Origin: Rhodococcus sp. HNM0563
Lineage (GTDB): Bacteria; Actinomycetota; Actinomycetes; Mycobacteriales; Mycobacteriaceae
Assembly: GCF_012726195.1 (NCBI RefSeq)
Contig: NZ_JAASAF010000004.1
Coordinates: 186,001-250,000 of the forward strand
Reading direction: 5' to 3'
Length of the DNA stretch: 64,000 nucleotides
The position numbers were made by a program, and so were the translations under genes. Below are positions 1-64,000 of the stretch, one piece after another (the first letter of the stretch is position 1; each line of letters starts with the position of its first letter). The notes under the pieces were generated by a model. The model saw only the letters and a program-made list of their open reading frames with translations, was not told the origin of the DNA and made no database searches.

Positions 1-664
1 TGTCCTCGCGCGGAAGGAACCCGTCACCAGCGCGGGTCCGCACTATCCGTTGCCGTACTCGGGTGAGGGCGCGACCGGGCTCGGTAAACCACTCAAGCCC
101 ATCACGCATCCGCTCCGGTCGGACATCCCGATCTGGCTCGGAGCCGAAGGACCGAAGAACGTCGCGCTCACCGCCGAGATCGCCGACGGCTGGCTCGCGA
201 TCTACTACTCCCCGCGCCTCGCCCCGATGTACAACGAATGGCTCGACGAAGGATTCGCCCGTCCGGGAGCGCGTCGCACTCGTGAGGACTTCGAGATCGC
301 GGCGACCTGCCAGGTGGTGGTGACCGACGACAAGGCCGCGACGATCGCCGGAATGAAACCGGTCACCGCGCTCTACGTCGGCGGAATGGGTGCACCGGAG
401 TTGAACTTCCACGCGCAGGTCTACCGCCGGATGGGATATGGCGAAGTGGTCGACGAGGTCACCGAACTGTTCCGCTCCGGACGTAAGGACGAGGCGGCCG
501 CGGCGATTCCCGACGAGATGGTCACCGAGACGATGATCGTGGGCAACCACGACGAGGTACGCGCGGGTGTCAAGCGGTGGGAAGACGCGGGAGTGACCAT
601 GCTCCTGGTGTCGTGCCGCGACGCCGAGCACGTGCAGTCGCTGGCCCACGTTGTGCTGGGCTGA
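1..664 (+). CDS. LLM-class F420-dependent oxidoreductase, 3' part
   Basis: The 5' end lies outside the window. An open frame runs from base 2 to a TGA at 664 (220 residues) and already reads as protein before the first internal ATG at 50, so that ATG is not the start. The visible part has the luciferase-like monooxygenase pattern 'DIPIWLGAEGPKNVALTAEIADGW' (read here as DIPIWLGAEGPKNVAL followed by TAEIADGW), typical of F420-dependent oxidoreductases of the MSMEG/Rv3520c group. Rv3520c lies close to fadD19/echA19 in M. tuberculosis, and those two genes follow here, which supports the assignment. The substrate is unknown. A role in sterol breakdown is inferred from position only. Confidence 0.8.
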   Translation, partial: VLARKEPVTSAGPHYPLPYSGEGATGLGKPLKPITHPLRSDIPIWLGAEGPKNVALTAEIADGWLAIYYSPRLAPMYNEWLDEGFARPGARRTREDFEIAATCQVVVTDDKAATIAGMKPVTALYVGGMGAPELNFHAQVYRRMGYGEVVDEVTELFRSGRKDEAAAAIPDEMVTETMIVGNHDEVRAGVKRWEDAGVTMLLVSCRDAEHVQSLAHVVLG

Positions 665-751
665 CTCCCGCTGCATCCGTTTCCGTCTCGCGGCACGCGG
701 GTCCGACCTATCCTCGAGTCATCCGGAGTTCCGTGGTGAGGGGGGGTCCGC

Positions 752-1621
752 ATGTGCCGACTGTTCGCGCTCAGTGCTGCACCGCACCGAGTGCACGCGA
801 CCTTCTGGTTGCTCGACGCTTCCGATTCTCTTGCTCGCCAGAGCCGTCGCGAGCCGGACGGCACGGGTCTCGGCACGTTCACCGACAGCGACGTACCTCT
901 CGTGGAGAAGCAACCGGTGGCCGCGTACGAGGATCGAGCATTCGCCACGGAAGCCCGAGAGCGGTCGTCGCGGACGTTTCTCGCTCATATCCGGTACGCG
1001 TCCACGGGCGGGCTCGCCCCGCGCAACACACATCCCTTCGAGCAGAACGGACGGTTGTTCGCGCACAACGGCGTTCTCGGCGATCTCGACCGGCTGGATG
1101 CGGAGCTCGGCTCATACAGAGATCTTGTGCAGGGTGAGACGGATTCGGAGCGGTTCTTCGCGCTCGCCACCAGGCGCATAGACGAGCACGACGGGGACGT
1201 GACGGCCGGCCTCACTGCCGCCGCCCAGTGGGCCGCCGAGAACCTCCGGATCTTCGCTCTCAACGTCATCCTGACGACGGCCACCGAGCTCTGGGCGTTG
1301 CGGTACCCGGATACCCACGAACTGTGGGTGCTCGAACGTCCGGGCGGAGGCGCCCAGGGGGATCGTCGCCTCGACCACGGCGGCACTGCAGGCACCGTGC
1401 GTGTGCAGGCGGGGCATCTGGCACAGTATCCGGCCGTGGTGGTTGCCAGCGAGAGAATGGACGAAGACCCGCACTGGTCGGCGCTGAACTCCGGCGAGCT
1501 ACTGCACGTCGACGATCACCTGAGCACGGTCCGCAGCGTTGTGCTCGATGCCCCTCCGGCACATCCGATCACGCTGGCCGAACTCGACGAGCGCGCCGCG
1601 GCTTCACAGCGCGGCAGGTGA
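752..1621 (+). CDS. Class II glutamine amidotransferase
   Basis: This 289-residue protein starts Met-Cys-Arg-Leu-Phe. After Met removal Cys2 is the N-terminal nucleophile of class II (Ntn) amidotransferases. Other family marks are 'HIRYASTG' near residue 78 and 'HPFEQNGRLFAHNG' near residue 93, which build the glutamine site. No partner synthase domain is attached, so it belongs with the stand-alone EgtC/DUG3/YafJ-like proteins that hydrolyse gamma-glutamyl compounds or glutamine. The start is preceded by GTGAGGGGG about 7 bases upstream. The gene converges on echA19 with a 6-base gap. The substrate cannot be told from sequence. Confidence 0.85.
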   Translation: MCRLFALSAAPHRVHATFWLLDASDSLARQSRREPDGTGLGTFTDSDVPLVEKQPVAAYEDRAFATEARERSSRTFLAHIRYASTGGLAPRNTHPFEQNGRLFAHNGVLGDLDRLDAELGSYRDLVQGETDSERFFALATRRIDEHDGDVTAGLTAAAQWAAENLRIFALNVILTTATELWALRYPDTHELWVLERPGGGAQGDRRLDHGGTAGTVRVQAGHLAQYPAVVVASERMDEDPHWSALNSGELLHVDDHLSTVRSVVLDAPPAHPITLAELDERAAASQRGR

Positions 1622-1627
1622 ATCTCG

Positions 1628-2485
1628 TCAGGCACCGGTGAATTTCGGCGCTCGCTTCTCGGTGAAGGCGCGAGGCCCTTCTTTCGCGTCGGCGCTCTTG
1701 AAAACGGCAGCACCGAGTTCGGCGTCGATGCGGAAGGCTTCTTCTTCGTGGAGTCCTTCGGACCGGCGGATGGTTTCGAGGATTGCCTGAACTGCGACAG
1801 GTCCGTTGGCGGAGATCGTGTCGGCGATCTCGAGCGCCTTATCGAGAGCCTGGCCGTCCTCGACGACGTGCCCGATGAGCCCGATCTCCTTGGCTTCGGG
1901 TGCCAACAGATGCCGACCGGTGAGCAGGATGTCTGCGGCGATCGTGTACGGGATCTGACGGACGAGGCGCACCGCCGAACCGCCGAGCGGGAACAGGCCC
2001 CACTTGGCCTCGGACACGCCGAACTTCGCGCTCGAACCGGCGACGCGAATGTCGGTGGCCTGAAGGATCTCGGTGCCGCCTGCGATGGCGGGGCCCTCGA
2101 CCGCCGCGATGAGGGGTTTTGTCAGTCTCCGTCCCTTGAGCAGAGCAGGCAGGCGAGACAGGTCCCAGGCACCCTTCCCGTCGCCTCGCTCGCCCTGCTC
2201 GAATTTGTCGCCGGGTGCAGACTTGTTCATGTCCTTGAGGTCGGCGCCCGCGCAGAATGCCCCACCCGCGCCGGTGAGGATCGCGACACGGATCTCGGGA
2301 TCGCTGTCGACCCGGTCCCACGCCTCGGTCATGATCGCCATCATCTCGCCCGACAGGGCGTTTCGTGCTTCCGGCCGATTCATCGTGACGATCAGGGTGT
2401 GTCCGCGTTGCTCGACGAGGCAGTGCGGAGCACGCTCCGAAATGTCCGAATTATCGGCGGTGCCGGTGGGGGCGGTAGGGGACAC
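1628..2485 (-). CDS. echA19: Enoyl-CoA hydratase EchA19-like (sterol side chain)
   Basis: A 285-residue crotonase-fold protein. It shows '[15 protein letters not shown]' near residue 33, the oxyanion-hole stretch '[13 protein letters not shown]' near residue 75, and '[14 protein letters not shown]' near residue 123. It closely matches remembered M. tuberculosis EchA19 (Rv3516), including the C-terminal '[15 protein letters not shown]'. EchA19 hydrates the enoyl-CoA formed during beta-oxidation of the cholesterol side chain. It diverges from the fadD19-like gene as in M. tuberculosis, and the 77-base gap carries a KstR-type box, so both are probably repressed by KstR. The N-terminal 20 residues are longer than in the mycobacterial protein. 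Confidence 0.92.
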
Positions 2486-2538
2486 TGGAACTCCTGAAGT
2501 GTTGTGAACTGGATCTCAATCCCGGTCTTGTCAGAAAC

Positions 2539-2552
2539 GATAACACGTTCTA
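2539..2552. promoter_or_regulatory. KstR-type operator between echA19 and fadD19
   Basis: The sequence gatAACacGTTctA fits the KstR core TnnAACnnGTTnnA except for the first base. It ends 10 bases before the fadD19 GTG and lies 54 bases upstream of echA19, so one site could control both divergent genes. KstR is the TetR-type repressor relieved by sterol CoA thioesters. Its gene is not in this window. Confidence 0.8.
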
Positions 2553-2562
2553 TTTTGATGGC

Positions 2563-4221
2563 GTGGCCCTTAATATCGCAGATCTCGTAGAGCACGCCAT
2601 CGACCTCGTCCCCGACCGTGTCGCACTCGCGTCGGACGGTCGCGAACTCACCTATGCGCAGCTGGAGGAGCGGACCAACCGCCTCGGGCACTACCTGCAG
2701 GAACAGGGTGTCGTGCCCGGCGACAAGGTGGGCGTCTACTCGCGCAACACCATCGAGGCCGTCGAGGCGATGATCGCGGTGTTCAAGATCCGGGCGGTAG
2801 TGGTCAACATCAACTTCCGGTACGTCGAGAACGAGTTGCAGCACATCTTCGAGGATTCGGACATGGTGGCACTCATCCACGAGCGCAGGTACGCCGACAA
2901 GGTCGCGAACGTGCTGCCGACGACGCCACTGGTGAAGACGTCGCTCGTCGTCGACGACGAAACCGGGCTCGACTACTCCGGCTACGGGGGAGTCGACTAC
3001 GAGCAGGCGCTCGCGCAGAGTTCCCCGGAGCGCGATTTCGGCGAGCGTAGCCCCGACGACCTGTACATGCTCTACACCGGCGGCACCACCGGTAAGCCGA
3101 AAGGTGTGATGTGGCGGCAGGAAGACGTGTGGCGCGTCCTCGGCGGCGGTATCAATTTCCTCACCGGTGAGTACGTAGCTGACGAGTGGGAACTGGCGAA
3201 GACCGGCGCCGCCAACCCCGTGATGGTGCGCTTCCCGATCCCGCCGATGATCCACGGCGGTGCGCAGTGGGCGTTGTTGCAGGCGTTGTTCGGCGGCGGC
3301 AAGCTGATCATGCACCCCGAGTTCGACGGCCACGACACATTGCGCGTCATCGAGGAACACAAGGTCAACGTCATCTTCATCACCGGCGACGCAATGGGCC
3401 GCCCCATGATCGATGCGCTCGACGAGGGGAACCCGAAAACCGGTAAGCCATATGATCTCTCGTCCATGTACTTCATGGGGTCCAGTGCGGCGCTGTTCTC
3501 TCCTGCACTCAAGGAACGATTCCTCGAACTGCTCCCGAACTGTATGATCTCCGACTCCATCGGCTCCTCCGAGACGGGGTTCTCGGGCATCGGCGTCGTC
3601 GCGAAGGGGCAGGCCCATACCGGTGCCCCCACCGTGAAGATCGACGCGGCGACCTCGGTGCTGGACGAGGACGGAACCCCGCTGCAGCCCGGCGACGGCA
3701 AGGTCGGTCTGCTCGCCCGCAAGGGACACATCCCGCTCGGGTACTACAACGATGAGGCGAAGACCGCAGCGACGTTCCGTGAATACAACGGCGTGCGGTA
3801 CTCGATCCCGGGTGACTACGCACAGATCGAACCCGACGGCACGGTCACGATGCTCGGCCGAGGCTCGTCATCGATCAACAGCGGCGGCGAGAAGATCTAT
3901 CCGGAAGAGGTCGAGGCCGCGCTCAAGGCCCACCCGGACGTCTTCGACGTGCTCGTGATCGGTGTCCCCGACGAGCGGTTCGGGCAGCGTGTTGCGGCAG
4001 TCGTTGCGACACGGGCTGGAAGTCGGCCCCCACTGGCCGATCTCGTGGAATCGGCGCGCGCGTCGATTGCCGGCTACAAGGTGCCACGCAGTGTCTGGTT
4101 CACCGACGAGATCAAGCGGTCGCCTGCCGGTAAGCCCGACTATCGCTGGGCGAAAGAGCAGGCCGAATCTCGTCCTGCAGACGAGATGTACAGCAGCAGC
4201 GGCGTCGTCGCGGCGAAGTAG
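2563..4221 (+). CDS. fadD19: Steroid side-chain acyl-CoA synthetase FadD19-like
   Basis: A 552-residue ANL-superfamily ligase, near the usual 548 residues of FadD19. The P-loop-like AMP motif 'MLYTGGTTGKPKGVMW' lies near residue 168, the A5-type 'SIGSSETG' near 330, the hinge 'GDYAQIEPDGTVTMLGRG' near 418, and the C-terminal catalytic lysine context 'RSPAGKPDYRWAK' near 526. FadD19 activates C8 (cholesterol C26) side-chain acids with CoA, and in R. rhodochrous it is needed for C24-branched sterols. The start is GTG directly behind the KstR box. The nitronate-monooxygenase-like gene follows after 10 bases, presumably in the same transcript. Confidence 0.92.
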   Translation: MALNIADLVEHAIDLVPDRVALASDGRELTYAQLEERTNRLGHYLQEQGVVPGDKVGVYSRNTIEAVEAMIAVFKIRAVVVNINFRYVENELQHIFEDSDMVALIHERRYADKVANVLPTTPLVKTSLVVDDETGLDYSGYGGVDYEQALAQSSPERDFGERSPDDLYMLYTGGTTGKPKGVMWRQEDVWRVLGGGINFLTGEYVADEWELAKTGAANPVMVRFPIPPMIHGGAQWALLQALFGGGKLIMHPEFDGHDTLRVIEEHKVNVIFITGDAMGRPMIDALDEGNPKTGKPYDLSSMYFMGSSAALFSPALKERFLELLPNCMISDSIGSSETGFSGIGVVAKGQAHTGAPTVKIDAATSVLDEDGTPLQPGDGKVGLLARKGHIPLGYYNDEAKTAATFREYNGVRYSIPGDYAQIEPDGTVTMLGRGSSSINSGGEKIYPEEVEAALKAHPDVFDVLVIGVPDERFGQRVAAVVATRAGSRPPLADLVESARASIAGYKVPRSVWFTDEIKRSPAGKPDYRWAKEQAESRPADEMYSSSGVVAAK

Positions 4222-4231
4222 AAGGACACAC

Positions 4232-5344
4232 ATGCAGACCGATCTCAGTAAGAAGTTCGGTATCGAGTATCCGATCTTCGGATTCACGCCGTCCGAACAC
4301 GTCGCAGCGGCGATCAGCAGGGCCGGGGGCCTCGGCGTGCTGGGTTGCGTTCGGTTCAACGACCCCGAAGAACTCGACGCGGTCCTCACCTGGATGGACG
4401 AGAACACCGACGGCAAGCCGTACGGTGTCGACATCGTGATGCCCGCCAAGGTGCCCACGGAAGGTACCGCCGTCGATCTCGACAGCCTCATCCCGGCAGA
4501 GCACCGTGCGTTCGTCGACCGCACACTCACGGAGCTGGGTGTTCCACCGCTCAACGACGACGCCGAACACGCCACCGGAGTGCTGGGCTGGCTGCATTCG
4601 GTCGCGCGCTCCCATGTCGACGTGGCGCTCGGACATCGACCCGCACTCATCGCCAACGCTCTCGGTTCACCACCGAAGGACGTCATCGATCTCGCACACG
4701 AGAAAGGTGTGCCCGTCGCTGCGTTGGCCGGTGCCGTCGAACACGCGAAACGACATGTCGAGAACGGCGTCGACATCGTCATCGCCCAAGGCTACGAGGC
4801 AGGCGGCCACACCGGTGAAGTCGCGTCGATGGTGTTGTGGCCGGAGCTCGTCGATGCCATCGGCGATTCCGCTGCGGTTCTCGCAGCGGGTGGTGTCGGG
4901 TCGGGCCGTCAGGTCGCTGCAGCGCTCGCGCTCGGCGCGTCCGGCGTGTGGATGGGTTCGTACTGGCTTACCACCTCCGAATACAAGCTCGGTTCGGCCG
5001 CGCAGGGGCCGTCGTCGATCCAGCGTGCCCTGCTCGGCGCGAGTTCGTCCGATACCGTGCGGTCACGTATCTACTCCGGCAAACCGGCCAGGCTCCTCAA
5101 GACCAAGTGGACCGAGGCGTGGTCGCAGCCCGATGCGCCGTCACCGCTTCCCATGCCTTTGCAGAACATCCTGGTCAGCGAAGCGCACCAGCGTATCTCG
5201 GCGGGGAACGATCCCGAGGTCGTGGCGATGCCGGTCGGGCAGATCGTCGGACGGATGAACGAGATCCGGCCCGTCGCGGAGATCATGGCCGAACTCGTCG
5301 ACGGCTACGACCGGGCGGTCGAGCGGCTGAATCAGGCGCGGTAG
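4232..5344 (+). CDS. Nitronate monooxygenase-like FMN oxidoreductase (copy 1)
   Basis: A 370-residue TIM-barrel flavoprotein of the NMO/2-nitropropane dioxygenase family. It has the N-terminal 'EYPIFGFTPSEHVAAAISRAGGLGVLG', broken here as EYPIFGFTP and ISRAGGLGVLG, the catalytic-His segment 'GYEAGGHTGE' (His193), and the phosphate-binding 'AAGGVGSGRQVAAALALGA'. The ATG is preceded by AGAAGGA. It sits 10 bases behind fadD19 and should share its KstR control, so the substrate is more likely a sterol intermediate than a nitroalkane, though this is inference. A paralogue with the same architecture lies at 21077-22210. Confidence 0.85.
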   Translation: MQTDLSKKFGIEYPIFGFTPSEHVAAAISRAGGLGVLGCVRFNDPEELDAVLTWMDENTDGKPYGVDIVMPAKVPTEGTAVDLDSLIPAEHRAFVDRTLTELGVPPLNDDAEHATGVLGWLHSVARSHVDVALGHRPALIANALGSPPKDVIDLAHEKGVPVAALAGAVEHAKRHVENGVDIVIAQGYEAGGHTGEVASMVLWPELVDAIGDSAAVLAAGGVGSGRQVAAALALGASGVWMGSYWLTTSEYKLGSAAQGPSSIQRALLGASSSDTVRSRIYSGKPARLLKTKWTEAWSQPDAPSPLPMPLQNILVSEAHQRISAGNDPEVVAMPVGQIVGRMNEIRPVAEIMAELVDGYDRAVERLNQAR

Positions 5345-5351
5345 CCGAGAG

Positions 5352-7922
5352 TCATTCTCGCACTTCGACGATGCCGTGCGCGCCGCGCTCGGCATCGACC
5401 ATCGAGTGCGACACGAACGGGTAGCGTCCCGGTTCGGGGAACTCGAGTTCGACGAATCCTCCCTGGGCCGGGAACAATCCGAGGGCCTGGCTTCCTCCCG
5501 TATCCGGCCGCAGGCGGTAGTCGCCCTCCGAGAAGACGGTGTCGAACTGCCCGCCCACGACATGGAACGACGTACCGCGGTTCGGTCCTGCGGCGAGCAC
5601 CCAGATCCGGACCCGCTCACCCACCCGGGCCTGCAGCGGCCTGTGGTCGTATTGGTTCGCATAGCCGTTGAACACCACCAGGTCAGGGTCCTCCGCAGTG
5701 ATCTTGTCGGAGTCGGCCTCGCCTCCTTCGGCTCCCAGATACAGCTCCGACTGCACCAGGACGTATTCACGGGCGACGGGCACGAGGTCCGGCGGGTCGA
5801 TGATGACCGCACCGAACATCCCGTTGGCGATATGCAGGGACATCGGCATGGTCGAGCAGTGATACAGCCAGATCCCAGAGCGGGTCGCGGTGAACCGGTA
5901 GACGAGCGACTCACCGGGTTCGATGGTGCGCATCGGTTCGTCCGGAGACAGCGAGCCCGCGTGGAAGTCGATCGAGTGGCCGATACTTCCGTCGTTGACG
6001 AGGGTGATCTCGAAGACGTCGCCGACGCGGCCGCGCAGGACAGGCCCGGGCGCGGTGCCACCGAATGTCCACAGGCGCTGCGTGATCCCGGGTGCGACCT
6101 CACGTTGCTCGTCGGTTGCAGCCAGGGTGATCCGGTGATCGGCAGTCGGCGCCGGCGCGACCGGATCGTGCGCGACGAATCCCGCCGCGGGGTCTGCACC
6201 GAGACTGCGCGACACGTCCGATGAGGTGAGAGACCCCGCTTCCGCCCCGGACCCGTGGTCGGTGTGTTCGAGGTCGTCGACCACACCGGTCGGCTCCACG
6301 GTGAGTGTCATTCCCATCTGGCGGTGCCCGGCGACCGAGCACCATCCGTCCATCTGCCCGCCGACGAGTCCGGCGTCGAGCGTCGCCGTCTCACCCGGAC
6401 CGATACGAGCGGTGCGGGTACCGTTGGCGAGAACCAGATCGTGACGATCGGTACCGGTATTCACCAGCGTGACCACCAGACGATCCCCCACAGGCACTTC
6501 GAGGACGTCGGGAACGAACCGCATACCCTCGATCTGCACCTCGACTTCGGTGGTGTACCCACTCGCCCTCACGTTCGAAGCATCGACGGTGGAGAGACCT
6601 GCGGCAGCCGGATCGGCCGCGATACCGGCTGCCGCGCCGAGGACGACGATGCCCAGCCCTGCTGCGGCGGACCGGATGCGCTTGCGTGCGGGAACAGGTT
6701 CGGGGCGGCCCGGTTTCGACGCTGTCCCACGCATGCGCCGGGCAACCAGAACCGCGCGCACGGCCAACGGCAGGAACGACGCGAACGCCACCAGGACGAG
6801 CACCGAACACAGCACTCGCACGAGGCTCGGTATCGGCAGTACACACACCAGCAGACCCGCATTGGCGACCGACAGGCGCCACGACGCGCCGCGCTCGAGT
6901 TCGGTCATCGCTCCCTGCACGGCAGCACGGCCGCCGATGACGACGGGAATGAGATACGTGAGGGCGCCGAGCAACACCTGGACGAGGAAACCGGCGAGCA
7001 GTGCCGCGGTCACGGACCCGGCCGCCGCGGCCGCTTCCAGTGGAGTCGATGCGGTCGCCAGTGCCACCGTGAGGTAGATCAGTGAACCGAGCAGCCACAC
7101 GATACCGGCGAGCACCGACAGCGTCGCGAAATCGGCGGGATGTTTTCGGCGGATCTCATCGAGGTGTGGTTCGAGGACATAGAGCGCGGCTGCGAGATAT
7201 CCGAGCGTTCCCGCTGCGGTGACGAGGGGAATACCCGCGAGGGCACCGGCGACTCCCACCGCGAGAGCGAGAATCAACGCCGGGAGTCCGCGTCGCGCTG
7301 CGGTCTCGACGCGCTGCGCCATCCGGGTTCGGAGCATCGTCGGCCACAGGGTCACGAGTGTGCCCAGCACCGTCAACCCCACCCAGCCCAGGACGTTGAC
7401 GGCTGCGTGCCCGAGCACGAGGCGCTCGTGAAGTTCCCCGGGCAGGCCGGAATTGGCCATGGCGATACCGAACCCCGCACCGACCGGCAACATCGTTGCT
7501 GCAGCGATGTAGTAGCGCACGGTGTGCCCGAACCGGGATGGCAGCGCCGCCCGCAGTCGCCGCAGCAGCGTAATGCCGTGCCATCCGGCAACACCGGCGA
7601 CGACGCACCCACCGACCAGTACGACGGGCCACCACCCGCCGACCATTCCTGCGACCAGGACCACAGCGCCGGTGTTGAACGCGATGAGTCGCGCCGTGTC
7701 GGGACGTCGAGCTCCCGTGGCGGAACGGCGGAGCAGGGCATCGGTGAAATGCCCGCTCCAGATCAGGATCGCGTTGCTCGCAGCACCTATACCGAGCAGA
7801 TGCACAAGGAGCCAACCGGATTGCGGAATCCACCGGTGGGCAACGGACACCACGACCAGCGCCGCGAACCACGCGGCAACCACCATCCCGGCCCGAAGAT
7901 GCCAGTTGCCCCGTTCGTTCAC
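5352..7922 (-). CDS. Membrane-anchored NirK-like multicopper protein
   Basis: An 856-residue fusion. Residues 1 to about 430 hold some ten hydrophobic helices with histidines such as 'WSGHF' and 'LVLGHAAVN'. Residues about 480-570 form a single cupredoxin ending 'GWCSVAGHRQMGM'. Residues 595-856 match two-domain copper nitrite reductase. Type 1 copper ligands read as His649, Cys689, His697 and Met702 ('HSIDFH', 'LYHCSTMPMSLH', 'NGM'). Type 2 ligands read as His654, His688 and His839 ('FVSHSM'). The catalytic Asp is present (Asp652), but the catalytic His of 'GGHGD' is Gln792 ('GGQFD'). The GTG start overlaps the upstream regulator stop by GTGA, so the two are translationally coupled. It could be a nitrite reductase or an oxidase. 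Confidence 0.85.
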   Translation of the reverse strand: MNERGNWHLRAGMVVAAWFAALVVVSVAHRWIPQSGWLLVHLLGIGAASNAILIWSGHFTDALLRRSATGARRPDTARLIAFNTGAVVLVAGMVGGWWPVVLVGGCVVAGVAGWHGITLLRRLRAALPSRFGHTVRYYIAAATMLPVGAGFGIAMANSGLPGELHERLVLGHAAVNVLGWVGLTVLGTLVTLWPTMLRTRMAQRVETAARRGLPALILALAVGVAGALAGIPLVTAAGTLGYLAAALYVLEPHLDEIRRKHPADFATLSVLAGIVWLLGSLIYLTVALATASTPLEAAAAAGSVTAALLAGFLVQVLLGALTYLIPVVIGGRAAVQGAMTELERGASWRLSVANAGLLVCVLPIPSLVRVLCSVLVLVAFASFLPLAVRAVLVARRMRGTASKPGRPEPVPARKRIRSAAAGLGIVVLGAAAGIAADPAAAGLSTVDASNVRASGYTTEVEVQIEGMRFVPDVLEVPVGDRLVVTLVNTGTDRHDLVLANGTRTARIGPGETATLDAGLVGGQMDGWCSVAGHRQMGMTLTVEPTGVVDDLEHTDHGSGAEAGSLTSSDVSRSLGADPAAGFVAHDPVAPAPTADHRITLAATDEQREVAPGITQRLWTFGGTAPGPVLRGRVGDVFEITLVNDGSIGHSIDFHAGSLSPDEPMRTIEPGESLVYRFTATRSGIWLYHCSTMPMSLHIANGMFGAVIIDPPDLVPVAREYVLVQSELYLGAEGGEADSDKITAEDPDLVVFNGYANQYDHRPLQARVGERVRIWVLAAGPNRGTSFHVVGGQFDTVFSEGDYRLRPDTGGSQALGLFPAQGGFVELEFPEPGRYPFVSHSMVDAERGAHGIVEVRE

Positions 7923-8641
7923 GATTCACCCCGCGGACAGCAGCACACTTCGGGAGTCGTGGGTTCGGGCATGAAGAGCCGACACCCGCCGGGTTCGACG
8001 AAGGGCAGGAGGTCGAGTCCGGGTCCGACCGGTGCGCCGACTTCTTCGAGTGCGCCCTCGACGATGCCGAGATGAACCTGGCACACGACGTTCGGGTAGC
8101 GTCGCGCGGCGTCGAGCAGGGGACACATCGGCAGTGCGACGCCGAGCGCGGGGCCACGGTCGTGGGGCGCGAATCCGAGCCGTGTGAGCAGGTCGAGGAC
8201 GAAGGCATGTGGATCTGCGGTGTCGTAGTCGGATTCGCGTGCGAGGTCGCATCCCCACTCTCGCCCCGCGGCGCGTGCGTCGCCTTCTGGATCGGCGCTG
8301 GTACGAGCGATGTGTCCGGCGAGGGCGGTCGCGAGTCCGGCGTAGTCGCGGCCGGCCAGGGTGGGGTCTGCGGCGGGCATGGGCCGATACACCTTGGCGG
8401 GGCGTCCGCGTCCGCGGGCCGGTTCGGTGGTGTGGTCGACGAGGCCGTGGCCGACCAGCGCGTCGAGGTGTTCGCGCACCGTGTTGGCGTGGAGACCGAG
8501 CCGCTCGGCGATGTCGTTGATGCGCGCCGGGCCATGGGCCCGGACATCGTCGAGGACGGTGATCCGCTGGGGCGACAGCGCGAGGTGCGACTCCGGGACC
8601 GGTGTCGCGCGCGGTCCGGGACGAAGTTCCCTATTTTCCAC
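7919..8641 (-). CDS. Winged-helix regulator with cysteine-rich C-terminus
   Basis: A protein of about 240 residues. The N-terminal winged helix 'ITVLDDVRAHGPARINDIAERLGLHANTVREHLDALVGHGLV' (two halves, before and after ERLGLH) resembles ArsR/SufR-type regulators. The C-terminal domain carries cysteines in 'ALPMCPLLDAA', 'VVCQVHLG', 'GGCRLFMP' and a final 'VCCCPRGES', a pattern compatible with an iron-sulfur or nitric-oxide sensor. The GTG at 8641 is taken as start because it is the last possible start before the helix-turn-helix. No ribosome site is seen, so it may be leaderless. An imperfect palindrome covers this start. It is coupled to the NirK-like gene and divergent from the hemerythrin gene. 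Confidence 0.75.
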   Translation of the reverse strand: MENRELRPGPRATPVPESHLALSPQRITVLDDVRAHGPARINDIAERLGLHANTVREHLDALVGHGLVDHTTEPARGRGRPAKVYRPMPAADPTLAGRDYAGLATALAGHIARTSADPEGDARAAGREWGCDLARESDYDTADPHAFVLDLLTRLGFAPHDRGPALGVALPMCPLLDAARRYPNVVCQVHLGIVEGALEEVGAPVGPGLDLLPFVEPGGCRLFMPEPTTPEVCCCPRGES

Positions 8642-8648
8642 GGAAATA
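8632..8648. promoter_or_regulatory. Imperfect palindrome, probable operator of the copper/hemerythrin module
   Basis: TATTTTCCACGGAAATA pairs at 6 of 8 positions around a central A. It overlaps the GTG of the regulator and lies about 70 bases before the divergent hemerythrin gene, in a locally AT-rich stretch unlike its surroundings. This is where an autoregulating divergent repressor would bind. The assignment to the adjacent regulator is inference. Confidence 0.5.
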
Positions 8649-8718
8649 ACTGTAGTAAATTGGTCCGCGAAAGGCCACCTTGCCGCGCACCACCGCGGCG
8701 CCACGGAAGGAGCGGTCC

Positions 8719-9501
8719 ATGAGTGCCGACCAGATCGTCGTTGCCACCACCGCGGAGGACGCGCGTGCCGTCGATGCCGTCAAGAGTCACCACAGTGAGC
8801 TCGCGGGACATATCGCGATCCTCAGTGAGGCATTGCTCGACGCTGCGGCCACCGGGAAGGATGTCGACGTGCATCGTCGTGCGATGGTCGACTTCCTCAC
8901 CGGTTCCTTGCTGCCACACGCCACCGCAGAAGAGCGCGTGCTCTACCCCGCGGCGGCCGGGCGCGGCGACGCGAAGTTGCTCGTCGAGTCCATGATCGCC
9001 GTGCACCGCCTTATTGCGGCTCTCGTCGACCGGATTGCGAAGGAACCCGATCCGGTCCGTGCGGCTGCAGCTGCCCACGCCTTACGAGTGGTGTTCGACC
9101 TGCACCTCGTCGACGAGAACGACCGAATCCTTCCGCTCGTCGCCGCAGATCCGGATGTCTCACTCGCCGGCATTCTGGAAGGTATGCACGAACTACTGGG
9201 CGGGGATGCGCAGCCGGAGCACGACGGCCACGTGTGCGCGTGCGGCGAACGCGACGAGCCCTCTCCGGTGCTCGATGTGCGGGAGATCCCGCACGCAATT
9301 CGCCACGCCACGGTGTTCGGTGCGTTCGATGCGGTGCCTGAACGCGGCACGCTCCTGCTCGTAGCGCCCCACGACCCGATCCCGCTGCTCCGCCAGCTCA
9401 CCGACCGGGTGGACGGGCGGCTCGGCGTCGACTACGAGGAGCGCGGACCGGAGGCGTGGCGCGTGCGCCTGACGCGAATCCCGGACACTACATCCGCGTG
9501 A
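8719..9501 (+). CDS. Hemerythrin-domain protein with C-terminal DUF2249
   Basis: A 260-residue protein. Residues about 20-170 form a hemerythrin-like four-helix bundle with candidate di-iron ligands in 'KSHHSELAGH', 'LLPHATAEERVLYP', 'IAVHRLIA' and 'DLHLVDENDRILP'. Residues about 190-258 match DUF2249 ('LDVREIPHAIRH', 'LVAPHDPIPLLRQL'). The domain pair occurs in proteins linked to nitric-oxide stress and iron-sulfur repair. GGAAGGAG ends 6 bases before the ATG, fixing the start. The gene faces away from the regulator/NirK-like pair and overlaps the 3' end of the following TetR gene by 14 bases. A role in handling NO or nitrite is inferred from the module. Confidence 0.85.
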   Translation: MSADQIVVATTAEDARAVDAVKSHHSELAGHIAILSEALLDAAATGKDVDVHRRAMVDFLTGSLLPHATAEERVLYPAAAGRGDAKLLVESMIAVHRLIAALVDRIAKEPDPVRAAAAAHALRVVFDLHLVDENDRILPLVAADPDVSLAGILEGMHELLGGDAQPEHDGHVCACGERDEPSPVLDVREIPHAIRHATVFGAFDAVPERGTLLLVAPHDPIPLLRQLTDRVDGRLGVDYEERGPEAWRVRLTRIPDTTSA

Positions 9502-10075
9502 GAAGCGCGACGAGGTCCTGGATCTCGTCGACAGTCGGTGTGGTGAGGTTGTCGCGACCGTAGACGAAGCCGATGCCCGCATACACCAGGGTGCCGGCTC
9601 GGATGCGCGCTTCGCGATCGTCGAAACCCAGTTCGTGAAATGCGTTCTCCACCACCGACATGATGCGCTGGTCGAGGGCGCGCACGGATTCCGCCACCTG
9701 CGGGTCGGTGCGCGCCCAGTCGCGGATCGCCACCTCGGTGGCCCAGGCTCGATCCTCGACGAGGGTCGCGCCCATGTGCGCGAGACGGTCGCGGACCGGC
9801 ATCTCTTCGATGCTCGTCAGTCCGCGCAGTGTGTCGTTGTCGTGTGAGCAGTAACGGGTGGCGATGGCATGCATCAGCTCGTCGATGTCGGCGAAGTGCC
9901 AGTAGAAGCTGCCCTTGGTGACGCCGAGTTCGGTGCACAGCCGTGCGATCTTCACCGCGTTGCGGCCCTCGGCGACAAGTAGTTGCAGACCCGCGTCGGT
10001 CCAGTCGTCGAGCGAGAGCCGCGGCCGGCGGGTGGAAGTGGGTTTCTTCTTCTCCGATTGCCGAATCACGACCAT
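9488..10075 (-). CDS. TetR-family regulator of the adjacent catabolic operon
   Basis: A 195-residue regulator. The N-terminal helix-turn-helix reads 'VKIARLCTELGVTKGSFYWHFADIDELMHAI', that is 'ARLCTELGVTKGSFYWHF' plus 'ADIDELMHAI', a classical TetR pattern. A charged lead 'RQSEKKKPTSTRRPR' precedes it. AAGGAG is well placed before the ATG. It diverges from the seven-gene operon starting at 10210, and the gap holds a near-perfect palindrome, so it most likely represses that operon and itself. The ligand-binding half shows no motif that would name the effector. Confidence 0.88.
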   Translation of the reverse strand: MVVIRQSEKKKPTSTRRPRLSLDDWTDAGLQLLVAEGRNAVKIARLCTELGVTKGSFYWHFADIDELMHAIATRYCSHDNDTLRGLTSIEEMPVRDRLAHMGATLVEDRAWATEVAIRDWARTDPQVAESVRALDQRIMSVVENAFHELGFDDREARIRAGTLVYAGIGFVYGRDNLTTPTVDEIQDLVALLTRM

Positions 10076-10130
10076 CTCTCCTTGTTGAGCGCTGATGCGA
10101 GGTTACACGTCGACGCCGCCGCTTGACCAA

Positions 10131-10145
10131 ACCATACCGTATGGT
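10131..10145. promoter_or_regulatory. Palindromic operator ACCATACCGTATGGT
   Basis: Seven-base perfect arms ACCATAC and GTATGGT flank one central base. The site lies between the divergent TetR gene and the laccase gene, 55 bases before the TetR ATG and 64 bases before the laccase ATG. Its length and symmetry fit a TetR-type dimer. It is the only strong palindrome in this gap. Confidence 0.7.
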
Positions 10146-10209
10146 ACTGTGAGGGTCGTCACGATCCGTCGTGTTCTTGTCAATCGGGGTGGGATCGACG
10201 CGAAAGCGC

Positions 10210-12012
10210 ATGATGAAAAAACTCAGTCGCAGACAACTTCTCGCGGGGGCGACGCTGGGCGTCGGTGGAGGAGCGTCGCTGCTGTTCGGCGCCGGCCGCG
10301 CGGTCGCGGACGGCCCGCGCATCTCGAGTCCGTTGCTCTTCCACTCGCCTCCGCTCGAACCGTTCGTCGACGAACTCCCCGTTCTGCCGCGCATCGATGC
10401 CGCGACGGTGACGATCGATGCGGTGAGCGCGACGCACAGCTTCCATCGCGACCTCGCTCCCGGCGCGACCCTCGCCTACGGCGACCGCACCTACCTCGGC
10501 CCGGTCATCGTTGCGCGGCAGGGGCGTGAAACCACGGTCGAGTACCGCAATCGGATCACGTCCCATCCGTTCGCAGCCGATTTCGACACGTCACTGCACG
10601 GACTCGGCGAGCACGACCGCACCGCGGTGCCCACCTCGATGCACCTGCACGGGGGAGTCACACCACCGGAATTCGACGGCCACCCGAAGCAGATCTCACG
10701 CCCGGGTCAGGGCTACACCTACCGTTTCCCGAACCGGCAGGAAGCCACGACGATGTGGTATCACGACCACGCGATGGCCGTGACCCGACTCAATGTCTAC
10801 GCCGGTCTCGCCGGGCTGTATCTGTTGCGGGACGACTACGACACCGGCGATCCCGGAAATCCACTCGGCCTTCCTACGGGCGCGTACGAACTCGACCTCG
10901 TGCTACAGGAAAAGATCGTGAACAGCGATGGCACACAGAGCATTCGCTCGACCCCCATTGTTCCGCAGGGGCGCTGGGAAGGCGGAGCCGTCGGTGACGT
11001 AGGCGTCGTCAACGGCAAGATCTGGCCGCAAGCCCGTGTCGACCGCGGCCTGTACCGGATGAGGTTGCTCAATGCGGCCTCGTTCAGCATCTGGGATCTG
11101 CACTTCTCCGACGGCATGCAATTCTGGGTGCTCGGGATGGAAGGCGGCCTGATGGACGCCCCCGTCCGCACCGATCGCGTGCGGCTCTCGCCTGGCGAAC
11201 GCGTCGACATCCTCGTCGACTTCGGTGCTCTCGAACCTGATTCGACGGTCGAATTGCGCAACAGCGAACCCGCCGCGCCGCAGGCCGCGCAGATCGGCGC
11301 GGTGCTGATGCCGGTGTTCATGCGCTTTCGCGTCGGGACCGAACGGGGATTCACCGGCCCCGTCCCGGAGACCCTGCGCGGCGGGCAGGGGCAACCCCCG
11401 GTGGTAGGCCCGATTCCGGTACCGCAGACGGTACGCAACGTGTCGCTGAGTCAGCCGTCGGATGTCCGGCTGCCTCCGTCGATCATGTCGCTCAACAATC
11501 TCACCTTCGACAGCGACGACATCGAAACACCGAGACAAGGTGCGATCGAGCAGTGGAACATCGTCAACGCCACCCCCGACCCACACCCGATCCATCTGCA
11601 TCTGGTCACCTTCCGTGTGCTCGGGCGGCAGGCGATCGACACCCTTGCGATGTGTGCGCGTCAGCCACAGGGCCCTCTGGGTATCAAGTGGACTCCGGAC
11701 GCCGACCCGTTCGTTGTCGAGCCGCTTCGCGGACCCGAGCCCTGGGAGACTGCTTTCAAGGACACAGTGATCTGCGACCCGAACTCCGTTACGCGCATCG
11801 TGGTGCGCTTCCCGACGGCCGACGAACTCGGCTTCGACCCTGACGCGACCTTCTCCCCGGCGGTGCACACGTTCGACGACCACGCGCATGTGATGCCGCA
11901 CCACGGTGACGACGATCTGCATGGCAGTGAACTCCAAGGCTATGTGTGGCACTGCCACATCCTCGACCATGAAGACCACGACATGATGCTCGAATATCGG
12001 ACGGTGCAATGA
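10210..12012 (+). CDS. Tat-exported multicopper oxidase (CotA/phenoxazinone-synthase-like laccase)
   Basis: About 600 residues. The N-terminus 'KKLSRRQLLAGATLGVGGG' is a twin-arginine signal, so the enzyme should be folded with copper and exported. Copper motifs are 'TSMHLHGGVTPPEFDG' near residue 142, 'TMWYHDHAM' near 178, 'HPIHLHLVTF' near 458, and 'VWHCHILDHEDHDMM' at the C-terminus, giving all type 2/3 ligands and the type 1 Cys-His. The spacing resembles CotA and bilirubin oxidase. Two adjacent ATGs (10210, 10213) are possible starts. A GTG at 10171 is unlikely because the signal peptide begins later. First gene of the operon; its stop overlaps the next start (ATGA). Confidence 0.9.
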   Translation: MMKKLSRRQLLAGATLGVGGGASLLFGAGRAVADGPRISSPLLFHSPPLEPFVDELPVLPRIDAATVTIDAVSATHSFHRDLAPGATLAYGDRTYLGPVIVARQGRETTVEYRNRITSHPFAADFDTSLHGLGEHDRTAVPTSMHLHGGVTPPEFDGHPKQISRPGQGYTYRFPNRQEATTMWYHDHAMAVTRLNVYAGLAGLYLLRDDYDTGDPGNPLGLPTGAYELDLVLQEKIVNSDGTQSIRSTPIVPQGRWEGGAVGDVGVVNGKIWPQARVDRGLYRMRLLNAASFSIWDLHFSDGMQFWVLGMEGGLMDAPVRTDRVRLSPGERVDILVDFGALEPDSTVELRNSEPAAPQAAQIGAVLMPVFMRFRVGTERGFTGPVPETLRGGQGQPPVVGPIPVPQTVRNVSLSQPSDVRLPPSIMSLNNLTFDSDDIETPRQGAIEQWNIVNATPDPHPIHLHLVTFRVLGRQAIDTLAMCARQPQGPLGIKWTPDADPFVVEPLRGPEPWETAFKDTVICDPNSVTRIVVRFPTADELGFDPDATFSPAVHTFDDHAHVMPHHGDDDLHGSELQGYVWHCHILDHEDHDMMLEYRTVQ

Positions 12013-13169
12013 CTTACGACGTAGCAGACCACTTCCAGCGCATTCCCTACGAACCCGCCTCCGACGGCCGCGTCGAAATGCACTCAGGACTGAGCAGGCA
12101 CTATCCGACCCTCCACGGAAATCTGGTTGCCGCACCGGGATATTCACGCAAAGTGGGCGTGATCATGTGTCATCCCGCCTCGAACTTCCTGAGCCACTTC
12201 CTGCTCCGCGCGATCGCCGGGGCAGGCATTCCGGCCATGGGCCTGAACACCCGGTACGCGTCGAACGAACCGGCTCTGATCATGGAGCGCGCGGCATTCG
12301 ATCTCGGCACTGGCGTGCGCTGGATGGCCGAGGAGCTGGGCTTCGAGAAGGTTGTGCTGCTCGGCTTCAGCGGTGGCGGCTCGCTGGCGTCGTTCTATCA
12401 GTCGCAGGCGGAGAACCCCACTGTCGTCGAGACACCCGCAGGCGACCCGGCGTCCTTCCCCGACGCGAAGCTGCGTCCCGCCGACGCGGTGATGCTCGTC
12501 GGCGCACACCCCGGACGCGCACGAGTCCTGAGGCACTGGATCGATGGCGCCGTCCTGGACGAGGCCGACCCATATCGCGTCGACCCGGAACTCGATCTCT
12601 ACGCATCCGGCCGAACCGCACCGCTCGACCGCGACTGGGTTACCCGCTACCGCGACGCGCAGCTCACCCGCATGCGCCGCATCGATGCGTGGGCCCTCGA
12701 CCAGCTCGACGAAATGAACCGCACCGGTGCATCCGACCGAGGATTCGTCGTGCACCGCACGGTCGCCGACCCCCGCTTCGTCGACCTCACCCTCGATCCC
12801 AGCGACCGCGAGCTCGGCAGCATGTACGGCGACCCGGCCGCCGCGAACACCGCAGCGGGTGGTCTCGCCAGATTCGTGACGGTGCGCAGCTGGCTCAGTA
12901 CGTGGAGCTCCGACCTCACCAACGCTGACGCCTTCGAAGACCTGTTGCACGTCGCCGCGCCGGCAATGGTGATGAGCCTGCTCGGCGACCAGGCTGCGTT
13001 CGCGGAGGATTCGCGCCTGATTCACCAGGCGCTGGGCGGCGAGACCGAACTGATCGAGATGCGCGGACTCAATCACTACCTGGTGGACCAGCCGGGTGGC
13101 CTCGACGACGTCGTCGGGCGTATCACCGGCTGGATCCGCCGCACCGTCCTCGAGGAGGCAACGCCATGA
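12009..13169 (+). CDS. Alpha/beta hydrolase, substrate unknown
   Basis: A 386-residue alpha/beta-hydrolase. The nucleophile elbow is 'VVLLGFSGGGSLASF' near residue 118, with 'GVIMCHPASNF' before it as the oxyanion strand. The likely acid/His pair lies in the last 60 residues ('LLGDQAAFAEDSR', 'RGLNHYLVDQPGG'). Start and stop both overlap neighbours by 4 bases (ATGA), so it is translated together with the laccase and the MpaB-type oxygenase. It may open an ester or lactone in the pathway, but the sequence does not name a substrate. Confidence 0.8.
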   Translation: MTYDVADHFQRIPYEPASDGRVEMHSGLSRHYPTLHGNLVAAPGYSRKVGVIMCHPASNFLSHFLLRAIAGAGIPAMGLNTRYASNEPALIMERAAFDLGTGVRWMAEELGFEKVVLLGFSGGGSLASFYQSQAENPTVVETPAGDPASFPDAKLRPADAVMLVGAHPGRARVLRHWIDGAVLDEADPYRVDPELDLYASGRTAPLDRDWVTRYRDAQLTRMRRIDAWALDQLDEMNRTGASDRGFVVHRTVADPRFVDLTLDPSDRELGSMYGDPAAANTAAGGLARFVTVRSWLSTWSSDLTNADAFEDLLHVAAPAMVMSLLGDQAAFAEDSRLIHQALGGETELIEMRGLNHYLVDQPGGLDDVVGRITGWIRRTVLEEATP

Positions 13170-14443
13170 CCGGGACACTCGGTGCTAAGGCGACGCCGCC
13201 GGCACAGGACCGCTGTCCGAGTCGATTTCCCTACTGGCAGGCCGTCGAGCGCCCAGGCGTCGCGCGGGTCCGGAACCTCATCCGCAAGGTCACAGGTTTC
13301 GACATCCTGCACGACGACGAGACTGCCCGTGCCCTGTGCAACGATCTGTTCAGCGGCGACCCCACCGCGGAACGTTTCGTCGGCGAGGTCTACCACGGTG
13401 ACCTCGGACCGGTGAAAACCCGGGAACTGCTCGACACCGCCCTCACCGACGGAATCGACAGCGTGCCGGACGCACCCGAGGCAATGAAGGCGCTGTTCGA
13501 GGAGTTCGAGATCGTCCCCGATTGGGTGCAGCCCGAACTTGTCGAAGAAGGCGCGAAGATCTGGCGACGCTGGGGCACCATGCTGTTCAGTTTCGCGGGT
13601 GCCGAAACCCTCGAGATCTACACGGAATCCGCGGTGGCGACCCCGTTGTCGTTGGCCGGTGGGTATGCCGGAGACAACGCGCTGCGTCGCTACCTCGAAA
13701 CCTGCCGGTTCTGGTGCGATGTCTCCGAACCCGGTGCTCTGCTCACCCCGGGATCGACCGGACGCGCCACCGCCCTCAAGGTCCGCGTGATGCATGTATC
13801 GGTACGCGACCGGGTCGCGAAGCATCCCGAATGGGACGAACAGAAGTGGGGACTGCCGATCAGCCAGACCTACATGCTCCTCACCCTGATCGCAGGCAGT
13901 CTCACCCCTGGCCTTGCCCTGTGGACTCTCGGGTACCAAACCACACCGCGGGAGATCCGCGCTCTCATCCACTTCCAGAAGTACATGGGATACCTGCTCG
14001 GTGTCCGCATCGACTGGTATCCGGAGACGATCGGCGACAGCATCCGCACGCTGCTCACCACCGTGGTGTCCCGGTCGTACGACTCGGGCGAGCACGGCAA
14101 GGAATTGATCGAGTCGTACCCGAAGGCGTTCGCGCCCCGCGACGGCCAGCTAGGATTCGAGCGGCTACGGGCGGCATACAACTTCCGGATCAACGCGGTC
14201 TACTCGGCAATGTTCATGGGGCCGGGCACCCGTCGCAAATACTCGATGCCGACCGTCATCCCCTGGATGATCATCCCGATCGTCCGATTCCCGTTCATCA
14301 CCGCGATGGAACTCGCCCGTCGTCTTCCCGGGATCTCCGGAGTGCACGAAAAGATCATGGTCGCTCACCGTGAGAACTGGTACCGAGCCCAAATGAACGG
14401 ACGAGAAGCACAATTCGACGCAAGCGGCGCCCTGCGGCGCTGA
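13166..14443 (+). CDS. Oxygenase MpaB family protein (DUF2236, Lcp-related)
   Basis: A 425-residue protein of the DUF2236 family, which includes latex-clearing protein and fungal MpaB. The typical central segment is 'GRATALKVRVMHVSVRDRV' near residue 202, matching the Arg/Lys-x-Arg-x-Met-His core that holds heme b in Lcp, followed by 'LPISQTYMLLTLIAGS'. Family members cleave carbon-carbon double bonds or act on terpenoid side chains. There is no export signal, so it is probably cytoplasmic or membrane-associated. It starts inside the stop of the hydrolase gene. This gene suggests the operon acts on a prenylated or unsaturated substrate, which is inference. Confidence 0.82.
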   Translation: MTGTLGAKATPPAQDRCPSRFPYWQAVERPGVARVRNLIRKVTGFDILHDDETARALCNDLFSGDPTAERFVGEVYHGDLGPVKTRELLDTALTDGIDSVPDAPEAMKALFEEFEIVPDWVQPELVEEGAKIWRRWGTMLFSFAGAETLEIYTESAVATPLSLAGGYAGDNALRRYLETCRFWCDVSEPGALLTPGSTGRATALKVRVMHVSVRDRVAKHPEWDEQKWGLPISQTYMLLTLIAGSLTPGLALWTLGYQTTPREIRALIHFQKYMGYLLGVRIDWYPETIGDSIRTLLTTVVSRSYDSGEHGKELIESYPKAFAPRDGQLGFERLRAAYNFRINAVYSAMFMGPGTRRKYSMPTVIPWMIIPIVRFPFITAMELARRLPGISGVHEKIMVAHRENWYRAQMNGREAQFDASGALRR

Positions 14444-14467
14444 ACCCCCACCTACACCGGAGGAACT

Positions 14468-15523
14468 ATGGCGGCACTGCAGATCGTCGAGGCATGGAAT
14501 GGCCCCGGCCGGCGCGACGGTGACATCACGCAAGTCGTCCCGAGCGACAACGGTGCTCATCCGTCGACCGACAAGCACGCATTCGAACACTGGTACTTCG
14601 ACGCCCATCTCGACGACGGCCGCATCGTCGTCGCGATGCTGCAGACGCGAGAGTTGTTGCACCGCAAGCCCGGCGTCGAGATCCACGTCTACAGCGCCGA
14701 CGGCGAGCGCCGCGAGGCCATCAAGCAGTACTCCGACGCAGAGCTCACCGTGTCGGCGGAGCGGTGCGACGCCCAGGTCGGCCGCAGCTTCGCCAAGGTG
14801 ACCGGCGAGGAAGACGGGTTACCCGTCTACCACGTGTCGGTGGCAGAAGACGACCTCGCGTTCGATCTCACGTTCACCGCCGAAGTGCCGCCGTGGATGC
14901 CGGGACGCGGGCAGACCAGCTACAACGATCGCGAGTTCTTCGCGTGGGTGGTCGGCGCACCCCGAGCACGTGTCGCAGGAACGGTGACCGTCGACGGGGT
15001 CACCACAGAGGTCGCCGGGCGTGGTTACCACGACCACAACTGGGGCGTCGGCGACATGAAACGCATCATCTCGAAGTGGTACTGGGGCCGTCTCTACACC
15101 GACGATTTCTCGCTGGTCTACGCGATGGTGCAGACGCAGAAGAAATACGGCGAGCACTGGTCACAGCCGGTGATGATCGCTATGGGACGTGAGGTGGTGC
15201 TCAGCAACGGCGAGGTCGAGATGACGGAGGGCCCGGCGGTCTACGACGCCGTCGCCGATCGCACCTACCCGTCGTGGTTACGGATACAGGTTGCCGATTC
15301 CCTGGATCTGACATTGACGGTGCGCGAAATCGTCCACGCTCACAATCTCCTCGAAGACATCCCGATCGCGTCGAGCAAGCTCGTCAAGCCGATCGTGAAC
15401 TGGCTGGTCGGCCGGCCGGGCTACTTCCGTTTCCGGTCCGATTTCACGATGACCGTGACCATCGACGGTGAACAATACGATCGTTCGGGGACGACATTGC
15501 ACGAGATGGTCGCCCTGACGTGA
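14468..15523 (+). CDS. Lipocalin-like AttH/CrtC-family protein
   Basis: A 351-residue protein with two lipocalin-like halves as in AttH and carotenoid 1,2-hydratase (CrtC). Marks are '[20 protein letters not shown]' near residue 39 and '[14 protein letters not shown]' near 182, with '[19 protein letters not shown]' near 201. CrtC adds water to a terminal isoprenoid double bond, and other family members act on terpenoids and polyketides. AGGAACT lies before the ATG. The gene sits 24 bases behind the MpaB-type oxygenase and overlaps the homogentisate-dioxygenase-like gene by 4 bases. Hydratase or isomerase activity on a prenyl-type substrate is plausible but unproven. Confidence 0.75.
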
Positions 15524-16822
15524 CGGTGGACCTCGAGTACCTGAACGGGTTCGGTAACGAGCACCACAGCGAGGCGGTCGCGGGTGCGCTGCCGTGGGGG
15601 CAGAACTCGCCGCAGCGAGCCCCGTACGGGCTGTACGCCGAGCAGCATTCTGCGACCGCATTCACCGAACCGCGTGAAATCAACACGAGGAGTTGGACGT
15701 ACCGGATCATGCCGTCGGCCGCGCACCGGCCGTTCGAACGCACCGACGATCGTGGATGGGTGTCTGCACCATCGACGGCGGCGGTACTGACGCCGAACAG
15801 GCTGCGGTGGGATCCGCAGCCCGCGTCTGCGGCCGGGGTGGATTTCATGCGACGGCATCACGACCTACGCCGTGAACGGCGACGTACACGCCCGTACGGG
15901 TATCGGCATACACATGTATGCGGCGTCGGCATCCATGACCGACCGGTACTTCGTCGACGCCGACGGTGAACTGCTGTTCGTCCCGCAAGCGGGCGCTCTG
16001 CTTCTGTGCACCGAGTTCGGGAGGCTCGCGGTCTCGCCGGGGGAGATCGCCGTCGTCGGACGGGGTGTGCGGTTCCGGGTGGAACTGCTCGACGTCGCAG
16101 CAACCGGGTACGTCTGTGAAAACTACGGAGCCGCCTACCGACTCCCGGAACTCGGTCCGATCGGCGCCAACGGTCTCGCTCATGCGCGCGACTTCCTCTA
16201 TCCCACAGCGTGGTACGAGGATCGTGTCGGGCCGGTCGAGCTGGTTCAGAAGTTCGGCGGTCACCTGTGGGCCACCGAACTCGACCATTCGCCGCTCGAC
16301 GTCGTCGCGTGGCACGGGACGCACGGTGCATACAAGTACGATCTGTCGCGATTCAACGCGATGACCACCGCAGGCTGGGATCATCCCGACCCGTCGATAT
16401 TCACCGTCCTCACCTCGCCGACCTCGGTCGCAGGGCAGGCCAACGTCGACTTCTGTGTTTTTCCCGACCGCTGGGTGGTCGGCGAACACACCTTCCGGCC
16501 ACCGCATTTCCATCGCAACGTGATGACCGAGTTCATGGGTCTGATCCGTGGGCGACACGATTCGAAAGCCGAAGGGTTCGTGCCGGGAGGGGCATCGCTG
16601 CACAACCAGTGGGGTGCGCACGGGCCCGACCGGGAGACCTTCGATCTGGCGTCCGCCGCGGAGCTTTCACCGATGAAGCTCGAGAACACGATGTCGTTCA
16701 TGTTCGAAACCCGACTCGCCCTCGCCGTCACCGAAAGGGCGCTGTCTGCATCCCATCGTCAACCCGACTACGACTCGTCGTGGGCCGGACTGGAACGTCG
16801 CTTCACCTCACCCTCGAAATAG
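15520..16822 (+). pseudogene. hmgA: Homogentisate 1,2-dioxygenase-like gene interrupted by a frameshift
   Basis: Two frames together encode a full-length homogentisate dioxygenase (about 433 residues once joined; human HGD has 445). The first frame, from GTG 15520, gives '[14 protein letters not shown]' to 'AAGVDFM'. Reading resumes one base later as '[17 protein letters not shown]', so one extra base near 15850 (atgCgacggc) breaks the gene. Downstream metal and active-site segments are intact: '[18 protein letters not shown]' (His and Glu ligands) and '[12 protein letters not shown]' (His ligand). It is either a true pseudogene or a sequencing error. The start overlaps the previous stop, and the ALDH follows after 9 bases. 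Confidence 0.85.
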
Positions 16823-16831
16823 GAGCATTCC

Positions 16832-18316
16832 ATGACCGACACTGCAGCTCCCGTCACTCCAGCTCCGGTTGTTCTGCCGGAACCGCTGCTGCGCATCGGC
16901 GGCCGGGCGGTCTCCGCTCGGTCCGGAGCGCAGTTCTCGTCGATCAACCCGGCGAACGAAGAAGTTGTCGCCGAGATCGCATGCGGCGGCACCGACGACA
17001 TCGATGCCGCCGTCGATGCTGCCCGCGACACGTTCGACTCGGGTGCGTGGTCGCGGATGGCGGGCGCCGAGCGTGGCAGGATCCTCTCCCGCGCAGCCGA
17101 TCTCATCGAGCAGCACGCGCCGGAGCTGTCGGCGCTCGAGACCGCGGAGATGGGCAAGCTATACGCCGATACCGTCGCAGGCGATATTCCCGCCGCCGCC
17201 GCCTCGTTCCGGCACTACGCGGGCTGGGCCGACAAGATCGCCGGTGAGGCGATGATCCTCCCTGATGTCGGACCGCAACACCGCTTCGGCTTCACCCTCC
17301 GCCAGCCACTCGGGGTGGTCGGTGCGATCACGCCGTGGAACAACCCGACCGTGGTGGCGGCGTGGAAGATCGCACCGGCACTCGCGGCGGGCTGTTCCGT
17401 CGTGGTCAAGCCCGCCGAGGATGCTTCCCTCGCGGTGCTGAAGCTGGCCGACCTGCTCGCCGAAGCAGGAGTGCCCGATGGGGCGTTCAACGTCGTTCCC
17501 GGCCTGGGGCCGGAGGCCGGAGCTGCGCTTGCTGCGCACCAGGGCATCGACAAGATCACCTTCACCGGCAGCCCCGCCGTCGGCAAGACCATCACCTCGC
17601 TTGCGGGCGAGAAGTTCCGCAAGGTCACCCTGGAACTGGGCGGAAAGGCCCCGCAGCTGATCTTCCCCGACGCCGACCTCGAAGCCTCGCTGCCGTGGAT
17701 CGCGATGGGCAATTTCTACCACCAGGGGCAGGTGTGCGCCGCGGGCACGCGCGTGATCGTGCACGAATCCGTCGCCGACCAGGTCATCGAGGGCCTCGTC
17801 GAATTCGCACGTGCCGCAGTGATCGGCGACCCGTTCGACGCCGGCACCACCCAGGGCACGATCGTCAACCGCAAGCAGCTCGACCGCATCCTCGGGTACA
17901 TCGAGAAGGGCAAGAGTGAAGGCGCCGATCTGCTCACCGGCGGCGCACGCGTGGGAGAGAAGGGTTTCTTCGTCCAGCCCACAGTGTTCCGCGGCACCAA
18001 CGATCTGACGATCGCGCGAGAGGAGATCTTCGGACCCGTCGCCACCGTCATCACCTTCAAGACCACGGAGGAAGCCGTCCGCCTCGCGAACGCGACGCAA
18101 TACGGTCTCAATGCCTTCATCTTCAGCCAGAGTCTCTCGACGGTGCACAGCGTGATTCCGCAGCTGAGGGTCGGCACCGTGTGGGTCAATGGCTGGGGTG
18201 TACCCGACCCGGCACTACCCTGGGGTGGTCGCGACGCGAGCGGCATCGGGCGCGAGCTCGGGCGCAGCGGCCTCGAGGCGTTCACCGAGGAGAAGACGGT
18301 TCACCTCGGCTACTGA
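16832..18316 (+). CDS. Aldehyde dehydrogenase
   Basis: A 494-residue NAD(P)-dependent aldehyde dehydrogenase of the usual length. It has 'GAITPWNNPTVVAAWKIAPAL' (split as GAITPWNNP and WKIAPAL) near residue 165, the coenzyme lysine in 'VVVKPAEDASL', the catalytic Glu in 'VTLELGGKAPQ' near 269, and the nucleophile Cys in 'HQGQVCAAGTR' near 302. AGGAGC precedes the ATG. It lies between the ring-cleavage gene and the CoA transferase, so an aldehyde product of the pathway would be oxidised to an acid here and then activated with CoA. The substrate is unknown. Confidence 0.92.
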   Translation: MTDTAAPVTPAPVVLPEPLLRIGGRAVSARSGAQFSSINPANEEVVAEIACGGTDDIDAAVDAARDTFDSGAWSRMAGAERGRILSRAADLIEQHAPELSALETAEMGKLYADTVAGDIPAAAASFRHYAGWADKIAGEAMILPDVGPQHRFGFTLRQPLGVVGAITPWNNPTVVAAWKIAPALAAGCSVVVKPAEDASLAVLKLADLLAEAGVPDGAFNVVPGLGPEAGAALAAHQGIDKITFTGSPAVGKTITSLAGEKFRKVTLELGGKAPQLIFPDADLEASLPWIAMGNFYHQGQVCAAGTRVIVHESVADQVIEGLVEFARAAVIGDPFDAGTTQGTIVNRKQLDRILGYIEKGKSEGADLLTGGARVGEKGFFVQPTVFRGTNDLTIAREEIFGPVATVITFKTTEEAVRLANATQYGLNAFIFSQSLSTVHSVIPQLRVGTVWVNGWGVPDPALPWGGRDASGIGRELGRSGLEAFTEEKTVHLGY

Positions 18317-18337
18317 CCGGAAAGAAATGGACACTCA

Positions 18338-19585
18338 GTGACGACGGATACCGCAGGCACACCGACCGAGCCGACAGAGCAGACCGCAGCCGGTGCGCTC
18401 GGAGAGATCAGGGTACTCGAACTGGGCACACTGATCGCCGGTCCGTTCGCCGGGCGGTTGCTCGGCGATATGGGTGCCGACGTCATCAAGATCGAGGATC
18501 CGAAGCGTCCCGACCCGCTGCGCACCTGGGGGCAGGGGGAGCGTGATGGCCACCGTTTCTTCTGGACCGTGCACGCGCGCAACAAACGGTGCATCACCCT
18601 CGATCTGCGGTCGGCCGACGGTCAGGACCTCTTCCGCCGGCTGGTCGCCGAATCCGACGTCGTCGTCGAGAACTTCCGGCCCGGCACACTCGAGAAATGG
18701 GGCCTCGGCTACGACGTGCTCTCCGAGGTCAACCCGGGCATCGTGCTTGCGCGCGTGTCCGGATACGGACAGACCGGCCCCAGAGCCGGGCACGCAGGAT
18801 ACGCCTCGGTCGCGGAGGCGGAAAGCGGTCTCCGGCACCTGAACGGCTACCCCGGGCAGGCGCCGCCGCGTCTCGCGCTGTCACTCGGCGACACCCTCGG
18901 CGGCATGTTCGCCGTCCAAGGAGTGCTTGCTGCGCTGCTGAGCCGCGAGCGGACGGGACGTGGGCAGATCGTCGACGTGGCGCTGACCGAAGCGTGCCTG
19001 GCCGTCCAGGAGTCGGTCATTCCCGACTACGACGCTGCCGGGGTGGTTCGCGGCCCGTCCGGTACGCGGCTCGAGGGCATCGCGCCGTCGAATCTGTATC
19101 GCACCGCCGACGACATGTGGATTGTCATCGCGGCCAATCAGGACACCGTCTTCCGGCGCCTGTGCGTGGCAATGGATCGCCCGGAACTGGCCGACGATGC
19201 GAAGTTCGCCGACCACCTTGCGCGTGGTGTCAATCAGGACGACCTCGACGATCTCATCGGCGCGTGGGCCGCGACATGGACCCTCACCGACCTGCTCGAA
19301 CACCTGTCGGCCTCGGGTGTCGTTGCAGGGCCCGTCAATACGGTGGCCGAAGTGGTCGCCGACGACCAGTTCCAGGCGCGCGACATGCTGGTCTCCCATC
19401 ATGACGAACGCACCGGCCTCGATGTTCTCGGACCGGGGGTGGTGCCACGTTTGGCCGACACCCCCGGTTCGGTGCGTCGTGCAGGCCCGCCGATCGCCGG
19501 CTACGACAACGCCGCTGTCTACGGCGACCTGCTGGGCGTGAACGAAGGCGAGCGTGCCGATCTGCGCGAGCGCGGCGTTATCTGA
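18338..19585 (+). CDS. CaiB/BaiF (class III) CoA transferase
   Basis: A 415-residue family III CoA transferase. Marks are 'VLELGTLIAGPFAGRLLGDMGADVIKIE' (read as VLELGTLIAGPFAGRLLGD followed by MGADVIKIE) at residues 27-55, 'RNKRCITLDLRS' near 88, and 'DVVVENFRPGTLEKWGLGY' near 108. The family aspartate that forms the aspartyl-CoA intermediate should lie near 'ALSLGDTLGGM'. The start is a GTG. It is the last gene of the operon at 10210-19585 and would put CoA on the acid made by the neighbouring ALDH. No acyl-CoA dehydrogenase or thiolase follows directly. Confidence 0.92.
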   Translation: MTTDTAGTPTEPTEQTAAGALGEIRVLELGTLIAGPFAGRLLGDMGADVIKIEDPKRPDPLRTWGQGERDGHRFFWTVHARNKRCITLDLRSADGQDLFRRLVAESDVVVENFRPGTLEKWGLGYDVLSEVNPGIVLARVSGYGQTGPRAGHAGYASVAEAESGLRHLNGYPGQAPPRLALSLGDTLGGMFAVQGVLAALLSRERTGRGQIVDVALTEACLAVQESVIPDYDAAGVVRGPSGTRLEGIAPSNLYRTADDMWIVIAANQDTVFRRLCVAMDRPELADDAKFADHLARGVNQDDLDDLIGAWAATWTLTDLLEHLSASGVVAGPVNTVAEVVADDQFQARDMLVSHHDERTGLDVLGPGVVPRLADTPGSVRRAGPPIAGYDNAAVYGDLLGVNEGERADLRERGVI

Positions 19586-19602
19586 GCGCAGTCGGTTCTC
19601 GT

Positions 19603-20996
19603 TCAGCCGGGCAGTCCGATCGTCTTGATTTCGAGGTACTCTTCGAAACCCTGCGTGCCGTTGCGTCGGCCGAGACCACTCTGTTTGGTACCGCCGAACG
19701 GGCTCGTGATGCCGAAGAAGGACTTTCCGTTGACGGTCACACTGCCGGTGCGCATCCGCATCGCGACGGCCAGCGCGCGATCGTTGTCGGCGCTGCTCAC
19801 CTCACCGGACAAGCCGTAGATCGAATTATTCGCGATCGCAATGGCGTCGTCCTCGGTGTCGTAGGCGGTGCCGGTCAGTACCGGGCCGAAGATCTCTTCC
19901 TTCGCCACGCGGGAATCGGGATCGACGTCGCCCAGCAGAGTCGGTTGGGTGTAGTAACCCGTCGGCAGGTCCTCCGGAATGCCGCCGCCGGTGATGAGGG
20001 TCGCGCCCGATTCGACACCGTCGGTGATCAGGCCGAGCACCTTCTGACGCTGGGTCTCGCTGATCTGCGGGCCCTGCATGTTGCCGGGAACCCACGGATC
20101 GCCCACCGGGAAGGATTCCATCGTGGCCTTCAGCACCGCGACGCCTTCGTCGTAGCGGCTGCGTGGTAACAGGATCCGGCTGGGCAGAATGCAACTCTGC
20201 CCCGACATCACGCACGCCATCACCGCCGCCATCGGGAGGGACGCACCGAGGTCGGCGTCGTCGAGCACGATATGAGCGGATTTGCCGCCGAGTTCGAGCA
20301 TCGTCTTCTTACCGTGGGTGCGGCGGCGGCCAGAATGGCTCGTCCGGTCGCTGTCGAACCGGTGAAGGTGATCATGTCGACCCTCGGATCCGACGACAGT
20401 GCCGCGCCCACTTCGTTGGCGTTCGACAGTACGACGTTGAAGACCCCGGCCGGAATATCGGTTTCTTCGGCGACGATGCGTCCCAGTTCGCTCCCGGACC
20501 ACGGGGTGAGCTGCGCGGGCTTGAGGACGACGGTGTTTCCGGCCATCAGCGCCGGCATCGTCTCGGCGACATTGAGATAGAACGGCACGTTCCAGGGCGT
20601 GATCGCGCCGACGACCCCGACCGGATCGAAGTGCAGGAGTCTGCGCGCCGGACCCATCACCGTGGGGTGCATTCCCGTGTCCTGCAGATAGTCGAAGCTC
20701 CGGCCGTATTCGGCCCAGTGCTTCACCTCGTCGATCGGCTCCTCGATCTGACTTCTGGTCACGCCGATGGGGCAGCCGACCTCGGTCACCACTATCCGGC
20801 GCAGACGCTCCATGTTTCTGGTCATCGCTTCGTGGAGCTGGCTGAGGCAGTGGTAGCGGAATTCGACGTCGCGTGACCAGTCGGTGGTGTCGAATGCGCG
20901 GCGGGCGGCGCCGACGGCGCGTTTGTTGTGGAGTAGCCAATTCGAGTGTGCAGTCGTTGTCGCGACACGCCGGGCGGTTTCGGAAAAACTGCACAC
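19603..20996 (-). pseudogene. Decayed aldehyde dehydrogenase (frameshift and lost N-terminus)
   Basis: An aldehyde dehydrogenase split over two frames. The upstream part reads 'RAVGAARRAFDTTDWSRD' to 'TGRAILAAAAPTV'. The downstream part resumes as 'KKTMLELGGKSAHIVLDDAD', so one base is missing at 20310/20311 between the two. The catalytic Glu ('LELGG') and Cys ('SGQSCILPSR') are still present. Homology begins only at about 20921: the usual first 45 or so residues, including the first Rossmann strands, are gone and replaced by unrelated sequence that contains a perfect 13-base inverted repeat. The gene was probably divergent from the next gene. Two independent defects argue for real decay. Confidence 0.78.
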
Positions 20997-21000
20997 TCGA
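20942..21000. repeat. Perfect 13-bp inverted repeat with 33-bp spacer
   Basis: TCGAGTGTGCAGT at 20942-20954 is exactly reversed and complemented as ACTGCACACTCGA at 20988-21000. It sits at the place where the aldehyde dehydrogenase loses its N-terminus. There is no T-tract, so it is not a normal terminator. It could be the ends of a tiny mobile remnant, a stem-loop, or a protein-binding site. Confidence 0.6.
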
Positions 21001-21030
21001 CATGTTCATTCGGGCACGCTGGCCCTATGG

Positions 21031-21044
21031 TGGAACTTGTTTCA
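21031..21044. promoter_or_regulatory. KstR-type operator before the second nitronate-monooxygenase-like gene
   Basis: TggAACttGTTtcA matches every fixed position of TnnAACnnGTTnnA. It lies 32 bases before the ATG at 21077. A KstR box here would place this gene in the sterol regulon, in line with its position next to fadD17-fadE27-fadE26. Confidence 0.65.
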
Positions 21045-21076
21045 GTTATTCACCGTCTCTTCTTGAGGAGTGCCGA

Positions 21077-22210
21077 ATGCACACACCCCTATGCGACCAA
21101 CTCGGCATCGAGTTCCCGATCTTCGCATTCACTCACTGCCGTGACGTTGTCGTCGCTGTGGCCAAGGCGGGTGGTTTCGGCGTCCTCGGCGCCGTCGGTT
21201 TCACGCCTGAAGAGCTCGAAATCGAGTTGAACTGGATCGATGAGCACATCGGCGACCGGCCTTACGGTGTCGACATCGTCATTCCGGGCAAGTACGAGGG
21301 CATGGATGCCAACCTGTCCGCCGACGAGCTGACGAAGATGCTGCAGTCGATGGTTCCGCAGGAGACGCTCGAATTCGCCCGTGGAATCCTCAGCGATCAC
21401 GGTGTCCCAGTACCCAAGGACGGGGACGATAACGCGTTGCAGCTGCTGGGCTGGACCGAAGCCACCGCCACCCCGCAGGTGGAGGTCGCGCTGCAGCATC
21501 CGAAAGTCACGCTCATCGCCAACGCACTCGGCACGCCGCCGGCCGACATGATCGCACACATCCACGACTCCGGACGTAAGGTCGCGGCGCTGTGCGGTTC
21601 TCCGTACCAGGCCCGCAAGCATGCGGATGCAGGCGTCGACATCATCATTGCTCAGGGCGGCGAAGGCGGCGGACACTGCGGCGAGGTCGGCTCGATCGTG
21701 TTGTGGCCACAGGTTGTCAAGGAAGTCGCGCCCGTTCCGGTGCTGGCTGCCGGTGGCATCGGCAGCGGTGAGCAGATCGCTGCCGCTCTTGCCCTCGGCA
21801 CGCAGGGCGTCTGGTCGGGTTCGCAGTGGCTCATGGTCGAGGAGGCCGAGAATACGGCGGTCCAGCAGGATGCCTACATCAAGGCAGGCAGCCGCGACAC
21901 CGTGCGTAGCCGCTCGTTCACCGGCAAGCCCTGCCGCATGCTGCGCAACGACTGGACCGAGGCGTGGGAGCAGGAGGAGAACCCGAAGCCGCTCGGGATG
22001 CCCTTGCAGTACATGGTTTCCGGCATGGCTGTTGCCGCCACCCATAAGTACCCGGACGAGTCCGTCGACGTCGCTTTCAACCCGGTGGGTCAGGTCGTCG
22101 GTCAGTTCACGAAGGTGGAGAAGACTTCCGCGGTCATCGAACGCTGGGTACAGGAATACCTCGACGCGACCGGCACCTTGGAGCGGTTGAACGAGGCCGC
22201 GAACGCATAG
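21077..22210 (+). CDS. Nitronate monooxygenase-like FMN oxidoreductase (copy 2)
   Basis: A 377-residue paralogue of the product at 4232-5344, with the same opening 'IEFPIFAFTHCRDVVVAVAK', catalytic-His segment 'IAQGGEGGGHCGEVGS' and FMN-phosphate loop 'LAAGGIGSGEQIAAALALG'. The shared C-terminal pattern 'DTVRSRSFTGKPCRMLRNDW' (compare 'DTVRSRIYSGKPARLL' in copy 1) sets the pair apart from generic NMOs. GAGGAG ends 7 bases before the ATG. A KstR-type box is just upstream. The reaction is unknown; a flavin step in sterol side-chain or ring metabolism is suggested by context only. Confidence 0.85.
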   Translation: MHTPLCDQLGIEFPIFAFTHCRDVVVAVAKAGGFGVLGAVGFTPEELEIELNWIDEHIGDRPYGVDIVIPGKYEGMDANLSADELTKMLQSMVPQETLEFARGILSDHGVPVPKDGDDNALQLLGWTEATATPQVEVALQHPKVTLIANALGTPPADMIAHIHDSGRKVAALCGSPYQARKHADAGVDIIIAQGGEGGGHCGEVGSIVLWPQVVKEVAPVPVLAAGGIGSGEQIAAALALGTQGVWSGSQWLMVEEAENTAVQQDAYIKAGSRDTVRSRSFTGKPCRMLRNDWTEAWEQEENPKPLGMPLQYMVSGMAVAATHKYPDESVDVAFNPVGQVVGQFTKVEKTSAVIERWVQEYLDATGTLERLNEAANA

Positions 22211-22219
22211 AGCTTCGCT

Positions 22220-22261
22220 GGTGCGTGGTTCTGGTAGTGGGAACTACCGAAACCGCGCACC
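22220..22261. terminator. Hairpin between convergent genes
   Basis: A 19-base arm (GGTGCGTGGTTCTGGTAGT) pairs at about 16 of 19 positions with 22243-22261 across a GGGA tetraloop. It lies 9 bases behind the stop of the NMO-like gene and 24 bases from the end of convergent fadD17. There is no U-tract, which is common for actinobacterial terminators. It could serve both strands. Confidence 0.55.
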
Positions 22262-22285
22262 GGCAGTGATGTAGGTGTCCTATGT

Positions 22286-23905
22286 TCAGGTGGTGGGGGC
22301 CTTGTCCAGGTTGTGTGCGAGTTCGCCTGTCAGCAACTGGAAGTCGTTCTGTCCGCGTTCGCGGACCCAGACGGGATCTGCGCAATGCCATCGTTCGGCC
22401 GAGAGTGTGCGCGTGAGAATCTTGAACGTTGCCGTTTGGGGGAGGCTCCGGGCGACCCTGACGAACGTCGGGAGCTGCTTCGGACCGAGATCCGCTCGAG
22501 TATCGAGGAATTCGGCGAAGGCAGCCGGATCGAACTCGTCATCGACAGCGGGGACGACCGCGATCATCACCTGGTCGCCCACGAAACGGTCGGGCACGGC
22601 GTACACCGACACCTGTGAGAACCCCGGGTATCGTGACAGTACCCGTTCGATGGGTGCAGCACCGAGGTTTTCACCGTCCACGCGTAGCCATCCCGAACTG
22701 CGACCCGCAAAGTACACGAACCCGTCGGCGTCACGGTATGCGAGATCGCCACTGTGGTAGCGACCGTTCCTCAGGCGCTCGGCATCGGCCTCGGGGTCGT
22801 TGTAGTACCCCGCGAACGCGCCTGCGCCATCCGAGTTGACCAGTTCCCCGGTGGCCTCGTCGGCATTGACGATCCGCCCGTCGTCGTCGAACACTGCCGG
22901 CGGACACGGGAGCCCGGTTTCGGTGTCGAGGATCTCGATGCCGTCGGGAAGCAGTCCCAGCGACCCGGCAGGCCTGCCGGCGGTCGCGCGGATTGCGATG
23001 CCGCCTTCGGTGGAACCGAATCCGTCCACGACGGTCGCGCCGAATCGGCGACCGAATTCGGCGACCGCGGGCGCACTGCCCTCGTTGCCGTACATGATGC
23101 GCAGTGGATTGTCGGCGTCGTCGGGCCGTTCGGGTGTGGCGACGACGTAGGACAACGGCTTTCCCACGTAGTTCGCGTACGTGACTCCGAATTTCCGCAG
23201 GTCGGGCAGGAACCCGGATGCGGAGAACCGGCGACGCAGAGCGACACTGCTCCGGGCGGCCAGTGCGACGCCCCAGCCGGCCATCATGGCGTTCGAATGG
23301 AACATCGGCATCGAGAGATAGACCGTGTCGGCCGGGCCGAGACCGAACCTCTCGGCGAGCATGCTCCCGGGGTCGGCGATCTTCGCGTGCGTGCATCGCA
23401 CGGCCTTCGGGTCTCCGCTGGTGCCGGAGGTGAAGATCAACATGAAGGGATCGTCGGACGCGATGTCGTCGACGATCTGCTCGGAGCCCTCGTACGGGGC
23501 GATCGTGGCGCGCCACTCCTCGGAATCGATGTCGATCACCCGCACACCGGGTAGATCGAGTCCGGCGAGAAGTCCGATGTGTGCGGTCTCGGTGAACACC
23601 ACCTGACAATCCGCGAGCAGGATGTCGCGGGCGAGCGCCTCACCGCGTCTGGTGGTGTTCAGACCCGCCACCACCGATCCCGAGAACGCGGCAGCCCCGA
23701 GCAGGAACGAGAACTCCGGCACGTTGTCGAGCAGCACACCGATGTGCCGTGGGCGCGACGGATCGAGAATGTCGCGCAAGAGCGCCGCCCGATCGTGGGA
23801 GAGCGCGGCGTGGTCGCGCCACGAGACGAAGGAGTCCTCGAACAGCACGCCCCGGTCGTCGACCGTGTCGAGGCGCCGGAGCAGTGTGGTAACCGTGTCG
23901 AGCAT
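22286..23905 (-). CDS. fadD17: Steroid acyl-CoA synthetase FadD17-like
   Basis: A 539-residue ANL ligase, somewhat longer than M. tuberculosis FadD17 (502). The AMP-binding motif 'FMLIFTSGTSGDPKAVRCTH' lies near residue 154, with 'YGNEGSAPAVAEFGRRFG', 'GFGSTEGGIAI' near 294, and 'YHSGDLAYRDADGFVYFAGR' near 383 (hinge). The C-terminal 'LPQTATFKILTRTL' carries the adenylation lysine. FadD17 prefers C5 side-chain steroid acids (chol-24-oate type), after FadD19 has started the C8 chain. It is third in the fadE26-fadE27-fadD17 operon, matching Rv3504-Rv3506. Confidence 0.88.
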   Translation of the reverse strand: MLDTVTTLLRRLDTVDDRGVLFEDSFVSWRDHAALSHDRAALLRDILDPSRPRHIGVLLDNVPEFSFLLGAAAFSGSVVAGLNTTRRGEALARDILLADCQVVFTETAHIGLLAGLDLPGVRVIDIDSEEWRATIAPYEGSEQIVDDIASDDPFMLIFTSGTSGDPKAVRCTHAKIADPGSMLAERFGLGPADTVYLSMPMFHSNAMMAGWGVALAARSSVALRRRFSASGFLPDLRKFGVTYANYVGKPLSYVVATPERPDDADNPLRIMYGNEGSAPAVAEFGRRFGATVVDGFGSTEGGIAIRATAGRPAGSLGLLPDGIEILDTETGLPCPPAVFDDDGRIVNADEATGELVNSDGAGAFAGYYNDPEADAERLRNGRYHSGDLAYRDADGFVYFAGRSSGWLRVDGENLGAAPIERVLSRYPGFSQVSVYAVPDRFVGDQVMIAVVPAVDDEFDPAAFAEFLDTRADLGPKQLPTFVRVARSLPQTATFKILTRTLSAERWHCADPVWVRERGQNDFQLLTGELAHNLDKAPTT

Positions 23906-23938
23906 GATGACTTCCTCCGAACGTCGGGCAGGGGAGCG

Positions 23939-25054
23939 TCAGGCGGGAGCGTCGGCGAGTTCCCGGCCGAGTGCACGCAACTGCGTCGTGGCCGATCCCA
24001 GCAAGAACTCGTGATGCTTCGCAACGAGGAAGTACCGGTGAACGGGATGATCCTCGTCGAGCCCGACACCGCCGTGGACGTGTACGACGGTATGCGCGAC
24101 CCGATGCCCGGCATCGGCTGCCCAGAATGCGGCGGTGCGCAGTTCCTGCTCGTGAGGATCGCCCTCGGCGATGCGGAAGGCTGCCTGCCACAGCGTCAGT
24201 CGCACGCCCCTGAAGTCGATGTACGCGTCAGCCAGGCGTTGAGCGACGGCCTGGAAGCTGCCGATGGGACGGTCGAACTGGACCCGTTCGCGTGCATACT
24301 CGGCGGTGAGTTCGAGACCTCGGTCCAACGCTCCGCACTGGTATGCAGCCGACCCGAGGAGGAACCGGTCGCGGAGCCGCGCCGCGACGGTGGCACCGTC
24401 AGTGCCGAGAACGCGATCCGGTCCGAGCTCGACCCCGTCCAGCGTCACGATGCCCGCAGATCCGAAACTCGTGGTCTGCTGCGGTATGACGCTCACGCCG
24501 GGATCGTCGGCGCGTACCAGGAACACCGCGACCCCGTCGCCCGTGGTGGCGGGCACGAGGAAGCCGTCGGCGACAGGTGCGGTGTCGACCACGATCTTGG
24601 TGCCGTTCAGTATGTGGCCGGAACCTGATGCGGTGGCCGAGGTAACGGGGTGGAGCGGATCGTCGTTGACCTCTTCGGTCAGCGCGGCGGTGAGGATCTT
24701 CTCGCCGGATCCAGCGGGTTCACCCCACTCCTCGATCTGTTCCTTCGTTCCGAATTCGGCTATTGCGGAAGCAGATACGACGATCGATGTGAGGTAAGGC
24801 ACCGTCGCAGCGGCGCGTCCGAGTTCGATGAGGATGCTGGCCTGTTCGAGGGGGCCGAATCCGTCGCCGCCGACCGAGTCCGGCAGTGCCGCGCCGAGTA
24901 CCCCCGACGACGCAAGTGCGTCCCACAGGATGTGATCGGTGCGGTCCTCTGCGGCATCGAGGCCGCGCTGATGTTCGTTGGTGACGATGTCGGTGACGAT
25001 GCTGCGCGTGAGTTCCGAGAGGTCCTGCTGCGCTTCGGTGAGAGTGAAATCCAC
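23939..25054 (-). CDS. fadE27: Acyl-CoA dehydrogenase FadE27-like (ChsE5)
   Basis: A 371-residue acyl-CoA dehydrogenase. The open frame extends far upstream, but GTG at 25054 is the start: AAGGAC lies 8 bases before it and the protein then begins 'DFTLTEAQQDLSELTRSIV', the usual family N-terminus. Further marks are 'GGDGFGPLEQASILIELGR' and, near the end, 'HVHGGVGLDEDHPVHRYFL' (the family R/HGGxG flavin contact). In M. tuberculosis FadE26 and FadE27 form the ChsE4-ChsE5 alpha2beta2 enzyme that oxidises steroid side-chain CoA esters. It follows fadE26 after 14 bases. Confidence 0.88.
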   Translation of the reverse strand: MDFTLTEAQQDLSELTRSIVTDIVTNEHQRGLDAAEDRTDHILWDALASSGVLGAALPDSVGGDGFGPLEQASILIELGRAAATVPYLTSIVVSASAIAEFGTKEQIEEWGEPAGSGEKILTAALTEEVNDDPLHPVTSATASGSGHILNGTKIVVDTAPVADGFLVPATTGDGVAVFLVRADDPGVSVIPQQTTSFGSAGIVTLDGVELGPDRVLGTDGATVAARLRDRFLLGSAAYQCGALDRGLELTAEYARERVQFDRPIGSFQAVAQRLADAYIDFRGVRLTLWQAAFRIAEGDPHEQELRTAAFWAADAGHRVAHTVVHVHGGVGLDEDHPVHRYFLVAKHHEFLLGSATTQLRALGRELADAPA

Positions 25055-25068
25055 GATGGATGTCCTTT

Positions 25069-26247
25069 CTAGCGCTTGGAAGGTGGCAGGCCGAGTGCGG
25101 TCATCGCGATGATGTCGCGCTGCACTTCGTTGGTGCCGCCGCCGAAGGTGAGGATCAGTGAACTGCGATGCATCCGCTCGATGCGTCCGCGCAGCAATGC
25201 GCCGGGCGAGTTCTGCCGCACAGTCGCCGCGGGGCCGAGAATCTCCATGAGCAGGCGATACGCCTCGGTGGCGAACTCCGTTCCGAAGACTTTGTTGGCA
25301 GAGGCCGGGGCGGGTCCGAGCGGACCGGTGCCGGAGGCGATGTCCCAGTTCATGAGCTGGAGGTACTCGGCCTTGGCGTGCACACGCGCCAGGTTGATCC
25401 GGACCCATTCCTGGTCGATCACACGCCGCCCGTCGGGACCTTGCGTCTGCTGGGCCCAGGCGCGGACCTCGCGCAGTGCGCTGAGGACCGGTCCGGCGGA
25501 GGTCAGCGCGACCCGCTCGTGGTTGAGCTGGTTGGTGATCAGTGCCCAGCCACCGTTCTCCTCCCCGACGAGTGCGGAGGCCGGGACCCGGACATCCTGA
25601 TAGTAGGTGGCGCTCGTGTCGGGGCCCGCCATGGTGTGCACCGGTGTGTACGAGAATCCCTCGGCGTCGGTGGGGACGATGAGGATACTTATTCCCTTGT
25701 GCTTCTTTGCCGCAGGGTCGGTGCGGACCGCGAGCCAGACGTAGTCGGCGTAGGCGATCAGGCTCGTCCACATCTTCTGGCCGTTGATCACCCACTCGTC
25801 GCCGTCGCGGACGGCACTGGTGCGCAGCGATGCGAGGTCGGTGCCCGCTTCCGGCTCCGAGTATCCGATGGAGAAATGGAGTTCACCGGCGGAGATACGC
25901 GGGAGGAAGTACGCCTTCTGTTCGTCGGTGCCGTAGTGCATGATCGTCGGCGCGACCGAGTCGATGGTCAGGAACGGAACGGGTGCTCCTGCGATGGCGG
26001 CCTCGTCGCTGAAGATCAGCTGATCCATCGCGGGACGGTTCTGGCCACCGAATTCCTCCGGCCAGCCGAGCGTGAGCCAGCCGTCTTTCCCCATCTGCTG
26101 GACGACCTCGCGGTATACGTTGCCCGAGCCGTACTCGCCGGTGGTGGCGGCAAGCGCCTCGCGCCGTTCTTCCGTCATCAGGTCGGCGAAGTACTCGCGC
26201 AGTTCCGCGCGCAGCCGTTGCTGCTCGGGGGTGTAGTTGATGTCCAC
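25069..26247 (-). CDS. fadE26: Acyl-CoA dehydrogenase FadE26-like (ChsE4)
   Basis: A 392-residue acyl-CoA dehydrogenase. It has 'YTPEQQRLRAELREYFADLM' at the N-terminus, the FAD/substrate region 'HFSIGYSEPEAGTDLASLRT' near residue 130, 'INGQKMWTSLIAYADYVWLA' near 152, and the C-terminal 'SLILTFGGGTNEVQRDIIA'. It is the partner subunit of the FadE27-like protein downstream. Together they should form the heterotetrameric steroid acyl-CoA dehydrogenase ChsE4-ChsE5. GGAGC precedes the ATG. The promoter region shared with divergent fdxD carries a KstR box. Confidence 0.9.
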   Translation of the reverse strand: MDINYTPEQQRLRAELREYFADLMTEERREALAATTGEYGSGNVYREVVQQMGKDGWLTLGWPEEFGGQNRPAMDQLIFSDEAAIAGAPVPFLTIDSVAPTIMHYGTDEQKAYFLPRISAGELHFSIGYSEPEAGTDLASLRTSAVRDGDEWVINGQKMWTSLIAYADYVWLAVRTDPAAKKHKGISILIVPTDAEGFSYTPVHTMAGPDTSATYYQDVRVPASALVGEENGGWALITNQLNHERVALTSAGPVLSALREVRAWAQQTQGPDGRRVIDQEWVRINLARVHAKAEYLQLMNWDIASGTGPLGPAPASANKVFGTEFATEAYRLLMEILGPAATVRQNSPGALLRGRIERMHRSSLILTFGGGTNEVQRDIIAMTALGLPPSKR

Positions 26248-26294
26248 GAACGCTCCTTCGTCGTCATAGGATCCGACGAATCATTGCACAGAAT

Positions 26295-26308
26295 TGTAAC
26301 GCGTTCTA
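26295..26308. promoter_or_regulatory. KstR-type operator between fadE26 and fdxD
   Basis: TgtAACgcGTTctA matches all fixed positions of TnnAACnnGTTnnA. It sits in the 106-base gap between the divergent fadE26-fadE27-fadD17 operon and fdxD, 47 bases from fadE26 and 45 from fdxD, so it could repress both directions. Confidence 0.82.
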
Positions 26309-26353
26309 GTGTAAGTTCGAACGACTCGTACGGCGAGGAAATGAGGTCCGGAA

Positions 26354-26542
26354 ATGGATGTCGAGGTCGACTTCGACCGTTGTGAGGCCAATGGGGTGTG
26401 CGTGGGAATCGCACCCGAGGTCTTCGATCTGAACGACGACGATGAACTGATCGTTGTGCACCCCACTCCTGCGGGGAGTGAGGATCTCGTTCGTGACGCA
26501 ATCGCACAGTGCCCGCGTGCGGCGCTGTCCGAGGTTCGCTAG
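26354..26542 (+). CDS. fdxD: [3Fe-4S]-type ferredoxin FdxD
   Basis: A 62-residue ferredoxin with Cys10, Cys16 and Cys53-Pro54. Asn13 stands where a fourth cysteine would be in a [4Fe-4S] motif (C-x2-N-x2-C...CP). Actinobacterial single-cluster ferredoxins with a non-cysteine at this place usually serve P450s. It corresponds to Rv3503c in the KstR regulon. No P450 gene is in the window, so its partner, perhaps a CYP125- or CYP142-type sterol hydroxylase, must lie elsewhere. The start is the ATG with GAGGAAATGAGG upstream. Confidence 0.9.
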   Translation: MDVEVDFDRCEANGVCVGIAPEVFDLNDDDELIVVHPTPAGSEDLVRDAIAQCPRAALSEVR

Positions 26543-26584
26543 CGACGGGCCCACGGGGAATCTGCCGGGGGTCTTGTCATAAAC

Positions 26585-26598
26585 AGGAACAAGTTCTA
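26585..26598. promoter_or_regulatory. KstR-type operator before hsd4B
   Basis: aggAACaaGTTctA fits the KstR core except for the first base. It lies between fdxD and the short-chain dehydrogenase gene, 87 bases before its ATG, so hsd4B probably has its own KstR-controlled promoter as well as read-through from fdxD. Confidence 0.75.
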
Positions 26599-26685
26599 GA
26601 TTCCTGGTCGGCTTCGGATCTCCGGGGTGGGCCACGGGTGAGGGCATGTCGGATGTCCCGCCCGACTTCGCAAGGGAGTGCGTGA

Positions 26686-27600
26686 ATGAGTGCTGTCGGC
26701 AACGGTCGCGACGATGTGTCGCTCGAAGGCAAGGTTGCGGTCGTCACCGGTGCCGGTGCGGGACTCGGACGCGCCGAGGCACTCGGTCTCGCCCGTGCGG
26801 GCGCGAGGGTGATCGTCAACGACCTCGCTCCCGGTGACGCGGTGGACGACACCCTCGCGCAGATCCGGTCGCTGGGGGTCGACGCCGAGTTCGTGGCCGG
26901 CAGTGTCGCCGAACGAGAGACCGCCGACGCGATGGTCGCCACCGCAGTGGATCGGTTCGGCGGGCTCGACATCGTCGTCAACAATGCCGGTGTCGTCCGC
27001 GACCGGATGCTTCCGAACATGTCCGACGAGGAATGGGACACGGTCGTCTCGGTGCACCTGCGCGGTCATTTCCTCCTGTGCCGCAATGCCGCCGCCTACT
27101 GGCGCGGCAAGTCGAAGGAGGTCGGCGGCCCGGTGTACGCGCGGATCGTCAACACCTCGTCCGAAGCCGGGCTCCTCGGCCCCGCGGGGCAGCCCAACTA
27201 CGGTGCTGCGAAGGCGGGAATCACCTCACTCACCGTGTCGGCGGCGCGTGGTCTGTCGCGGTACGGCGTCCGTGCCAACGCGATCTGCCCTCGTGCTCGC
27301 ACCGCGATGACGGAAGCGGTGTTCGGAGATGCACCCGACGGGGAGATCGACCCACTTTCACCCGACCACGTCGCATCGCTCGTGTCCTACCTGGCTTCTC
27401 CCGCGGCGGAGAAAGTCAACGGCCAGGTCTTCATCGTCTACGGCCCGATGGTTGCGTTGATGGCAGCGCCGACCGTCGAGCAGCGCTTCGACGCCGTCGG
27501 GCAGTGGACCCCTGCCGCGCTCGCATCCGAGCTCGGTGGGTACTTCTCCGACCGGGATCCGGGTAGGACGTTCTCGGCATCTGCCGCTCTCGACCTGTAG
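26686..27600 (+). CDS. hsd4B: Short-chain dehydrogenase Hsd4B/ChsB1-like
   Basis: A 304-residue short-chain dehydrogenase. The Rossmann motif 'VVTGAGAGLGRAEALGLARAG' appears at residues 18-38 (read as VVTGAGAGLG then RAEALGLARAG), 'VVNNAGVVRD' near 98, catalytic Ser in 'IVNTSSEAGLLG' near 155, and Tyr/Lys in 'QPNYGAAKAG' near 169. It matches Rv3502c, the 3-hydroxyacyl-CoA (17-beta-hydroxyacyl) dehydrogenase of cholesterol side-chain beta-oxidation, next in order after EchA19. AAGGGAG sits before the ATG. It lies upstream of the mce4 operon in the same direction, with a 453-base gap. Confidence 0.88.
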   Translation: MSAVGNGRDDVSLEGKVAVVTGAGAGLGRAEALGLARAGARVIVNDLAPGDAVDDTLAQIRSLGVDAEFVAGSVAERETADAMVATAVDRFGGLDIVVNNAGVVRDRMLPNMSDEEWDTVVSVHLRGHFLLCRNAAAYWRGKSKEVGGPVYARIVNTSSEAGLLGPAGQPNYGAAKAGITSLTVSAARGLSRYGVRANAICPRARTAMTEAVFGDAPDGEIDPLSPDHVASLVSYLASPAAEKVNGQVFIVYGPMVALMAAPTVEQRFDAVGQWTPAALASELGGYFSDRDPGRTFSASAALDL

Positions 27601-27748
27601 TTCGCCTCTAAGCTTCGTAGGAGGTTCGATTCGGACGCTCGTCCGGATCGGGTTTACTGCAACTGGCAGTTTCGGTTACTGTGCAGTCCGTGTGCCGCGG
27701 GGGCGCTCCGGCTGTGGGATAATTGCTCTTTCGATGCCGAATCCAAAT

Positions 27749-27762
27749 AGGAATCTGTTCTA
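27749..27762. promoter_or_regulatory. Degenerate KstR-like site
   Basis: aggAATctGTTctA keeps the right half (GTTctA) of the KstR core but has AAT for AAC on the left. It lies 200 bases upstream of the better site at 27963. It could be a weak second operator or chance. Confidence 0.4.
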
Positions 27763-27962
27763 GTTTTGCTGCTGGATCAAGTCTGATTCCGATGCCTCGA
27801 CCGCGTGCTGTCAACGATGCGGAACGGTCTCCCGGACGTTCGGATTCTCATCAAAGTCCCAGTGTAAACCGGCTTATGTCTGCTCGGATTCTTTGAATCC
27901 GCTCATGTTTCTTCGTCGGCAGGACCGACATTCCAACCGTGGAAGCGATGCATCTTTGACAC

Positions 27963-27976
27963 GTGAACACGTTCTA
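27963..27976. promoter_or_regulatory. KstR-type operator of the mce4 operon
   Basis: gtgAACacGTTctA fits the KstR core except the first base. It lies 78 bases before the yrbE4A start and is followed by 'taatatgac', which could be a -10 element. This is the likely main KstR control site of the sterol importer. Confidence 0.8.
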
Positions 27977-28053
27977 GTTAATATGACGCGGGTCACAGCA
28001 TTACTGCTGCTGTGGCGTGGTGCAGGCGAATCATCGAATGATGGGGGGACGCG

Positions 28054-28818
28054 GTGGTAGACCTCTTCGAAGTCCCCCTTCGCGCCGTCGGTGGGCTCTT
28101 CGCCATGACGGGCGAGACTGCGCGTGCCGCGTTCGTCCGTCCGTTCCAGCGACGCGAATTCATCGACCAGGCCTGGTTCGTCGCCAGGGTCTCCCTGATG
28201 CCGACCATCCTCGTCGCGGTTCCGTTCACCGTGCTCGTCAGCTTCACACTGAACATCCTGCTGAGAGAGATCGGCGCGGCCGACCTCAGCGGAGCGGGAG
28301 CCGCACTGGGTGCCGTCACCCAGGTCGGACCCATGGTCACCGTGCTCATCGTCGCCGGCGCAGGCGCCACCGCGATCTGTGCCGACCTGGCCGCACGGAC
28401 CATTCGCGAGGAGATCGACGCGATGAAGGTGCTCGGTATCAATCCGATCCAGCGTCTCGTCGTACCGCGGGTCCTCGCGTCCACCGTCGTCGCGCTACTG
28501 CTCAACGGACTTGTCTGCACTATCGGCATCCTCGGTGGATTCGGATTCTCGGTCTTCTTCCAAGGCGTGAACCCGGGCGCCTTCATCAACGGCATCACAC
28601 TGCTCACCGGATTCGGGGAACTCATGATCTCCCAGGTCAAGGCCGGGCTGTTCGGCATGATCGCCGGACTCGTCGCCTCATACCTCGGTCTGAACGTGCG
28701 AGGCGGCGCCAAGAGCGTCGGCGACGCTGTCAACCAGACGGTCGTATTCGCCTTCATGGCGTTGTTCGTCGTCAACCTCCTCGTCACCGCGGTCGGCATC
28801 AAGCTGACCGGCGGATGA
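28054..28818 (+). CDS. yrbE4A: Mce4 permease subunit YrbE4A
   Basis: A 254-residue MlaE/YrbE-type integral membrane protein. It has an amphipathic N-terminus, then helices such as 'FVARVSLMPTILVAVPFTVLV' (split here as FVARVSLMPTIL and VAVPFTVLV) and the conserved loop 'EEIDAMKVLGINPIQRLVVPR' near residue 122, written as EEIDAMKVLGI and NPIQRLVVPR, that contacts the ATPase. It is the first half of the permease dimer of the Mce4 sterol importer. The start is GTG with a G-rich ribosome site. The MceG ATPase is not in the window. Confidence 0.93.
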   Translation: MVDLFEVPLRAVGGLFAMTGETARAAFVRPFQRREFIDQAWFVARVSLMPTILVAVPFTVLVSFTLNILLREIGAADLSGAGAALGAVTQVGPMVTVLIVAGAGATAICADLAARTIREEIDAMKVLGINPIQRLVVPRVLASTVVALLLNGLVCTIGILGGFGFSVFFQGVNPGAFINGITLLTGFGELMISQVKAGLFGMIAGLVASYLGLNVRGGAKSVGDAVNQTVVFAFMALFVVNLLVTAVGIKLTGG

Positions 28819-28832
28819 GGAGGGAGAACACG

Positions 28833-29681
28833 ATGGCACTGATGACAGGTCGGTTCCCCAGAGTTGCGCGACGACTCGGCAACACGTCGAAGTCGATCGA
28901 CAAGCTCGGCGAACAAGCGCTCTTCTTCGCTCGCGCGCTCGGCACCATGCCGCGCGCGGTGATGCACTATCCGAAAGAGACCGTGCGGTTGATCGCGGAG
29001 ATCAGCATGGGCACAGGCGCGCTCGCGGTGATCGGCGGAACCGTCGTGATCGTCGGCTTCCTGACCTTGTTCACCGGCGGCATCATCGCCGTGCAGGGAT
29101 TCAGCTCTCTCGGCAATATCGGAGTCGAGGCGCTCACGGGCTTCTTCGCAGCGTTCATCAACGTGCGCATCGCCGCTCCGACCATTGCCGGCATCGGTCT
29201 CGCGGCGACGATCGGGGCCGGCTCCACGGCGCAGCTCGGCGCGATGCGTGTCTCCGAAGAGATCGACGCGCTGGAGACCATGGCGATCCCGTCGATCCCC
29301 TACCTCGTCTCGACCCGCGTGATGGCGGGGATGATCTCGATCATCCCGCTGTACTCGCTTGCGGTCATCGCGTCGTTCATCGCCAGCCGGTTTGCAACCG
29401 TTGTGCTCTACGGGCAGTCGGCGGGCGTATACGACCACTACTTCTCGACCTTTCTCATCCCGACCGACATCCTGTGGTCGTTCGTGCAGGCCATGGTGAT
29501 GGCGGTCGCGGTGATGCTCATCCACACCTACTACGGCTTCAACGCGAGTGGAGGGCCGGTCGGTGTCGGCGTGGCAGTCGGAAACGCGGTGCGGGCCTCA
29601 CTGATCGCGGTCGTGACGGTGACCCTCCTGATCTCCCTTGCGGTGTACGGCACCTCCGGCAACTTCAATCTGTCGGGATAG
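28833..29681 (+). CDS. yrbE4B: Mce4 permease subunit YrbE4B
   Basis: A 282-residue MlaE/YrbE permease, partner of YrbE4A. It has 'GEQALFFARALGTMPRAV' at the N-terminus, five or six hydrophobic helices, and the coupling loop 'EEIDALETMAIPSIPYLVST' near residue 144. GGAGGGAG lies before the ATG chosen at 28833, which is confirmed by the usual short N-terminal tail. Fourteen bases separate it from yrbE4A. With YrbE4A it forms the inner-membrane channel that receives cholesterol from the Mce4A-F shaft. Confidence 0.93.
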   Translation: MALMTGRFPRVARRLGNTSKSIDKLGEQALFFARALGTMPRAVMHYPKETVRLIAEISMGTGALAVIGGTVVIVGFLTLFTGGIIAVQGFSSLGNIGVEALTGFFAAFINVRIAAPTIAGIGLAATIGAGSTAQLGAMRVSEEIDALETMAIPSIPYLVSTRVMAGMISIIPLYSLAVIASFIASRFATVVLYGQSAGVYDHYFSTFLIPTDILWSFVQAMVMAVAVMLIHTYYGFNASGGPVGVGVAVGNAVRASLIAVVTVTLLISLAVYGTSGNFNLSG

Positions 29682-29688
29682 GGCGCGC

Positions 29689-30867
29689 ATGGAAACCGCT
29701 TCGTGGAAGAAGAAACTTGCTGCCGTCGGAATGGTCGGCGGACTGGCCGTGATCATCGTCGTGGCATTGACATTGTTCGTCGGTGGATTCACCTCCACCA
29801 CACCCATCACCGTCACCTCGGCGCGCTCCGGCCTGGTGATGGAAACCGATGCCAAGGTGAAACTGCGCGGCGTCGAGGTGGGCAGGGTCGCCTCGATCGA
29901 GCACAGCCCGAACGGGGCCGTTCTCGAACTCGCGATGCAGCCGGGCCAGATGGATCTCATTCCGTCGAACGCAAAGGTCGCGATCGAATCGACCACTGTG
30001 TTCGGTGCCAAGTTCGTCAACATCATCGTGCCGGACGATCCGTCGTCCACTCCATTGGAGGAGGGCGCGGTGATCGCGGCCGACAGCGTGACAGTTGAGT
30101 TCAACACCGTTTTCGAGCACCTGTCCGATGTCCTGGCCCAGATCCAGCCCGAGAAACTCAACGCGACCCTCGGCGCCTTGTCCGAAGCACTGTCCGGGCG
30201 CGGCGACGACCTCGGCGCGACCCTCGTTGCCGCAGACGAATACCTCGTCGAGATGAATCCTTCTTTGCCGCAACTGGAATACGATCTCGAGGTCGGCGCG
30301 GATGTCGCGCAACTGTATGCCGATGTCGCGCCCGATCTGATGACCACCATCGGAAATGCAACGGATGTGGGCGACACGATCGTCGACGAGCAGGAGCAAC
30401 TCGACCTGCTGCTGATGAATCTCACCGGGCTGGCCAATACCGGTCGGGACGTACTGGGGGAGAACGAAGGTCAGCTCACCACCGCACTCGATGTCCTGAC
30501 CGATACGACCACACTGCTCGGTGAGTACTCGCCCGAACTCACCTGTTTCATCGTCGGACTCAACGACGCCCGCGTCGCATTCGAGCCGATGGCGGGCACC
30601 GGGAAGTACCCGGCCCTGATGCTCAGCACCAGCTTCATGGGTGGTGCCACTCCCTACAACCACGAGGAGGATCTGCCTGTGGTCGGTGCGTCGGGCGGCC
30701 CCAACTGCCACGGAATGCCGAATTTCGATCCGGTCCGCGACGGAAACGCATCGTTCGTGGTGACCGACACCGCGACCGTTCCGTTCAAGCCGTCCACCGA
30801 AGCGTGGATCCGGTACCCGACGATTTTCGGCTTCCTGTTCGGCGACTACCTTCCGGCAGGGCAGTGA
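29689..30867 (+). CDS. mce4A: Mce4A substrate-binding protein
   Basis: A 392-residue MCE-family protein. An N-terminal membrane anchor 'LAAVGMVGGLAVIIVVALTL' comes first, then the MCE/MlaD domain at about residues 38-115 ('ARSGLVMETDAKVKLRGVEVGRV', read as ARSGLVMETDAKVK and LRGVEVGRV), then a long helical region and a C-terminal domain rich in polar loops. It is one of six Mce4 proteins that build the periplasm-spanning tunnel for sterols. The ATG is 7 bases behind yrbE4B. The end lies 2 bases before the mce4B ATG, so translation is probably continuous. Confidence 0.93.
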   Translation: METASWKKKLAAVGMVGGLAVIIVVALTLFVGGFTSTTPITVTSARSGLVMETDAKVKLRGVEVGRVASIEHSPNGAVLELAMQPGQMDLIPSNAKVAIESTTVFGAKFVNIIVPDDPSSTPLEEGAVIAADSVTVEFNTVFEHLSDVLAQIQPEKLNATLGALSEALSGRGDDLGATLVAADEYLVEMNPSLPQLEYDLEVGADVAQLYADVAPDLMTTIGNATDVGDTIVDEQEQLDLLLMNLTGLANTGRDVLGENEGQLTTALDVLTDTTTLLGEYSPELTCFIVGLNDARVAFEPMAGTGKYPALMLSTSFMGGATPYNHEEDLPVVGASGGPNCHGMPNFDPVRDGNASFVVTDTATVPFKPSTEAWIRYPTIFGFLFGDYLPAGQ

Positions 30868-30869
30868 CC

Positions 30870-31889
30870 ATGAGGGAATCCACGGTCAAGTTCTCGATTT
30901 TCGCGCTTGTCATGGTGCTCGTGTTCGCGGGGCTCGCAGTGGTGTTCAGTCAGGCGCGTTTCACCGGAACGGAGGGCTACCACGCCACCTTCACCGACGT
31001 ATCGGGACTCGAAACCGGCGACAAGGTGCGAATCGCGGGGGTCCAGGTCGGATCGGTCACGGGAGTCGACATCGGAGACGGCAACCACGCCGAAGTCGAT
31101 TTCGATGTCGATTCCCACCAGACGCTTTTCGCGAGTACCCGTGCAACCGTGCGCTACGAGAATCTGGTCGGCGACCGCTACCTCGAACTTCTCGAGGGAC
31201 CGGGCAGCATCGACATTCTCGGAGCAGGCGGCAGCATTCCTGTCGAGCAGACCGAACCTGCCCTCGATCTCGACCTTCTGCTCGGGGGGTTCAAACCCCT
31301 GCTCAAAGGGCTCGACTCGAAACAGGTGAACGATCTCTCGGGTGCGTTGCTGCAGGTCTTTCAGGGGCAGGGCGACGCGTTAGTCTCGTTGCTCGGCTCC
31401 ACGAATTCGTTCACCAATTCGATTGCGGACCGCGATCAATTGATCGGGGACGTGATCGACAATCTCAACGGCGTTCTCGGGACGATCGACGACCACGATC
31501 GTGAGTTCACCGAGACGATCGATCGGTTGCACACCCTGGTCGGTGGACTCGCAGACGACAAAGACCCGATCGGCGCCGCCATCCCGCAGATCGCCGCAGG
31601 CACAGCAGATCTCGCATCGCTCCTGCAGAACACGCGTCCCGACCTGCAGTCGGTGATCGCGCAGACGAACCGCACCATGACGCAACTGGACCTCGGTGAG
31701 GACGACATCAACGCCACCCTCGAACGGCTGCCGTCGGACTACAAGAAGCTCATCCGCGTCGGTGCGTACGGAAACTTCTTCCAATTCTTTTTGTGTGCCA
31801 ACACCTTCAAGCTGTCGGGACCGGACGGCACGACCATCCGATACACGACCGCGGCACAAACGACCGGAAGGTGTGCAAAACTCGAATGA
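30870..31889 (+). CDS. mce4B: Mce4B
   Basis: A 339-residue MCE protein. A single N-terminal anchor 'FALVMVLVFAGLAVVFSQ' is followed by the MCE domain with 'FTDVSGLETGDKVRIAGVQV' near residue 44, then an alpha-helical stretch of about 200 residues that forms the needle-like coil in the complex. The ATG at 30870 was preferred to an earlier in-frame GTG because it directly precedes the membrane anchor and follows the mce4A stop. It overlaps mce4C by ATGA. Confidence 0.92.
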   Translation: MRESTVKFSIFALVMVLVFAGLAVVFSQARFTGTEGYHATFTDVSGLETGDKVRIAGVQVGSVTGVDIGDGNHAEVDFDVDSHQTLFASTRATVRYENLVGDRYLELLEGPGSIDILGAGGSIPVEQTEPALDLDLLLGGFKPLLKGLDSKQVNDLSGALLQVFQGQGDALVSLLGSTNSFTNSIADRDQLIGDVIDNLNGVLGTIDDHDREFTETIDRLHTLVGGLADDKDPIGAAIPQIAAGTADLASLLQNTRPDLQSVIAQTNRTMTQLDLGEDDINATLERLPSDYKKLIRVGAYGNFFQFFLCANTFKLSGPDGTTIRYTTAAQTTGRCAKLE

Positions 31890-32944
31890 GTGGAATCCGA
31901 GAACCAGACACACTCCGGATCGGCGCGGTCGGTCTTGCGGTGTCCGTCGCGATCGTGGTGGCGGGCCTGCAATACGACCAACTGCAGTTCCTTTCCGGTG
32001 GACTGACCTATTCGGCGCGGTTCGCAGATGCGGGTGGCCTCGTTCCCGGTGACGACGTCATCCTTTCGGGAGTCGACGTCGGATCCGTGACCGACGTCGC
32101 CCTCGACGGGGATGCCGTGCTCGTGACCTTCTCCGTCCGTGACGGCATCGCCCTCGGGGACGGTACCGGGGCCGATATCAAGACCAACACGGTGCTGGGC
32201 GCCAAATCCCTCGCCGTCCGCCCGGGTGGGCAAGGCGTGATGCGTCCGGGGACGGTGATCGCCCTCGACCGCACCAACTCGCCGTATTCGTTGACCGACG
32301 CTCTCGGTGACCTCACCACGACCACGTCGGAGCTCGACACCGAACAGATCAACGAATCGCTCGAAGCGTTGTCGGATACGTTGCAGGACACGCCGCCCGA
32401 GATCCGCGGTGCCCTCGAAGGCATGACCCGGCTGTCGCAGTCGATCAACGCGCGGGACGAATCCCTGTCGCAACTGCTCGAACGCGCGGAGGACGTCACG
32501 GGGATCCTGGCCGAGCGCAGCGACCAGGTCAACGAACTGATCGTCGACGCCAACTCACTGTTCGGCGAGCTGAGCCTGCGGCGCGATGCCATCACCGAAC
32601 TCATCGCGAATATCTCGGCAGTGTCGCGGGAGTTGACCGGTCTGGTCCAGGACAACCAGGCGCAGATGGGCCCGACGCTCGAGGTGCTCAACAGGGTCAC
32701 CGAGAATTTGCAGGCCAACAAGGACAACATCGCCGGCGCGCTCGACGGGCTCGGACCCTACATCAGTGCTCTCGGCGAATCCGTCGCGAGCGGGCCGTTC
32801 TTCAATGCCTATGTGTCGAACATTCTCCCGGCGCCGTGGTGGAAGGCCATCGTGGACAGTCAACTGGCACCCGACCTGCTGCCGCAGGATCTGCAGGACA
32901 TAATTCCGAAGGAACCGCCGTCGATCAAGAGGGATGGCGAATGA
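31886..32944 (+). CDS. mce4C: Mce4C
   Basis: A 352-residue MCE protein starting at the ATG inside the mce4B stop. The anchor 'GAVGLAVSVAIVVAGLQY' is followed by the MCE domain 'FADAGGLVPGDDVILSGVDV' near residue 44, then coiled-coil-like helices ('ETTSELDTEQINESLEAL'-type heptads) and a C-terminal part ending 'KEPPSIKRDGE'. An upstream in-frame extension was rejected because it lies inside mce4B. It forms part of the hexameric MCE ring and helical tunnel. Confidence 0.92.
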   Translation: MSGIREPDTLRIGAVGLAVSVAIVVAGLQYDQLQFLSGGLTYSARFADAGGLVPGDDVILSGVDVGSVTDVALDGDAVLVTFSVRDGIALGDGTGADIKTNTVLGAKSLAVRPGGQGVMRPGTVIALDRTNSPYSLTDALGDLTTTTSELDTEQINESLEALSDTLQDTPPEIRGALEGMTRLSQSINARDESLSQLLERAEDVTGILAERSDQVNELIVDANSLFGELSLRRDAITELIANISAVSRELTGLVQDNQAQMGPTLEVLNRVTENLQANKDNIAGALDGLGPYISALGESVASGPFFNAYVSNILPAPWWKAIVDSQLAPDLLPQDLQDIIPKEPPSIKRDGE

Positions 32945-34260
32945 ACGCGCACACGACACCCACCGAAAACGCGGGCCGAAGCCGCCCGGCATGGCTGCTG
33001 CCTGCGATTGCAGGCATCGTGATCGTCGCACTCGTGGCGGTCGGTCTCACGGTGTTCCTCGGCCTGGGCAAACGTACGATCCACGCCGAATTCCTTTCCA
33101 CGAGTGGGCTGTACGAGGGTGACGACGTGAGGGTGCTGGGTGTGTCGGTCGGGAAGATCACCGACATCGAACCCGGCGACGAGATGGTGCGCGTGACTAT
33201 GCAGGTCGACGACTCGGTCGATGTTCCCGCAGACGCCAAGGCCGTGATCATCGCTCAGAGTCTCGTGTCGGCGCGCTTCGTCCAGCTCACACCGGTCTAC
33301 GCCGGTGGCGAGGAGATCGCCGACGATGCAACCATTCCGGTGGAGCGCACCGCCTCTCCCGTGGAATGGGACGAGATCAAAGCAGAGTTGATGCGACTGT
33401 CGGAAGCGCTCGGCCCGGAAGAACTCGATCCGCAGGGCTCTCTCGGCAGGTTCATCGACACCGCCGCGGAGAATCTCGACGGAAACGGCGCGACCATCAA
33501 CAGCACGCTCAGAGAACTGTCCGATACCATGCACACCCTGTCGGAAGGCCGAACGGACCTGTTCGGCACCGTCCGCAACCTGCAGACCTTCGTGTCGGTG
33601 CTCTCGCAGAGCAACGAGCAGATCGTGCAGTTCGGCGGTCGTTTGGCATCGGTGTCGAATGTGCTGGCCGAAAGCTCCGACCAGCTGGGTGTCTCGCTCA
33701 CCGATCTGAATGTGGCGGTCGGAGATGTGCAGCGATTCGTGCAGGATAACCGGGCGGGCCTGACCGAATCGGTGCAGCGGCTTGCTGACGCCACAGAAGT
33801 GCTCGCCCGCAAGCGTCCCGAAATCGAACGTGTGCTGCATTCCGGCCCGACCGCCCTGTCGAACTTCTACAACATCTACAAGCCGGCGCAGGGCTCGCTC
33901 ACCGGTGCTCTCGCGATCAACAACGCTGCCAGCCCGATCGAGTGGATGTGTGGATCCGTGGGCGCCGCTGCGAATGCGACGTCCGAGCGCAGTGAGGAAT
34001 TGTGCAGGCAGCAGCTCGGTCCGGTCTTGTCGTCGATCCAGGCCAATTACCTGCCGGTGCTTGCCAATCCGTTGGCGGGTGTCCAGGCGTTCCCAGATCA
34101 GATCGAGTACTCCGAGCCCGGGCTCGAAGAGGCATCGGCGGGGCGTGGAACGGCTCCCGATCAGCCTCCGTCTCCGCTGGCCGGGCTGCTCGAGGGGATG
34201 CCCGGGGTCAGCGTTCCGGGCGATCTCGGGTCGCTGCTACAGCCGGGAGGCGGTCGATGA
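32941..34260 (+). CDS. mce4D: Mce4D
   Basis: A 439-residue MCE protein that starts in the stop of mce4C (ATGA). After a short polar lead come the anchor 'AIAGIVIVALVAVGLTVFLG' and the MCE domain 'STSGLYEGDDVRVLGVSVG'. A long helical part follows, and the C-terminus is Pro/Gly-rich ('PPSPLAGLLEGMPGVSVPG'), as is typical of MceD. It ends with an ATGA overlap into the lipoprotein gene mce4E. Confidence 0.92.
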   Translation: MNAHTTPTENAGRSRPAWLLPAIAGIVIVALVAVGLTVFLGLGKRTIHAEFLSTSGLYEGDDVRVLGVSVGKITDIEPGDEMVRVTMQVDDSVDVPADAKAVIIAQSLVSARFVQLTPVYAGGEEIADDATIPVERTASPVEWDEIKAELMRLSEALGPEELDPQGSLGRFIDTAAENLDGNGATINSTLRELSDTMHTLSEGRTDLFGTVRNLQTFVSVLSQSNEQIVQFGGRLASVSNVLAESSDQLGVSLTDLNVAVGDVQRFVQDNRAGLTESVQRLADATEVLARKRPEIERVLHSGPTALSNFYNIYKPAQGSLTGALAINNAASPIEWMCGSVGAAANATSERSEELCRQQLGPVLSSIQANYLPVLANPLAGVQAFPDQIEYSEPGLEEASAGRGTAPDQPPSPLAGLLEGMPGVSVPGDLGSLLQPGGGR

Positions 34261-35474
34261 GAATGCGGAGCGCAGCCGCGCGATTCGTCGCAGCTGCAAC
34301 GACGGTGGTCGCGGCAGCCACGTTGTCCGGCTGCGAGTGGAACGGGCTCAATTCGGTCCCGATGCCCGGTGCTGCGGGCCGTGGCGAGGACTCGTATCAG
34401 GTTCAGATACGGATGCCGAACGTCACTACTCTGACGCAGAATTCGCCGGTCCGGATCGACGACGTCACGGTCGGTTCCATCGAGAACATCGAGGTCGAGA
34501 ACTGGCAAGCGCTGGTGACGGTGTCGCTCGAGGGCGACGTCGAGTTGCCTGCCAACGCGACCGCTCGTATCGGGCAGACGTCGCTGCTCGGATCGCAACA
34601 TCTCGAGCTCGCGGCACCGACCACCGAACCTCCCGAAGGTCGGCTCGAGCCGGGTGACATCATCCCGGTCGAGCGTGCGGGTGCGTACCCCACGACGGAA
34701 CAGACCCTGTCCTCACTGTCCGTCGTGCTCAATGGCGGTGGCCTTGCACAGATCAACGACATCACCACAGAGCTCAATGCGGCTCTCGTGGGTCGTGAGG
34801 ATTCGATTCGCGATCTGCTACCGCGCCTCGACGAGCTCGTCTCCACACTCGACACGCAACGCGAGGACATCGTGTCGGCGCTCGAGGGGATGGATCGTCT
34901 CGCGTCCACGGTGAACAATCAGAACGAAACGCTCGTCCGAGCGTTGGAGGAGCTTCCCCCGGCTCTCGCCGTGCTCACCGACCAACGACAGAACCTCACA
35001 TCGGCCATCACCTCGCTCGGCGAGCTGAGCACCACCGCGAGCCGGCTCGTCGAGAACAGTGGTGATGATCTGAAGACCAATCTGCAGGCGCTGTCTCCGA
35101 CGCTGCGTGCACTCGCAGATTCAGGCAGTGCATTGACCGAGGTGCTCGGTGTGCTCTTGACCTATCCGTTCCCGCAGGCGGGCATCGACCAAATCATCCG
35201 TGGCGACTACGCGAATCTTGCAATGACGATCGATCTGACTCTCGACCGGCTCGACCTGAACTTCCTGACCGGAACTCCACTCGCCGGGCGACTGGCCGGG
35301 CCCGAAGGCATCCTCGGTACGGATGCCGGTCTCGCGGCGCAGGCTGTTGATCCGTTCCAGGCGCCGTTGGCGCCGCCCCCGCCCGCGCCACCTGCCCCGG
35401 AAGGAACAGTGACGATCCCGGGAATCGGCGAGATCAAGATTCCAGGGCTGCCATGGGAGGTGCCTGCGCCATGA
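34257..35474 (+). CDS. mce4E: Mce4E lipoprotein (LprN type)
   Basis: A 405-residue MCE lipoprotein. The signal peptide ends in the lipobox 'ATLSGC' with the lipidated Cys at residue 26, so the ATG at 34257, inside the mce4D stop, is the start. The MCE domain follows ('NSPVRIDDVTVGSIENIEVE'), then coiled helices. The C-terminus is Pro-rich. In the Mce complexes the E subunit is the lipidated member. The stop overlaps the mce4F ATG (ATGATG). Confidence 0.93.
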   Translation: MRMRSAAARFVAAATTVVAAATLSGCEWNGLNSVPMPGAAGRGEDSYQVQIRMPNVTTLTQNSPVRIDDVTVGSIENIEVENWQALVTVSLEGDVELPANATARIGQTSLLGSQHLELAAPTTEPPEGRLEPGDIIPVERAGAYPTTEQTLSSLSVVLNGGGLAQINDITTELNAALVGREDSIRDLLPRLDELVSTLDTQREDIVSALEGMDRLASTVNNQNETLVRALEELPPALAVLTDQRQNLTSAITSLGELSTTASRLVENSGDDLKTNLQALSPTLRALADSGSALTEVLGVLLTYPFPQAGIDQIIRGDYANLAMTIDLTLDRLDLNFLTGTPLAGRLAGPEGILGTDAGLAAQAVDPFQAPLAPPPPAPPAPEGTVTIPGIGEIKIPGLPWEVPAP

Positions 35475-36886
35475 TGCTCACCAGGTTCGTCCGCATCCAG
35501 CTCTCGATTTTCGCGGTGCTCACCGTGATCGGGTTGGTGGTCATGTCGCTCGTGTATGTGCGGCTGCCCCAGCTGGTAGGTATCGGTCAGTACAACGTCA
35601 CCGTCGAATTGGCCTCCACGGGTGGTCTCTATCCGCATTCGAACGTGACGTACCGCGGAAACACCGTCGGCACGGTCACGAGCGTGACCTTGTCGCCGGT
35701 GGGTGTCGACGCGGTATTGTCCATCGATTCCGGGCAGAAGATTCCGGCCGACGTCGACGCAGCGGTACGCAGTGTTTCCGCGGTCGGTGAGCAGTACGTC
35801 GATCTTGTGCCGCATGAGAATTCGTCGTCGGACGAACATCTCGGCGACGGCGATGTGATTCCGCTCGATCGCACGACGGTGCCCCAGGAGGTCGGGGCAC
35901 TGCTCGATCAGGCGGATGTCCTGCTCGCCAGCATCTCCGACACGCGATTGCAGACCGTTGTCGACGAGGCCTTCGACGCGTTCAACGGGACCGGGCCCGA
36001 GTTGCAGCAACTGATCGACTCGACGCGCCTGTTCGTGCAGGAAGCGTCGGCGAACTCCGGCGAAACTCGCCGCCTCCTGGACGAGATCGGGCCTCTGCTG
36101 GATACCCAGGTGGTCACGAGTGAGTCGATCCGCTCGTGGACCCGCGATATGGTGACCTTCACCGATCGTCTCCGCGAGAGTGATCCGGATCTGCGGGCAC
36201 TCATGGAGAAGGGGCCCGCGGCTGCCGCGGAGGCGGAGACCCTTCTGCAGGAACTGCGTCCGACATTGCCGCTGCTGCTCGCCAATCTGGTGAGCGTCGG
36301 TGAGGTCGGGGTGATCTACAACGCGGGTATCGAGCAGATTCTGGTGCTGTACCCGCCGATGACGACCGCTCTGATCACCGCCGCAGGCGGCGGGCCTGCG
36401 GAGGACGGCGCGGTTGTCGACTTCCATCTGCAATTGCACGACCCGCCGCCGTGCCTGTCCGGGTTCCTTCCGCCCGACCAGTGGCGCAGCCCGGCGGACA
36501 CCTCGATGGTGGACACTCCGGACAACATCTTCTGTCAACTGCCGCAATCGGATCCGAATGCAGTACGTGGTGCGCGGAATGTACCGTGCATGGAGTACCC
36601 CGGCCGGCGAGCGCCGACCCCCGAGATGTGCCGCACGGGCTACACGCCGGGCTACTCGGACAACCCGTGGCGGGGCGCCCCCACGCCGGTGCAGTCGGAG
36701 AACAGCATGCCGACCCCCGCGTCGTATTCCGAGGGTGACGCCGACGCGGCGCCCGCAGGCGTGACCGCGCGCAGGGTCGATCCGGAAACCGGCACGTACA
36801 TTGGACCGGACGGCACTGTGTTCCGGCACACCGACCTCGGAGATGGGACGAGTTTGGAAACCTATATGAAGGCACAACAGGGCTGA
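35471..36886 (+). CDS. mce4F: Mce4F
   Basis: A 471-residue MCE protein. The anchor is 'IQLSIFAVLTVIGLVVMSLV', followed by the MCE domain 'STGGLYPHSNVTYRGNTVG' near residue 47, then helices to about residue 300 and a long polar C-terminal domain with several cysteines ('PPPCLSGF', 'NIFCQLP', 'NVPCMEYPG', 'TPEMCRTGY') likely to form disulfides outside the membrane. It is the last of the six MCE subunits, with a one-base overlap of its stop with the next start. Confidence 0.92.
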   Translation: MMLTRFVRIQLSIFAVLTVIGLVVMSLVYVRLPQLVGIGQYNVTVELASTGGLYPHSNVTYRGNTVGTVTSVTLSPVGVDAVLSIDSGQKIPADVDAAVRSVSAVGEQYVDLVPHENSSSDEHLGDGDVIPLDRTTVPQEVGALLDQADVLLASISDTRLQTVVDEAFDAFNGTGPELQQLIDSTRLFVQEASANSGETRRLLDEIGPLLDTQVVTSESIRSWTRDMVTFTDRLRESDPDLRALMEKGPAAAAEAETLLQELRPTLPLLLANLVSVGEVGVIYNAGIEQILVLYPPMTTALITAAGGGPAEDGAVVDFHLQLHDPPPCLSGFLPPDQWRSPADTSMVDTPDNIFCQLPQSDPNAVRGARNVPCMEYPGRRAPTPEMCRTGYTPGYSDNPWRGAPTPVQSENSMPTPASYSEGDADAAPAGVTARRVDPETGTYIGPDGTVFRHTDLGDGTSLETYMKAQQG

Positions 36887-37503
36887 TGGCGGACGAGAAA
36901 GAGAACCCCGACGCGGGCAGCGACGATGCGAGCAAGGTCGACCTGAGCAAAGCCGGGTCCACCACGGCTGAGCAGAGCAATGACAGTGGGTCCGACAAGC
37001 GTCCGGACTCCGTTGCGGCCCCCCGGTGGGCGAGACTCGTCACGGTCGTCGCATCGGTACTGGTCGTCGGGCTCATCGCTGCGGGAGCGTGGTTGCTGTT
37101 CGAACGACAGTCCGCGGCCGACCGCAACGACCGTCGCGAGGAATATCTGCAGGCTGCGCGACAGACCGTGCTCAACCTGACGAACATCCAGGCCGACACC
37201 GCCGACGCCGACGTCAAGCGACTCATGGAGGGCGCAACCGGCGACTTCAAGGCCGAGTTCGAAGGTCGTGAAGGGCCGTTCGTCGAGGTCGTGCAGCAGG
37301 CGGGCGTCACCACCACGGGTGAAGTGCTCGAGGCAGGCATCCAGAACGAGGACGGTTCGTGCACGGCTTCGCTGGTCGCGTCCCGCGCGATGGTGAGCAA
37401 CGCAGAACAGTCCGAACCGGAGCCTCGCGATTTTCGCCTCCGCGTCACGGTCTGTGACGAGGACGGTCGCTTGCTGGCGTCGAAGGTGGAGTTCGTGCCG
37501 TGA
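36886..37503 (+). CDS. mam4A: Mce-associated membrane protein Mam4A
   Basis: A 205-residue Mce-associated protein. The N-terminal 45 residues are acidic and polar. One membrane helix follows ('LVTVVASVLVVGLIAAGAWL'), and then a NTF2/VirB8-like periplasmic domain of about 130 residues. It corresponds to Rv3493c. Mam proteins stabilise or connect the MCE transporter. It overlaps mce4F and mam4B, so all ten genes from yrbE4A appear to be one transcript. Confidence 0.85.
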   Translation: MADEKENPDAGSDDASKVDLSKAGSTTAEQSNDSGSDKRPDSVAAPRWARLVTVVASVLVVGLIAAGAWLLFERQSAADRNDRREEYLQAARQTVLNLTNIQADTADADVKRLMEGATGDFKAEFEGREGPFVEVVQQAGVTTTGEVLEAGIQNEDGSCTASLVASRAMVSNAEQSEPEPRDFRLRVTVCDEDGRLLASKVEFVP

Positions 37504-38090
37504 GCGATGATCAGAAGGAGGAACCCGTGACGGCTGTCGACACGGATGTCGAGAACGATGCGGATGCCGGGAACACCGCACCGGCAGCGAACGATACCGA
37601 GTCGTCGACGTCGCGGCTGCCGCTCATCGCAGGTGCACTCGGTGTGGTGGTACTGGTCTTCGCGGTCCTCGTCGGTTGGCTCGGGTACGGCAAGATCCAG
37701 GACAGCGCGGCCGAATCGGCCAGATCCGAGGCCGTGGCTGCGGCGGAAGAACAGTCGGTCGCGATGCTCGCCTACGACTTCGAGAACGTCGACGAGCAGG
37801 CGGCTGCCGCGGCCGAGGGACTCACCGGCGACTTCCGGGACGAGTACATGAACCTGATGCAGAACATCATCGCGCCCGGCGCCAAAGAGAAGTCGATCAG
37901 CGTGCAGGTGAGTGTGCAGGCCTCCTCGGTGGTGTCGGCCGACGCCGATCATGCAGTGACGCTGCTGTTCCTCAACCAGATCACCACCAGCTCCGAGAAC
38001 CCGGAAGCCGTGAGCAGCGGGAGCCGGGTACGTGTGGAACTCGAGAACCAGGACGGGCGCTGGCTCGTGAACCGGTTGACGCCCATCTAG
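37500..38090 (+). CDS. mam4B: Mce-associated membrane protein Mam4B
   Basis: A 196-residue paralogue of Mam4A, GTG start overlapping its stop. An acidic N-terminus is followed by one helix ('LPLIAGALGVVVLVFAVLVG') and a periplasmic VirB8-like domain ending 'NQDGRWLVNRLTPI', the usual Mam C-terminus. It corresponds to Rv3492c and closes the mce4 operon. It converges on otsA with a 9-base gap and no obvious terminator hairpin. Confidence 0.85.
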   Translation: MSDDQKEEPVTAVDTDVENDADAGNTAPAANDTESSTSRLPLIAGALGVVVLVFAVLVGWLGYGKIQDSAAESARSEAVAAAEEQSVAMLAYDFENVDEQAAAAAEGLTGDFRDEYMNLMQNIIAPGAKEKSISVQVSVQASSVVSADADHAVTLLFLNQITTSSENPEAVSSGSRVRVELENQDGRWLVNRLTPI

Positions 38091-38099
38091 GACGGGCGG

Positions 38100-39605
38100 T
38101 CAGGTCGGTTCGTCGGTCTCCGCGGGGGCGACCAGCGCGGGACCGGCGGCCCCCTGGTGGGCGAGTGCGTCGAGGAACGCGCGCGCCCACCGATCCACGT
38201 CGTGGGTCAGAACCTGACGGCGGAGGGCTCTCATCCGTTTGCGGCCTTCCTCGCGGGTCTGCGTCAGCGCGGCCTCGAGCTTGTCCTTGACGTCCTCGAG
38301 GTCGTGCGGGTTGCACTGGTAGGCCTGTTTCAATTCCTCTGCAGCGCCGGTGAATTCGCTGAGAACGAGTGCTCCACCGAGGTCGCTGCGACAAGCGACG
38401 TATTCCTTGGCGACGAGGTTCATGCCGTCGCGGAGAGGGGTGACGAGCATTGCGTCGGCTGCGACGAAGAACGCGATCAGGTCTTCGCGGGGCACCGGGC
38501 GGTGAATGTAATGCACGACCGGGCGACCGACCTCGGCGTATTCGCCGTTGATGCGACTGACGACCATCTCGATCTCGCCGCGCATCTGCACATACGATTC
38601 GACTCGTTCACGGCTCGGTGTCGCGAGCTGAACCATCACCGTTTCGGTGGGGTCGACGCGGCCTTCGGCGATGAGTTCTCGAAGGGCATCGAGGCGAATA
38701 TCGATTCCCTTGGTGTAATCGAGCCGGTCGACGCCGAGCAGCACTTTGGCCGGGTTGCCGAGTTCCTTGCGGATTGCCTTGGCGCGGGCGCGGATCGATT
38801 TGCTTCGGGACTGTTCGTCCAGAGCTCCCGACGCGATGGAGATCGGGAACGCTCCCACCCGGACGGTGCGGAAACCGACCTGCACCACACCGAGTTTGGA
38901 ACGCACACCGACCGTCCCGCGGGACGTCTGATGCCCGGCCAGCCGGCGGGCGAGATACAGGAAGTTCGTTGCACCGCCCGCGAGATGGAACCCGATGAGA
39001 TCGGCGCCGAGAAGGCCTTCGACGATCTCGGTGCGCCACGGCATCTGCATGAACAGCTCGACCGGTGGGAACGGGATGTGGAGAAAGAATCCGATGGTGA
39101 GATCAGGCCGCAGCATTCGGAGCATCTTCGGGACCAGCTGGAGCTGGTAGTCCTGGATCCATACCGTCGCGCCGTGCGCGGAGGCTTTCGCCGTTGCTTC
39201 GGCGAATCGCCGATTCACCTCTACGTAGGCGTTCCACCACTCGCGCCGGTACTCGGGGCGCACGATCACATCGTGGTAGAGCGGCCACAAGGTGGCGTTG
39301 GAGAAGCCTTCGTAGTAGTCGGCTATCTCGTCGGCGCTGAGCGGGACGGGATGCAGGACCATGTCGTCTTCGACGATGGGGTCGATGTCTGCATCCGCAA
39401 CACCGGCCCAGCCCACCCAGGCGCCGCGGTTACTGCGCAGGATCGGCTCCAGCGCGGTGACGAGACCACCCGGACTGCGCTTCCAGCGGGTGGAGCCGTC
39501 CGGGAGCCGTTCGAGGTCGACCGGGAGGCGGTTCGCGACGACCACGAAGTCCGATTCGGTGAACGTGTCGGAATCTTCGCGCGGTTCCGCCTCGCCGGTC
39601 GTCAC
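38100..39605 (-). CDS. otsA: Trehalose-6-phosphate synthase OtsA
   Basis: A 501-residue GT20 glycosyltransferase. It shows '[12 protein letters not shown]' at residue 20, '[14 protein letters not shown]', '[15 protein letters not shown]' near 148, '[14 protein letters not shown]', '[20 protein letters not shown]' near 285 and the donor-binding '[15 protein letters not shown]' near 381. It joins UDP- or ADP-glucose to glucose-6-phosphate. The GTG at 39605 has GGAGAGGAC ahead of it; longer in-frame starts lack this. otsA also follows the mce4 region in M. tuberculosis (Rv3490). The C-terminal tail after 'FLDALA' is short and variable. Confidence 0.95.
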
Positions 39606-39636
39606 ATTGTGTCCTCTCCGCCTACGGTTCGTTGGT

Positions 39637-39804
39637 TCAGTTCTTGTCGAGCGGGCCGATGCCGAGCATCGACAGGAGCATGCGGCACTCGTCCGCATCC
39701 TCGGCGTATGCGGCGACGACGCGCTGCGCCTGGCGTGCGGTTTCGTCGGCGAGGGGTTCGATCTCCTCGTCCACGATGTCTTTCGCCGTGGGTTCCGCGG
39801 CCAT
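39637..39804 (-). CDS. Small conserved protein (Rv3489-like)
   Basis: A 55-residue soluble acidic protein starting '[17 protein letters not shown]' behind GGGAGGAC, and ending '[13 protein letters not shown]'. It lies just upstream of otsA on the same strand. The M. tuberculosis Rv3489 gene (54 codons) has the same place and a similar size. One Cys is present and no transmembrane helix. It is probably cotranscribed with otsA. Function unknown. Confidence 0.75.
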
Positions 39805-40007
39805 GATTGTCCTCCCGGGGTGACTGCTGTGAGCAGGCGCTCTACCTGACTCTATGAGAATCGGACGCATCGACGCCACCCGCCTTCCGCTGGATCGAGT
39901 CAGGTGCGTGGAGGCGTGGGGCGACGAGCCATCACGGTACGGTGTAGCGGGGGTTGCGCCACGTGTCGAGATGTGGCGCTGTTCGCTATTCGCCGAGGAA
40001 GGTTTTC

Positions 40008-40808
40008 ATGCCCATCGCCACCATCAACGGAATCCCACTGAATTACCAGGTCAAGGGTTCCGGCGACCTGGTCGTCCTGATCATGGGGACCGGTAGCCCG
40101 GGCCGCGTGTGGGATCTGCATCAGGTTCCCGCTCTGGTGAAGGAGGGATATCGCGTCGCGACGTTCGACAATCGCGGCATCGCGCCGTCGGGGGAGAGTC
40201 TCGGTGGTATCACCATCGAGGACATGGTCAAGGACACCGCAGGCCTGATCGAGTTGCTCGGCGGCCCGGCGCACGTCGTCGGAACGTCCATGGGTTCGCG
40301 CGTAGCGCAGGAACTCGCGCTTGCCCGGCCGGATCTGGTGCGGAAGGCCGTGTTCCTCGCAGGGCATGCTCGGATGGACCGTTTCCAGATCACGCTGACC
40401 GAGGGAGAACGTCAGCTGTACGACAGCGGAGTGGAACTGCCCGCGAAGTACCAGGCCGCGCTCACCGCGGTGATGAACCTGTCGCCTGCGTCGCTGGCCG
40501 ACGAGAACACTGCCCGCGACTGGCTCGACGTATTCGAGTTCAGCGGTGGTCGTGCCTCGCCCGGTGTGCGGGCTCAGCTCGGGATGGACCGTGAGTTCGA
40601 CCGCCGTGCCGCCTACCGGTCGGTGCGGGTGCCGTGCCTGTCGGTCGGATTCGCCGACGACCGGATGATTCCGTCATACCTGACGCGTGAGGTCGCCGAT
40701 GCGATCCCGAACGCCCGGTACGAGGAGGTCCCGGACGCCGGTCACTACGGATACCTCGAACGACCCGAAGCTGTGAACAAACTGCTGCTGGACTTCCTGG
40801 CCGACTAG
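40008..40808 (+). CDS. Alpha/beta hydrolase, unknown substrate
   Basis: A 266-residue alpha/beta hydrolase. The oxyanion strand is 'LVVLIMGTGSPGRVWD', the nucleophile elbow 'VVGTSMGSRVAQELAL' near residue 93, the acid strand 'CLSVGFADDRMIPSYL' near 219, and the His in 'DAGHYGYLE' near 249. It resembles haloperoxidase/MenH-type stand-alone hydrolases. GAGGAAGG lies 6 bases before the ATG. It stands alone and is followed by a strong terminator. Confidence 0.82.
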   Translation: MPIATINGIPLNYQVKGSGDLVVLIMGTGSPGRVWDLHQVPALVKEGYRVATFDNRGIAPSGESLGGITIEDMVKDTAGLIELLGGPAHVVGTSMGSRVAQELALARPDLVRKAVFLAGHARMDRFQITLTEGERQLYDSGVELPAKYQAALTAVMNLSPASLADENTARDWLDVFEFSGGRASPGVRAQLGMDREFDRRAAYRSVRVPCLSVGFADDRMIPSYLTREVADAIPNARYEEVPDAGHYGYLERPEAVNKLLLDFLAD

Positions 40809-40830
40809 CGCAAGCGACCCGGACCGTGTG

Positions 40831-40880
40831 GTGCGAGCGCGGCGGAATCCCTGTGGGGTTCCGCCGCGCTCGTGCTTTTT
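40831..40880 (+). terminator. Rho-independent terminator
   Basis: A 16-base arm GAGCGCGGCGGAATCC at 40835-40850 pairs, with one G-T wobble, with 40856-40871 around a short loop; the stem extends by further pairs. It is followed by gtgcTTTTT. It ends the hydrolase transcript. Confidence 0.9.
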
Positions 40881-40960
40881 CGGGTGTTTCGGACAGGCCG
40901 TGGGCGTGTCCGAAACGAGGGTCCCCATAGGGGGCACTTCGCTTGGTACGCTCGCCGAAC

Positions 40961-40979
40961 CAAGGTTAGCCTGAGCTAT
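40961..40979. promoter_or_regulatory. IdeR/DmdR-type iron box
   Basis: caaGGTTAGcCTgAgCTAt matches the actinobacterial iron box (TTAGGTTAGGCTCACCTAA) at about 13 of 19 positions. It lies 64 bases before the siderophore N-hydroxylase gene, where an iron repressor would be expected. Confidence 0.65.
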
Positions 40980-41042
40980 GTTCAGGGGTGTTGAGGCGAG
41001 CCGGCTGCGGGCAGCATTGCCCCCGACTACGGAAGTTGAGTG

Positions 41043-42431
41043 ATGATCGACCGATCAAGTACATTCACCGGTCAATCGGAGGTGCAGGGCGACCCGCACG
41101 GGGAAGTCTTCGACCTCGTCGGCATCGGTTTCGGTCCCGCGAATCTGGCGTTGGCCATTGCGATCGAGGAACACAACGAAAGCTCTCCGGGCGACGAGGT
41201 TCGCGCGTGTTTCTTCGAGCGTCGTACCGAGTTCGCGTGGCATCCCGGAATGCTCCTCGAAGGCTCGACCATGCAGATCGCGTTCCCCAAGGATCTCGTC
41301 ACCTTCCGTAATCCGACCAGCAGCTACAGCTTCTTCTCCTACCTTCACGAGCACGGCCGGTTGGTCGACTTCGTCAATCATCAGACGTTCTTCCCCACCC
41401 GGCTCGAATTCCAGGACTACCTCCAGTGGGCCGCGCGACGGGTCGGAACCGAGGTTCGCTACGACGCCGACATCGTGGCCGTCGAGCCGCTGCACAACGC
41501 GCGCGGAAGCGCCGACCTGTTCACGGTCCGCGCTGCAGACGGCAGTGTCGTGCACGCTCGGACCGTCGTGATGGGTGTCGGTCTCCGGGCTCGCGTTCCT
41601 TCCTGGGCAACCGAGTCGTCACGCTGCTTCCACAACCACGACTTCCTGTTCCACCTCGAAGAGATGCCCTCTCCCGTCCACCAGCGGTTCGTCGTCGTCG
41701 GTGCCGGTCAGAGCGCTGCCGAGGTGGTGCAGTACCTCCACGCCAACTATCCGCAGGCAGAGGTCCACAACGTCTTCGGCCGCTTCGGCTACAGCCCCGC
41801 CGACGACAGCCCGTACGCCAACCGGATCTTCGACCCCGAGGTGGTCGACGAACTGCACTCGGCTCCGCTCGAGGAACGCGAACGGCTCCTCGCGCTGCAC
41901 AAGGGCACCAACTATGCGGTCGTGGCCCCCGAACTGATCGAAGCGCTGTACGCAGCCGAATACCGCGAGAGGGTGCGTGGGCCGCGCCGTCTGTTCATGC
42001 GCCGCGCATCCGAGGTACTCGCCACCACGGAGACCTCCACGGGCATCGAAGTGGAGATTCGTAACAGTCTGGACGACTCGTCCGACACATTGGAGTGCGA
42101 CGCCGTTGTCCTTGCGACCGGCTTCGAGCCGACATCGCTCGGTTCGATGCTCGGAGACCTCGCGTGGAATACCCCGGTGCCGCCGGTGGCACGCGACTAT
42201 CGTCTGGAGCTGCCGGCCGAGATCGCGGCCGACGTGTACCTGCTGGGAGGGACGGAGAAGACTCACGGTTTGACTGCGTCGCTACTGTCGAACGCGGCCG
42301 TTCGTGCAGGAGAGGTCCTCTCTTCGGTCCTCGAACGCCGACTGAGGGGGCAATCGGTGGAGCGGGCGGAGATCGGCGAGCTTGATAGAATACCGAGCCA
42401 GCACACCTACGCAACAAGTGAGGCGAGATGA
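41043..42431 (+). CDS. Siderophore L-ornithine/L-lysine N-monooxygenase
   Basis: A 462-residue flavin N-hydroxylase. It has the FAD motif '[20 protein letters not shown]' near residue 24, the NADPH motif '[15 protein letters not shown]' near 218, and the C-terminal '[13 protein letters not shown]' near 355. It makes N-hydroxy-ornithine or -lysine for hydroxamate siderophores; the substrate cannot be fixed by eye. GGAAG precedes the ATG (a GTG three bases earlier is also possible). An iron box lies upstream and mbtH overlaps its stop, but no peptide synthetase is in the window. Confidence 0.88.
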
Positions 42432-42667
42432 GCACGAATCCATTTGACGACGAAGACGGCCGCTTCTACGTTCTCGTGAACGACGAGGAGCAGTACTCGC
42501 TGTGGCCGACCTTCGCCGAGGTCCCGCAGGGGTGGCGGGTGGTATTCGGCGAAGAGTCGCGCGCTGCGTGCGTCGAGTACGTCGAGCAGAACTGGACCGA
42601 CATGCGTCCCAAGAGCCTGCGCGACGCAATGGAGGCCGACGAGAAGGCCCGCGAGGGTAGCTCCTAG
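42428..42667 (+). CDS. mbtH: MbtH-family protein
   Basis: A 79-residue MbtH-like protein: '[20 protein letters not shown]', '[19 protein letters not shown]' and a C-terminal '[11 protein letters not shown]', which carry the invariant tryptophans and the PxGW motif. MbtH proteins bind and activate adenylation domains of peptide synthetases. It is coupled to the N-hydroxylase by ATGA, which points to a siderophore synthetase encoded elsewhere. Confidence 0.93.
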
Positions 42668-42675
42668 AGACTTTT

Positions 42676-44298
42676 CTACATCCGACGAGAGTCACGCAGC
42701 CGACGAAAACGCTGGGTGACTCTCGTCTTTTGTGCGGGTATCGGCGCAGTGGTGGAGATCGGTGACGTCGGAAGTGGACCGGTGCCTTCGATGATGGGTA
42801 GGGACCCGGTGCCGTCGATGACCGGAATCGGCCCGGTCGTCGCGGTGGCGCTGGGACGATCTTCTGCTTCCTCCATCGCGGTCCGCGAACCGGTCCGGCG
42901 CATCTGCGGTCGGCGCAACCCGCTCGCTGCGGCCCCGAGGAGAACGCGGGGATGCCGCGTCGTCCGGGCGAGCCACTCACCGAGCGTCACGCCTGCGGCG
43001 AGAGCGCATCCAATTCCGAACGCCGAGAACAGCGCTGTCATGCCGGTGGTCACCTCGTTGCGCAGCATTGCGTACAGACCCCGATACAGAGCCAGGCCCG
43101 GCAGAAGGGGAGTGATACCGGCAACGGCAACGACGAGCGGCGGGATCAGCGCGCGGCGGGCCATCAAACCACCCGCGAAGCCGATCACCGTCGCGGCGAT
43201 CGCGGACGACACGATCGGCCCGAGGCTCAGCCCCAGCGACAACTGATAGACGAGGGCGCCTGCCGCGCCGGCGAGCGCGGCCACCGTCAGGGCCCGGCGC
43301 TCCGCGTAACAGGCCAGCGCGTAGAACAATGCAGCCGCCGCACCCGCAGTGACCTTCGTCGGCAGCTGTGTCAGATCGGGCAGCGGGGCATAGGTGATCA
43401 GGGGAAGTTCGGCCCCGAACACCTCGGCGATGCGCAGCGTCGTTGCCACACCGGCGATAATCCCGCCGGTCATCATCAGCAATTCGAAGAACCGCGCCGA
43501 CGCAGTGATCGGCGCGCCCGTGATGGCGTCCTGCACCGAACCCACCAGAGAGAGTCCGGACAGCAGCACGGTGACCCCCGCCGCGATGATCAGCCCAGGC
43601 GAAATATCGATACCGAGTGCTTCGCGGAATCCGTACAACGTGATGGCCGGCGCAGTGGCGATGATGCCGCCGGCGACGTGCTGGAAGAAGAACGGCAACC
43701 CTGCACCGTTGAGGAATCGGTTGGCGCGGTCGATCACGAACGTCGATGCGAAGGCCACCAAGGCAACGAGGAACCCACCGCCGAGCAACACGGAGATCGC
43801 AGCGGCCATGCCCGACCACGCGACCGTTGCAACCCAGCGGTTGTAGGGGTGGGGCGCGCTGGTGAGCGCCATGAGTTCCTCATGGGCCTGCGCAGGCGAG
43901 ATGGCGTCGCGTCGGATTCTCCGGGTGAGACGATCGACCGCTGCCAGTCGAGTGAAGTCCATCGATCGGTACTGCACCACGCGCATCGTGCTGGCCGGGG
44001 GCATCGTCTGCCCGCGATACGCCGACAGCACGATCGAGTTGTAGGTGACGTCGACATCGCACTGGGCCAGACCGTAGGTGGCGGCGACGAACCGTACCTG
44101 CTCGGAGGTGTCGATCGCGCCGGTGCCCGCCGCAAGCAGGACTTCCCCCACACGAACTGCGACGTCCAGCGCCTCGGCGACCACTGCGTCGTCCGTCAGG
44201 TCGATCGGCTGGAGCGGCGCGGGTGCGGCGGTGACCGCGTCGATGGTCGCGCGGCGCTTGCCGAAGATCAGATTGGCGGCGCCATTGAGGAAGTTCAC
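42676..44298 (-). CDS. ThrE-type threonine/serine exporter
   Basis: About 540 residues. The N-terminal cytosolic domain (DUF1212) contains 'VRVGEVLLAAGTGAIDTSEQ' near residue 50 and 'YNSIVLSAYRG'. Then come roughly ten hydrophobic helices covering the DUF1212/DUF3815 exporter core, and a variable polar C-terminus with repeated 'PIPVIDGTGSLPIIEGTG'-like stretches. GTG at 44298 has AGGTGA ahead; TTG at 44304 is an alternative. It is the family of C. glutamicum ThrE, which exports threonine and serine. The C-terminal tail overlaps the siderophore terminator. Confidence 0.85.
   Translation of the reverse strand: MNFLNGAANLIFGKRRATIDAVTAAPAPLQPIDLTDDAVVAEALDVAVRVGEVLLAAGTGAIDTSEQVRFVAATYGLAQCDVDVTYNSIVLSAYRGQTMPPASTMRVVQYRSMDFTRLAAVDRLTRRIRRDAISPAQAHEELMALTSAPHPYNRWVATVAWSGMAAAISVLLGGGFLVALVAFASTFVIDRANRFLNGAGLPFFFQHVAGGIIATAPAITLYGFREALGIDISPGLIIAAGVTVLLSGLSLVGSVQDAITGAPITASARFFELLMMTGGIIAGVATTLRIAEVFGAELPLITYAPLPDLTQLPTKVTAGAAAALFYALACYAERRALTVAALAGAAGALVYQLSLGLSLGPIVSSAIAATVIGFAGGLMARRALIPPLVVAVAGITPLLPGLALYRGLYAMLRNEVTTGMTALFSAFGIGCALAAGVTLGEWLARTTRHPRVLLGAAASGLRRPQMRRTGSRTAMEEAEDRPSATATTGPIPVIDGTGSLPIIEGTGPLPTSPISTTAPIPAQKTRVTQRFRRLRDSRRM
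42684..42731 (+). terminator. Terminator lying inside the convergent exporter gene
   Basis: GACGAGAGTCAC at 42684-42695 pairs perfectly with 42716-42727, followed by TTTT. It ends the siderophore transcript, yet it lies within the last 20 codons of the opposite-strand exporter. It could work on both strands. Confidence 0.88.
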
Positions 44299-44420
44299 CG
44301 GCAACCGTCACCTACGAATCCGTGGCAGTCAGGGGTGAAACGCATGAGACCCACGGTAGCCAAACGGACCGGGTGTGCGCGGCGAGTGTGACGCACTATA
44401 TGATGGGCGGCGCTCGAGAT

Positions 44421-44492
44421 GCCTCCTTAGCTCAGTGGTAGAGCACTCGCCTTGTAAGCGAGCGGTCGTCAGTTCAATCCTGACAGGGGGCT
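44421..44492 (+). tRNA. tRNA-Thr (TGT)
   Basis: The cloverleaf is complete. Acceptor GCCTCCT pairs with AGGGGGC. The D-arm is 'GCTCAGTGGTAGAGC', the anticodon stem CTCGC/GCGAG encloses loop CTTGTAA with anticodon TGT at 44453-44455, and the T-arm is 'GTCAGTTCAATCCTGAC'. The discriminator is T. CCA is not fully encoded. It is followed directly by a strong terminator. Confidence 0.96.
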
Positions 44493-44497
44493 CCGGT

Positions 44498-44543
44498 AAC
44501 GGGACTCTGACCAGCCAAAACGGCGGTCAGGGTCCCGTTCTTT
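44498..44543 (+). terminator. Terminator of tRNA-Thr
   Basis: AACGGGACTCTGACC at 44498-44512 pairs with 44525-44539 with one wobble, followed by CTTTG. It starts 6 bases after the tRNA. Confidence 0.88.
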
Positions 44544-45263
44544 GCCCGGACCGGGAATTCACATTCATCTACTCGCCTCTGCGTCGAGGATGTCGTTCTC
44601 CTCGAACCACCACGACGATGTGCCTCACCGGTACTTGATGCGGCGAACTTCACGTTCGACGAGCGGATGACTGCCGCCGCGCGGGCCGAACCGAAAGTTC
44701 GGGAACCGGAACCCGTTGGCGACTCGAGTGACGACCGGCGGGGTGTACTCGAACGGGCCCGCCGACGTCGGGTGGTGGTCGGCGGAGGGGACGAGGGCTC
44801 CGGAGATTACGCTGCATTCCGCACTGGGTTGCGCGCTATTGCGGGCTCTGGCAGCGTAGATGGCGCCCAGGGCAGTAGCCTCTGGTGAAGTGAACCCGGC
44901 AGCCTTCCGGACGGTTGGTGAGCCGGGTTTCGCGTATCTACCGCACCGTCACGATCTGGTGGTTGGCGCCGTGTCGCTGCAACAGGCGCCGAGTGATGCG
45001 ACGGTGGCCCGCCGCGGCGCCGCTCGCTCTTTGCGACGTTAGGCGACCCGGGGGCGGCCGATGCCCTTGATCGGACCGGTGGCTGGAACCGCCGTCGGCG
45101 ACGGCTTCGCTGAGTCATGGCCGATGCTGAGTCCGGATTGACGCATATGGCCTTTTGGCGACCTCGTCAAACCAATGTCGCGCGGTTGGCGCCCTCGCTG
45201 CTGGCCGGCGTCTCGGATAGGGCGTATTCGACCGCAGCGGTGTGGTACCGAGTCCGTCGCGCA
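44544..45263. other. Region without a recognisable gene behind tRNA-Thr
   Basis: About 720 bases with only short unconvincing frames on both strands. AACCCGGC at 44893-44900 is matched by GCCGGGTT at 44932-44939, a possible hairpin. No integrase, repeat of the tRNA 3' end, or insertion-sequence end was seen. It could be decayed element DNA between the tRNA and the replication-type gene. Confidence 0.5.
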
Positions 45264-46142
45264 TCACGCAGCACGTCGGCACTCGCAGCGGCCGACGATC
45301 TCGTATTCGTCGTCCTCGACCCACCCGTTCACACACTTGCGACAGGAACTCGATCGAGTCAGCGAACGGTGGACCGGAAGGGACCTCCACAGCCGGATCC
45401 AGCCGTGGACGTGCATTGTCGGGTTCTCGGGCCGGTGTGCGCGGGTGGCCGCCGCGACAAGCGCGTCGATGCCGTGAAGTTCGATCAGCGTGGCGATTTC
45501 GCGCCTCTGTTCGGGTTTGATGCGCGCGTACGACGCGGGCAGGCCCGCAGCGAGAGTCGCCGCTTCGAGCGTGGTGAAAAGTGTGTGGGATTCGTCGACG
45601 ACCGCGCGAGTCTTCCTGGCGAGAAAGTCTGCCGCTGACAAAAGCGACGTGGAGGTTGCTGCGTCGTCTCCGGTCGATTCGATCGTCCGCGCGGCGTCGT
45701 TGTCGGTTTCGGTCCTTGGAGATCCGTCCTTTGTGAGAGCGCCCGGTTCTCCGTCGGTCGCTTTACCGGAATCCGATTTCCTGGGCTTCGGAACGGGAGG
45801 CGGGGGCGTGGCGGTCTGGGGCTCTTCGTAGACGGTCTGGATGGTGGACCACCGGCCACGCTCGTCCTGGATTTTCTCGCGGACGAGGTAGCCGTGTTCG
45901 GCGAGTTCGCGCATCGCGGTGCGGATCGCTTCGCGGCCTTCGCGTGGAGACTGCCGGGCGATGGCGTCGGAGCGAATACTCCAGTCGTGGGGCTTGGACA
46001 GAAGCCAGATCAGCACTGCGCGTGCACGGAAACTGAGGCGCTCATCGTTGATGAGGGCGTTGGAAAGGATGGTGAAGTTGTCGGCCAGACGTGGCCCACG
46101 ACGGATACCACCCGAACTGGGAACATGGGTATGCTCGGTCAC
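45264..46142 (-). CDS. Replication-initiator-like winged-helix protein (element remnant?)
   Basis: A 292-residue protein. Residues about 20-90 look like the winged helix of phage or plasmid replication organisers ('LSNALINDERLSFRARAVLI', 'SIRSDAIARQSPREGREAIR', 'MRELAEHGYLVREK'). A disordered Pro/Lys/Asp middle follows, and the C-terminal part ends with a possible zinc motif 'SCRKCVNGWVEDDEYEIVGRCECRRAA' (Cys-x2-Cys ... Cys-x-Cys; shown as SCRKCVNG and GRCECRRAA). Such genes occur on actinobacterial integrative elements, and tRNA genes are typical insertion sites, but no integrase or transfer gene is next to it. Start ATG at 46142. Confidence 0.6.
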   Translation of the reverse strand: MTEHTHVPSSGGIRRGPRLADNFTILSNALINDERLSFRARAVLIWLLSKPHDWSIRSDAIARQSPREGREAIRTAMRELAEHGYLVREKIQDERGRWSTIQTVYEEPQTATPPPPVPKPRKSDSGKATDGEPGALTKDGSPRTETDNDAARTIESTGDDAATSTSLLSAADFLARKTRAVVDESHTLFTTLEAATLAAGLPASYARIKPEQRREIATLIELHGIDALVAAATRAHRPENPTMHVHGWIRLWRSLPVHRSLTRSSSCRKCVNGWVEDDEYEIVGRCECRRAA

Positions 46143-46459
46143 TGTTCGACTCCTGTACTAGTCGGACAACCGCCCGTCGCGAGGGCCTAATCTCGCGGCG
46201 GGCCTTTTCATTTGTGGTCGAAACTCTGGCACATGCGGTTCGGGTTTGTCCACGCCTCTGACGAGCGCCGCGCTTTCGATCTCGTTGTGCGGTGGCGCCC
46301 GCCAACGAGCAGGCGTGCCACGTTGTCGGGGGTCCTCAAATCTTCTTGCGGGTGTGGTGACAGGTCCCGATCGCGCGGGTGCCATGCCCACCTGGCCCAC
46401 TGGATGTGGCACAGTGCGGCCCATCCGGAATCCGACCGCTCCTTGGAAGGTGGACGTGT
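46143..46459. other. Intergenic stretch, nothing firm
   Basis: A 317-base gap between the divergent replication-type gene and the DUF218 gene. It must hold both promoters. I see no stable repeat, no RNA gene and no convincing frame. GGAAGGTGG at its end is the ribosome site of the next gene. Confidence 0.5.
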
Positions 46460-47083
46460 ATGAGTGGTGTGCGACGGACAGTGCTCGCGGCGACAGTGGC
46501 AGCGACGGCCACGCTCGGACTTTCGACAGGGCAGGCAGCTGCAACACCTTCGGTGGACACAATCGTCAACGGAATACTGTCGGTCACTCCGCTCTGTCAG
46601 GGCACGATCGACGAGTTGATCATCGCGTGCACCGAGCTGGAGAACCTGACCCCGCGTTTTCCGGTGATGCTCGACATGAATCCGATCGGTACCCATCTCG
46701 TGGTTCTCGGGGCAGGGCTGACCGAGGACGGCAAGATCCGGCCTGTGCTCGCGCAACGACTCGAAGCGGCTCTCCGCGCGGCGGAGCGCTATCCGGAGTC
46801 ACCCGTCGTCGTCACCGGGGGAGTGCCTCGCAACGGCATCACCGAGGCCGGTGCCATGAAGGAGTGGCTGGTGTCGCGGGGTGTTCCGCCGGAGCGGATC
46901 ATCGAGGAATCCGAGTCGACTTCCACGGTGGAGAACGCGCGATTCACCAACGATGTCCTGCTCGAGCGTCGCGCAACGGGCGCTGTGCTGGTGACCAACA
47001 GGGATCACCTCGAGCGCGCAATGATCAATTTCCGTCAGGCCGTCGATGCCAGGATTCCTGTGGCAGGGATTGTCGCGGCCTGA
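46460..47083 (+). CDS. Exported DUF218 (YdcF/SanA-like) protein
   Basis: A 207-residue protein with a signal peptide ending 'LSTGQAAATPS' near residue 30, so it is probably secreted or anchored. The DUF218 core is 'GTHLVVLGAGLTEDGKIRP' near residue 73, 'PVVVTGGVPRNGITEAGAM' near 110, 'ESESTSTVENARF' near 145 and 'AVLVTNRDHLERAMI'. The glutamate/asparagine in 'STSTVEN' are the usual family marks. SanA and related proteins affect envelope permeability; the reaction is unknown. The ATG at 46460 with GGAAGGTGG is preferred to a longer frame. Confidence 0.82.
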   Translation: MSGVRRTVLAATVAATATLGLSTGQAAATPSVDTIVNGILSVTPLCQGTIDELIIACTELENLTPRFPVMLDMNPIGTHLVVLGAGLTEDGKIRPVLAQRLEAALRAAERYPESPVVVTGGVPRNGITEAGAMKEWLVSRGVPPERIIEESESTSTVENARFTNDVLLERRATGAVLVTNRDHLERAMINFRQAVDARIPVAGIVAA

Positions 47084-47092
47084 GTGCGGGGA

Positions 47093-47338
47093 TCAGACAG
47101 GAGCGATCTCCAGGTCGTCGTCGTCGACGAATACGAGACGCCCGTTGTCGAGCGCGACCGCCCACCTGCGGATCGGTGCCCAGTCGCGTCCGAGGTCTGC
47201 GCCCACTACCTGCTGGGAACTGCCGTAATCCTCCACGATCTTGCCGGGTGTCGATCTCGCTTCGGCAACCCCGGCTCTGACGATCACGGCAGTACCCACC
47301 GACAACTTCGGCGATGAATTCGACGTCGGATCGGCCAT
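47093..47338 (-). CDS. Small hypothetical protein
   Basis: An 81-residue protein, 'MADPTSNSSPKLSVGTAVIV' to 'NGRLVFVDDDDLEIAPV'. It looks like a small beta-rich soluble domain ('GKIVEDYG', 'WAVALDNGRLVFVDDDDLE'). No known family was recognised. It converges on the DUF218 gene with 9 bases between. Coding is supported by codon pattern and tight packing only. Confidence 0.6.
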   Translation of the reverse strand: MADPTSNSSPKLSVGTAVIVRAGVAEARSTPGKIVEDYGSSQQVVGADLGRDWAPIRRWAVALDNGRLVFVDDDDLEIAPV

Positions 47339-47404
47339 ATCCGGATGATGCCATCTCGAGGCAGACTTGTCGGGGCGAAAGAGCGTACTCGAGCGGCGAG
47401 GAAT

Positions 47405-47878
47405 TCACCGCAGTGCGAGTTTCTCCCGTGCTTCGGTAGCGAAATCCTGCTCGACCATCAGGTCGTATCGGCTCGCCTCGATGCTCTTGCGGGAGATGAA
47501 GTCGCGCCTGCCGCCTGTGCTGTAGTGGGCGACGAAGCCGAGTGCGCCGCCCCATAGGGCTCCGAGCGCGATGCCGACGAGGATGGGTCCGGCGACGGTG
47601 CTCGCCGGAAGGAAAACGGCGAGCAGGAGTCCGAACAGCAGGCCTGTCCATACGCCGACGCCTGCGCCGTTGGCGGTCGAGCGCGCCGTGGTCATCCGTC
47701 CTTCTACCTGTTCGACGGTGGTGACGCCCTGGCCCACGACCCTCAGGTACTCGACGGCGAAGCCTTCGTCGGAGAGATGGTCGATCGCGCGTTCTACTGC
47801 GTCGTATGTGCGGTAGCTCTCGAGAAGCGTCTCCGAATCGAAGTTGTATGCGGAAGTGGGTGCGTAGATCTCTGTCAT
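47405..47878 (-). CDS. General stress protein (GSP17M/YflT-like) with glycine-rich membrane hairpin
   Basis: A 157-residue protein. The N-terminal domain 'SYRTYDAVERAIDHLSDEGF' near residue 21 and 'LRVVGQGVTTVEQVEGRMT' match general-stress-protein 17M/YflT-type domains. A glycine-rich hydrophobic hairpin follows ('GVWTGLLFGLLLAVFLPAST', 'GPILVGIALGALWGGALGFV'), then 'SIEASRYDLMVEQDFATEAR'. AGGAGC precedes the ATG. The gene diverges from a TetR gene, and a 30-base perfect palindrome lies between them, so it is probably under that regulator. Confidence 0.75.
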   Translation of the reverse strand: MTEIYAPTSAYNFDSETLLESYRTYDAVERAIDHLSDEGFAVEYLRVVGQGVTTVEQVEGRMTTARSTANGAGVGVWTGLLFGLLLAVFLPASTVAGPILVGIALGALWGGALGFVAHYSTGGRRDFISRKSIEASRYDLMVEQDFATEAREKLALR

Positions 47879-47908
47879 GCGCAGCTCCTGAAATCTGAAA
47901 AATTGGCA

Positions 47909-47938
47909 AAACGATACGCTCAGCGTAGCGTATCGTTT
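47909..47938. promoter_or_regulatory. Perfect 12-bp-arm palindrome, probable TetR operator
   Basis: AAACGATACGCT at 47909-47920 and AGCGTATCGTTT at 47927-47938 are exact reverse complements around six bases. It lies 31 bases before the stress-protein ATG and 79 bases before the TetR ATG. Length and symmetry fit a TetR-family dimer or pair of dimers. Confidence 0.82.
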
Positions 47939-48017
47939 CGTAGTGTTTGATTTCGGGGGGTGTTCTTCCGCAAACTCGATGCACTGGCGGGGAACACTCG
48001 CCCTAGAAGGGATGGAC

Positions 48018-48629
48018 ATGGTTGTCGATGCCGACGTGGTACCCGCGTCCGTATCGCCGCGACGTTCCGCCAAGTCGCGTGCCGGGACGGACGCGAGAAT
48101 TCTGGGTGCGGTGCTCGCGATCCTGCGCGAGCACGGACCGAACCGGGTCACCGTGGAGTCCGTCGCGGCGTTGTCCGGTGTCGCGAAGACCACCATCTAT
48201 CGTCGGTACGCCAACCGCGACGAACTGCTGGATGCCGCACTCGATTCGCAGTCCGCGGCGCCGCGCATACCCGACGGCCTCTGCATGTACGACCGGGTGA
48301 AGTGGACCCTCGATCTGCTTCGCGTCGCGCTCTCGAGCGACATCGGTATGGGTAGCGTCAGCGCGGTCCTCACCGACGCAGACCCGGATTTGACCGAATC
48401 GTTCCGCGACATCATCAACAGTCGCAGCCAAGTCGCGGCCGAAGTGCTCCGTGCCGCTGTCGATGCAGGTGCCCTCCGCGCGGATCTCGATATCGACACC
48501 GCGGTGTCCACGCTCGTCGGTTCGTACCTCGGCGCCTACCTGCGGCACGGCCGGGTCGACGAGACCTGGGCCGACGACGTAGTGCACATGGTGTGCCCGG
48601 GACTGGAACCGGGCAGTGCCGTCGGCTGA
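48018..48629 (+). CDS. TetR-family regulator
   Basis: A 203-residue TetR regulator with helix-turn-helix 'TVESVAALSGVAKTTIYRRY' near residue 44, followed by 'ANRDELLDAAL'. The C-terminal part resembles TetR_C_11-type domains. Two ATGs are possible; 48018 has AGAAGGG at a proper distance. It probably binds the palindrome at 47909-47938 and controls itself and the divergent stress protein. The ribokinase gene overlaps its 3' end by 14 bases. Confidence 0.88.
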   Translation: MVVDADVVPASVSPRRSAKSRAGTDARILGAVLAILREHGPNRVTVESVAALSGVAKTTIYRRYANRDELLDAALDSQSAAPRIPDGLCMYDRVKWTLDLLRVALSSDIGMGSVSAVLTDADPDLTESFRDIINSRSQVAAEVLRAAVDAGALRADLDIDTAVSTLVGSYLGAYLRHGRVDETWADDVVHMVCPGLEPGSAVG

Positions 48630-49500
48630 CATCGAGGCAGCGAACCGCTGCGTCGTGGCTGTCGTCGGTTCCCTGAACCTCGACCTGACCGCGCTCGTGA
48701 CGCGTGCCCCGGAGGACGGGGAGACGGTGCTGGGCCGGAGTCTGTCGACCTACCCGGGCGGAAAGGGCGCCAACCAGGCGATCGGAGCGGCCGAGGTGGC
48801 GTCGACCGCGATCGTCGGGGCGGTCGGAAACGACGACGCCGCGGACACTCTGCGAGATGCCCAGCGCCGCGCGGGTGTCGACACGCGTCACCTGACCGAA
48901 CTCGATGCCGCGACAGGGCGCGCGATCGTCGTTCTCGCCGAGGACGGGAGCAACAGAATCATCGTGATCGGCGGTGCGAACGGACTCCTCGACCCGGCCT
49001 ACGTCACCGAAGCGCTCGATGAGCTGGATCCGGCTGTCGTCCTCACCCAGCTCGAACTCCCACCATCGGTGACGCACGCTGTGGCGTCATGGGCCCGTGC
49101 TCGACAGCGCAGGTTCGTGCTCAACCCCAGCCCCACCGCTCCGGTCGCCCCCGAAATACTCCAGGTGGCCGACCCGCTCGTCGTCAACGAACACGAGGCC
49201 GCGTACTACGCGAACACCGAGCCGGGCACCGACATCGATGCCACGGTCGGGCGTTTGCTCCAGCGGGTTCCCGCAGTCGTGGTGACGCGGGGCGGCGACG
49301 ACATCGTGATCGGCACGAACGACGGCGTCGAGCACATCGAGGTTCCTCGCGTCGCCGTAGTCGACACGACCGGTGCCGGCGACCATTTCGCAGGCACCCT
49401 CGCGGCCCTGCTCGGCACCGGTGTGTCGTTGCGTGATGCAGTGGTGCGGGCCGGTGCCGACGCGGCAGCGCTGGTCGCGACGCGGCGAGAGGATCGCTGA
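48616..49500 (+). CDS. Ribokinase-family (PfkB) sugar kinase
   Basis: A 294-residue PfkB kinase. It has 'VVGSLNLDLTALVTRAPEDG' near residue 16, 'STYPGGKGANQAIGAAEVA' near 44 (PfkB signature 1), 'LNPSPTAPVAPEIL' and 'VDTTGAGDHFAGTLAALLG' near 251, which holds the catalytic Asp. This fits ribokinase, but other pentose or nucleoside substrates are possible. The start is GTG within the end of the TetR gene, so the two may be coupled. No ribose transporter is next to it. Confidence 0.85.
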   Translation: MPSADIEAANRCVVAVVGSLNLDLTALVTRAPEDGETVLGRSLSTYPGGKGANQAIGAAEVASTAIVGAVGNDDAADTLRDAQRRAGVDTRHLTELDAATGRAIVVLAEDGSNRIIVIGGANGLLDPAYVTEALDELDPAVVLTQLELPPSVTHAVASWARARQRRFVLNPSPTAPVAPEILQVADPLVVNEHEAAYYANTEPGTDIDATVGRLLQRVPAVVVTRGGDDIVIGTNDGVEHIEVPRVAVVDTTGAGDHFAGTLAALLGTGVSLRDAVVRAGADAAALVATRREDR

Positions 49501-49528
49501 GGCTCTCGATACGTCGGATCGTTCCTGG

Positions 49529-50359
49529 TCAGGGAGGCGGGAGGATCTCGCCCTTACTGCTGCGCAACCAACGGCCCGGGAGTTTGCCCGCGAGGTCGCC
49601 GAGCGGGCCCACCGCGCCGCGCAGCAGCTCGACTGTTTCCTGCAGAGTGTCGACACTCTCGTTCATTCGGACTATGCCCGGAGTCAAGCTTGCGAGGGTC
49701 TCCGACAGCGACACGATCTGATCGAGGGGGCCGCCTTCGACGAGTAGGCGTTCGAGGGCGCCGCGCTCGGAGAGCAGCACGTCGAGCGTGCCGCCTTCGG
49801 CGAGTGCGCGTTCCACGACTCCGCCGGGCCGGAGCGCAGTATCGACCAGGCCGCCCGGCGTGGTGAGTCGCTCGACTGCGCCGTCCTGCGCCAGTAGTCG
49901 TTCGAGCGGGCCGTCGGGCGCTGTGATGCGGTCGAGGAGCCCGCCCTCCGACAGGAGCCTGTCGAGGGCTCCGTCGTCGGCGAGAACCCGGTCGAGTGGG
50001 CCACCGGGAACGGTCAACCGGTCGAGCGCTCCTCCTGGTTCGAGGATGCGTTCGAGTGGGCCGCCGGGGGCAGTGAGCCGATCAACCGGACCACCGGTCG
50101 CGAGGAGCCGGTCGAGTGGGCCGCCGGGGCGGAGGGCCTGCCCGAGACCGCGATCATCTGCGGTCAACCGCGACACCTGCTGCAGTAACCCGATCGAGTC
50201 TCGGGTGTCGTTCAGCCCGATCGCGCCCAGCGCCGAATAGGTCGCCGGCGACACCGCAATACGTATCGTGCCGATGACCGTTTCGGCGACGAGCAGCGCG
50301 GAATCTGCCGCCGCCAGGCCGACTCGCAACGGTGCCGCCAACACGGACCCCAAATTCAT
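49529..50359 (-). CDS. Protein of 14 tandem decapeptide repeats
   Basis: A 276-residue protein. Residues 1-78 are partly hydrophobic ('VLAAPLRVGLAAADSALLVA'). Residues 79-218 are fourteen gap-free 10-residue units with consensus G-G-(P/A)-(L/V)-(D/E)-R-(L/I)-(L/T)-x-(P/E). The C-terminal 58 residues are helical, with 'IVRMNESVDTLQETVELLRG'. The strict 10-residue period suggests a regular solenoid or repeated amphipathic turn; no known repeat family was recognised. It follows the SMR exporter on the same strand after 42 bases and converges on the ribokinase. Function unknown. Confidence 0.85.
   Translation of the reverse strand: MNLGSVLAAPLRVGLAAADSALLVAETVIGTIRIAVSPATYSALGAIGLNDTRDSIGLLQQVSRLTADDRGLGQALRPGGPLDRLLATGGPVDRLTAPGGPLERILEPGGALDRLTVPGGPLDRVLADDGALDRLLSEGGLLDRITAPDGPLERLLAQDGAVERLTTPGGLVDTALRPGGVVERALAEGGTLDVLLSERGALERLLVEGGPLDQIVSLSETLASLTPGIVRMNESVDTLQETVELLRGAVGPLGDLAGKLPGRWLRSSKGEILPPP
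49706..50125 (-). repeat. 14 x 30-bp in-frame tandem repeats
   Basis: Fourteen 30-base units, each coding one decapeptide. The units differ at many third bases and at several residues, so this is an old, selected array and not a fresh slippage product. All units keep length 30. Confidence 0.85.
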
Positions 50360-50401
50360 GAATTCACTGTAACCGGAGACACACAGAAATCAGCCCGGCG
50401 A

Positions 50402-50716
50402 TCAGTGCAGGACTTTCAGCCCCACCACACATGCGACGATCCCGGCGATCAACAGGATCTTCACGACGGACGCGGTCTCGGTACCGCTGACCATCGCGTA
50501 CCCCACGGTCAACGCGGCGCCGATACCGACCCATATCGCATAGGACGTGCCGATCGGGAGAGTGCGCATGGCGTAGGCCAGGCCGGCCATACTCAGCGTC
50601 AGCGCAACGAGGAAGACGATGCTGGGAGCCAGCCGGGTGAAACCCGCTGCTTTACCCAGAGCGGTGGCCCACACGGCCTCGAGAACACCGGACAACACAA
50701 GGACGATCCATGCCAT
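50402..50716 (-). CDS. gdx: SMR-family guanidinium exporter (Gdx/SugE type)
   Basis: A 104-residue four-helix small multidrug resistance protein. It has Glu13 in 'GVLEAVWATALGKAAG' with Trp16, 'RTLPIGTSYAIWVGIGAALT' and a C-terminal helix 'ILLIAGIVACVVGLKVLH'. The Gly-Val-Leu-Glu-x2-Trp pattern is that of SugE/Gdx, not EmrE. A guanidine-III riboswitch precedes it, with AGGAG directly behind, so the natural substrate should be guanidinium, exported by proton exchange. A single gene is seen, consistent with a homodimer. Confidence 0.93.
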   Translation of the reverse strand: MAWIVLVLSGVLEAVWATALGKAAGFTRLAPSIVFLVALTLSMAGLAYAMRTLPIGTSYAIWVGIGAALTVGYAMVSGTETASVVKILLIAGIVACVVGLKVLH

Positions 50717-50729
50717 GATGACAACTCCT

Positions 50730-50770
50730 GCACCGTCTTGTCGCTGGCCGGGTACGGTGCGCTCGTCCGG
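50730..50770 (-). ncRNA. Guanidine-III (ykkC-III) riboswitch aptamer
   Basis: Read on the minus strand, the 41-nt element contains CCGGACGAG, GCACCGTACCCGG and GACAAGACGGTGC in that order. GCACCGT pairs with ACGGTGC, and the two CCGG segments pair with each other, giving the H-type pseudoknot of this class. It follows the remembered Thermobifida fusca aptamer with compensating changes in the stem. The Shine-Dalgarno AGGAG starts at the very next base, pointing to translational control of the SMR gene. Confidence 0.93.
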
Positions 50771-50919
50771 GAGACCGAGATGCGGTCACCATCGCTCCAG
50801 GTTAGGAACGCCCGTCGACGGCGGCAAGGGCCTGGTGGGCCATCTCACCGCATCCGTTCCCAGGAAGCTCACAGCGAACGCCCAGCGGGACTCGAGGGGC
50901 GGGCGCGACAATCGTCCGC

Positions 50920-51624
50920 GTGACCGATAATCCCGAGGCCCGCATTCTGGTCGTCGACGACGAGCCGACGATCGTCGAACTCCTGTCGGTGAGCCTGAAG
51001 TTCCAGGGGTTCGAGGTCGAGACGGCTTCGAGTGGCGCCGAAGGTCTCGACAGGGCCCGCCGCTTCCGTCCGGACGCGATGATTCTCGACGTCATGATGC
51101 CCGGCATGGACGGGTTCGGGATGCTGCGGCGCCTGCGCGCGGACGGCATCGACGCCCCGGTCCTCTTTCTCACCGCGAAGGATGCCGTCGAGGACAAAGT
51201 CTCGGGGCTGACACTCGGCGCCGACGATTACGTGACCAAGCCGTTCAGCCTCGAAGAGGTCATCGCACGGTTGCGCACGATTCTCCGGCGCGCAGGGAAA
51301 GTGTCGGAGTCCGAGCGCTCGGGGCGCGTCCGGTTCGCCGACATCGAACTCGACGACGACACCCACGAGGTGTTCAAGGCCGGGCAGCCGGTCTCGCTGT
51401 CTCCCACCGAGTTCACACTTCTGCGCTATTTCGTGGTCAACGCAGGCACGGTGCTGAGCAAGCCACGGATCCTGGAACACGTGTGGAACTACGACTTCGG
51501 GGGAGAGGTGGGGGTGGTGGAGTCGTACGTGTCGTACCTGCGGCGCAAGGTCGACACCGGTGACGTTCCCCTGATCCATACCCTGCGGGGAGTGGGTTAC
51601 GTGATGCGTGAGCCCAGGGCGTGA
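50920..51624 (+). CDS. OmpR/PhoB-type response regulator
   Basis: A 234-residue response regulator. The receiver has 'ILVVDDEP' at residues 9-16, the phospho-acceptor Asp57 in 'AMILDVMMPGMDG', the Thr/Lys positions 'FLTAKD' and Lys107 in 'YVTKPFS'. The C-terminal winged helix ends 'VESYVSYLRRKVDTG' and 'IHTLRGVGYVMRE'. GTG start. It overlaps the kinase gene by GTGA. It resembles mycobacterial TrcR or MprA-type regulators; which one cannot be told by eye. Confidence 0.92.
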   Translation: MTDNPEARILVVDDEPTIVELLSVSLKFQGFEVETASSGAEGLDRARRFRPDAMILDVMMPGMDGFGMLRRLRADGIDAPVLFLTAKDAVEDKVSGLTLGADDYVTKPFSLEEVIARLRTILRRAGKVSESERSGRVRFADIELDDDTHEVFKAGQPVSLSPTEFTLLRYFVVNAGTVLSKPRILEHVWNYDFGGEVGVVESYVSYLRRKVDTGDVPLIHTLRGVGYVMREPRA

Positions 51625-53048
51625 ACTCGCGTTCGCTCCCGCGACTGCATGCTGTTCCGCTGCGGCTGAAGCTGGTTGCGGCGCTGGTCCTGCTCGCGGG
51701 ATTGGGGTTGCTGGCATCGGGCTTCGCTGTCACCTCGGCGTTCGAGACGTCGATGATCTCCCGCGTCGACCGGGATCTGCACGATGCCGGGCAGACCTGG
51801 GCGAAGCCGCTGGGGTTTCTTCCTCCACCGCGGCAGGCTGCGGACCCGGGACGTCCGCCGAGTCCGTTCTACGTCTATCTCACCGACGCCGACGGCAACG
51901 TTCGGCTGCTGATCAACGACCAGCCCGAGTCTCCCGAGCTGCCTCCGGTACCCGAAGCGGGACTGAGCACGGTGGGCTCGGCCGACGGGTCGGGTGTCGA
52001 GTGGAGGGTCCTGACGACCGATGATCGGGACGGAGGCACCACCACGGTCGCATTGACCTTGTCGGAGACCGAGGACCTCGTCGACCGACTCGTCGTTCTG
52101 CAACTGGTGATCGGCGGTGTCGTGCTCGTTCTTCTCGGCATCGCCGGATACTTCGCAATCCGGCACAGTCTGCGCCCGCTGCAGGAGGTCGAGCGTACGG
52201 CGGCTGCGATCGCGGCCGGCGACCTGAACGAGCGCGTCCCCGAAACGGATCCGAGGACCGAGGTGGGCGGGCTCTCCGTCGCACTCAACACGATGCTCGC
52301 CAGGATTCAGGAGGCATTCACCGCGACCGCCGCGTCGGAGGAGTCTGCTCGCCGGTCGGAAGATCGGATGCGCCGCTTCATCGCCGACGCGAGCCATGAA
52401 CTGCGCACGCCCCTCACCACGATCCGGGGATTCGCCGAGCTCTACAAGCAGGGTGCGAGCGACGACACCGACATGGTGATGACGCGCATCGAAAGCGAAT
52501 CCCGTCGTATGGGCGTCCTCGTAGAAGACCTGCTGATGCTGGCACGGCTCGACGCGCAACGACCGCTCGAACGCAAGCCCGTGGATCTGCTCGCGATCGC
52601 TGCCGACGCCGTGCACGGAGCGAGGGTCGTCGCGCCGGACCGCACCATCGACCTCGCGGTCGTGGACGGGCCCGGCACACCGGAGGTGCTGGGCGATGAT
52701 GTCCGGTTGCGCCAGGTCCTCGGGAACCTCGTGACCAACGCATTGACCCACACGCCGTCCGACGCAGCGGTGACGGTCCGCGTGGGTACGGTCGGCGCCG
52801 ATGCCGTGCTGGAGGTAGCCGACACCGGACCCGGATTGTCGGAAGTCGACAGGGAGCGCGTGTTCGAGCGTTTCTATCGCACCGACAGTTCTCGTTCACG
52901 CACCGGCGGCATCGGGGGCGGCAGTGGTCTGGGACTGTCCATCGTCGCCGCGCTGGTCGCCGCGCACGGCGGGACGGTCGACGTCGACAGCATCCCCGGC
53001 CGGGGGTCGACGTTCCGCGTGCGAATGCCACGCCTGCACCCGGAGTGA
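51621..53048 (+). CDS. Sensor histidine kinase
   Basis: A 475-residue kinase. TM helix at residues 17-38, an extracytoplasmic domain of about 115 residues, a second TM at about 157-180, then a HAMP segment. The phospho-acceptor is His259 in 'DASHELRTPLTTIRGFAELY'. The N box 'VLGNLVTNALTHTPSD', G1 'VADTGPGLS' and G2 'GGSGLGLSIVAALVAAHGG' follow. It should phosphorylate the regulator encoded just before it (TrcS/MprB-like). The signal is unknown; the sensor domain is Pro-rich near its start. Confidence 0.93.
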   Translation: MNSRSLPRLHAVPLRLKLVAALVLLAGLGLLASGFAVTSAFETSMISRVDRDLHDAGQTWAKPLGFLPPPRQAADPGRPPSPFYVYLTDADGNVRLLINDQPESPELPPVPEAGLSTVGSADGSGVEWRVLTTDDRDGGTTTVALTLSETEDLVDRLVVLQLVIGGVVLVLLGIAGYFAIRHSLRPLQEVERTAAAIAAGDLNERVPETDPRTEVGGLSVALNTMLARIQEAFTATAASEESARRSEDRMRRFIADASHELRTPLTTIRGFAELYKQGASDDTDMVMTRIESESRRMGVLVEDLLMLARLDAQRPLERKPVDLLAIAADAVHGARVVAPDRTIDLAVVDGPGTPEVLGDDVRLRQVLGNLVTNALTHTPSDAAVTVRVGTVGADAVLEVADTGPGLSEVDRERVFERFYRTDSSRSRTGGIGGGSGLGLSIVAALVAAHGGTVDVDSIPGRGSTFRVRMPRLHPE

Positions 53049-53112
53049 CATCCCGCCCTCCTCTAGACTGCGTTTCGCATCATGCCGATTCGCAGGGCAG
53101 GTAGGGAGCCAG

Positions 53113-54234
53113 ATGGGGATCGCGGATTTCGTGTCGAAGGCCGCCCACAACGCGTGGTCGTTGTTCGTGGCGGACGGTGTCGCCGAGCCGCACCGGACGC
53201 CGTCGGTCGTGGTCGGCGACGGCCCCCACCGGACGCTGCGCCGCTTCGGCCCCGAGGACGGCGGCGACCCCGTGCTGCTCGTGACGCCGCTCGCGGCGTC
53301 GCCGACCTGCTTCGACCTGATGCCCGAGCAGAGTCTCGCCGCGCACCTCGTCGGGCTCGGCCGCAGCGTCTTCCTCATCGAGTACGGGGAGATCACCGAC
53401 GACGATCGTGACCTCGGACTCGAATTCTGGATCGACGACGTGCTTCCCGAAGCGATTCATCGCGTTGCGGAACTGTCGGGCGGACGCAACGTCGACCTCG
53501 TCGCGTGGAGCATCGCGGGAAGCCTTGCGCTACTGACTGCTGCGGCCCACCCGGAATTACCGGTTCGCTCGATCACCACGTTCGGGACACCCATCGACTA
53601 CGCGAAGATTCCGCTGATGGCCCTTCCCCGGTTGGCAGGTAGGTATCTCGCAGAACCGGCGCTCGATGTCGCCGACCATCTGTTCGGTGGGATTCCTGCA
53701 CCGCTGGTGCGGATTGCCTACCGCGTCACCGCGTTCGAGCGCGAGGTGAGGCGGCCGTGGTTCGTCGCCGCCAATATCGCCGACCGCGACAAGCTCGCGC
53801 GTATGGAACGCGTCGACCGGTTCCAGAACGAGATCGAAGGCTACGCGGGTCGGGCATTCCGTCAGCTCGCGGTGAAGGTGACCGTGGGCAACGAACTGAC
53901 GACGGGACGGCTCGAGCTCGGCGGTCGCGTCGTCGAACTCGCCGATGTCGACGTGCCGGTGCTGGCGTTCGGCGGCACCGACGACGTTCTCGCTCCGATC
54001 CCGTCGGTCGAGCCGGTCACGTCGGTTCTCACCGGGTCGCCGAGGGTGCGGTGCGTTCGTGTTCCGGGTACCCACCTCGGGATTCTCGCGGGAACGACGG
54101 CCCCCGCCACGTCGTGGGTGGAGCTGGCCGCGTTTCTGGACAACCCGCTCGGCGACGATCCGCACGGCGCGGGAGCAGCGCCCGCGGCGGCCGGTGTGTC
54201 GGTGTCGACAGCGTCGCAGCCGCGGGCGCACTGA
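53113..54234 (+). CDS. Alpha/beta hydrolase, PhaC-like fold
   Basis: A 373-residue alpha/beta-hydrolase. It resembles PHA-synthase-like proteins ('VLLVTPLAASPTCFDL' near residue 53, 'RSVFLIEYGEITDDDRDLG' near 84), but the lipase box is 'VDLVAWSIAGSLALL' with Ser where PHA synthase has Cys, so a hydrolase or acyltransferase is more likely. The acid/His regions are 'VPVLAFGGTDDVLAPI' near 282 and 'VPGTHLGILAG'. AGGGAG lies just before the ATG. Similar proteins in mycolate bacteria are of unknown function. Confidence 0.75.
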   Translation: MGIADFVSKAAHNAWSLFVADGVAEPHRTPSVVVGDGPHRTLRRFGPEDGGDPVLLVTPLAASPTCFDLMPEQSLAAHLVGLGRSVFLIEYGEITDDDRDLGLEFWIDDVLPEAIHRVAELSGGRNVDLVAWSIAGSLALLTAAAHPELPVRSITTFGTPIDYAKIPLMALPRLAGRYLAEPALDVADHLFGGIPAPLVRIAYRVTAFEREVRRPWFVAANIADRDKLARMERVDRFQNEIEGYAGRAFRQLAVKVTVGNELTTGRLELGGRVVELADVDVPVLAFGGTDDVLAPIPSVEPVTSVLTGSPRVRCVRVPGTHLGILAGTTAPATSWVELAAFLDNPLGDDPHGAGAAPAAAGVSVSTASQPRAH

Positions 54235-54243
54235 GGCGTAGCT

Positions 54244-54669
54244 TCAGTCGGGGACGTGTTCTGCGTGCCCCTGCTCGCGCAACGCTGCCCGGATCCTGTC
54301 GCGGGCCCGGTCGAGCGACTCGGCCGACGGATCCTTCTCGGCCTGCGAGAAATCGAAGTCGCCGAGCGTGTGCGCCGGGAAGACGTGCAAGTGCAGGTGG
54401 GGGACCTCGAGACCGGCGATCACCAGCCCGGCGCGCGGCGCTTCGTACGCTGCGCACACTGCGCGTCCGACGATCCGGGCGACACGGTTGACCTTGTCCC
54501 ATAGGTCGTCGTCGATCTCCTGCCAGTGATCCACTTCCTGTCGCGGAACGACGAGGACGTGCCCCTCGGTGAGCGGATTGATGGTGAGGAACGAGACGAC
54601 ATCGTCGTCCTCCCACACGAAACGGCCGGGTAGGTCACCGGAAATGATCATGCTGAACACGGAAGCCAT
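54244..54669 (-). CDS. HIT-family nucleotide hydrolase
   Basis: A 141-residue HIT protein. 'INPLTEGHVLVVPRQEVDHW' near residue 30 and the active-site histidine triad 'VPHLHLHVFP' near residue 89 are clear. Members hydrolyse AMP-lysine, AMP-lysyl adenylates or dinucleoside polyphosphates. 'DFDFSQAEKDPSAESLD' is a usual C-terminal stretch of actinobacterial members. It lies near, but is not clearly cotranscribed with, the regulator upstream. Confidence 0.92.
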   Translation of the reverse strand: MASVFSMIISGDLPGRFVWEDDDVVSFLTINPLTEGHVLVVPRQEVDHWQEIDDDLWDKVNRVARIVGRAVCAAYEAPRAGLVIAGLEVPHLHLHVFPAHTLGDFDFSQAEKDPSAESLDRARDRIRAALREQGHAEHVPD

Positions 54670-54687
54670 ACCGGCACAATAGGCCGA

Positions 54688-55173
54688 TCACAGCTGCTCG
54701 GCGACATCGGCCGCAGCGAGTGAGAGGACAAGCAGGGGGACGACCTTCGCAGGTGGGATGTGATAACGGTTACGGGACTGCTGTTCGACGATGTGGGCGG
54801 CCGACAGTGTCCGCAGATGGTGGTAGAGACGGCCGGGGGACGACAGGGCCGTCGCCTCTTGCAGTTCGCTTGCAGTGGCAGGACCTCGCAGGAGGGTCCG
54901 CACGATCGCGAGCCGGTCGGGGCTGCCGAGCGCGTCGAGGACCGCTGCGATCGCGGACCCATCGAGATCGAGGGTGGCGGCAGCGTCGTATTCGATGGTC
55001 CACGACACGTTGCCGGACAACGACACGGCGCCTTGGTAGCCGATGCTGCCCGCTGCGCCCGGTGATTCCGAGACCGGGTTCTCCTCGGGCGCGGCGCTGT
55101 TCTCGAGGAGTCGGATGCGCCGTTCGAGGTCGGCGATGCGGTCCTCGTGGCTGCCGGTCGGGCGGTCGTTCAC
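54688..55173 (-). CDS. ArsR-like winged-helix regulator
   Basis: A 161-residue protein. An N-terminal coiled segment 'DRIADLERRIRLLENSAAP' is followed by a Gly/Ser linker and a small beta region ('SLSGNVSWTIEYDAA'). The winged helix reads 'LDALGSPDRLAIVRTLLRG' and 'TASELQEATALSSPGRLYHH'. The start is GTG overlapping the stop of the beta-lactamase-like gene (GTGTGA), so the two form an operon, and this regulator may act on the AT-rich repeat upstream of it. Confidence 0.75.
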   Translation of the reverse strand: MNDRPTGSHEDRIADLERRIRLLENSAAPEENPVSESPGAAGSIGYQGAVSLSGNVSWTIEYDAAATLDLDGSAIAAVLDALGSPDRLAIVRTLLRGPATASELQEATALSSPGRLYHHLRTLSAAHIVEQQSRNRYHIPPAKVVPLLVLSLAAADVAEQL

Positions 55174-56270
55174 ACAGCGCACCGTATCCGATCGAAGATC
55201 TCGGGCTCGGTCATCGCCGCGAACATCAGACCTTGGTGCGCGAAGCTTCCGCGCGCAGCCGTGTAGTCGGCTTCCGTCATGTTCGACGTCAGTATCACTG
55301 CGGTCGCGACGGTGCCGTCGGCCAGCCGCAGACTCATTGCTTCGGTGAGTATCCCGGGCAGACTTCCGCCCTTGAATCCGAGACCTTCGGTGCCGGGAGG
55401 TGCGGGTTGCCATTCCAGATGCTCGCGGGCGATGTCTGCTCCGCTCCCGAACGACCCGTCGGCGATCGCCCGATGGATGCCCGCGAGTTGCTCGGCTGTG
55501 CCCGCATTGTCGTCGCGTTGAATCCGGTCCATTTCGCCGTACGGATCATCGGGTAACACGTCGGGTTGTTGCAGGAGCTTGTGGATCTCGGCGCGGAAGC
55601 CCGGGTCGTTCGCGTAGTGCTGCGCGGTGTCCCACAGGTCGGCGTCGGTGTCTTCCGGTGCGATGAACCCGAGCGTATTGCCGAGCATGGTGGGCGGTGC
55701 GAAATCGTGCCAGCCGCCTTGCTCGGCTGCTGCGGTCAGTGCGTCGTCGCCGAGTCGGTCGCGCAGGTAGTCGGGTGCGGCGTTGTCGCTCTCCTGGATC
55801 ATCGCGGTCACCAGGTCGTCGAGAGCGACCGTGCCCTCGGCGGTGACACCGAGGCGTTGCATGGCGGCGGGGTGTGCGCCGCCGTCCGTATCCGGGAGGT
55901 ACCAGCGTTCCCATTCGGCCACCGGGATCTGTTCGGCGGGGTCGAGAGTGCCGTCTGCGACGGCTTGCGCGTACGCGGCAAGGTGGACGACCTTGACTGC
56001 CGACGCGAGTGGTTGTGGGTCGTCGGCGCGGTGTGCGACGACGTTCCCGTGTCCGTCGTCGATGACGAGACCTACGGAGTCGGGGTGTTCGGCGAGGTAG
56101 CCGATCCAGCCTTCGGGGCTCGTCACGTCTGCGGCGGGAGGCGGGCCGCAATCGACGGCCGGCGAGGTTGCGGTGCCGGTTGCGGTGGCGTCGTCGGGCG
56201 GTGAGTCGGTGCACGCCGTGAGTGTCAGGGCGGTCGTGACGGCAACTGCAGCGAGGACCTTCGTCGACAT
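55170..56270 (-). CDS. Beta-lactamase-like serine hydrolase lipoprotein
   Basis: A 366-residue protein. The lipobox 'LTLTAC' places the lipidated Cys at residue 20 and fixes the ATG at 56270; upstream in-frame starts give no signal peptide. The active-site motifs of the penicillin-binding fold are present: SxxK as Ser90-Ala-Val-Lys93, SDN at 161-163, and KTG replaced by Lys-Gly-Gly in 'GFKGGSLPG'. No Glu166-type omega-loop was identified. It may be a class A-like beta-lactamase or an esterase. It is coupled to an ArsR-like regulator. Confidence 0.85.
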   Translation of the reverse strand: MSTKVLAAVAVTTALTLTACTDSPPDDATATGTATSPAVDCGPPPAADVTSPEGWIGYLAEHPDSVGLVIDDGHGNVVAHRADDPQPLASAVKVVHLAAYAQAVADGTLDPAEQIPVAEWERWYLPDTDGGAHPAAMQRLGVTAEGTVALDDLVTAMIQESDNAAPDYLRDRLGDDALTAAAEQGGWHDFAPPTMLGNTLGFIAPEDTDADLWDTAQHYANDPGFRAEIHKLLQQPDVLPDDPYGEMDRIQRDDNAGTAEQLAGIHRAIADGSFGSGADIAREHLEWQPAPPGTEGLGFKGGSLPGILTEAMSLRLADGTVATAVILTSNMTEADYTAARGSFAHQGLMFAAMTEPEIFDRIRCAV

Positions 56271-56278
56271 CGGTACTC

Positions 56279-56312
56279 CGTAAGTTCGGAAATTCGGAAT
56301 TACGAATTTACG
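56279..56312. promoter_or_regulatory. AT-rich inverted repeat before the beta-lactamase-like gene
   Basis: CGTAAGTTCG at 56279-56288 and CGAATTTACG at 56303-56312 are reverse complements at 9 of 10 positions. Inside are two TTCGGAA units in direct order. The site begins 8 bases upstream of the lipoprotein ATG and stands out from the GC-rich surroundings. It could bind the ArsR-like regulator encoded in the same operon. Confidence 0.55.
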
Positions 56313-56372
56313 ATATGCGTGGCACGGACATGTGTCCAGCCCGCCGACCGGGTCGGTCGTATCGTCACCGTC

Positions 56373-57038
56373 ATGGACGGGTCCGGATCTGCACGTGTCG
56401 GTACGCAACATGCGCTGATCGCCGAGCTTGTCACCGAGGTCCTGGCCCCACTACCCGCGCACCGCCGGACGGTCGTCGGGCTGTGCGGTCCGCCCGGCTC
56501 AGGCAAGAGCCGCGCGGCCGGACTGCTCGTCGGTGCGCTCACCCGCGCCGGAATCGAGACGGGGTTGGCGCCGATGGACGGCTTTCATCTGTCGAATGCC
56601 CAGCTCGATGCCCGCGGTGCCCGTGGACGCAAGGGGGCACCCGACACGTTCGACGTGGCGGGATTCCGCGAGCTGCTGCAGCGCGTGCGAGTGCGCCGGG
56701 ACGAGACCGTGTACGCCCCCGGTTTCTCGCGCAGACTCGACGACCCGGTTGCGGCGGTGCATGCCATCGAACGGTCTGCGCGAGTCGTGGTCACCGAAGG
56801 GAACTACCTGTTGTTCGACGCCGGTGGCTGGCAGGAAATCCGTCCACTTCTGGATCTCGTGATCTACCTGGACGTGCCGGCGGAGACGCTGACTCCGCGC
56901 CTCGTTCGACGGCACCGCGTAGGTGGTCGTGCGCGATCGCAGGCCCGCGACTGGGTTCATGAAGTCGATCTGCCCAACGCCACCGCCGTCGCCCGCACCC
57001 GTGGCCGTGCCGATCTCGTGTGGAGCCCGGTCCCGTAG
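56373..57038 (+). CDS. P-loop nucleoside/pantothenate-type kinase family protein
   Basis: A 221-residue protein with Walker A '[17 protein letters not shown]' near residue 36, '[19 protein letters not shown]' near 68 and '[16 protein letters not shown]' near 137, the pattern of the uridine-kinase/PanK-like group. The C-terminal Arg-rich stretch '[20 protein letters not shown]' resembles the lid. A sugar or nucleoside is the probable acceptor. The start ATG is the only well-placed one. purD begins 10 bases after its end. Confidence 0.8.
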
Positions 57039-57048
57039 TCTGTCGTGC

Positions 57049-58302
57049 GTGCGCGTACTCGTTATCGGCTCCGGTGCCCGTGAACATGCTCTCGCTCTGG
57101 CTCTGTCCCGCGACCCGGGTGTGACGGCCGTCCTGGCTGCCCCGGGCAACGCCGGCATCGCCAAGGTGGCCGAGCAGTACGCGGTCGATGCCTCGTCCGC
57201 CGATCAGGTCGTCGCGCTCGCAAAGGACAAGCAGGTCGACCTCGTCGTGATCGGACCCGAGGTCCCGCTCGTCCTGGGTGTCGCCGAGGCCGTGCGCGAG
57301 GCAGGCATCCCCTGCTTCGGCCCGTCCGCCGACGCTGCTCGTATCGAGGGGTCGAAAGCTTTCGCGAAGGACGTCATGGCCGCAGCAGGCGTGCGTACCG
57401 CACGCAGTGAGGTCGTCGATTCGCCCGCGATCATCGACGAGGCCCTCGACCGGTTCGGCCCGACCTGGGTCGTCAAGGACGACGGACTTGCCGCGGGCAA
57501 GGGTGTGGTGGTGACCACCGACCGAGACGCCGCCCGTGATCACGCGGCGGAGATCATCGAGAACGGACACCCCGTGCTGCTCGAGTCGTTCCTCGACGGA
57601 CCCGAGGTGTCCCTGTTCTGCCTCGTCGACGGCGAGACCGTGGTGCCGTTGCTGCCCGCGCAGGATCACAAGCGGGTCGGCGACGGTGACGTCGGCCCCA
57701 ACACCGGTGGCATGGGTGCGTACACGCCGCTTCCGTGGCTGCCCGAAGGTGCTGTCACTCGGATCGTCGACGAAGTCGTGAAGCCGGTTGCTGCCGAACT
57801 CGTGCGCCGGGGTTGTGGCTTCTCCGGCCTGCTCTATGCGGGTCTGGCCATGGGGCAGGAGGGTCCCGCGGTCGTCGAGTTCAACTGCCGTTTCGGTGAT
57901 CCGGAGACGCAGGCTGTGCTCGCGCTACTCGAGTCCCCGCTCGGCGAGGTGCTCGGTGCGGTGGCGAACCGCACGCTCGCGCAGTTGCCGCCGCTGCAAT
58001 GGCGCGACGGTGCTGCGGTGACGGTCGTGCTGGCTGCGGAGCACTACCCGGCGACCCCGCGCACCGGCGACGTCATCGGTGGTGCAGACAGCGACAAGGT
58101 CCTTCACGCCGGCACGAAGCGCGGCGACGACGGAGCGCTCCTGTCGGCGGGCGGTCGGGTGCTGAGCGTCGTGGGGGTCGGCGACGATCTCGCGGCTGCG
58201 CGTGCGGACGCTTACGCGACCTTGGATGACATCAAGCTCGCAGGCGGCCATTTCCGCACGGATATCGGTCTTGCCGCGGTCGAGGGACGCATCGCGCTCT
58301 GA
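57049..58302 (+). CDS. purD: Phosphoribosylamine-glycine ligase PurD
   Basis: A 417-residue ATP-grasp ligase of normal length. It begins '[20 protein letters not shown]', with '[20 protein letters not shown]' near residue 66, '[19 protein letters not shown]', '[15 protein letters not shown]' near 141 and '[14 protein letters not shown]' near 219, all typical of PurD. It makes glycinamide ribonucleotide, the second step of purine synthesis. The GTG at 57049 fits the family N-terminus; longer frames do not. purB starts at the end of the window. Confidence 0.96.
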
Positions 58303-58386
58303 CTTGCTCCCGTGCGGGAAGAACTTGCGCATACTGATTGAATGTTTCACACTCGGTGCATCTTCTGAAGAGGCCAGAGGTGACAA

Positions 58387-60153
58387 ATGGGTTCGTGGAA
58401 GCGTAGATCGACGCAGGATCCGACTCCGCTCGCGCATCATTGCGTCAGGCTCTACTCGCTGCCGGGCGACATCATTGTCGAGCGTGGTGTCCCGATCCGA
58501 ATGGCCGACGGCACCATATTGCGGGCGAACGTCTTCCGGCCGGAGGGATCCGAACAGCACCCGGTCCTCGTCTGTGTGACGCCGTACGGCAAGGACGCCT
58601 GTGTCGACGACTATCCGGTGAGTTTCGGTGAACTCGCGCAGGGCGGCAACTTCGTCGGAGAACTCGAACTGAGTGATCACACGGCGTTCGAAGCCCCCGA
58701 CCCCGGTTACTGGGTGCCGCGCGGATACGCCGTTGTCGTCGCCGACCTGCGCGGCTGTTTCGCCAGCGAGGGCCGCCCGCGGCTGTTGCTCGGCCGGATC
58801 GCGGCAGACGCCGCCGATGTCGTCGAATGGGCAGCCGAACAACCGTGGAGCACCGGCAAGGTGGGAATGGCCGGGGTGTCGCATCTGGCGACCCTGCAGT
58901 GGTACACCGCGGCGCAGCATCCGCCGCATCTCGCCGCTTTCTCCCCGTGGGAGGGCATCACCGATCCCTTCCGCGACACGCTCAGCCACGGCGGAATCCC
59001 GGAAACACATTTCAGCAGTTTCTGGTGGCGCGCGACGCAGCGCGGCAGCCGCTCGCCGTCGACGTCGATCCGGAGGATCTCTCCGTGGCTGTGGCGACGA
59101 TTCCCCGACCGCTGCAGGCACGTCGTGGGCCCACCGCCCTTCGCCGACATCACCGTGCCCGCTCTGGTGGGAGCGTCGTGGTCCGATCAGGGGCCTCGCA
59201 CGCGTGGCTCCATCACCGGTTTCTCACAGCTGGGATCGCCCGACAAGTGGCTGTACACGCACGGCCGCAAGACCTGGCAGACGTTCTACGGGGTCGAGGC
59301 GCTGGACGTACAACGCCGGTTCTTCGACCATTTCCTCAAGGGCGAGGACAACGGATTCGACGAGACCCCGCGTGTTCGCCTCGAAACCCGACACGACCTG
59401 CGCACCTACTCCGAACGGCATGAATCCCGGTGGCCGATTCCGGACACCCGCTACGTTCCACTCCATCTCGATCACGCCAGCGGTGGTCTGCATTCGGAGC
59501 GGCCCGCAGAGGAGGCCAGTGCCCGGATGTTCCCCGTCGCAGGCGACGAACTGGTCTTCACCACAACCTTCGACGAGGACACCGAGGTCACGGGCCACGC
59601 CGCTCTGCGGCTGTGGGTCGAGGCCAAGGACGCCAAGGACATGGACCTGTTCGTCGCGCTGAAGAAGATCGATCCGTCGGGCAACGAGGTCCGTTTCGAA
59701 GGCCACGACGGGTTCGAAGAGGCGGTCGTCGCGCACGGATGGATCCGGGTCTCGCGGCGCGCACTCGATCCGGAGGCGTCGACCGCATACCGACCGGTGA
59801 TCGACCCTGCCGAGTACTGGCCGCTGTCGGCAGGACAGATCGTGCCCGTCGACATCGAGATCATGCCGCACAGCACCTTCTTCGAAGCGGGGTCCTCGCT
59901 CGCGTTGGTCATCACGGGCCACGACTTCGACACGCTTCCCGACATCCGGCACAACGACACGATCAACCAGGGTTTCCATATCGTGCATGCGGGCGGGCGA
60001 TTCGATTCGCACCTGCTGCTGCCCGTGGTACCCGCTGCGGTCTCCGCCGCCGACGACGCAGGCAGTGCTGCGGTGTTCGGCGCCCCGGCTTCACTTCACG
60101 ATGTCCCCATCGCGTGGGATGCCGTGCTCGGCCGCCAGCACATCCGGCTCTGA
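58387..60153 (+). CDS. CocE/NonD-family hydrolase
   Basis: A 588-residue X-Pro dipeptidyl-peptidase/CocE-type hydrolase. The catalytic domain has 'VPIRMADGTILRANVFRPEG' near residue 35, 'VVVADLRGCFASEGRPRLLL' near 117 and the elbow 'KVGMAGVSHLATLQWY' near 157, where Ser is followed by His-Leu instead of the common Tyr-x-Gly. The C-terminal beta-sandwich is 'FTTTFDEDTEVTGHAALRLW' to 'VPVDIEIMPHSTFFEAGSSL'. Substrates in the family include esters, amides and beta-lactams. No signal peptide is seen. Confidence 0.88.
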   Translation: MGSWKRRSTQDPTPLAHHCVRLYSLPGDIIVERGVPIRMADGTILRANVFRPEGSEQHPVLVCVTPYGKDACVDDYPVSFGELAQGGNFVGELELSDHTAFEAPDPGYWVPRGYAVVVADLRGCFASEGRPRLLLGRIAADAADVVEWAAEQPWSTGKVGMAGVSHLATLQWYTAAQHPPHLAAFSPWEGITDPFRDTLSHGGIPETHFSSFWWRATQRGSRSPSTSIRRISPWLWRRFPDRCRHVVGPPPFADITVPALVGASWSDQGPRTRGSITGFSQLGSPDKWLYTHGRKTWQTFYGVEALDVQRRFFDHFLKGEDNGFDETPRVRLETRHDLRTYSERHESRWPIPDTRYVPLHLDHASGGLHSERPAEEASARMFPVAGDELVFTTTFDEDTEVTGHAALRLWVEAKDAKDMDLFVALKKIDPSGNEVRFEGHDGFEEAVVAHGWIRVSRRALDPEASTAYRPVIDPAEYWPLSAGQIVPVDIEIMPHSTFFEAGSSLALVITGHDFDTLPDIRHNDTINQGFHIVHAGGRFDSHLLLPVVPAAVSAADDAGSAAVFGAPASLHDVPIAWDAVLGRQHIRL

Positions 60154-60178
60154 GCGCCGGGAGCGGAGGACTACCGTC

Positions 60179-61360
60179 GTGGTCGTGCGCATTGAATCCC
60201 GACGCTCCCGAATCGAGACGTTCCACGTCATGGATGTGTGGAAGGCCGCCGCCGAACGGCAGCGCACCCACGGTGACGTGCTGAGCCTGGCTGCAGGGCA
60301 GCCGTCGACACCGGCGCCCGTGCCGGTGCTGCGGGCCACCCGCCACGCCGTCGACACGGAACTGCTCGGCTACACCGAGACCTTCGGGATCCTTCCGCTG
60401 CGCGAAGTGATCGCCGGGTACCACCGCGAGCGGTACGGACTCGATGTCGATGCCGACGACGTCGTGGTCACCACGGGGTCATCGGGTGCCTTCACCCTGC
60501 TGTTCCTCGCCGCGTTCGACCCCGGCGACACCGTGGTCGTCGCGCGGCCCGGATACCCCGCCTACCGCAACACCCTCGCCGCGCTCGGCTGCAACGTGGT
60601 CGAACTCGATTGCGGTCCCGACACCCGTTACCAGCCCACCGTTGCCATGCTCGAGGCACTCGACACCCCGCCTGCGGGACTGGTGGTCGCGAGTCCGGCC
60701 AACCCGACCGGCACCATGATCGAACCCGACGAACTCGCCGCACTGGCCCGGTGGTGCGACGATCACGGCGCGTTGCTGATCTCCGACGAGATCTACCACG
60801 GCATCGAATTCGACACCCCGGGCTCGCCCGACACTTCGACGTCCTGGGCGACGTCGCGAGAGTCGGTCGTCGTCGGGTCGGTGTCGAAGTACTTCTCGAT
60901 GACGGGCTGGCGACTCGGGTGGATGCTCGTTCCGGAATCGCTGCGGCCGGCCTTGCAGCGCCTGGCGTCGAACATGACGGTCTGCCCGCCGTCGATCGCA
61001 CAATTCGCGGCGATCGAGGCGTTCAGCGCCGAAGCGCGTGCCGAACTCGACGGGCACGTCGCCCGCTACGCGGCCAACCGGGAACTGCTGTTGTCCGGCC
61101 TACCGGATCTCGGCATCACGAAGCTGGCACCTGCCGACGGCGCGTTCTACGTATACGCCGACATCGCCCATCTGCTCGGCGACGAGACGTCGACCGCGTG
61201 GTGTTCCCGGCTGCTGCACGACACGGGTCTGGCGCTTGCGCCCGGCATCGATTTCGACACCGTCCGAGGCGACGAGACAGTGCGACTGTCGTTCGCCGGA
61301 TCGAGCGCGGACGTGTCGGCGGCGCTGGACCGGCTCGCCGGCTGGCTGCCGGTGTCCTGA
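60179..61360 (+). CDS. PLP-dependent aminotransferase, class I/II
   Basis: A 393-residue fold-type I aminotransferase. It has 'LSLAAGQPSTPAPVPVLRA' near residue 37, 'VVTTGSSGAFTLLFLAAFDP', 'VVASPANPTGTMI' near 175, 'ISDEIYHGIEF' near 202 and the PLP lysine in 'VVGSVSKYFSMTGWRLGW' near 236, followed by the substrate Arg region. GGAGGA lies 8 bases before GTG 60179. It resembles aspartate/aromatic transaminases of subgroup I; the amino acid cannot be named. The preceding CocE gene ends 25 bases upstream. Confidence 0.9.
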   Translation: MVVRIESRRSRIETFHVMDVWKAAAERQRTHGDVLSLAAGQPSTPAPVPVLRATRHAVDTELLGYTETFGILPLREVIAGYHRERYGLDVDADDVVVTTGSSGAFTLLFLAAFDPGDTVVVARPGYPAYRNTLAALGCNVVELDCGPDTRYQPTVAMLEALDTPPAGLVVASPANPTGTMIEPDELAALARWCDDHGALLISDEIYHGIEFDTPGSPDTSTSWATSRESVVVGSVSKYFSMTGWRLGWMLVPESLRPALQRLASNMTVCPPSIAQFAAIEAFSAEARAELDGHVARYAANRELLLSGLPDLGITKLAPADGAFYVYADIAHLLGDETSTAWCSRLLHDTGLALAPGIDFDTVRGDETVRLSFAGSSADVSAALDRLAGWLPVS

Positions 61361-61369
61361 ACGGCGCTG

Positions 61370-62998
61370 TTACCTGCCCGACGCGATGATCTGCGCGATG
61401 TTGCGTTCGGCGAGCGCGGCGATCGTCAGTGACGGATTGACCGTGCCGGTGCTCCCGGGGATCAGGGCACCGTCGACGACGTACAGGCCGGGGTGCCCGT
61501 GCACCCGGCCGTAGTCGTCCGTCGCGTCGCCCATCACCACACCGCCGAGCGGATGCGCCGTGAACGACGCGTTGACGTCCGCCGCCATCGGCTCGGCGCC
61601 GGGTACGGTGCCGCCGGCCGCAGCCATCCTGTTGTGCACGGCCCGGAGTGCGTCGACGCTCGCGCGTTCGCCGCCCGAAGGCCAATTCACCACACCCCGA
61701 TCGGCGTTCGGGTCGTAGACGACCTCGCCGCGTGTCGGGTCCAGCGTCATGCCGAGGGAGGCGAGCATGCCCACATCCTTCGCGGTGCCCGCGACGAACC
61801 AGTTCTCGAGGCTCAACGGCAGACCCGATTCGTCGACCACGCGGGAGGCCGAAGGCGCGCCCTGATCGCCGCCGAATGCGTCGGTCACGGCGATCGAGCG
61901 CACGAGCACCGCGTCACCGTTGGTGCCCCAGCCGCGGCCGACGTGCTCGTCGAGGTTTGCGAGCGATCCGGTGTGACGTGCCTTGACGAGCAGTTCCGTG
62001 GTGCCGACCGAGCCTGCACCCAGCACCAGCTTGTCGCACGTCAACGTCGAGGTACTCAGGACGGCACCGGTGGGATCGACGGCCTGCACCTCCACCACAT
62101 AGCGGCCATCGGGTTCCTGGCCGACCGACAGCACCCGGTGGGCGTGGCACACCTGCGCGCGACCGGTTGCTTCCGCCGCTGGAATGTAGTTCTGGGTGAG
62201 GTCGAACTTCGCGCCGTTGGAGTTGCCGAGGTTCGATTCGCCCGCCACCGCCGACCGGCGCACCGACCCGGCGAGTTCGGCACGGACGATGTCCCAGTCC
62301 CAGATGCCGTCGATACGGTGCGGTGTGTAGCCGGCCTTGATGGCGTCGTCGTCCCAGCGTCGCGAGTGCGTGAATTCGCGGGCGTTGTAGATGTCGTCGG
62401 GCATCGGATCGAGCCGCAACATCGCCCGCACCTTCGGGTACCACGTCGAGGTCATCTCGTCGTAGCTCAGTCGGTTGCCGAAAACATGCTCGAAGAAGTG
62501 CCGTTCGGGGGCGATCATCACCCCGGTGAACACGATCGAGCCGCCACCGACCGCTGCCCCGCGCCACACCGACATGTTCGGGTAGTCGGTCACGTCGAGC
62601 ACACCCGCGAAGTCGTCGCACACGACGGGAATTCCGGTGGGGCCGGTGAATGAGGTTCGGTGGTAGTAGCCGCGCCCGTCGGCGAGCAGATCTGTCGTGA
62701 AGATCTCCCGCTGCGGGTCACGGGGCCAGCGCATGCCGCGTTCGAGCACGGTCACCTGCGATCCGGATTCCGCGAGCCGCAGCGCGGCGACGCTCGCCCC
62801 GAATCCGGAACCCACCACGATCACGTCGGAATGCGCCGGTGGGGTGGGGGGAGGGGTGAACAGTTCGGGGACGAGGCGACGGTATTCGTCGATGCCGAGG
62901 GGCAGTGCCGAGGCGACCGGAAGCCCGGGGCCCCCGACACCCACGGACGCCACGGCTGCGCCGAATGCTGATGCCTGTAGGAACCGACGACGTTTCAT
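61370..62998 (-). CDS. choD: Secreted cholesterol oxidase (GMC/class I)
   Basis: A 542-residue flavoprotein. The N-terminus 'MKRRRFLQASAFGAAVASVG' is a twin-arginine-type signal. FAD binding is by 'VIVVGSGFGASVAALRLAES' near residue 59. The body follows Streptomyces cholesterol oxidase: 'MSVWRGAAVGGGSIVFTGVM', 'LVLGAGSVGTTELLVKARHT', 'VGRGWGTNGDA', the catalytic His region 'SFTAHPLGGVVMGDATDDYG', and Asn in 'STGTVNPSLTIAALAERN'. It oxidises 3-beta-hydroxysterols to 3-keto-4-enes. It is outside the KstR cluster and diverges from a TetR gene. The symbol is by function. Confidence 0.9.
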   Translation of the reverse strand: MKRRRFLQASAFGAAVASVGVGGPGLPVASALPLGIDEYRRLVPELFTPPPTPPAHSDVIVVGSGFGASVAALRLAESGSQVTVLERGMRWPRDPQREIFTTDLLADGRGYYHRTSFTGPTGIPVVCDDFAGVLDVTDYPNMSVWRGAAVGGGSIVFTGVMIAPERHFFEHVFGNRLSYDEMTSTWYPKVRAMLRLDPMPDDIYNAREFTHSRRWDDDAIKAGYTPHRIDGIWDWDIVRAELAGSVRRSAVAGESNLGNSNGAKFDLTQNYIPAAEATGRAQVCHAHRVLSVGQEPDGRYVVEVQAVDPTGAVLSTSTLTCDKLVLGAGSVGTTELLVKARHTGSLANLDEHVGRGWGTNGDAVLVRSIAVTDAFGGDQGAPSASRVVDESGLPLSLENWFVAGTAKDVGMLASLGMTLDPTRGEVVYDPNADRGVVNWPSGGERASVDALRAVHNRMAAAGGTVPGAEPMAADVNASFTAHPLGGVVMGDATDDYGRVHGHPGLYVVDGALIPGSTGTVNPSLTIAALAERNIAQIIASGR

Positions 62999-63135
62999 TT
63001 CCGACTTCGCTCCGATCGTGTCGATACGACCAGGGGCACGACAGCCGAGCCCCCATGCCGGCGGAGCCGATCGTACCGGTCGGTCTCTGGCCCGTTCGCC
63101 CCTGGTAGAGGTGGTTGGGCTGTCACGATGACTAG

Positions 63136-63747
63136 GTGTCGATTGCTGCGACCCCGAAGGGCGAGCGGCGCCGCCAGGCGCTGGTCGAGGCTGCAGCCGA
63201 CCTCGTACTCGAAGGCGGTATTGACGCGGTCCGGCATCGGTCCGTCGCGAACCGCGCCGGCCTCCCGCTGGCGTCCACGACCTACTACTTCGATTCGCTC
63301 GACGACCTCATATCGTGCGCCGTGCACTTCAACAGCGCGCGTGAACTCGACGAGATGGGCGAGTGGGTGCGTGAGGTTCCGCAATCGTCGCGCGCCGTCG
63401 ACTCCACCGCCGATCTGATCGTCGACCTGCTCATCGGCCCGCGCGCGATCGGTCAGGCAGACCGGGAACGCCTCATCTCGAGGTACGAACGCTATGTCGC
63501 GACCGCACGGCATCCCGAGTTGCGCGACGTGCAGCTGGAGATGCGCGAGCAGCTCGACGAACTGCTCACCGAACTGCTCCACCGCTGCGGCCGCGACGTG
63601 CACACGGATCAGTTGCGCCGGCTCGTCGCGGTGGTGGACGGCGCGGTGCTCGGTGGTCTCGGAGAACTCGACCCCGATCCGAGAGCGCTGGCGCGGGGGA
63701 TCTTGATCGACGTCGTGGACACCGTCGCACCACCGGCCGATGGGTGA
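63136..63747 (+). CDS. TetR-family regulator next to cholesterol oxidase
   Basis: A 203-residue TetR protein. The helix-turn-helix is 'VRHRSVANRAGLPLASTTYY' near residue 35, followed by 'FDSLDDLISCAVHF'. GTG start. It diverges from the cholesterol oxidase with 137 bases between, so it is a candidate regulator of that gene, but a clear palindrome there is lacking apart from distant 9-base arms. purB starts 31 bases after it. Confidence 0.85.
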   Translation: MSIAATPKGERRRQALVEAAADLVLEGGIDAVRHRSVANRAGLPLASTTYYFDSLDDLISCAVHFNSARELDEMGEWVREVPQSSRAVDSTADLIVDLLIGPRAIGQADRERLISRYERYVATARHPELRDVQLEMREQLDELLTELLHRCGRDVHTDQLRRLVAVVDGAVLGGLGELDPDPRALARGILIDVVDTVAPPADG

Positions 63748-63778
63748 TCACGGGCACGGGTCCGTAAACTGTTGCTCC

Positions 63779-64000
63779 GTGAGCAACATCCCGAACGTCC
63801 TCGCCACCCGGTACGCCAGCCCCGAAATGCGGCAGTTGTGGTCGCCCGAGCAGAAGATCGTGCTCGAGCGTCAGCTGTGGCTCGCAGTGCTGCGTGCCCA
63901 GGCCGAGCTCGGGATCGATGTTCCTGCGGAGGCGGTCGCCGATTACGAGCGTGTTCTCGATCAGGTGGACCTCGACTCCATCGCCGCGCGCGAACGGGTC
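63779..64000 (+). CDS. purB: Adenylosuccinate lyase PurB, 5' part
   Basis: The frame from GTG 63779 runs out of the window after 74 codons. It begins 'SNIPNVLATRYASPEMRQLW', then 'SPEQKIVLERQLWLAVLRAQ' and 'AELGIDVPAEAVADYERVL', the usual PurB N-terminus of actinobacteria. PurB works twice in purine synthesis. It lies downstream of purD in the same region, separated by unrelated genes. Confidence 0.9.
   Translation, partial: MSNIPNVLATRYASPEMRQLWSPEQKIVLERQLWLAVLRAQAELGIDVPAEAVADYERVLDQVDLDSIAARERV

Follow-up and report, generated by a model that had tools for sequence, protein, structure and literature searches.

A TetR-linked gene block in Rhodococcus sp. HNM0563, tentatively assigned to the breakdown of a hydrophobic hydroquinone bearing an unsaturated side chain

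The window analyzed was a stretch of 64,000 nucleotides from Rhodococcus sp. HNM0563 (contig NZ_JAASAF010000004.1, positions 186,001 to 250,000). A gene for a TetR-family regulator lies divergent from a forward-strand block encoding, in order, a multicopper oxidase (MCO), an alpha/beta hydrolase (ABH), an MpaB-type oxygenase, a CrtC-like protein, a homogentisate dioxygenase (HGD) paralogue, an aldehyde dehydrogenase (ALDH) and a CaiB-type CoA transferase (Table 1). Junctions are 4-base overlaps (12009-12012, 13166-13169 and 15520-15523) or gaps of 9-24 bases. The original prediction had described seven genes behind a single operator; this layout stood, except that HGD is not one open gene but is frame-broken. 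The putative operator, ACCATACCGTATGGT, is the sole perfect copy genome-wide, with 3 further places at 2 mismatches (reversed-pattern control, 2 places), and the other loci inspected within the genus carry the palindrome at the same place, ahead of the cluster; many minimal loci are without the site. The TTGACC/TACTGT hexamer pair surrounding it was read from the sequence and was not flagged by a consensus promoter scan. A scan of 9480-19700 gave 0 internal sigma-70-type promoters versus 1.1 expected by shuffling, a weak test in actinobacteria.

A hydrolase-like gene (about 280-310 aa) is found beside TetR, on the opposite strand, in 6/11 other genus loci and 13/55 loci overall; its product had no Pfam or NCBIfam match, so that its secretion and fold were read by eye. 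Its absence from the window was considered as a sign of decay and this was dropped, since the gene is also absent from five of the 11 other genus loci, four of which carry full-length HGD.

Table 1. Features of the gene block and flanking sites, in window coordinates
Feature	Position	Strand	Basis
TetR-family regulator	9488..10075	-	PF00440 1.1e-9; divergent from operon
Site of extra hydrolase-like gene in relatives, absent here	10076..10130	.	ORFs/sequences of other genus loci
Palindromic operator (putative), 15 bases, ACCATACCGTATGGT	10131..10145	.	Overlaps spacer of TTGACC-16-TACTGT (10123-10150)
Multicopper oxidase, CotA-like	10213..12012	+	PF07731/PF07732; spore coat protein A 4.2e-76
Alpha/beta hydrolase (ABH), unnamed family	12009..13169	+	Invariant triad, weak Abhydrolase_1
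MpaB/Lcp-type haem oxygenase	13166..14443	+	PF09995 (MPAB_Lcp_cat) 9.5e-15
CrtC/AttH-like lipocalin-type protein	14468..15523	+	PF07143 1.2e-7
HGD paralogue, N-terminal part, frame 1	15520..15969	+	TIGR01015 positions 2-113
HGD paralogue, C-terminal part, frame 2, iron-ligand positions	15872..16822	+	TIGR01015 110-429, 470 bits
Aldehyde dehydrogenase	16832..18316	+	PF00171; nearest named family StyD
CaiB-type (family III) CoA transferase	18338..19585	+	PF02515 2.8e-122
Junction for cluster-linked Mce operon in relatives such as G017; absent here	22211..22285	.	Flanking-gene comparison

The MCO ORF is open from 10171, and the ATG at 10213 agrees with homologues; a Tat-type signal was read by eye, and the protein is of the CotA laccase type by similarity to CotA and by the copper-binding motifs HLHG, WYHDH, HPIHLH and HCHILDH. 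The predicted alpha/beta hydrolase had no Pfam or NCBIfam match at cut-offs of 0.001 and 0.01, but weak Abhydrolase_1 matches at E up to 1 in 26/26 family members, together with S121, D327 and H356 invariant in 26/26, favor the assignment, and the enzyme is a candidate C-C hydrolase or esterase. Both ALDH and CaiB scored under every named-family cut-off listed: the best match for ALDH was NF045736 (phenylacetaldehyde dehydrogenase StyD) at 607.6 bits (612.3 bits for the R. qingshengii ALDH; cut-off 800), and the nearest family for CaiB was the succinate-glutarate CoA-transferase NF052585 at 262.5 bits (cut-off 750).

MpaB is predicted to cleave C=C bonds. Its residues R174, T179 and H210, present in 53/53 cluster MpaB proteins, were matched by eye to R164, T168 and H198 of Lcp on the Lcp alignment, while the position of Lcp Lys167, said to touch the haem, is Glu178 in 53/53. 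MpaB-family enzymes cleave C=C bonds, the fungal substrate being a farnesylated phthalide, and take varied alkenes, nitrile rubber included (PMC12724181). The CrtC-like protein is a candidate hydratase, dehydratase or cyclase-type enzyme; it scored 23.1 bits against NF045922 (CrtC carotenoid 1,2-hydratase, cut-off 400) and 40.5 bits against Rv3169_fam (cut-off 150), matching the wider CrtC domain only. A plasmid search with this protein gave 10 records, all at <60% identity. Lipocalin-type tocopherol cyclase, considered as a candidate identity, was set aside, as there was no such Pfam match.

CrtC orthologues were found in 12/18 genus genomes and 68/401 family genomes. The locus count covers 55 loci plus the window, drawn from all but 12 of the 68 CrtC-positive genomes (L094 from G009, which is without CrtC, was excluded), and may miss genes that are interrupted by a frame change or truncated at the end of a contig. 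The gene set is conserved in Rhodococcus, Speluncibacter and other Mycobacteriaceae, with a TetR orthologue in 39/55 loci; the proposed TetR-linked, conserved catabolic unit was supported. MpaB and CrtC occur together in 54/55 loci and are the core of the set. ABH, the HGD paralogue and ALDH form a second module, gained or absent together (ABH and HGD: both in 27 loci, one only in 2, neither in 26). HGD is absent from 27/55 loci, many of which keep TetR-MpaB-CrtC only; loci of the R. globerulus type retain MCO, CaiB and HMG-CoA lyase, with HGD, ABH and ALDH absent, and in R. qingshengii the cluster forms two transcription units. The expected co-occurrence therefore held for MpaB and CrtC but not for the whole set, and because the genes separate in relatives, ring opening appears to be an optional second half around the MpaB-CrtC core. 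In many relatives the unit is larger, with an adjoining Mce operon and, in some, the hydrolase-like gene beside TetR, or a gene for HMG-CoA lyase. We regard a single functional unit for a hydrophobic substrate as likely, and it is fairly probable that the second half of this unit opens an aromatic ring.

The minimal TetR-MpaB-CrtC loci in many genomes, and the fact that the genome of the window has just one perfect operator, would also suit detoxification or remodeling of quinones or terpenoids by this core (with MCO), full catabolism having been added in some lineages only. HGD and ALDH in about half of the loci and Mce nearby in 26/55 look more like use as food, and we consider detoxification quite unlikely.

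The HGD reading frames of the window fall below the TIGR01015 cut-off. The gene is intact in close relatives (e.g. L034:11053-12354), and orthologues are full-length and over the cut-off in 10/18 genus genomes. The break could be a sequencing error. General assembly error was considered as the cause: when ~1.6-35 kb of the window was compared with nine relatives' loci, HGD was the one true gene that came out split (the other MULTI rows being antisense or over-called ORFs, or joined neighbors), though an ALDH-like gene at 19603-21009 is also split. The frame break speaks against part of the original prediction, which included ring opening by the HGD-like enzyme.

Cluster HGDs form one clade (95/97), separate from canonical HGDs (20/20, tblastn-based extraction). 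Position 346 is His in 26/26 cluster HGDs versus Tyr in 20/20 canonical ones, and Tyr346 contacts homogentisate (PMC6337169). The iron ligands His331, Glu337 and His367 are kept in 46/46 (26 cluster, 20 canonical), which, with the intact orthologues exceeding the TIGR01015 cut-off, would be expected if the gene encoded the ordinary HmgA of tyrosine/homogentisate breakdown and the rest were unrelated neighbors. The separate clade with His346 argues against this, as do a second, divergent HGD match in 18/18 genus genomes and the position of cluster HGD next to CrtC in 10/10 over-cut-off cases. In the window's genome, the divergent HGD lies beside a fumarylacetoacetase (FAH) over cut-off on contig C7, not on C33; within the cluster, no FAH match was found. 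An identity as tyrosine-pathway HmgA was therefore rejected as highly improbable, in agreement with the original prediction that the protein would not group there.

The Mce lipid-import operon adjoins the cluster in many relatives and was scored nearby in 26/55 loci, a scoring that does not separate paralogues (L028 from G012 was counted, yet has only the other Mce operon). In L059 and L043, the Mce genes follow CaiB and HMG-CoA lyase without a break and on the same strand; in L042 they follow MCO in this way. The exact operator lies 36 bases before yrbE in L060; overall, operators were found <=400 bases before 2/17 yrbE matches (an exact site in one case, 2 mismatches in the other). In all 18/18 genus genomes, full-length HGD and a cluster-type MceF orthologue are either both present or both absent (10 both, 8 neither); these genomes are related and so not independent cases. 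L040 and L089 carry Mce without HGD; in L069 and L086, HGD is present and the stretch covered shows no Mce. In the window, the NMO gene ends at 22210 and the AMP-ligase gene occupies 22286-23905, and the Mce genes of G017 lie between the counterparts of these two genes. No cluster-type MceF was found in the window's genome (G000; best match 45%). The window's own Mce operon (28081-38087) was rejected as the cluster importer, as its YrbE-A shares 92-95% identity with the YrbE-A of an additional Mce operon that G017 and G011 carry. With HGD split and cluster-type MceF missing from the genome, import and ring cleavage look lost in this strain, and the pathway is probably decaying.

The Mce neighbor strengthens the case for a hydrophobic substrate. 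The original prediction had proposed oxidation of a prenylated or terpenoid phenol or hydroquinone; the prenylated hydroquinone is still something we infer. Our overall reading, tentative and just short of probable, is that the TetR-linked unit breaks down a hydrophobic hydroquinone, or a chromanol first opened to one, whose unsaturated side chain is probably isoprenoid, as in a plant prenylquinone. Substrate and reactions are deduced from the genes, and the following order of steps for a prenyl-hydroquinone is doubtful. Exported MCO would oxidize a phenol or chromanol, and a dedicated Mce complex would import the substrate. The CrtC-like protein may add or remove water at a chain double bond, and MpaB would cut a chain C=C to give an arylacetaldehyde and a methyl ketone. 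StyD-like ALDH could then convert the aldehyde to a 2,5-dihydroxyphenylacetate-type (homogentisate-like) acid, whose ring the HGD paralogue would open; His in place of Tyr346 is in keeping with a ring that is bulkier or carries a substituent. The resulting diketone would be hydrolyzed by ABH instead of fumarylacetoacetase, and CaiB, plus HMG-CoA lyase in a few relatives, would channel acid into central metabolism.

All the sequence evidence fits equally well if the same unit handles a hydrophobic aromatic compound that has no prenyl chain (an alkenyl hydroquinone, a lignan-like compound or another terpenoid aromatic). MpaB and CrtC would then attack a double bond of non-prenyl origin, and the HGD paralogue would open a different hydroquinone. 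His346 speaks against plain homogentisate, and the range of alkenes, nitrile rubber among them, used by MpaB-family enzymes (PMC12724181) is in keeping with such a substrate. Against it, the order MpaB, StyD-like ALDH, HGD suits well an arylacetic acid formed by cleavage at the first prenyl C=C, an argument from chemistry, and we consider a substrate of this other kind somewhat unlikely. For sorgoleone as a substrate, the full-text literature search gave no paper joining it with all elements sought. A more specific and rather improbable version of the prenylated reading is that plant compounds of the prenylquinone or tocochromanol type (plastoquinone, vitamin E) might enter via an Mce importer dedicated to the pathway, MpaB removing the whole chain to leave (methylated) homogentisate and an HGD subfamily re-tuned by His346 opening the ring.

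If the reading is right, it would provide a substrate class for an orphan Mce transporter, an actinobacterial MpaB family and a CrtC-like family, and would add a second subfamily of HGD, one to which annotation models give the score of hmgA. Soil-bacterial recycling of prenylquinones or vitamin E would become testable, and comparison would be easy, as the strain resembles a naturally half-broken mutant whose relatives are intact.

The gene set is apparently undescribed: no pathway with it was found in the full-text literature searched, which is weak evidence, as most subscription journals lie outside it. In the Mce4 regulon, the genes that break down a hydrophobic substrate are linked genetically to an Mce importer; the cluster resembles this in relatives that carry Mce beside it but differs in Mce paralogue, operator and enzymes, import of the pathway substrate by the cluster Mce being presumed. 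Mce4 imports sterols in actinobacteria (R. jostii RHA1; PMC6498646). The R. ruber Chol-4 homogentisate pathway (hmgR-hmgA-hmgB; PMC6498646) shares ring cleavage by an HGD-family dioxygenase, whereas the cluster has no FAH match, ABH that tracks HGD, His346, added MpaB, CrtC and MCO, and Mce in relatives; like R. ruber Chol-4, the window's genome has its own HgmA-FAH locus elsewhere. Mycophenolic acid MpaB and Nro1 have in common with the cluster enzyme the haem oxygenase family and C=C cleavage, on a prenylated phenol in the fungal case (PMC12724181); here, by contrast, the setting is a catabolic-looking operon with ring-opening genes. With the Lcp rubber oxygenase (5o1l/5o1m), MpaB shares the catalytic domain and three haem-site residues, but the Lcp substrate is polyisoprene, the similarity is about 35 bits, and Lys167 is replaced by Glu in cluster MpaB.

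The seven genes to the right of the divergent TetR gene encode, in order, a multicopper oxidase (MCO), an alpha/beta hydrolase (ABH), an MpaB-type oxygenase, a CrtC-like protein, a homogentisate 1,2-dioxygenase family paralogue (HGD), an aldehyde dehydrogenase (ALDH) and a CaiB CoA transferase, and are joined by 4-base overlaps or gaps of 9–24 bases. The packed block behind one palindromic operator described in the original prediction was seen again, and the palindrome ACCATACCGTATGGT has a single perfect copy in the whole genome (5.54 Mb, 53 contigs). Because the putative operator lies between two hexamers, bound TetR would occlude the promoter. The closest named relative for the gene set was Rhodococcus sp. 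SMB37 (CrtC protein 95%). Further left lie genes for a large cupredoxin and multicopper-oxidase-domain protein, a helix-turn-helix regulator and a DUF2249-hemerythrin protein, which we take to be possibly tied to nitric oxide or nitrite.

Coordinates of features in the window
Feature	Position	Strand	Remark
Cupredoxin/multicopper-oxidase-domain, regulator and DUF2249-hemerythrin genes	5352-8704; 8680-9501	-; +	
TetR gene	9488-10075	-	leftward, divergent from the seven genes on the right
Palindrome ACCATACCGTATGGT	10131-10145		flanked by TTGACC and TACTGT hexamers, read from the sequence
Aldehyde-dehydrogenase-like gene	19603-21009	-	in two frames; flanked by CaiB and NMO
Other Mce operon	28081-38087	+	preceded by genes for an AMP-ligase, an acyl-CoA dehydrogenase and a short-chain dehydrogenase

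A match to the CrtC protein was obtained in 12/18 genus genomes and, at E 1e-60, in 68/401 family genomes; among 394 class genomes (E 1e-50) there were four matches, none from outside this family. Neighborhoods were counted at loci from 55 of the 67 other CrtC-bearing family genomes. The predicted co-occurrence held for MpaB, which adjoined CrtC at 54/55 loci, and only in part for HGD, present at 28/55. TetR was found at 39 loci, ALDH at 30, ABH at 28, an Mce gene at 26, MCO at 25, CaiB at 22, a hydrolase-like gene at 13 and HMG-CoA lyase at 4. ABH and HGD occurred together at 27 loci and were both missing from 26; at the sole ABH-only locus the ABH is a 43% relative at another place within that locus, and at the sole HGD-only locus ABH is present in part. 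From these counts, MpaB and CrtC form the core of the unit, and ABH, HGD and ALDH make up a second module. Two loci of R. globerulus type (L041, L057) lack HGD, ABH and ALDH and retain MpaB, CrtC, CaiB, an HMG-CoA-lyase-like gene and two copies of MCO; they may represent the side-chain half of the pathway proposed below by itself.

HGD had been predicted as one enzyme gene; in the window it is frame-broken, Pfam and NCBIfam placing its N-terminal portion and the remainder in different frames, and it is unbroken in SMB37 and other relatives. The split ALDH-like gene was not found between CaiB and NMO in compared relatives such as genus genomes G017 and G011. Decayed clusters were also seen in R. 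phenolicus, where ABH, HGD and ALDH are remnants, and in genus genome G009, where MCO, ABH, MpaB and CrtC are gone and HGD and ALDH are damaged.

Clustering of neighboring ORFs identified MCE-family proteins and MlaE/YrbE permeases (named by Pfam and NCBIfam). Within the genus, HGD scored over the cut-off in 10/18 genomes and the cluster-linked MceF (67–100% identity to that of G017) was present in the same 10, with G005, a poor draft, counted from two overlapping MceF pieces. An exact overlap would arise by chance 1 time in 43758 (hand arithmetic) if the 18 genomes were independent, a figure overstated by kinship. The remaining eight genomes have no such pair. In the genome studied here, with HGD split, the best MceF was 45%, and 75 bases (between 22210 and 22286) separate the two genes that border the Mce operon in G017. 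G009 has HGD without its N-terminal part and an MceF match in two stretches (329/403 residues), and neither mceA nor mceB was found within its stretch; G012 has HGD remnants (best MceF ≤45%), and G002, G003, G010, G014 and G015 have divergent HGD only (46–49%). The coupling is looser beyond the genus: Mce occurs without HGD in L040 and L089, and L069 and L086 have HGD but no Mce in the stretch covered. The other Mce operon of the window was rejected as the cluster's own, its counterpart being the second Mce operon of G017 and G011.

In two Speluncibacter loci the yrbE-mce genes have the same orientation as CaiB and HMG-CoA lyase and begin at most a short distance after them. In R. qingshengii yrbE follows MCO; the operator there is exact ahead of ABH and has one mismatch ahead of MCO. 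L061 has a site with one mismatch in the space from its last mce gene to ABH, and in L060 an exact operator is found 36 bases before yrbE; no site with ≤1 mismatch was found in single-base shuffles of eight loci (five shuffles each). Operator-like sites about 2 kb before yrbE (L112:11509, 1 mismatch; L113:9359, 0; L103:15055, 2) may precede additional genes that belong to the unit. An operator within 400 bases upstream accompanied 2 of 17 yrbE hits (one exact, one with two mismatches), and elsewhere the tie between Mce and the cluster rests on adjacency. The cluster is probably one functional unit for a hydrophobic substrate, a confidence lowered slightly because so few yrbE genes have a nearby operator.

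The pathway order and the prenylated hydroquinone substrate are proposed from sequence. MpaB-family enzymes cleave C=C bonds, the fungal substrate being a farnesylated phthalide (PMC12724181). MpaB would cut the first prenyl-chain double bond on the hydroquinone to give an arylacetaldehyde, which ALDH (nearest family phenylacetaldehyde dehydrogenase, 607.6 bits against a cut-off of 800; R. qingshengii ALDH, 612.3) would convert to 2,5-dihydroxyphenylacetate, the skeleton cleaved by an HGD, making the paralogue the candidate ring opener. ABH, whose Ser, Asp and His are invariant and whose presence follows HGD, may stand in for fumarylacetoacetase. CaiB (nearest family succinate-glutarate CoA-transferase, below cut-off), with HMG-CoA lyase at four loci (NF004283 over cut-off in the one checked), would process a branched acid. 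The CotA-like MCO, with its Tat-type signal, would work outside the cell. Least surely, the CrtC-like protein might hydrate or dehydrate the chain or open a ring there.

That the cluster HGD is instead the tyrosine-pathway enzyme was rejected. In the phylogeny called for by the original prediction, 26 cluster HGDs separated from 20 canonical actinobacterial HGDs (support 95/97). The iron ligands are kept in all 46, and position 346 is His in 26/26 cluster and Tyr in 20/20 canonical proteins; in Pseudomonas HGD, the homogentisate-Tyr346 contact folds a loop over the active site (PMC6337169). A second, divergent HGD was matched in 18/18 genus genomes (51–63 bits in 17; 35.7 bits, partial, in G005). 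In the genome studied here it lies on another contig beside a MarR-type regulator and fumarylacetoacetase, and that contig also carries HPPD, a layout shared with the hmgR-hmgA-hmgB locus described in R. ruber Chol-4 (PMC6498646).
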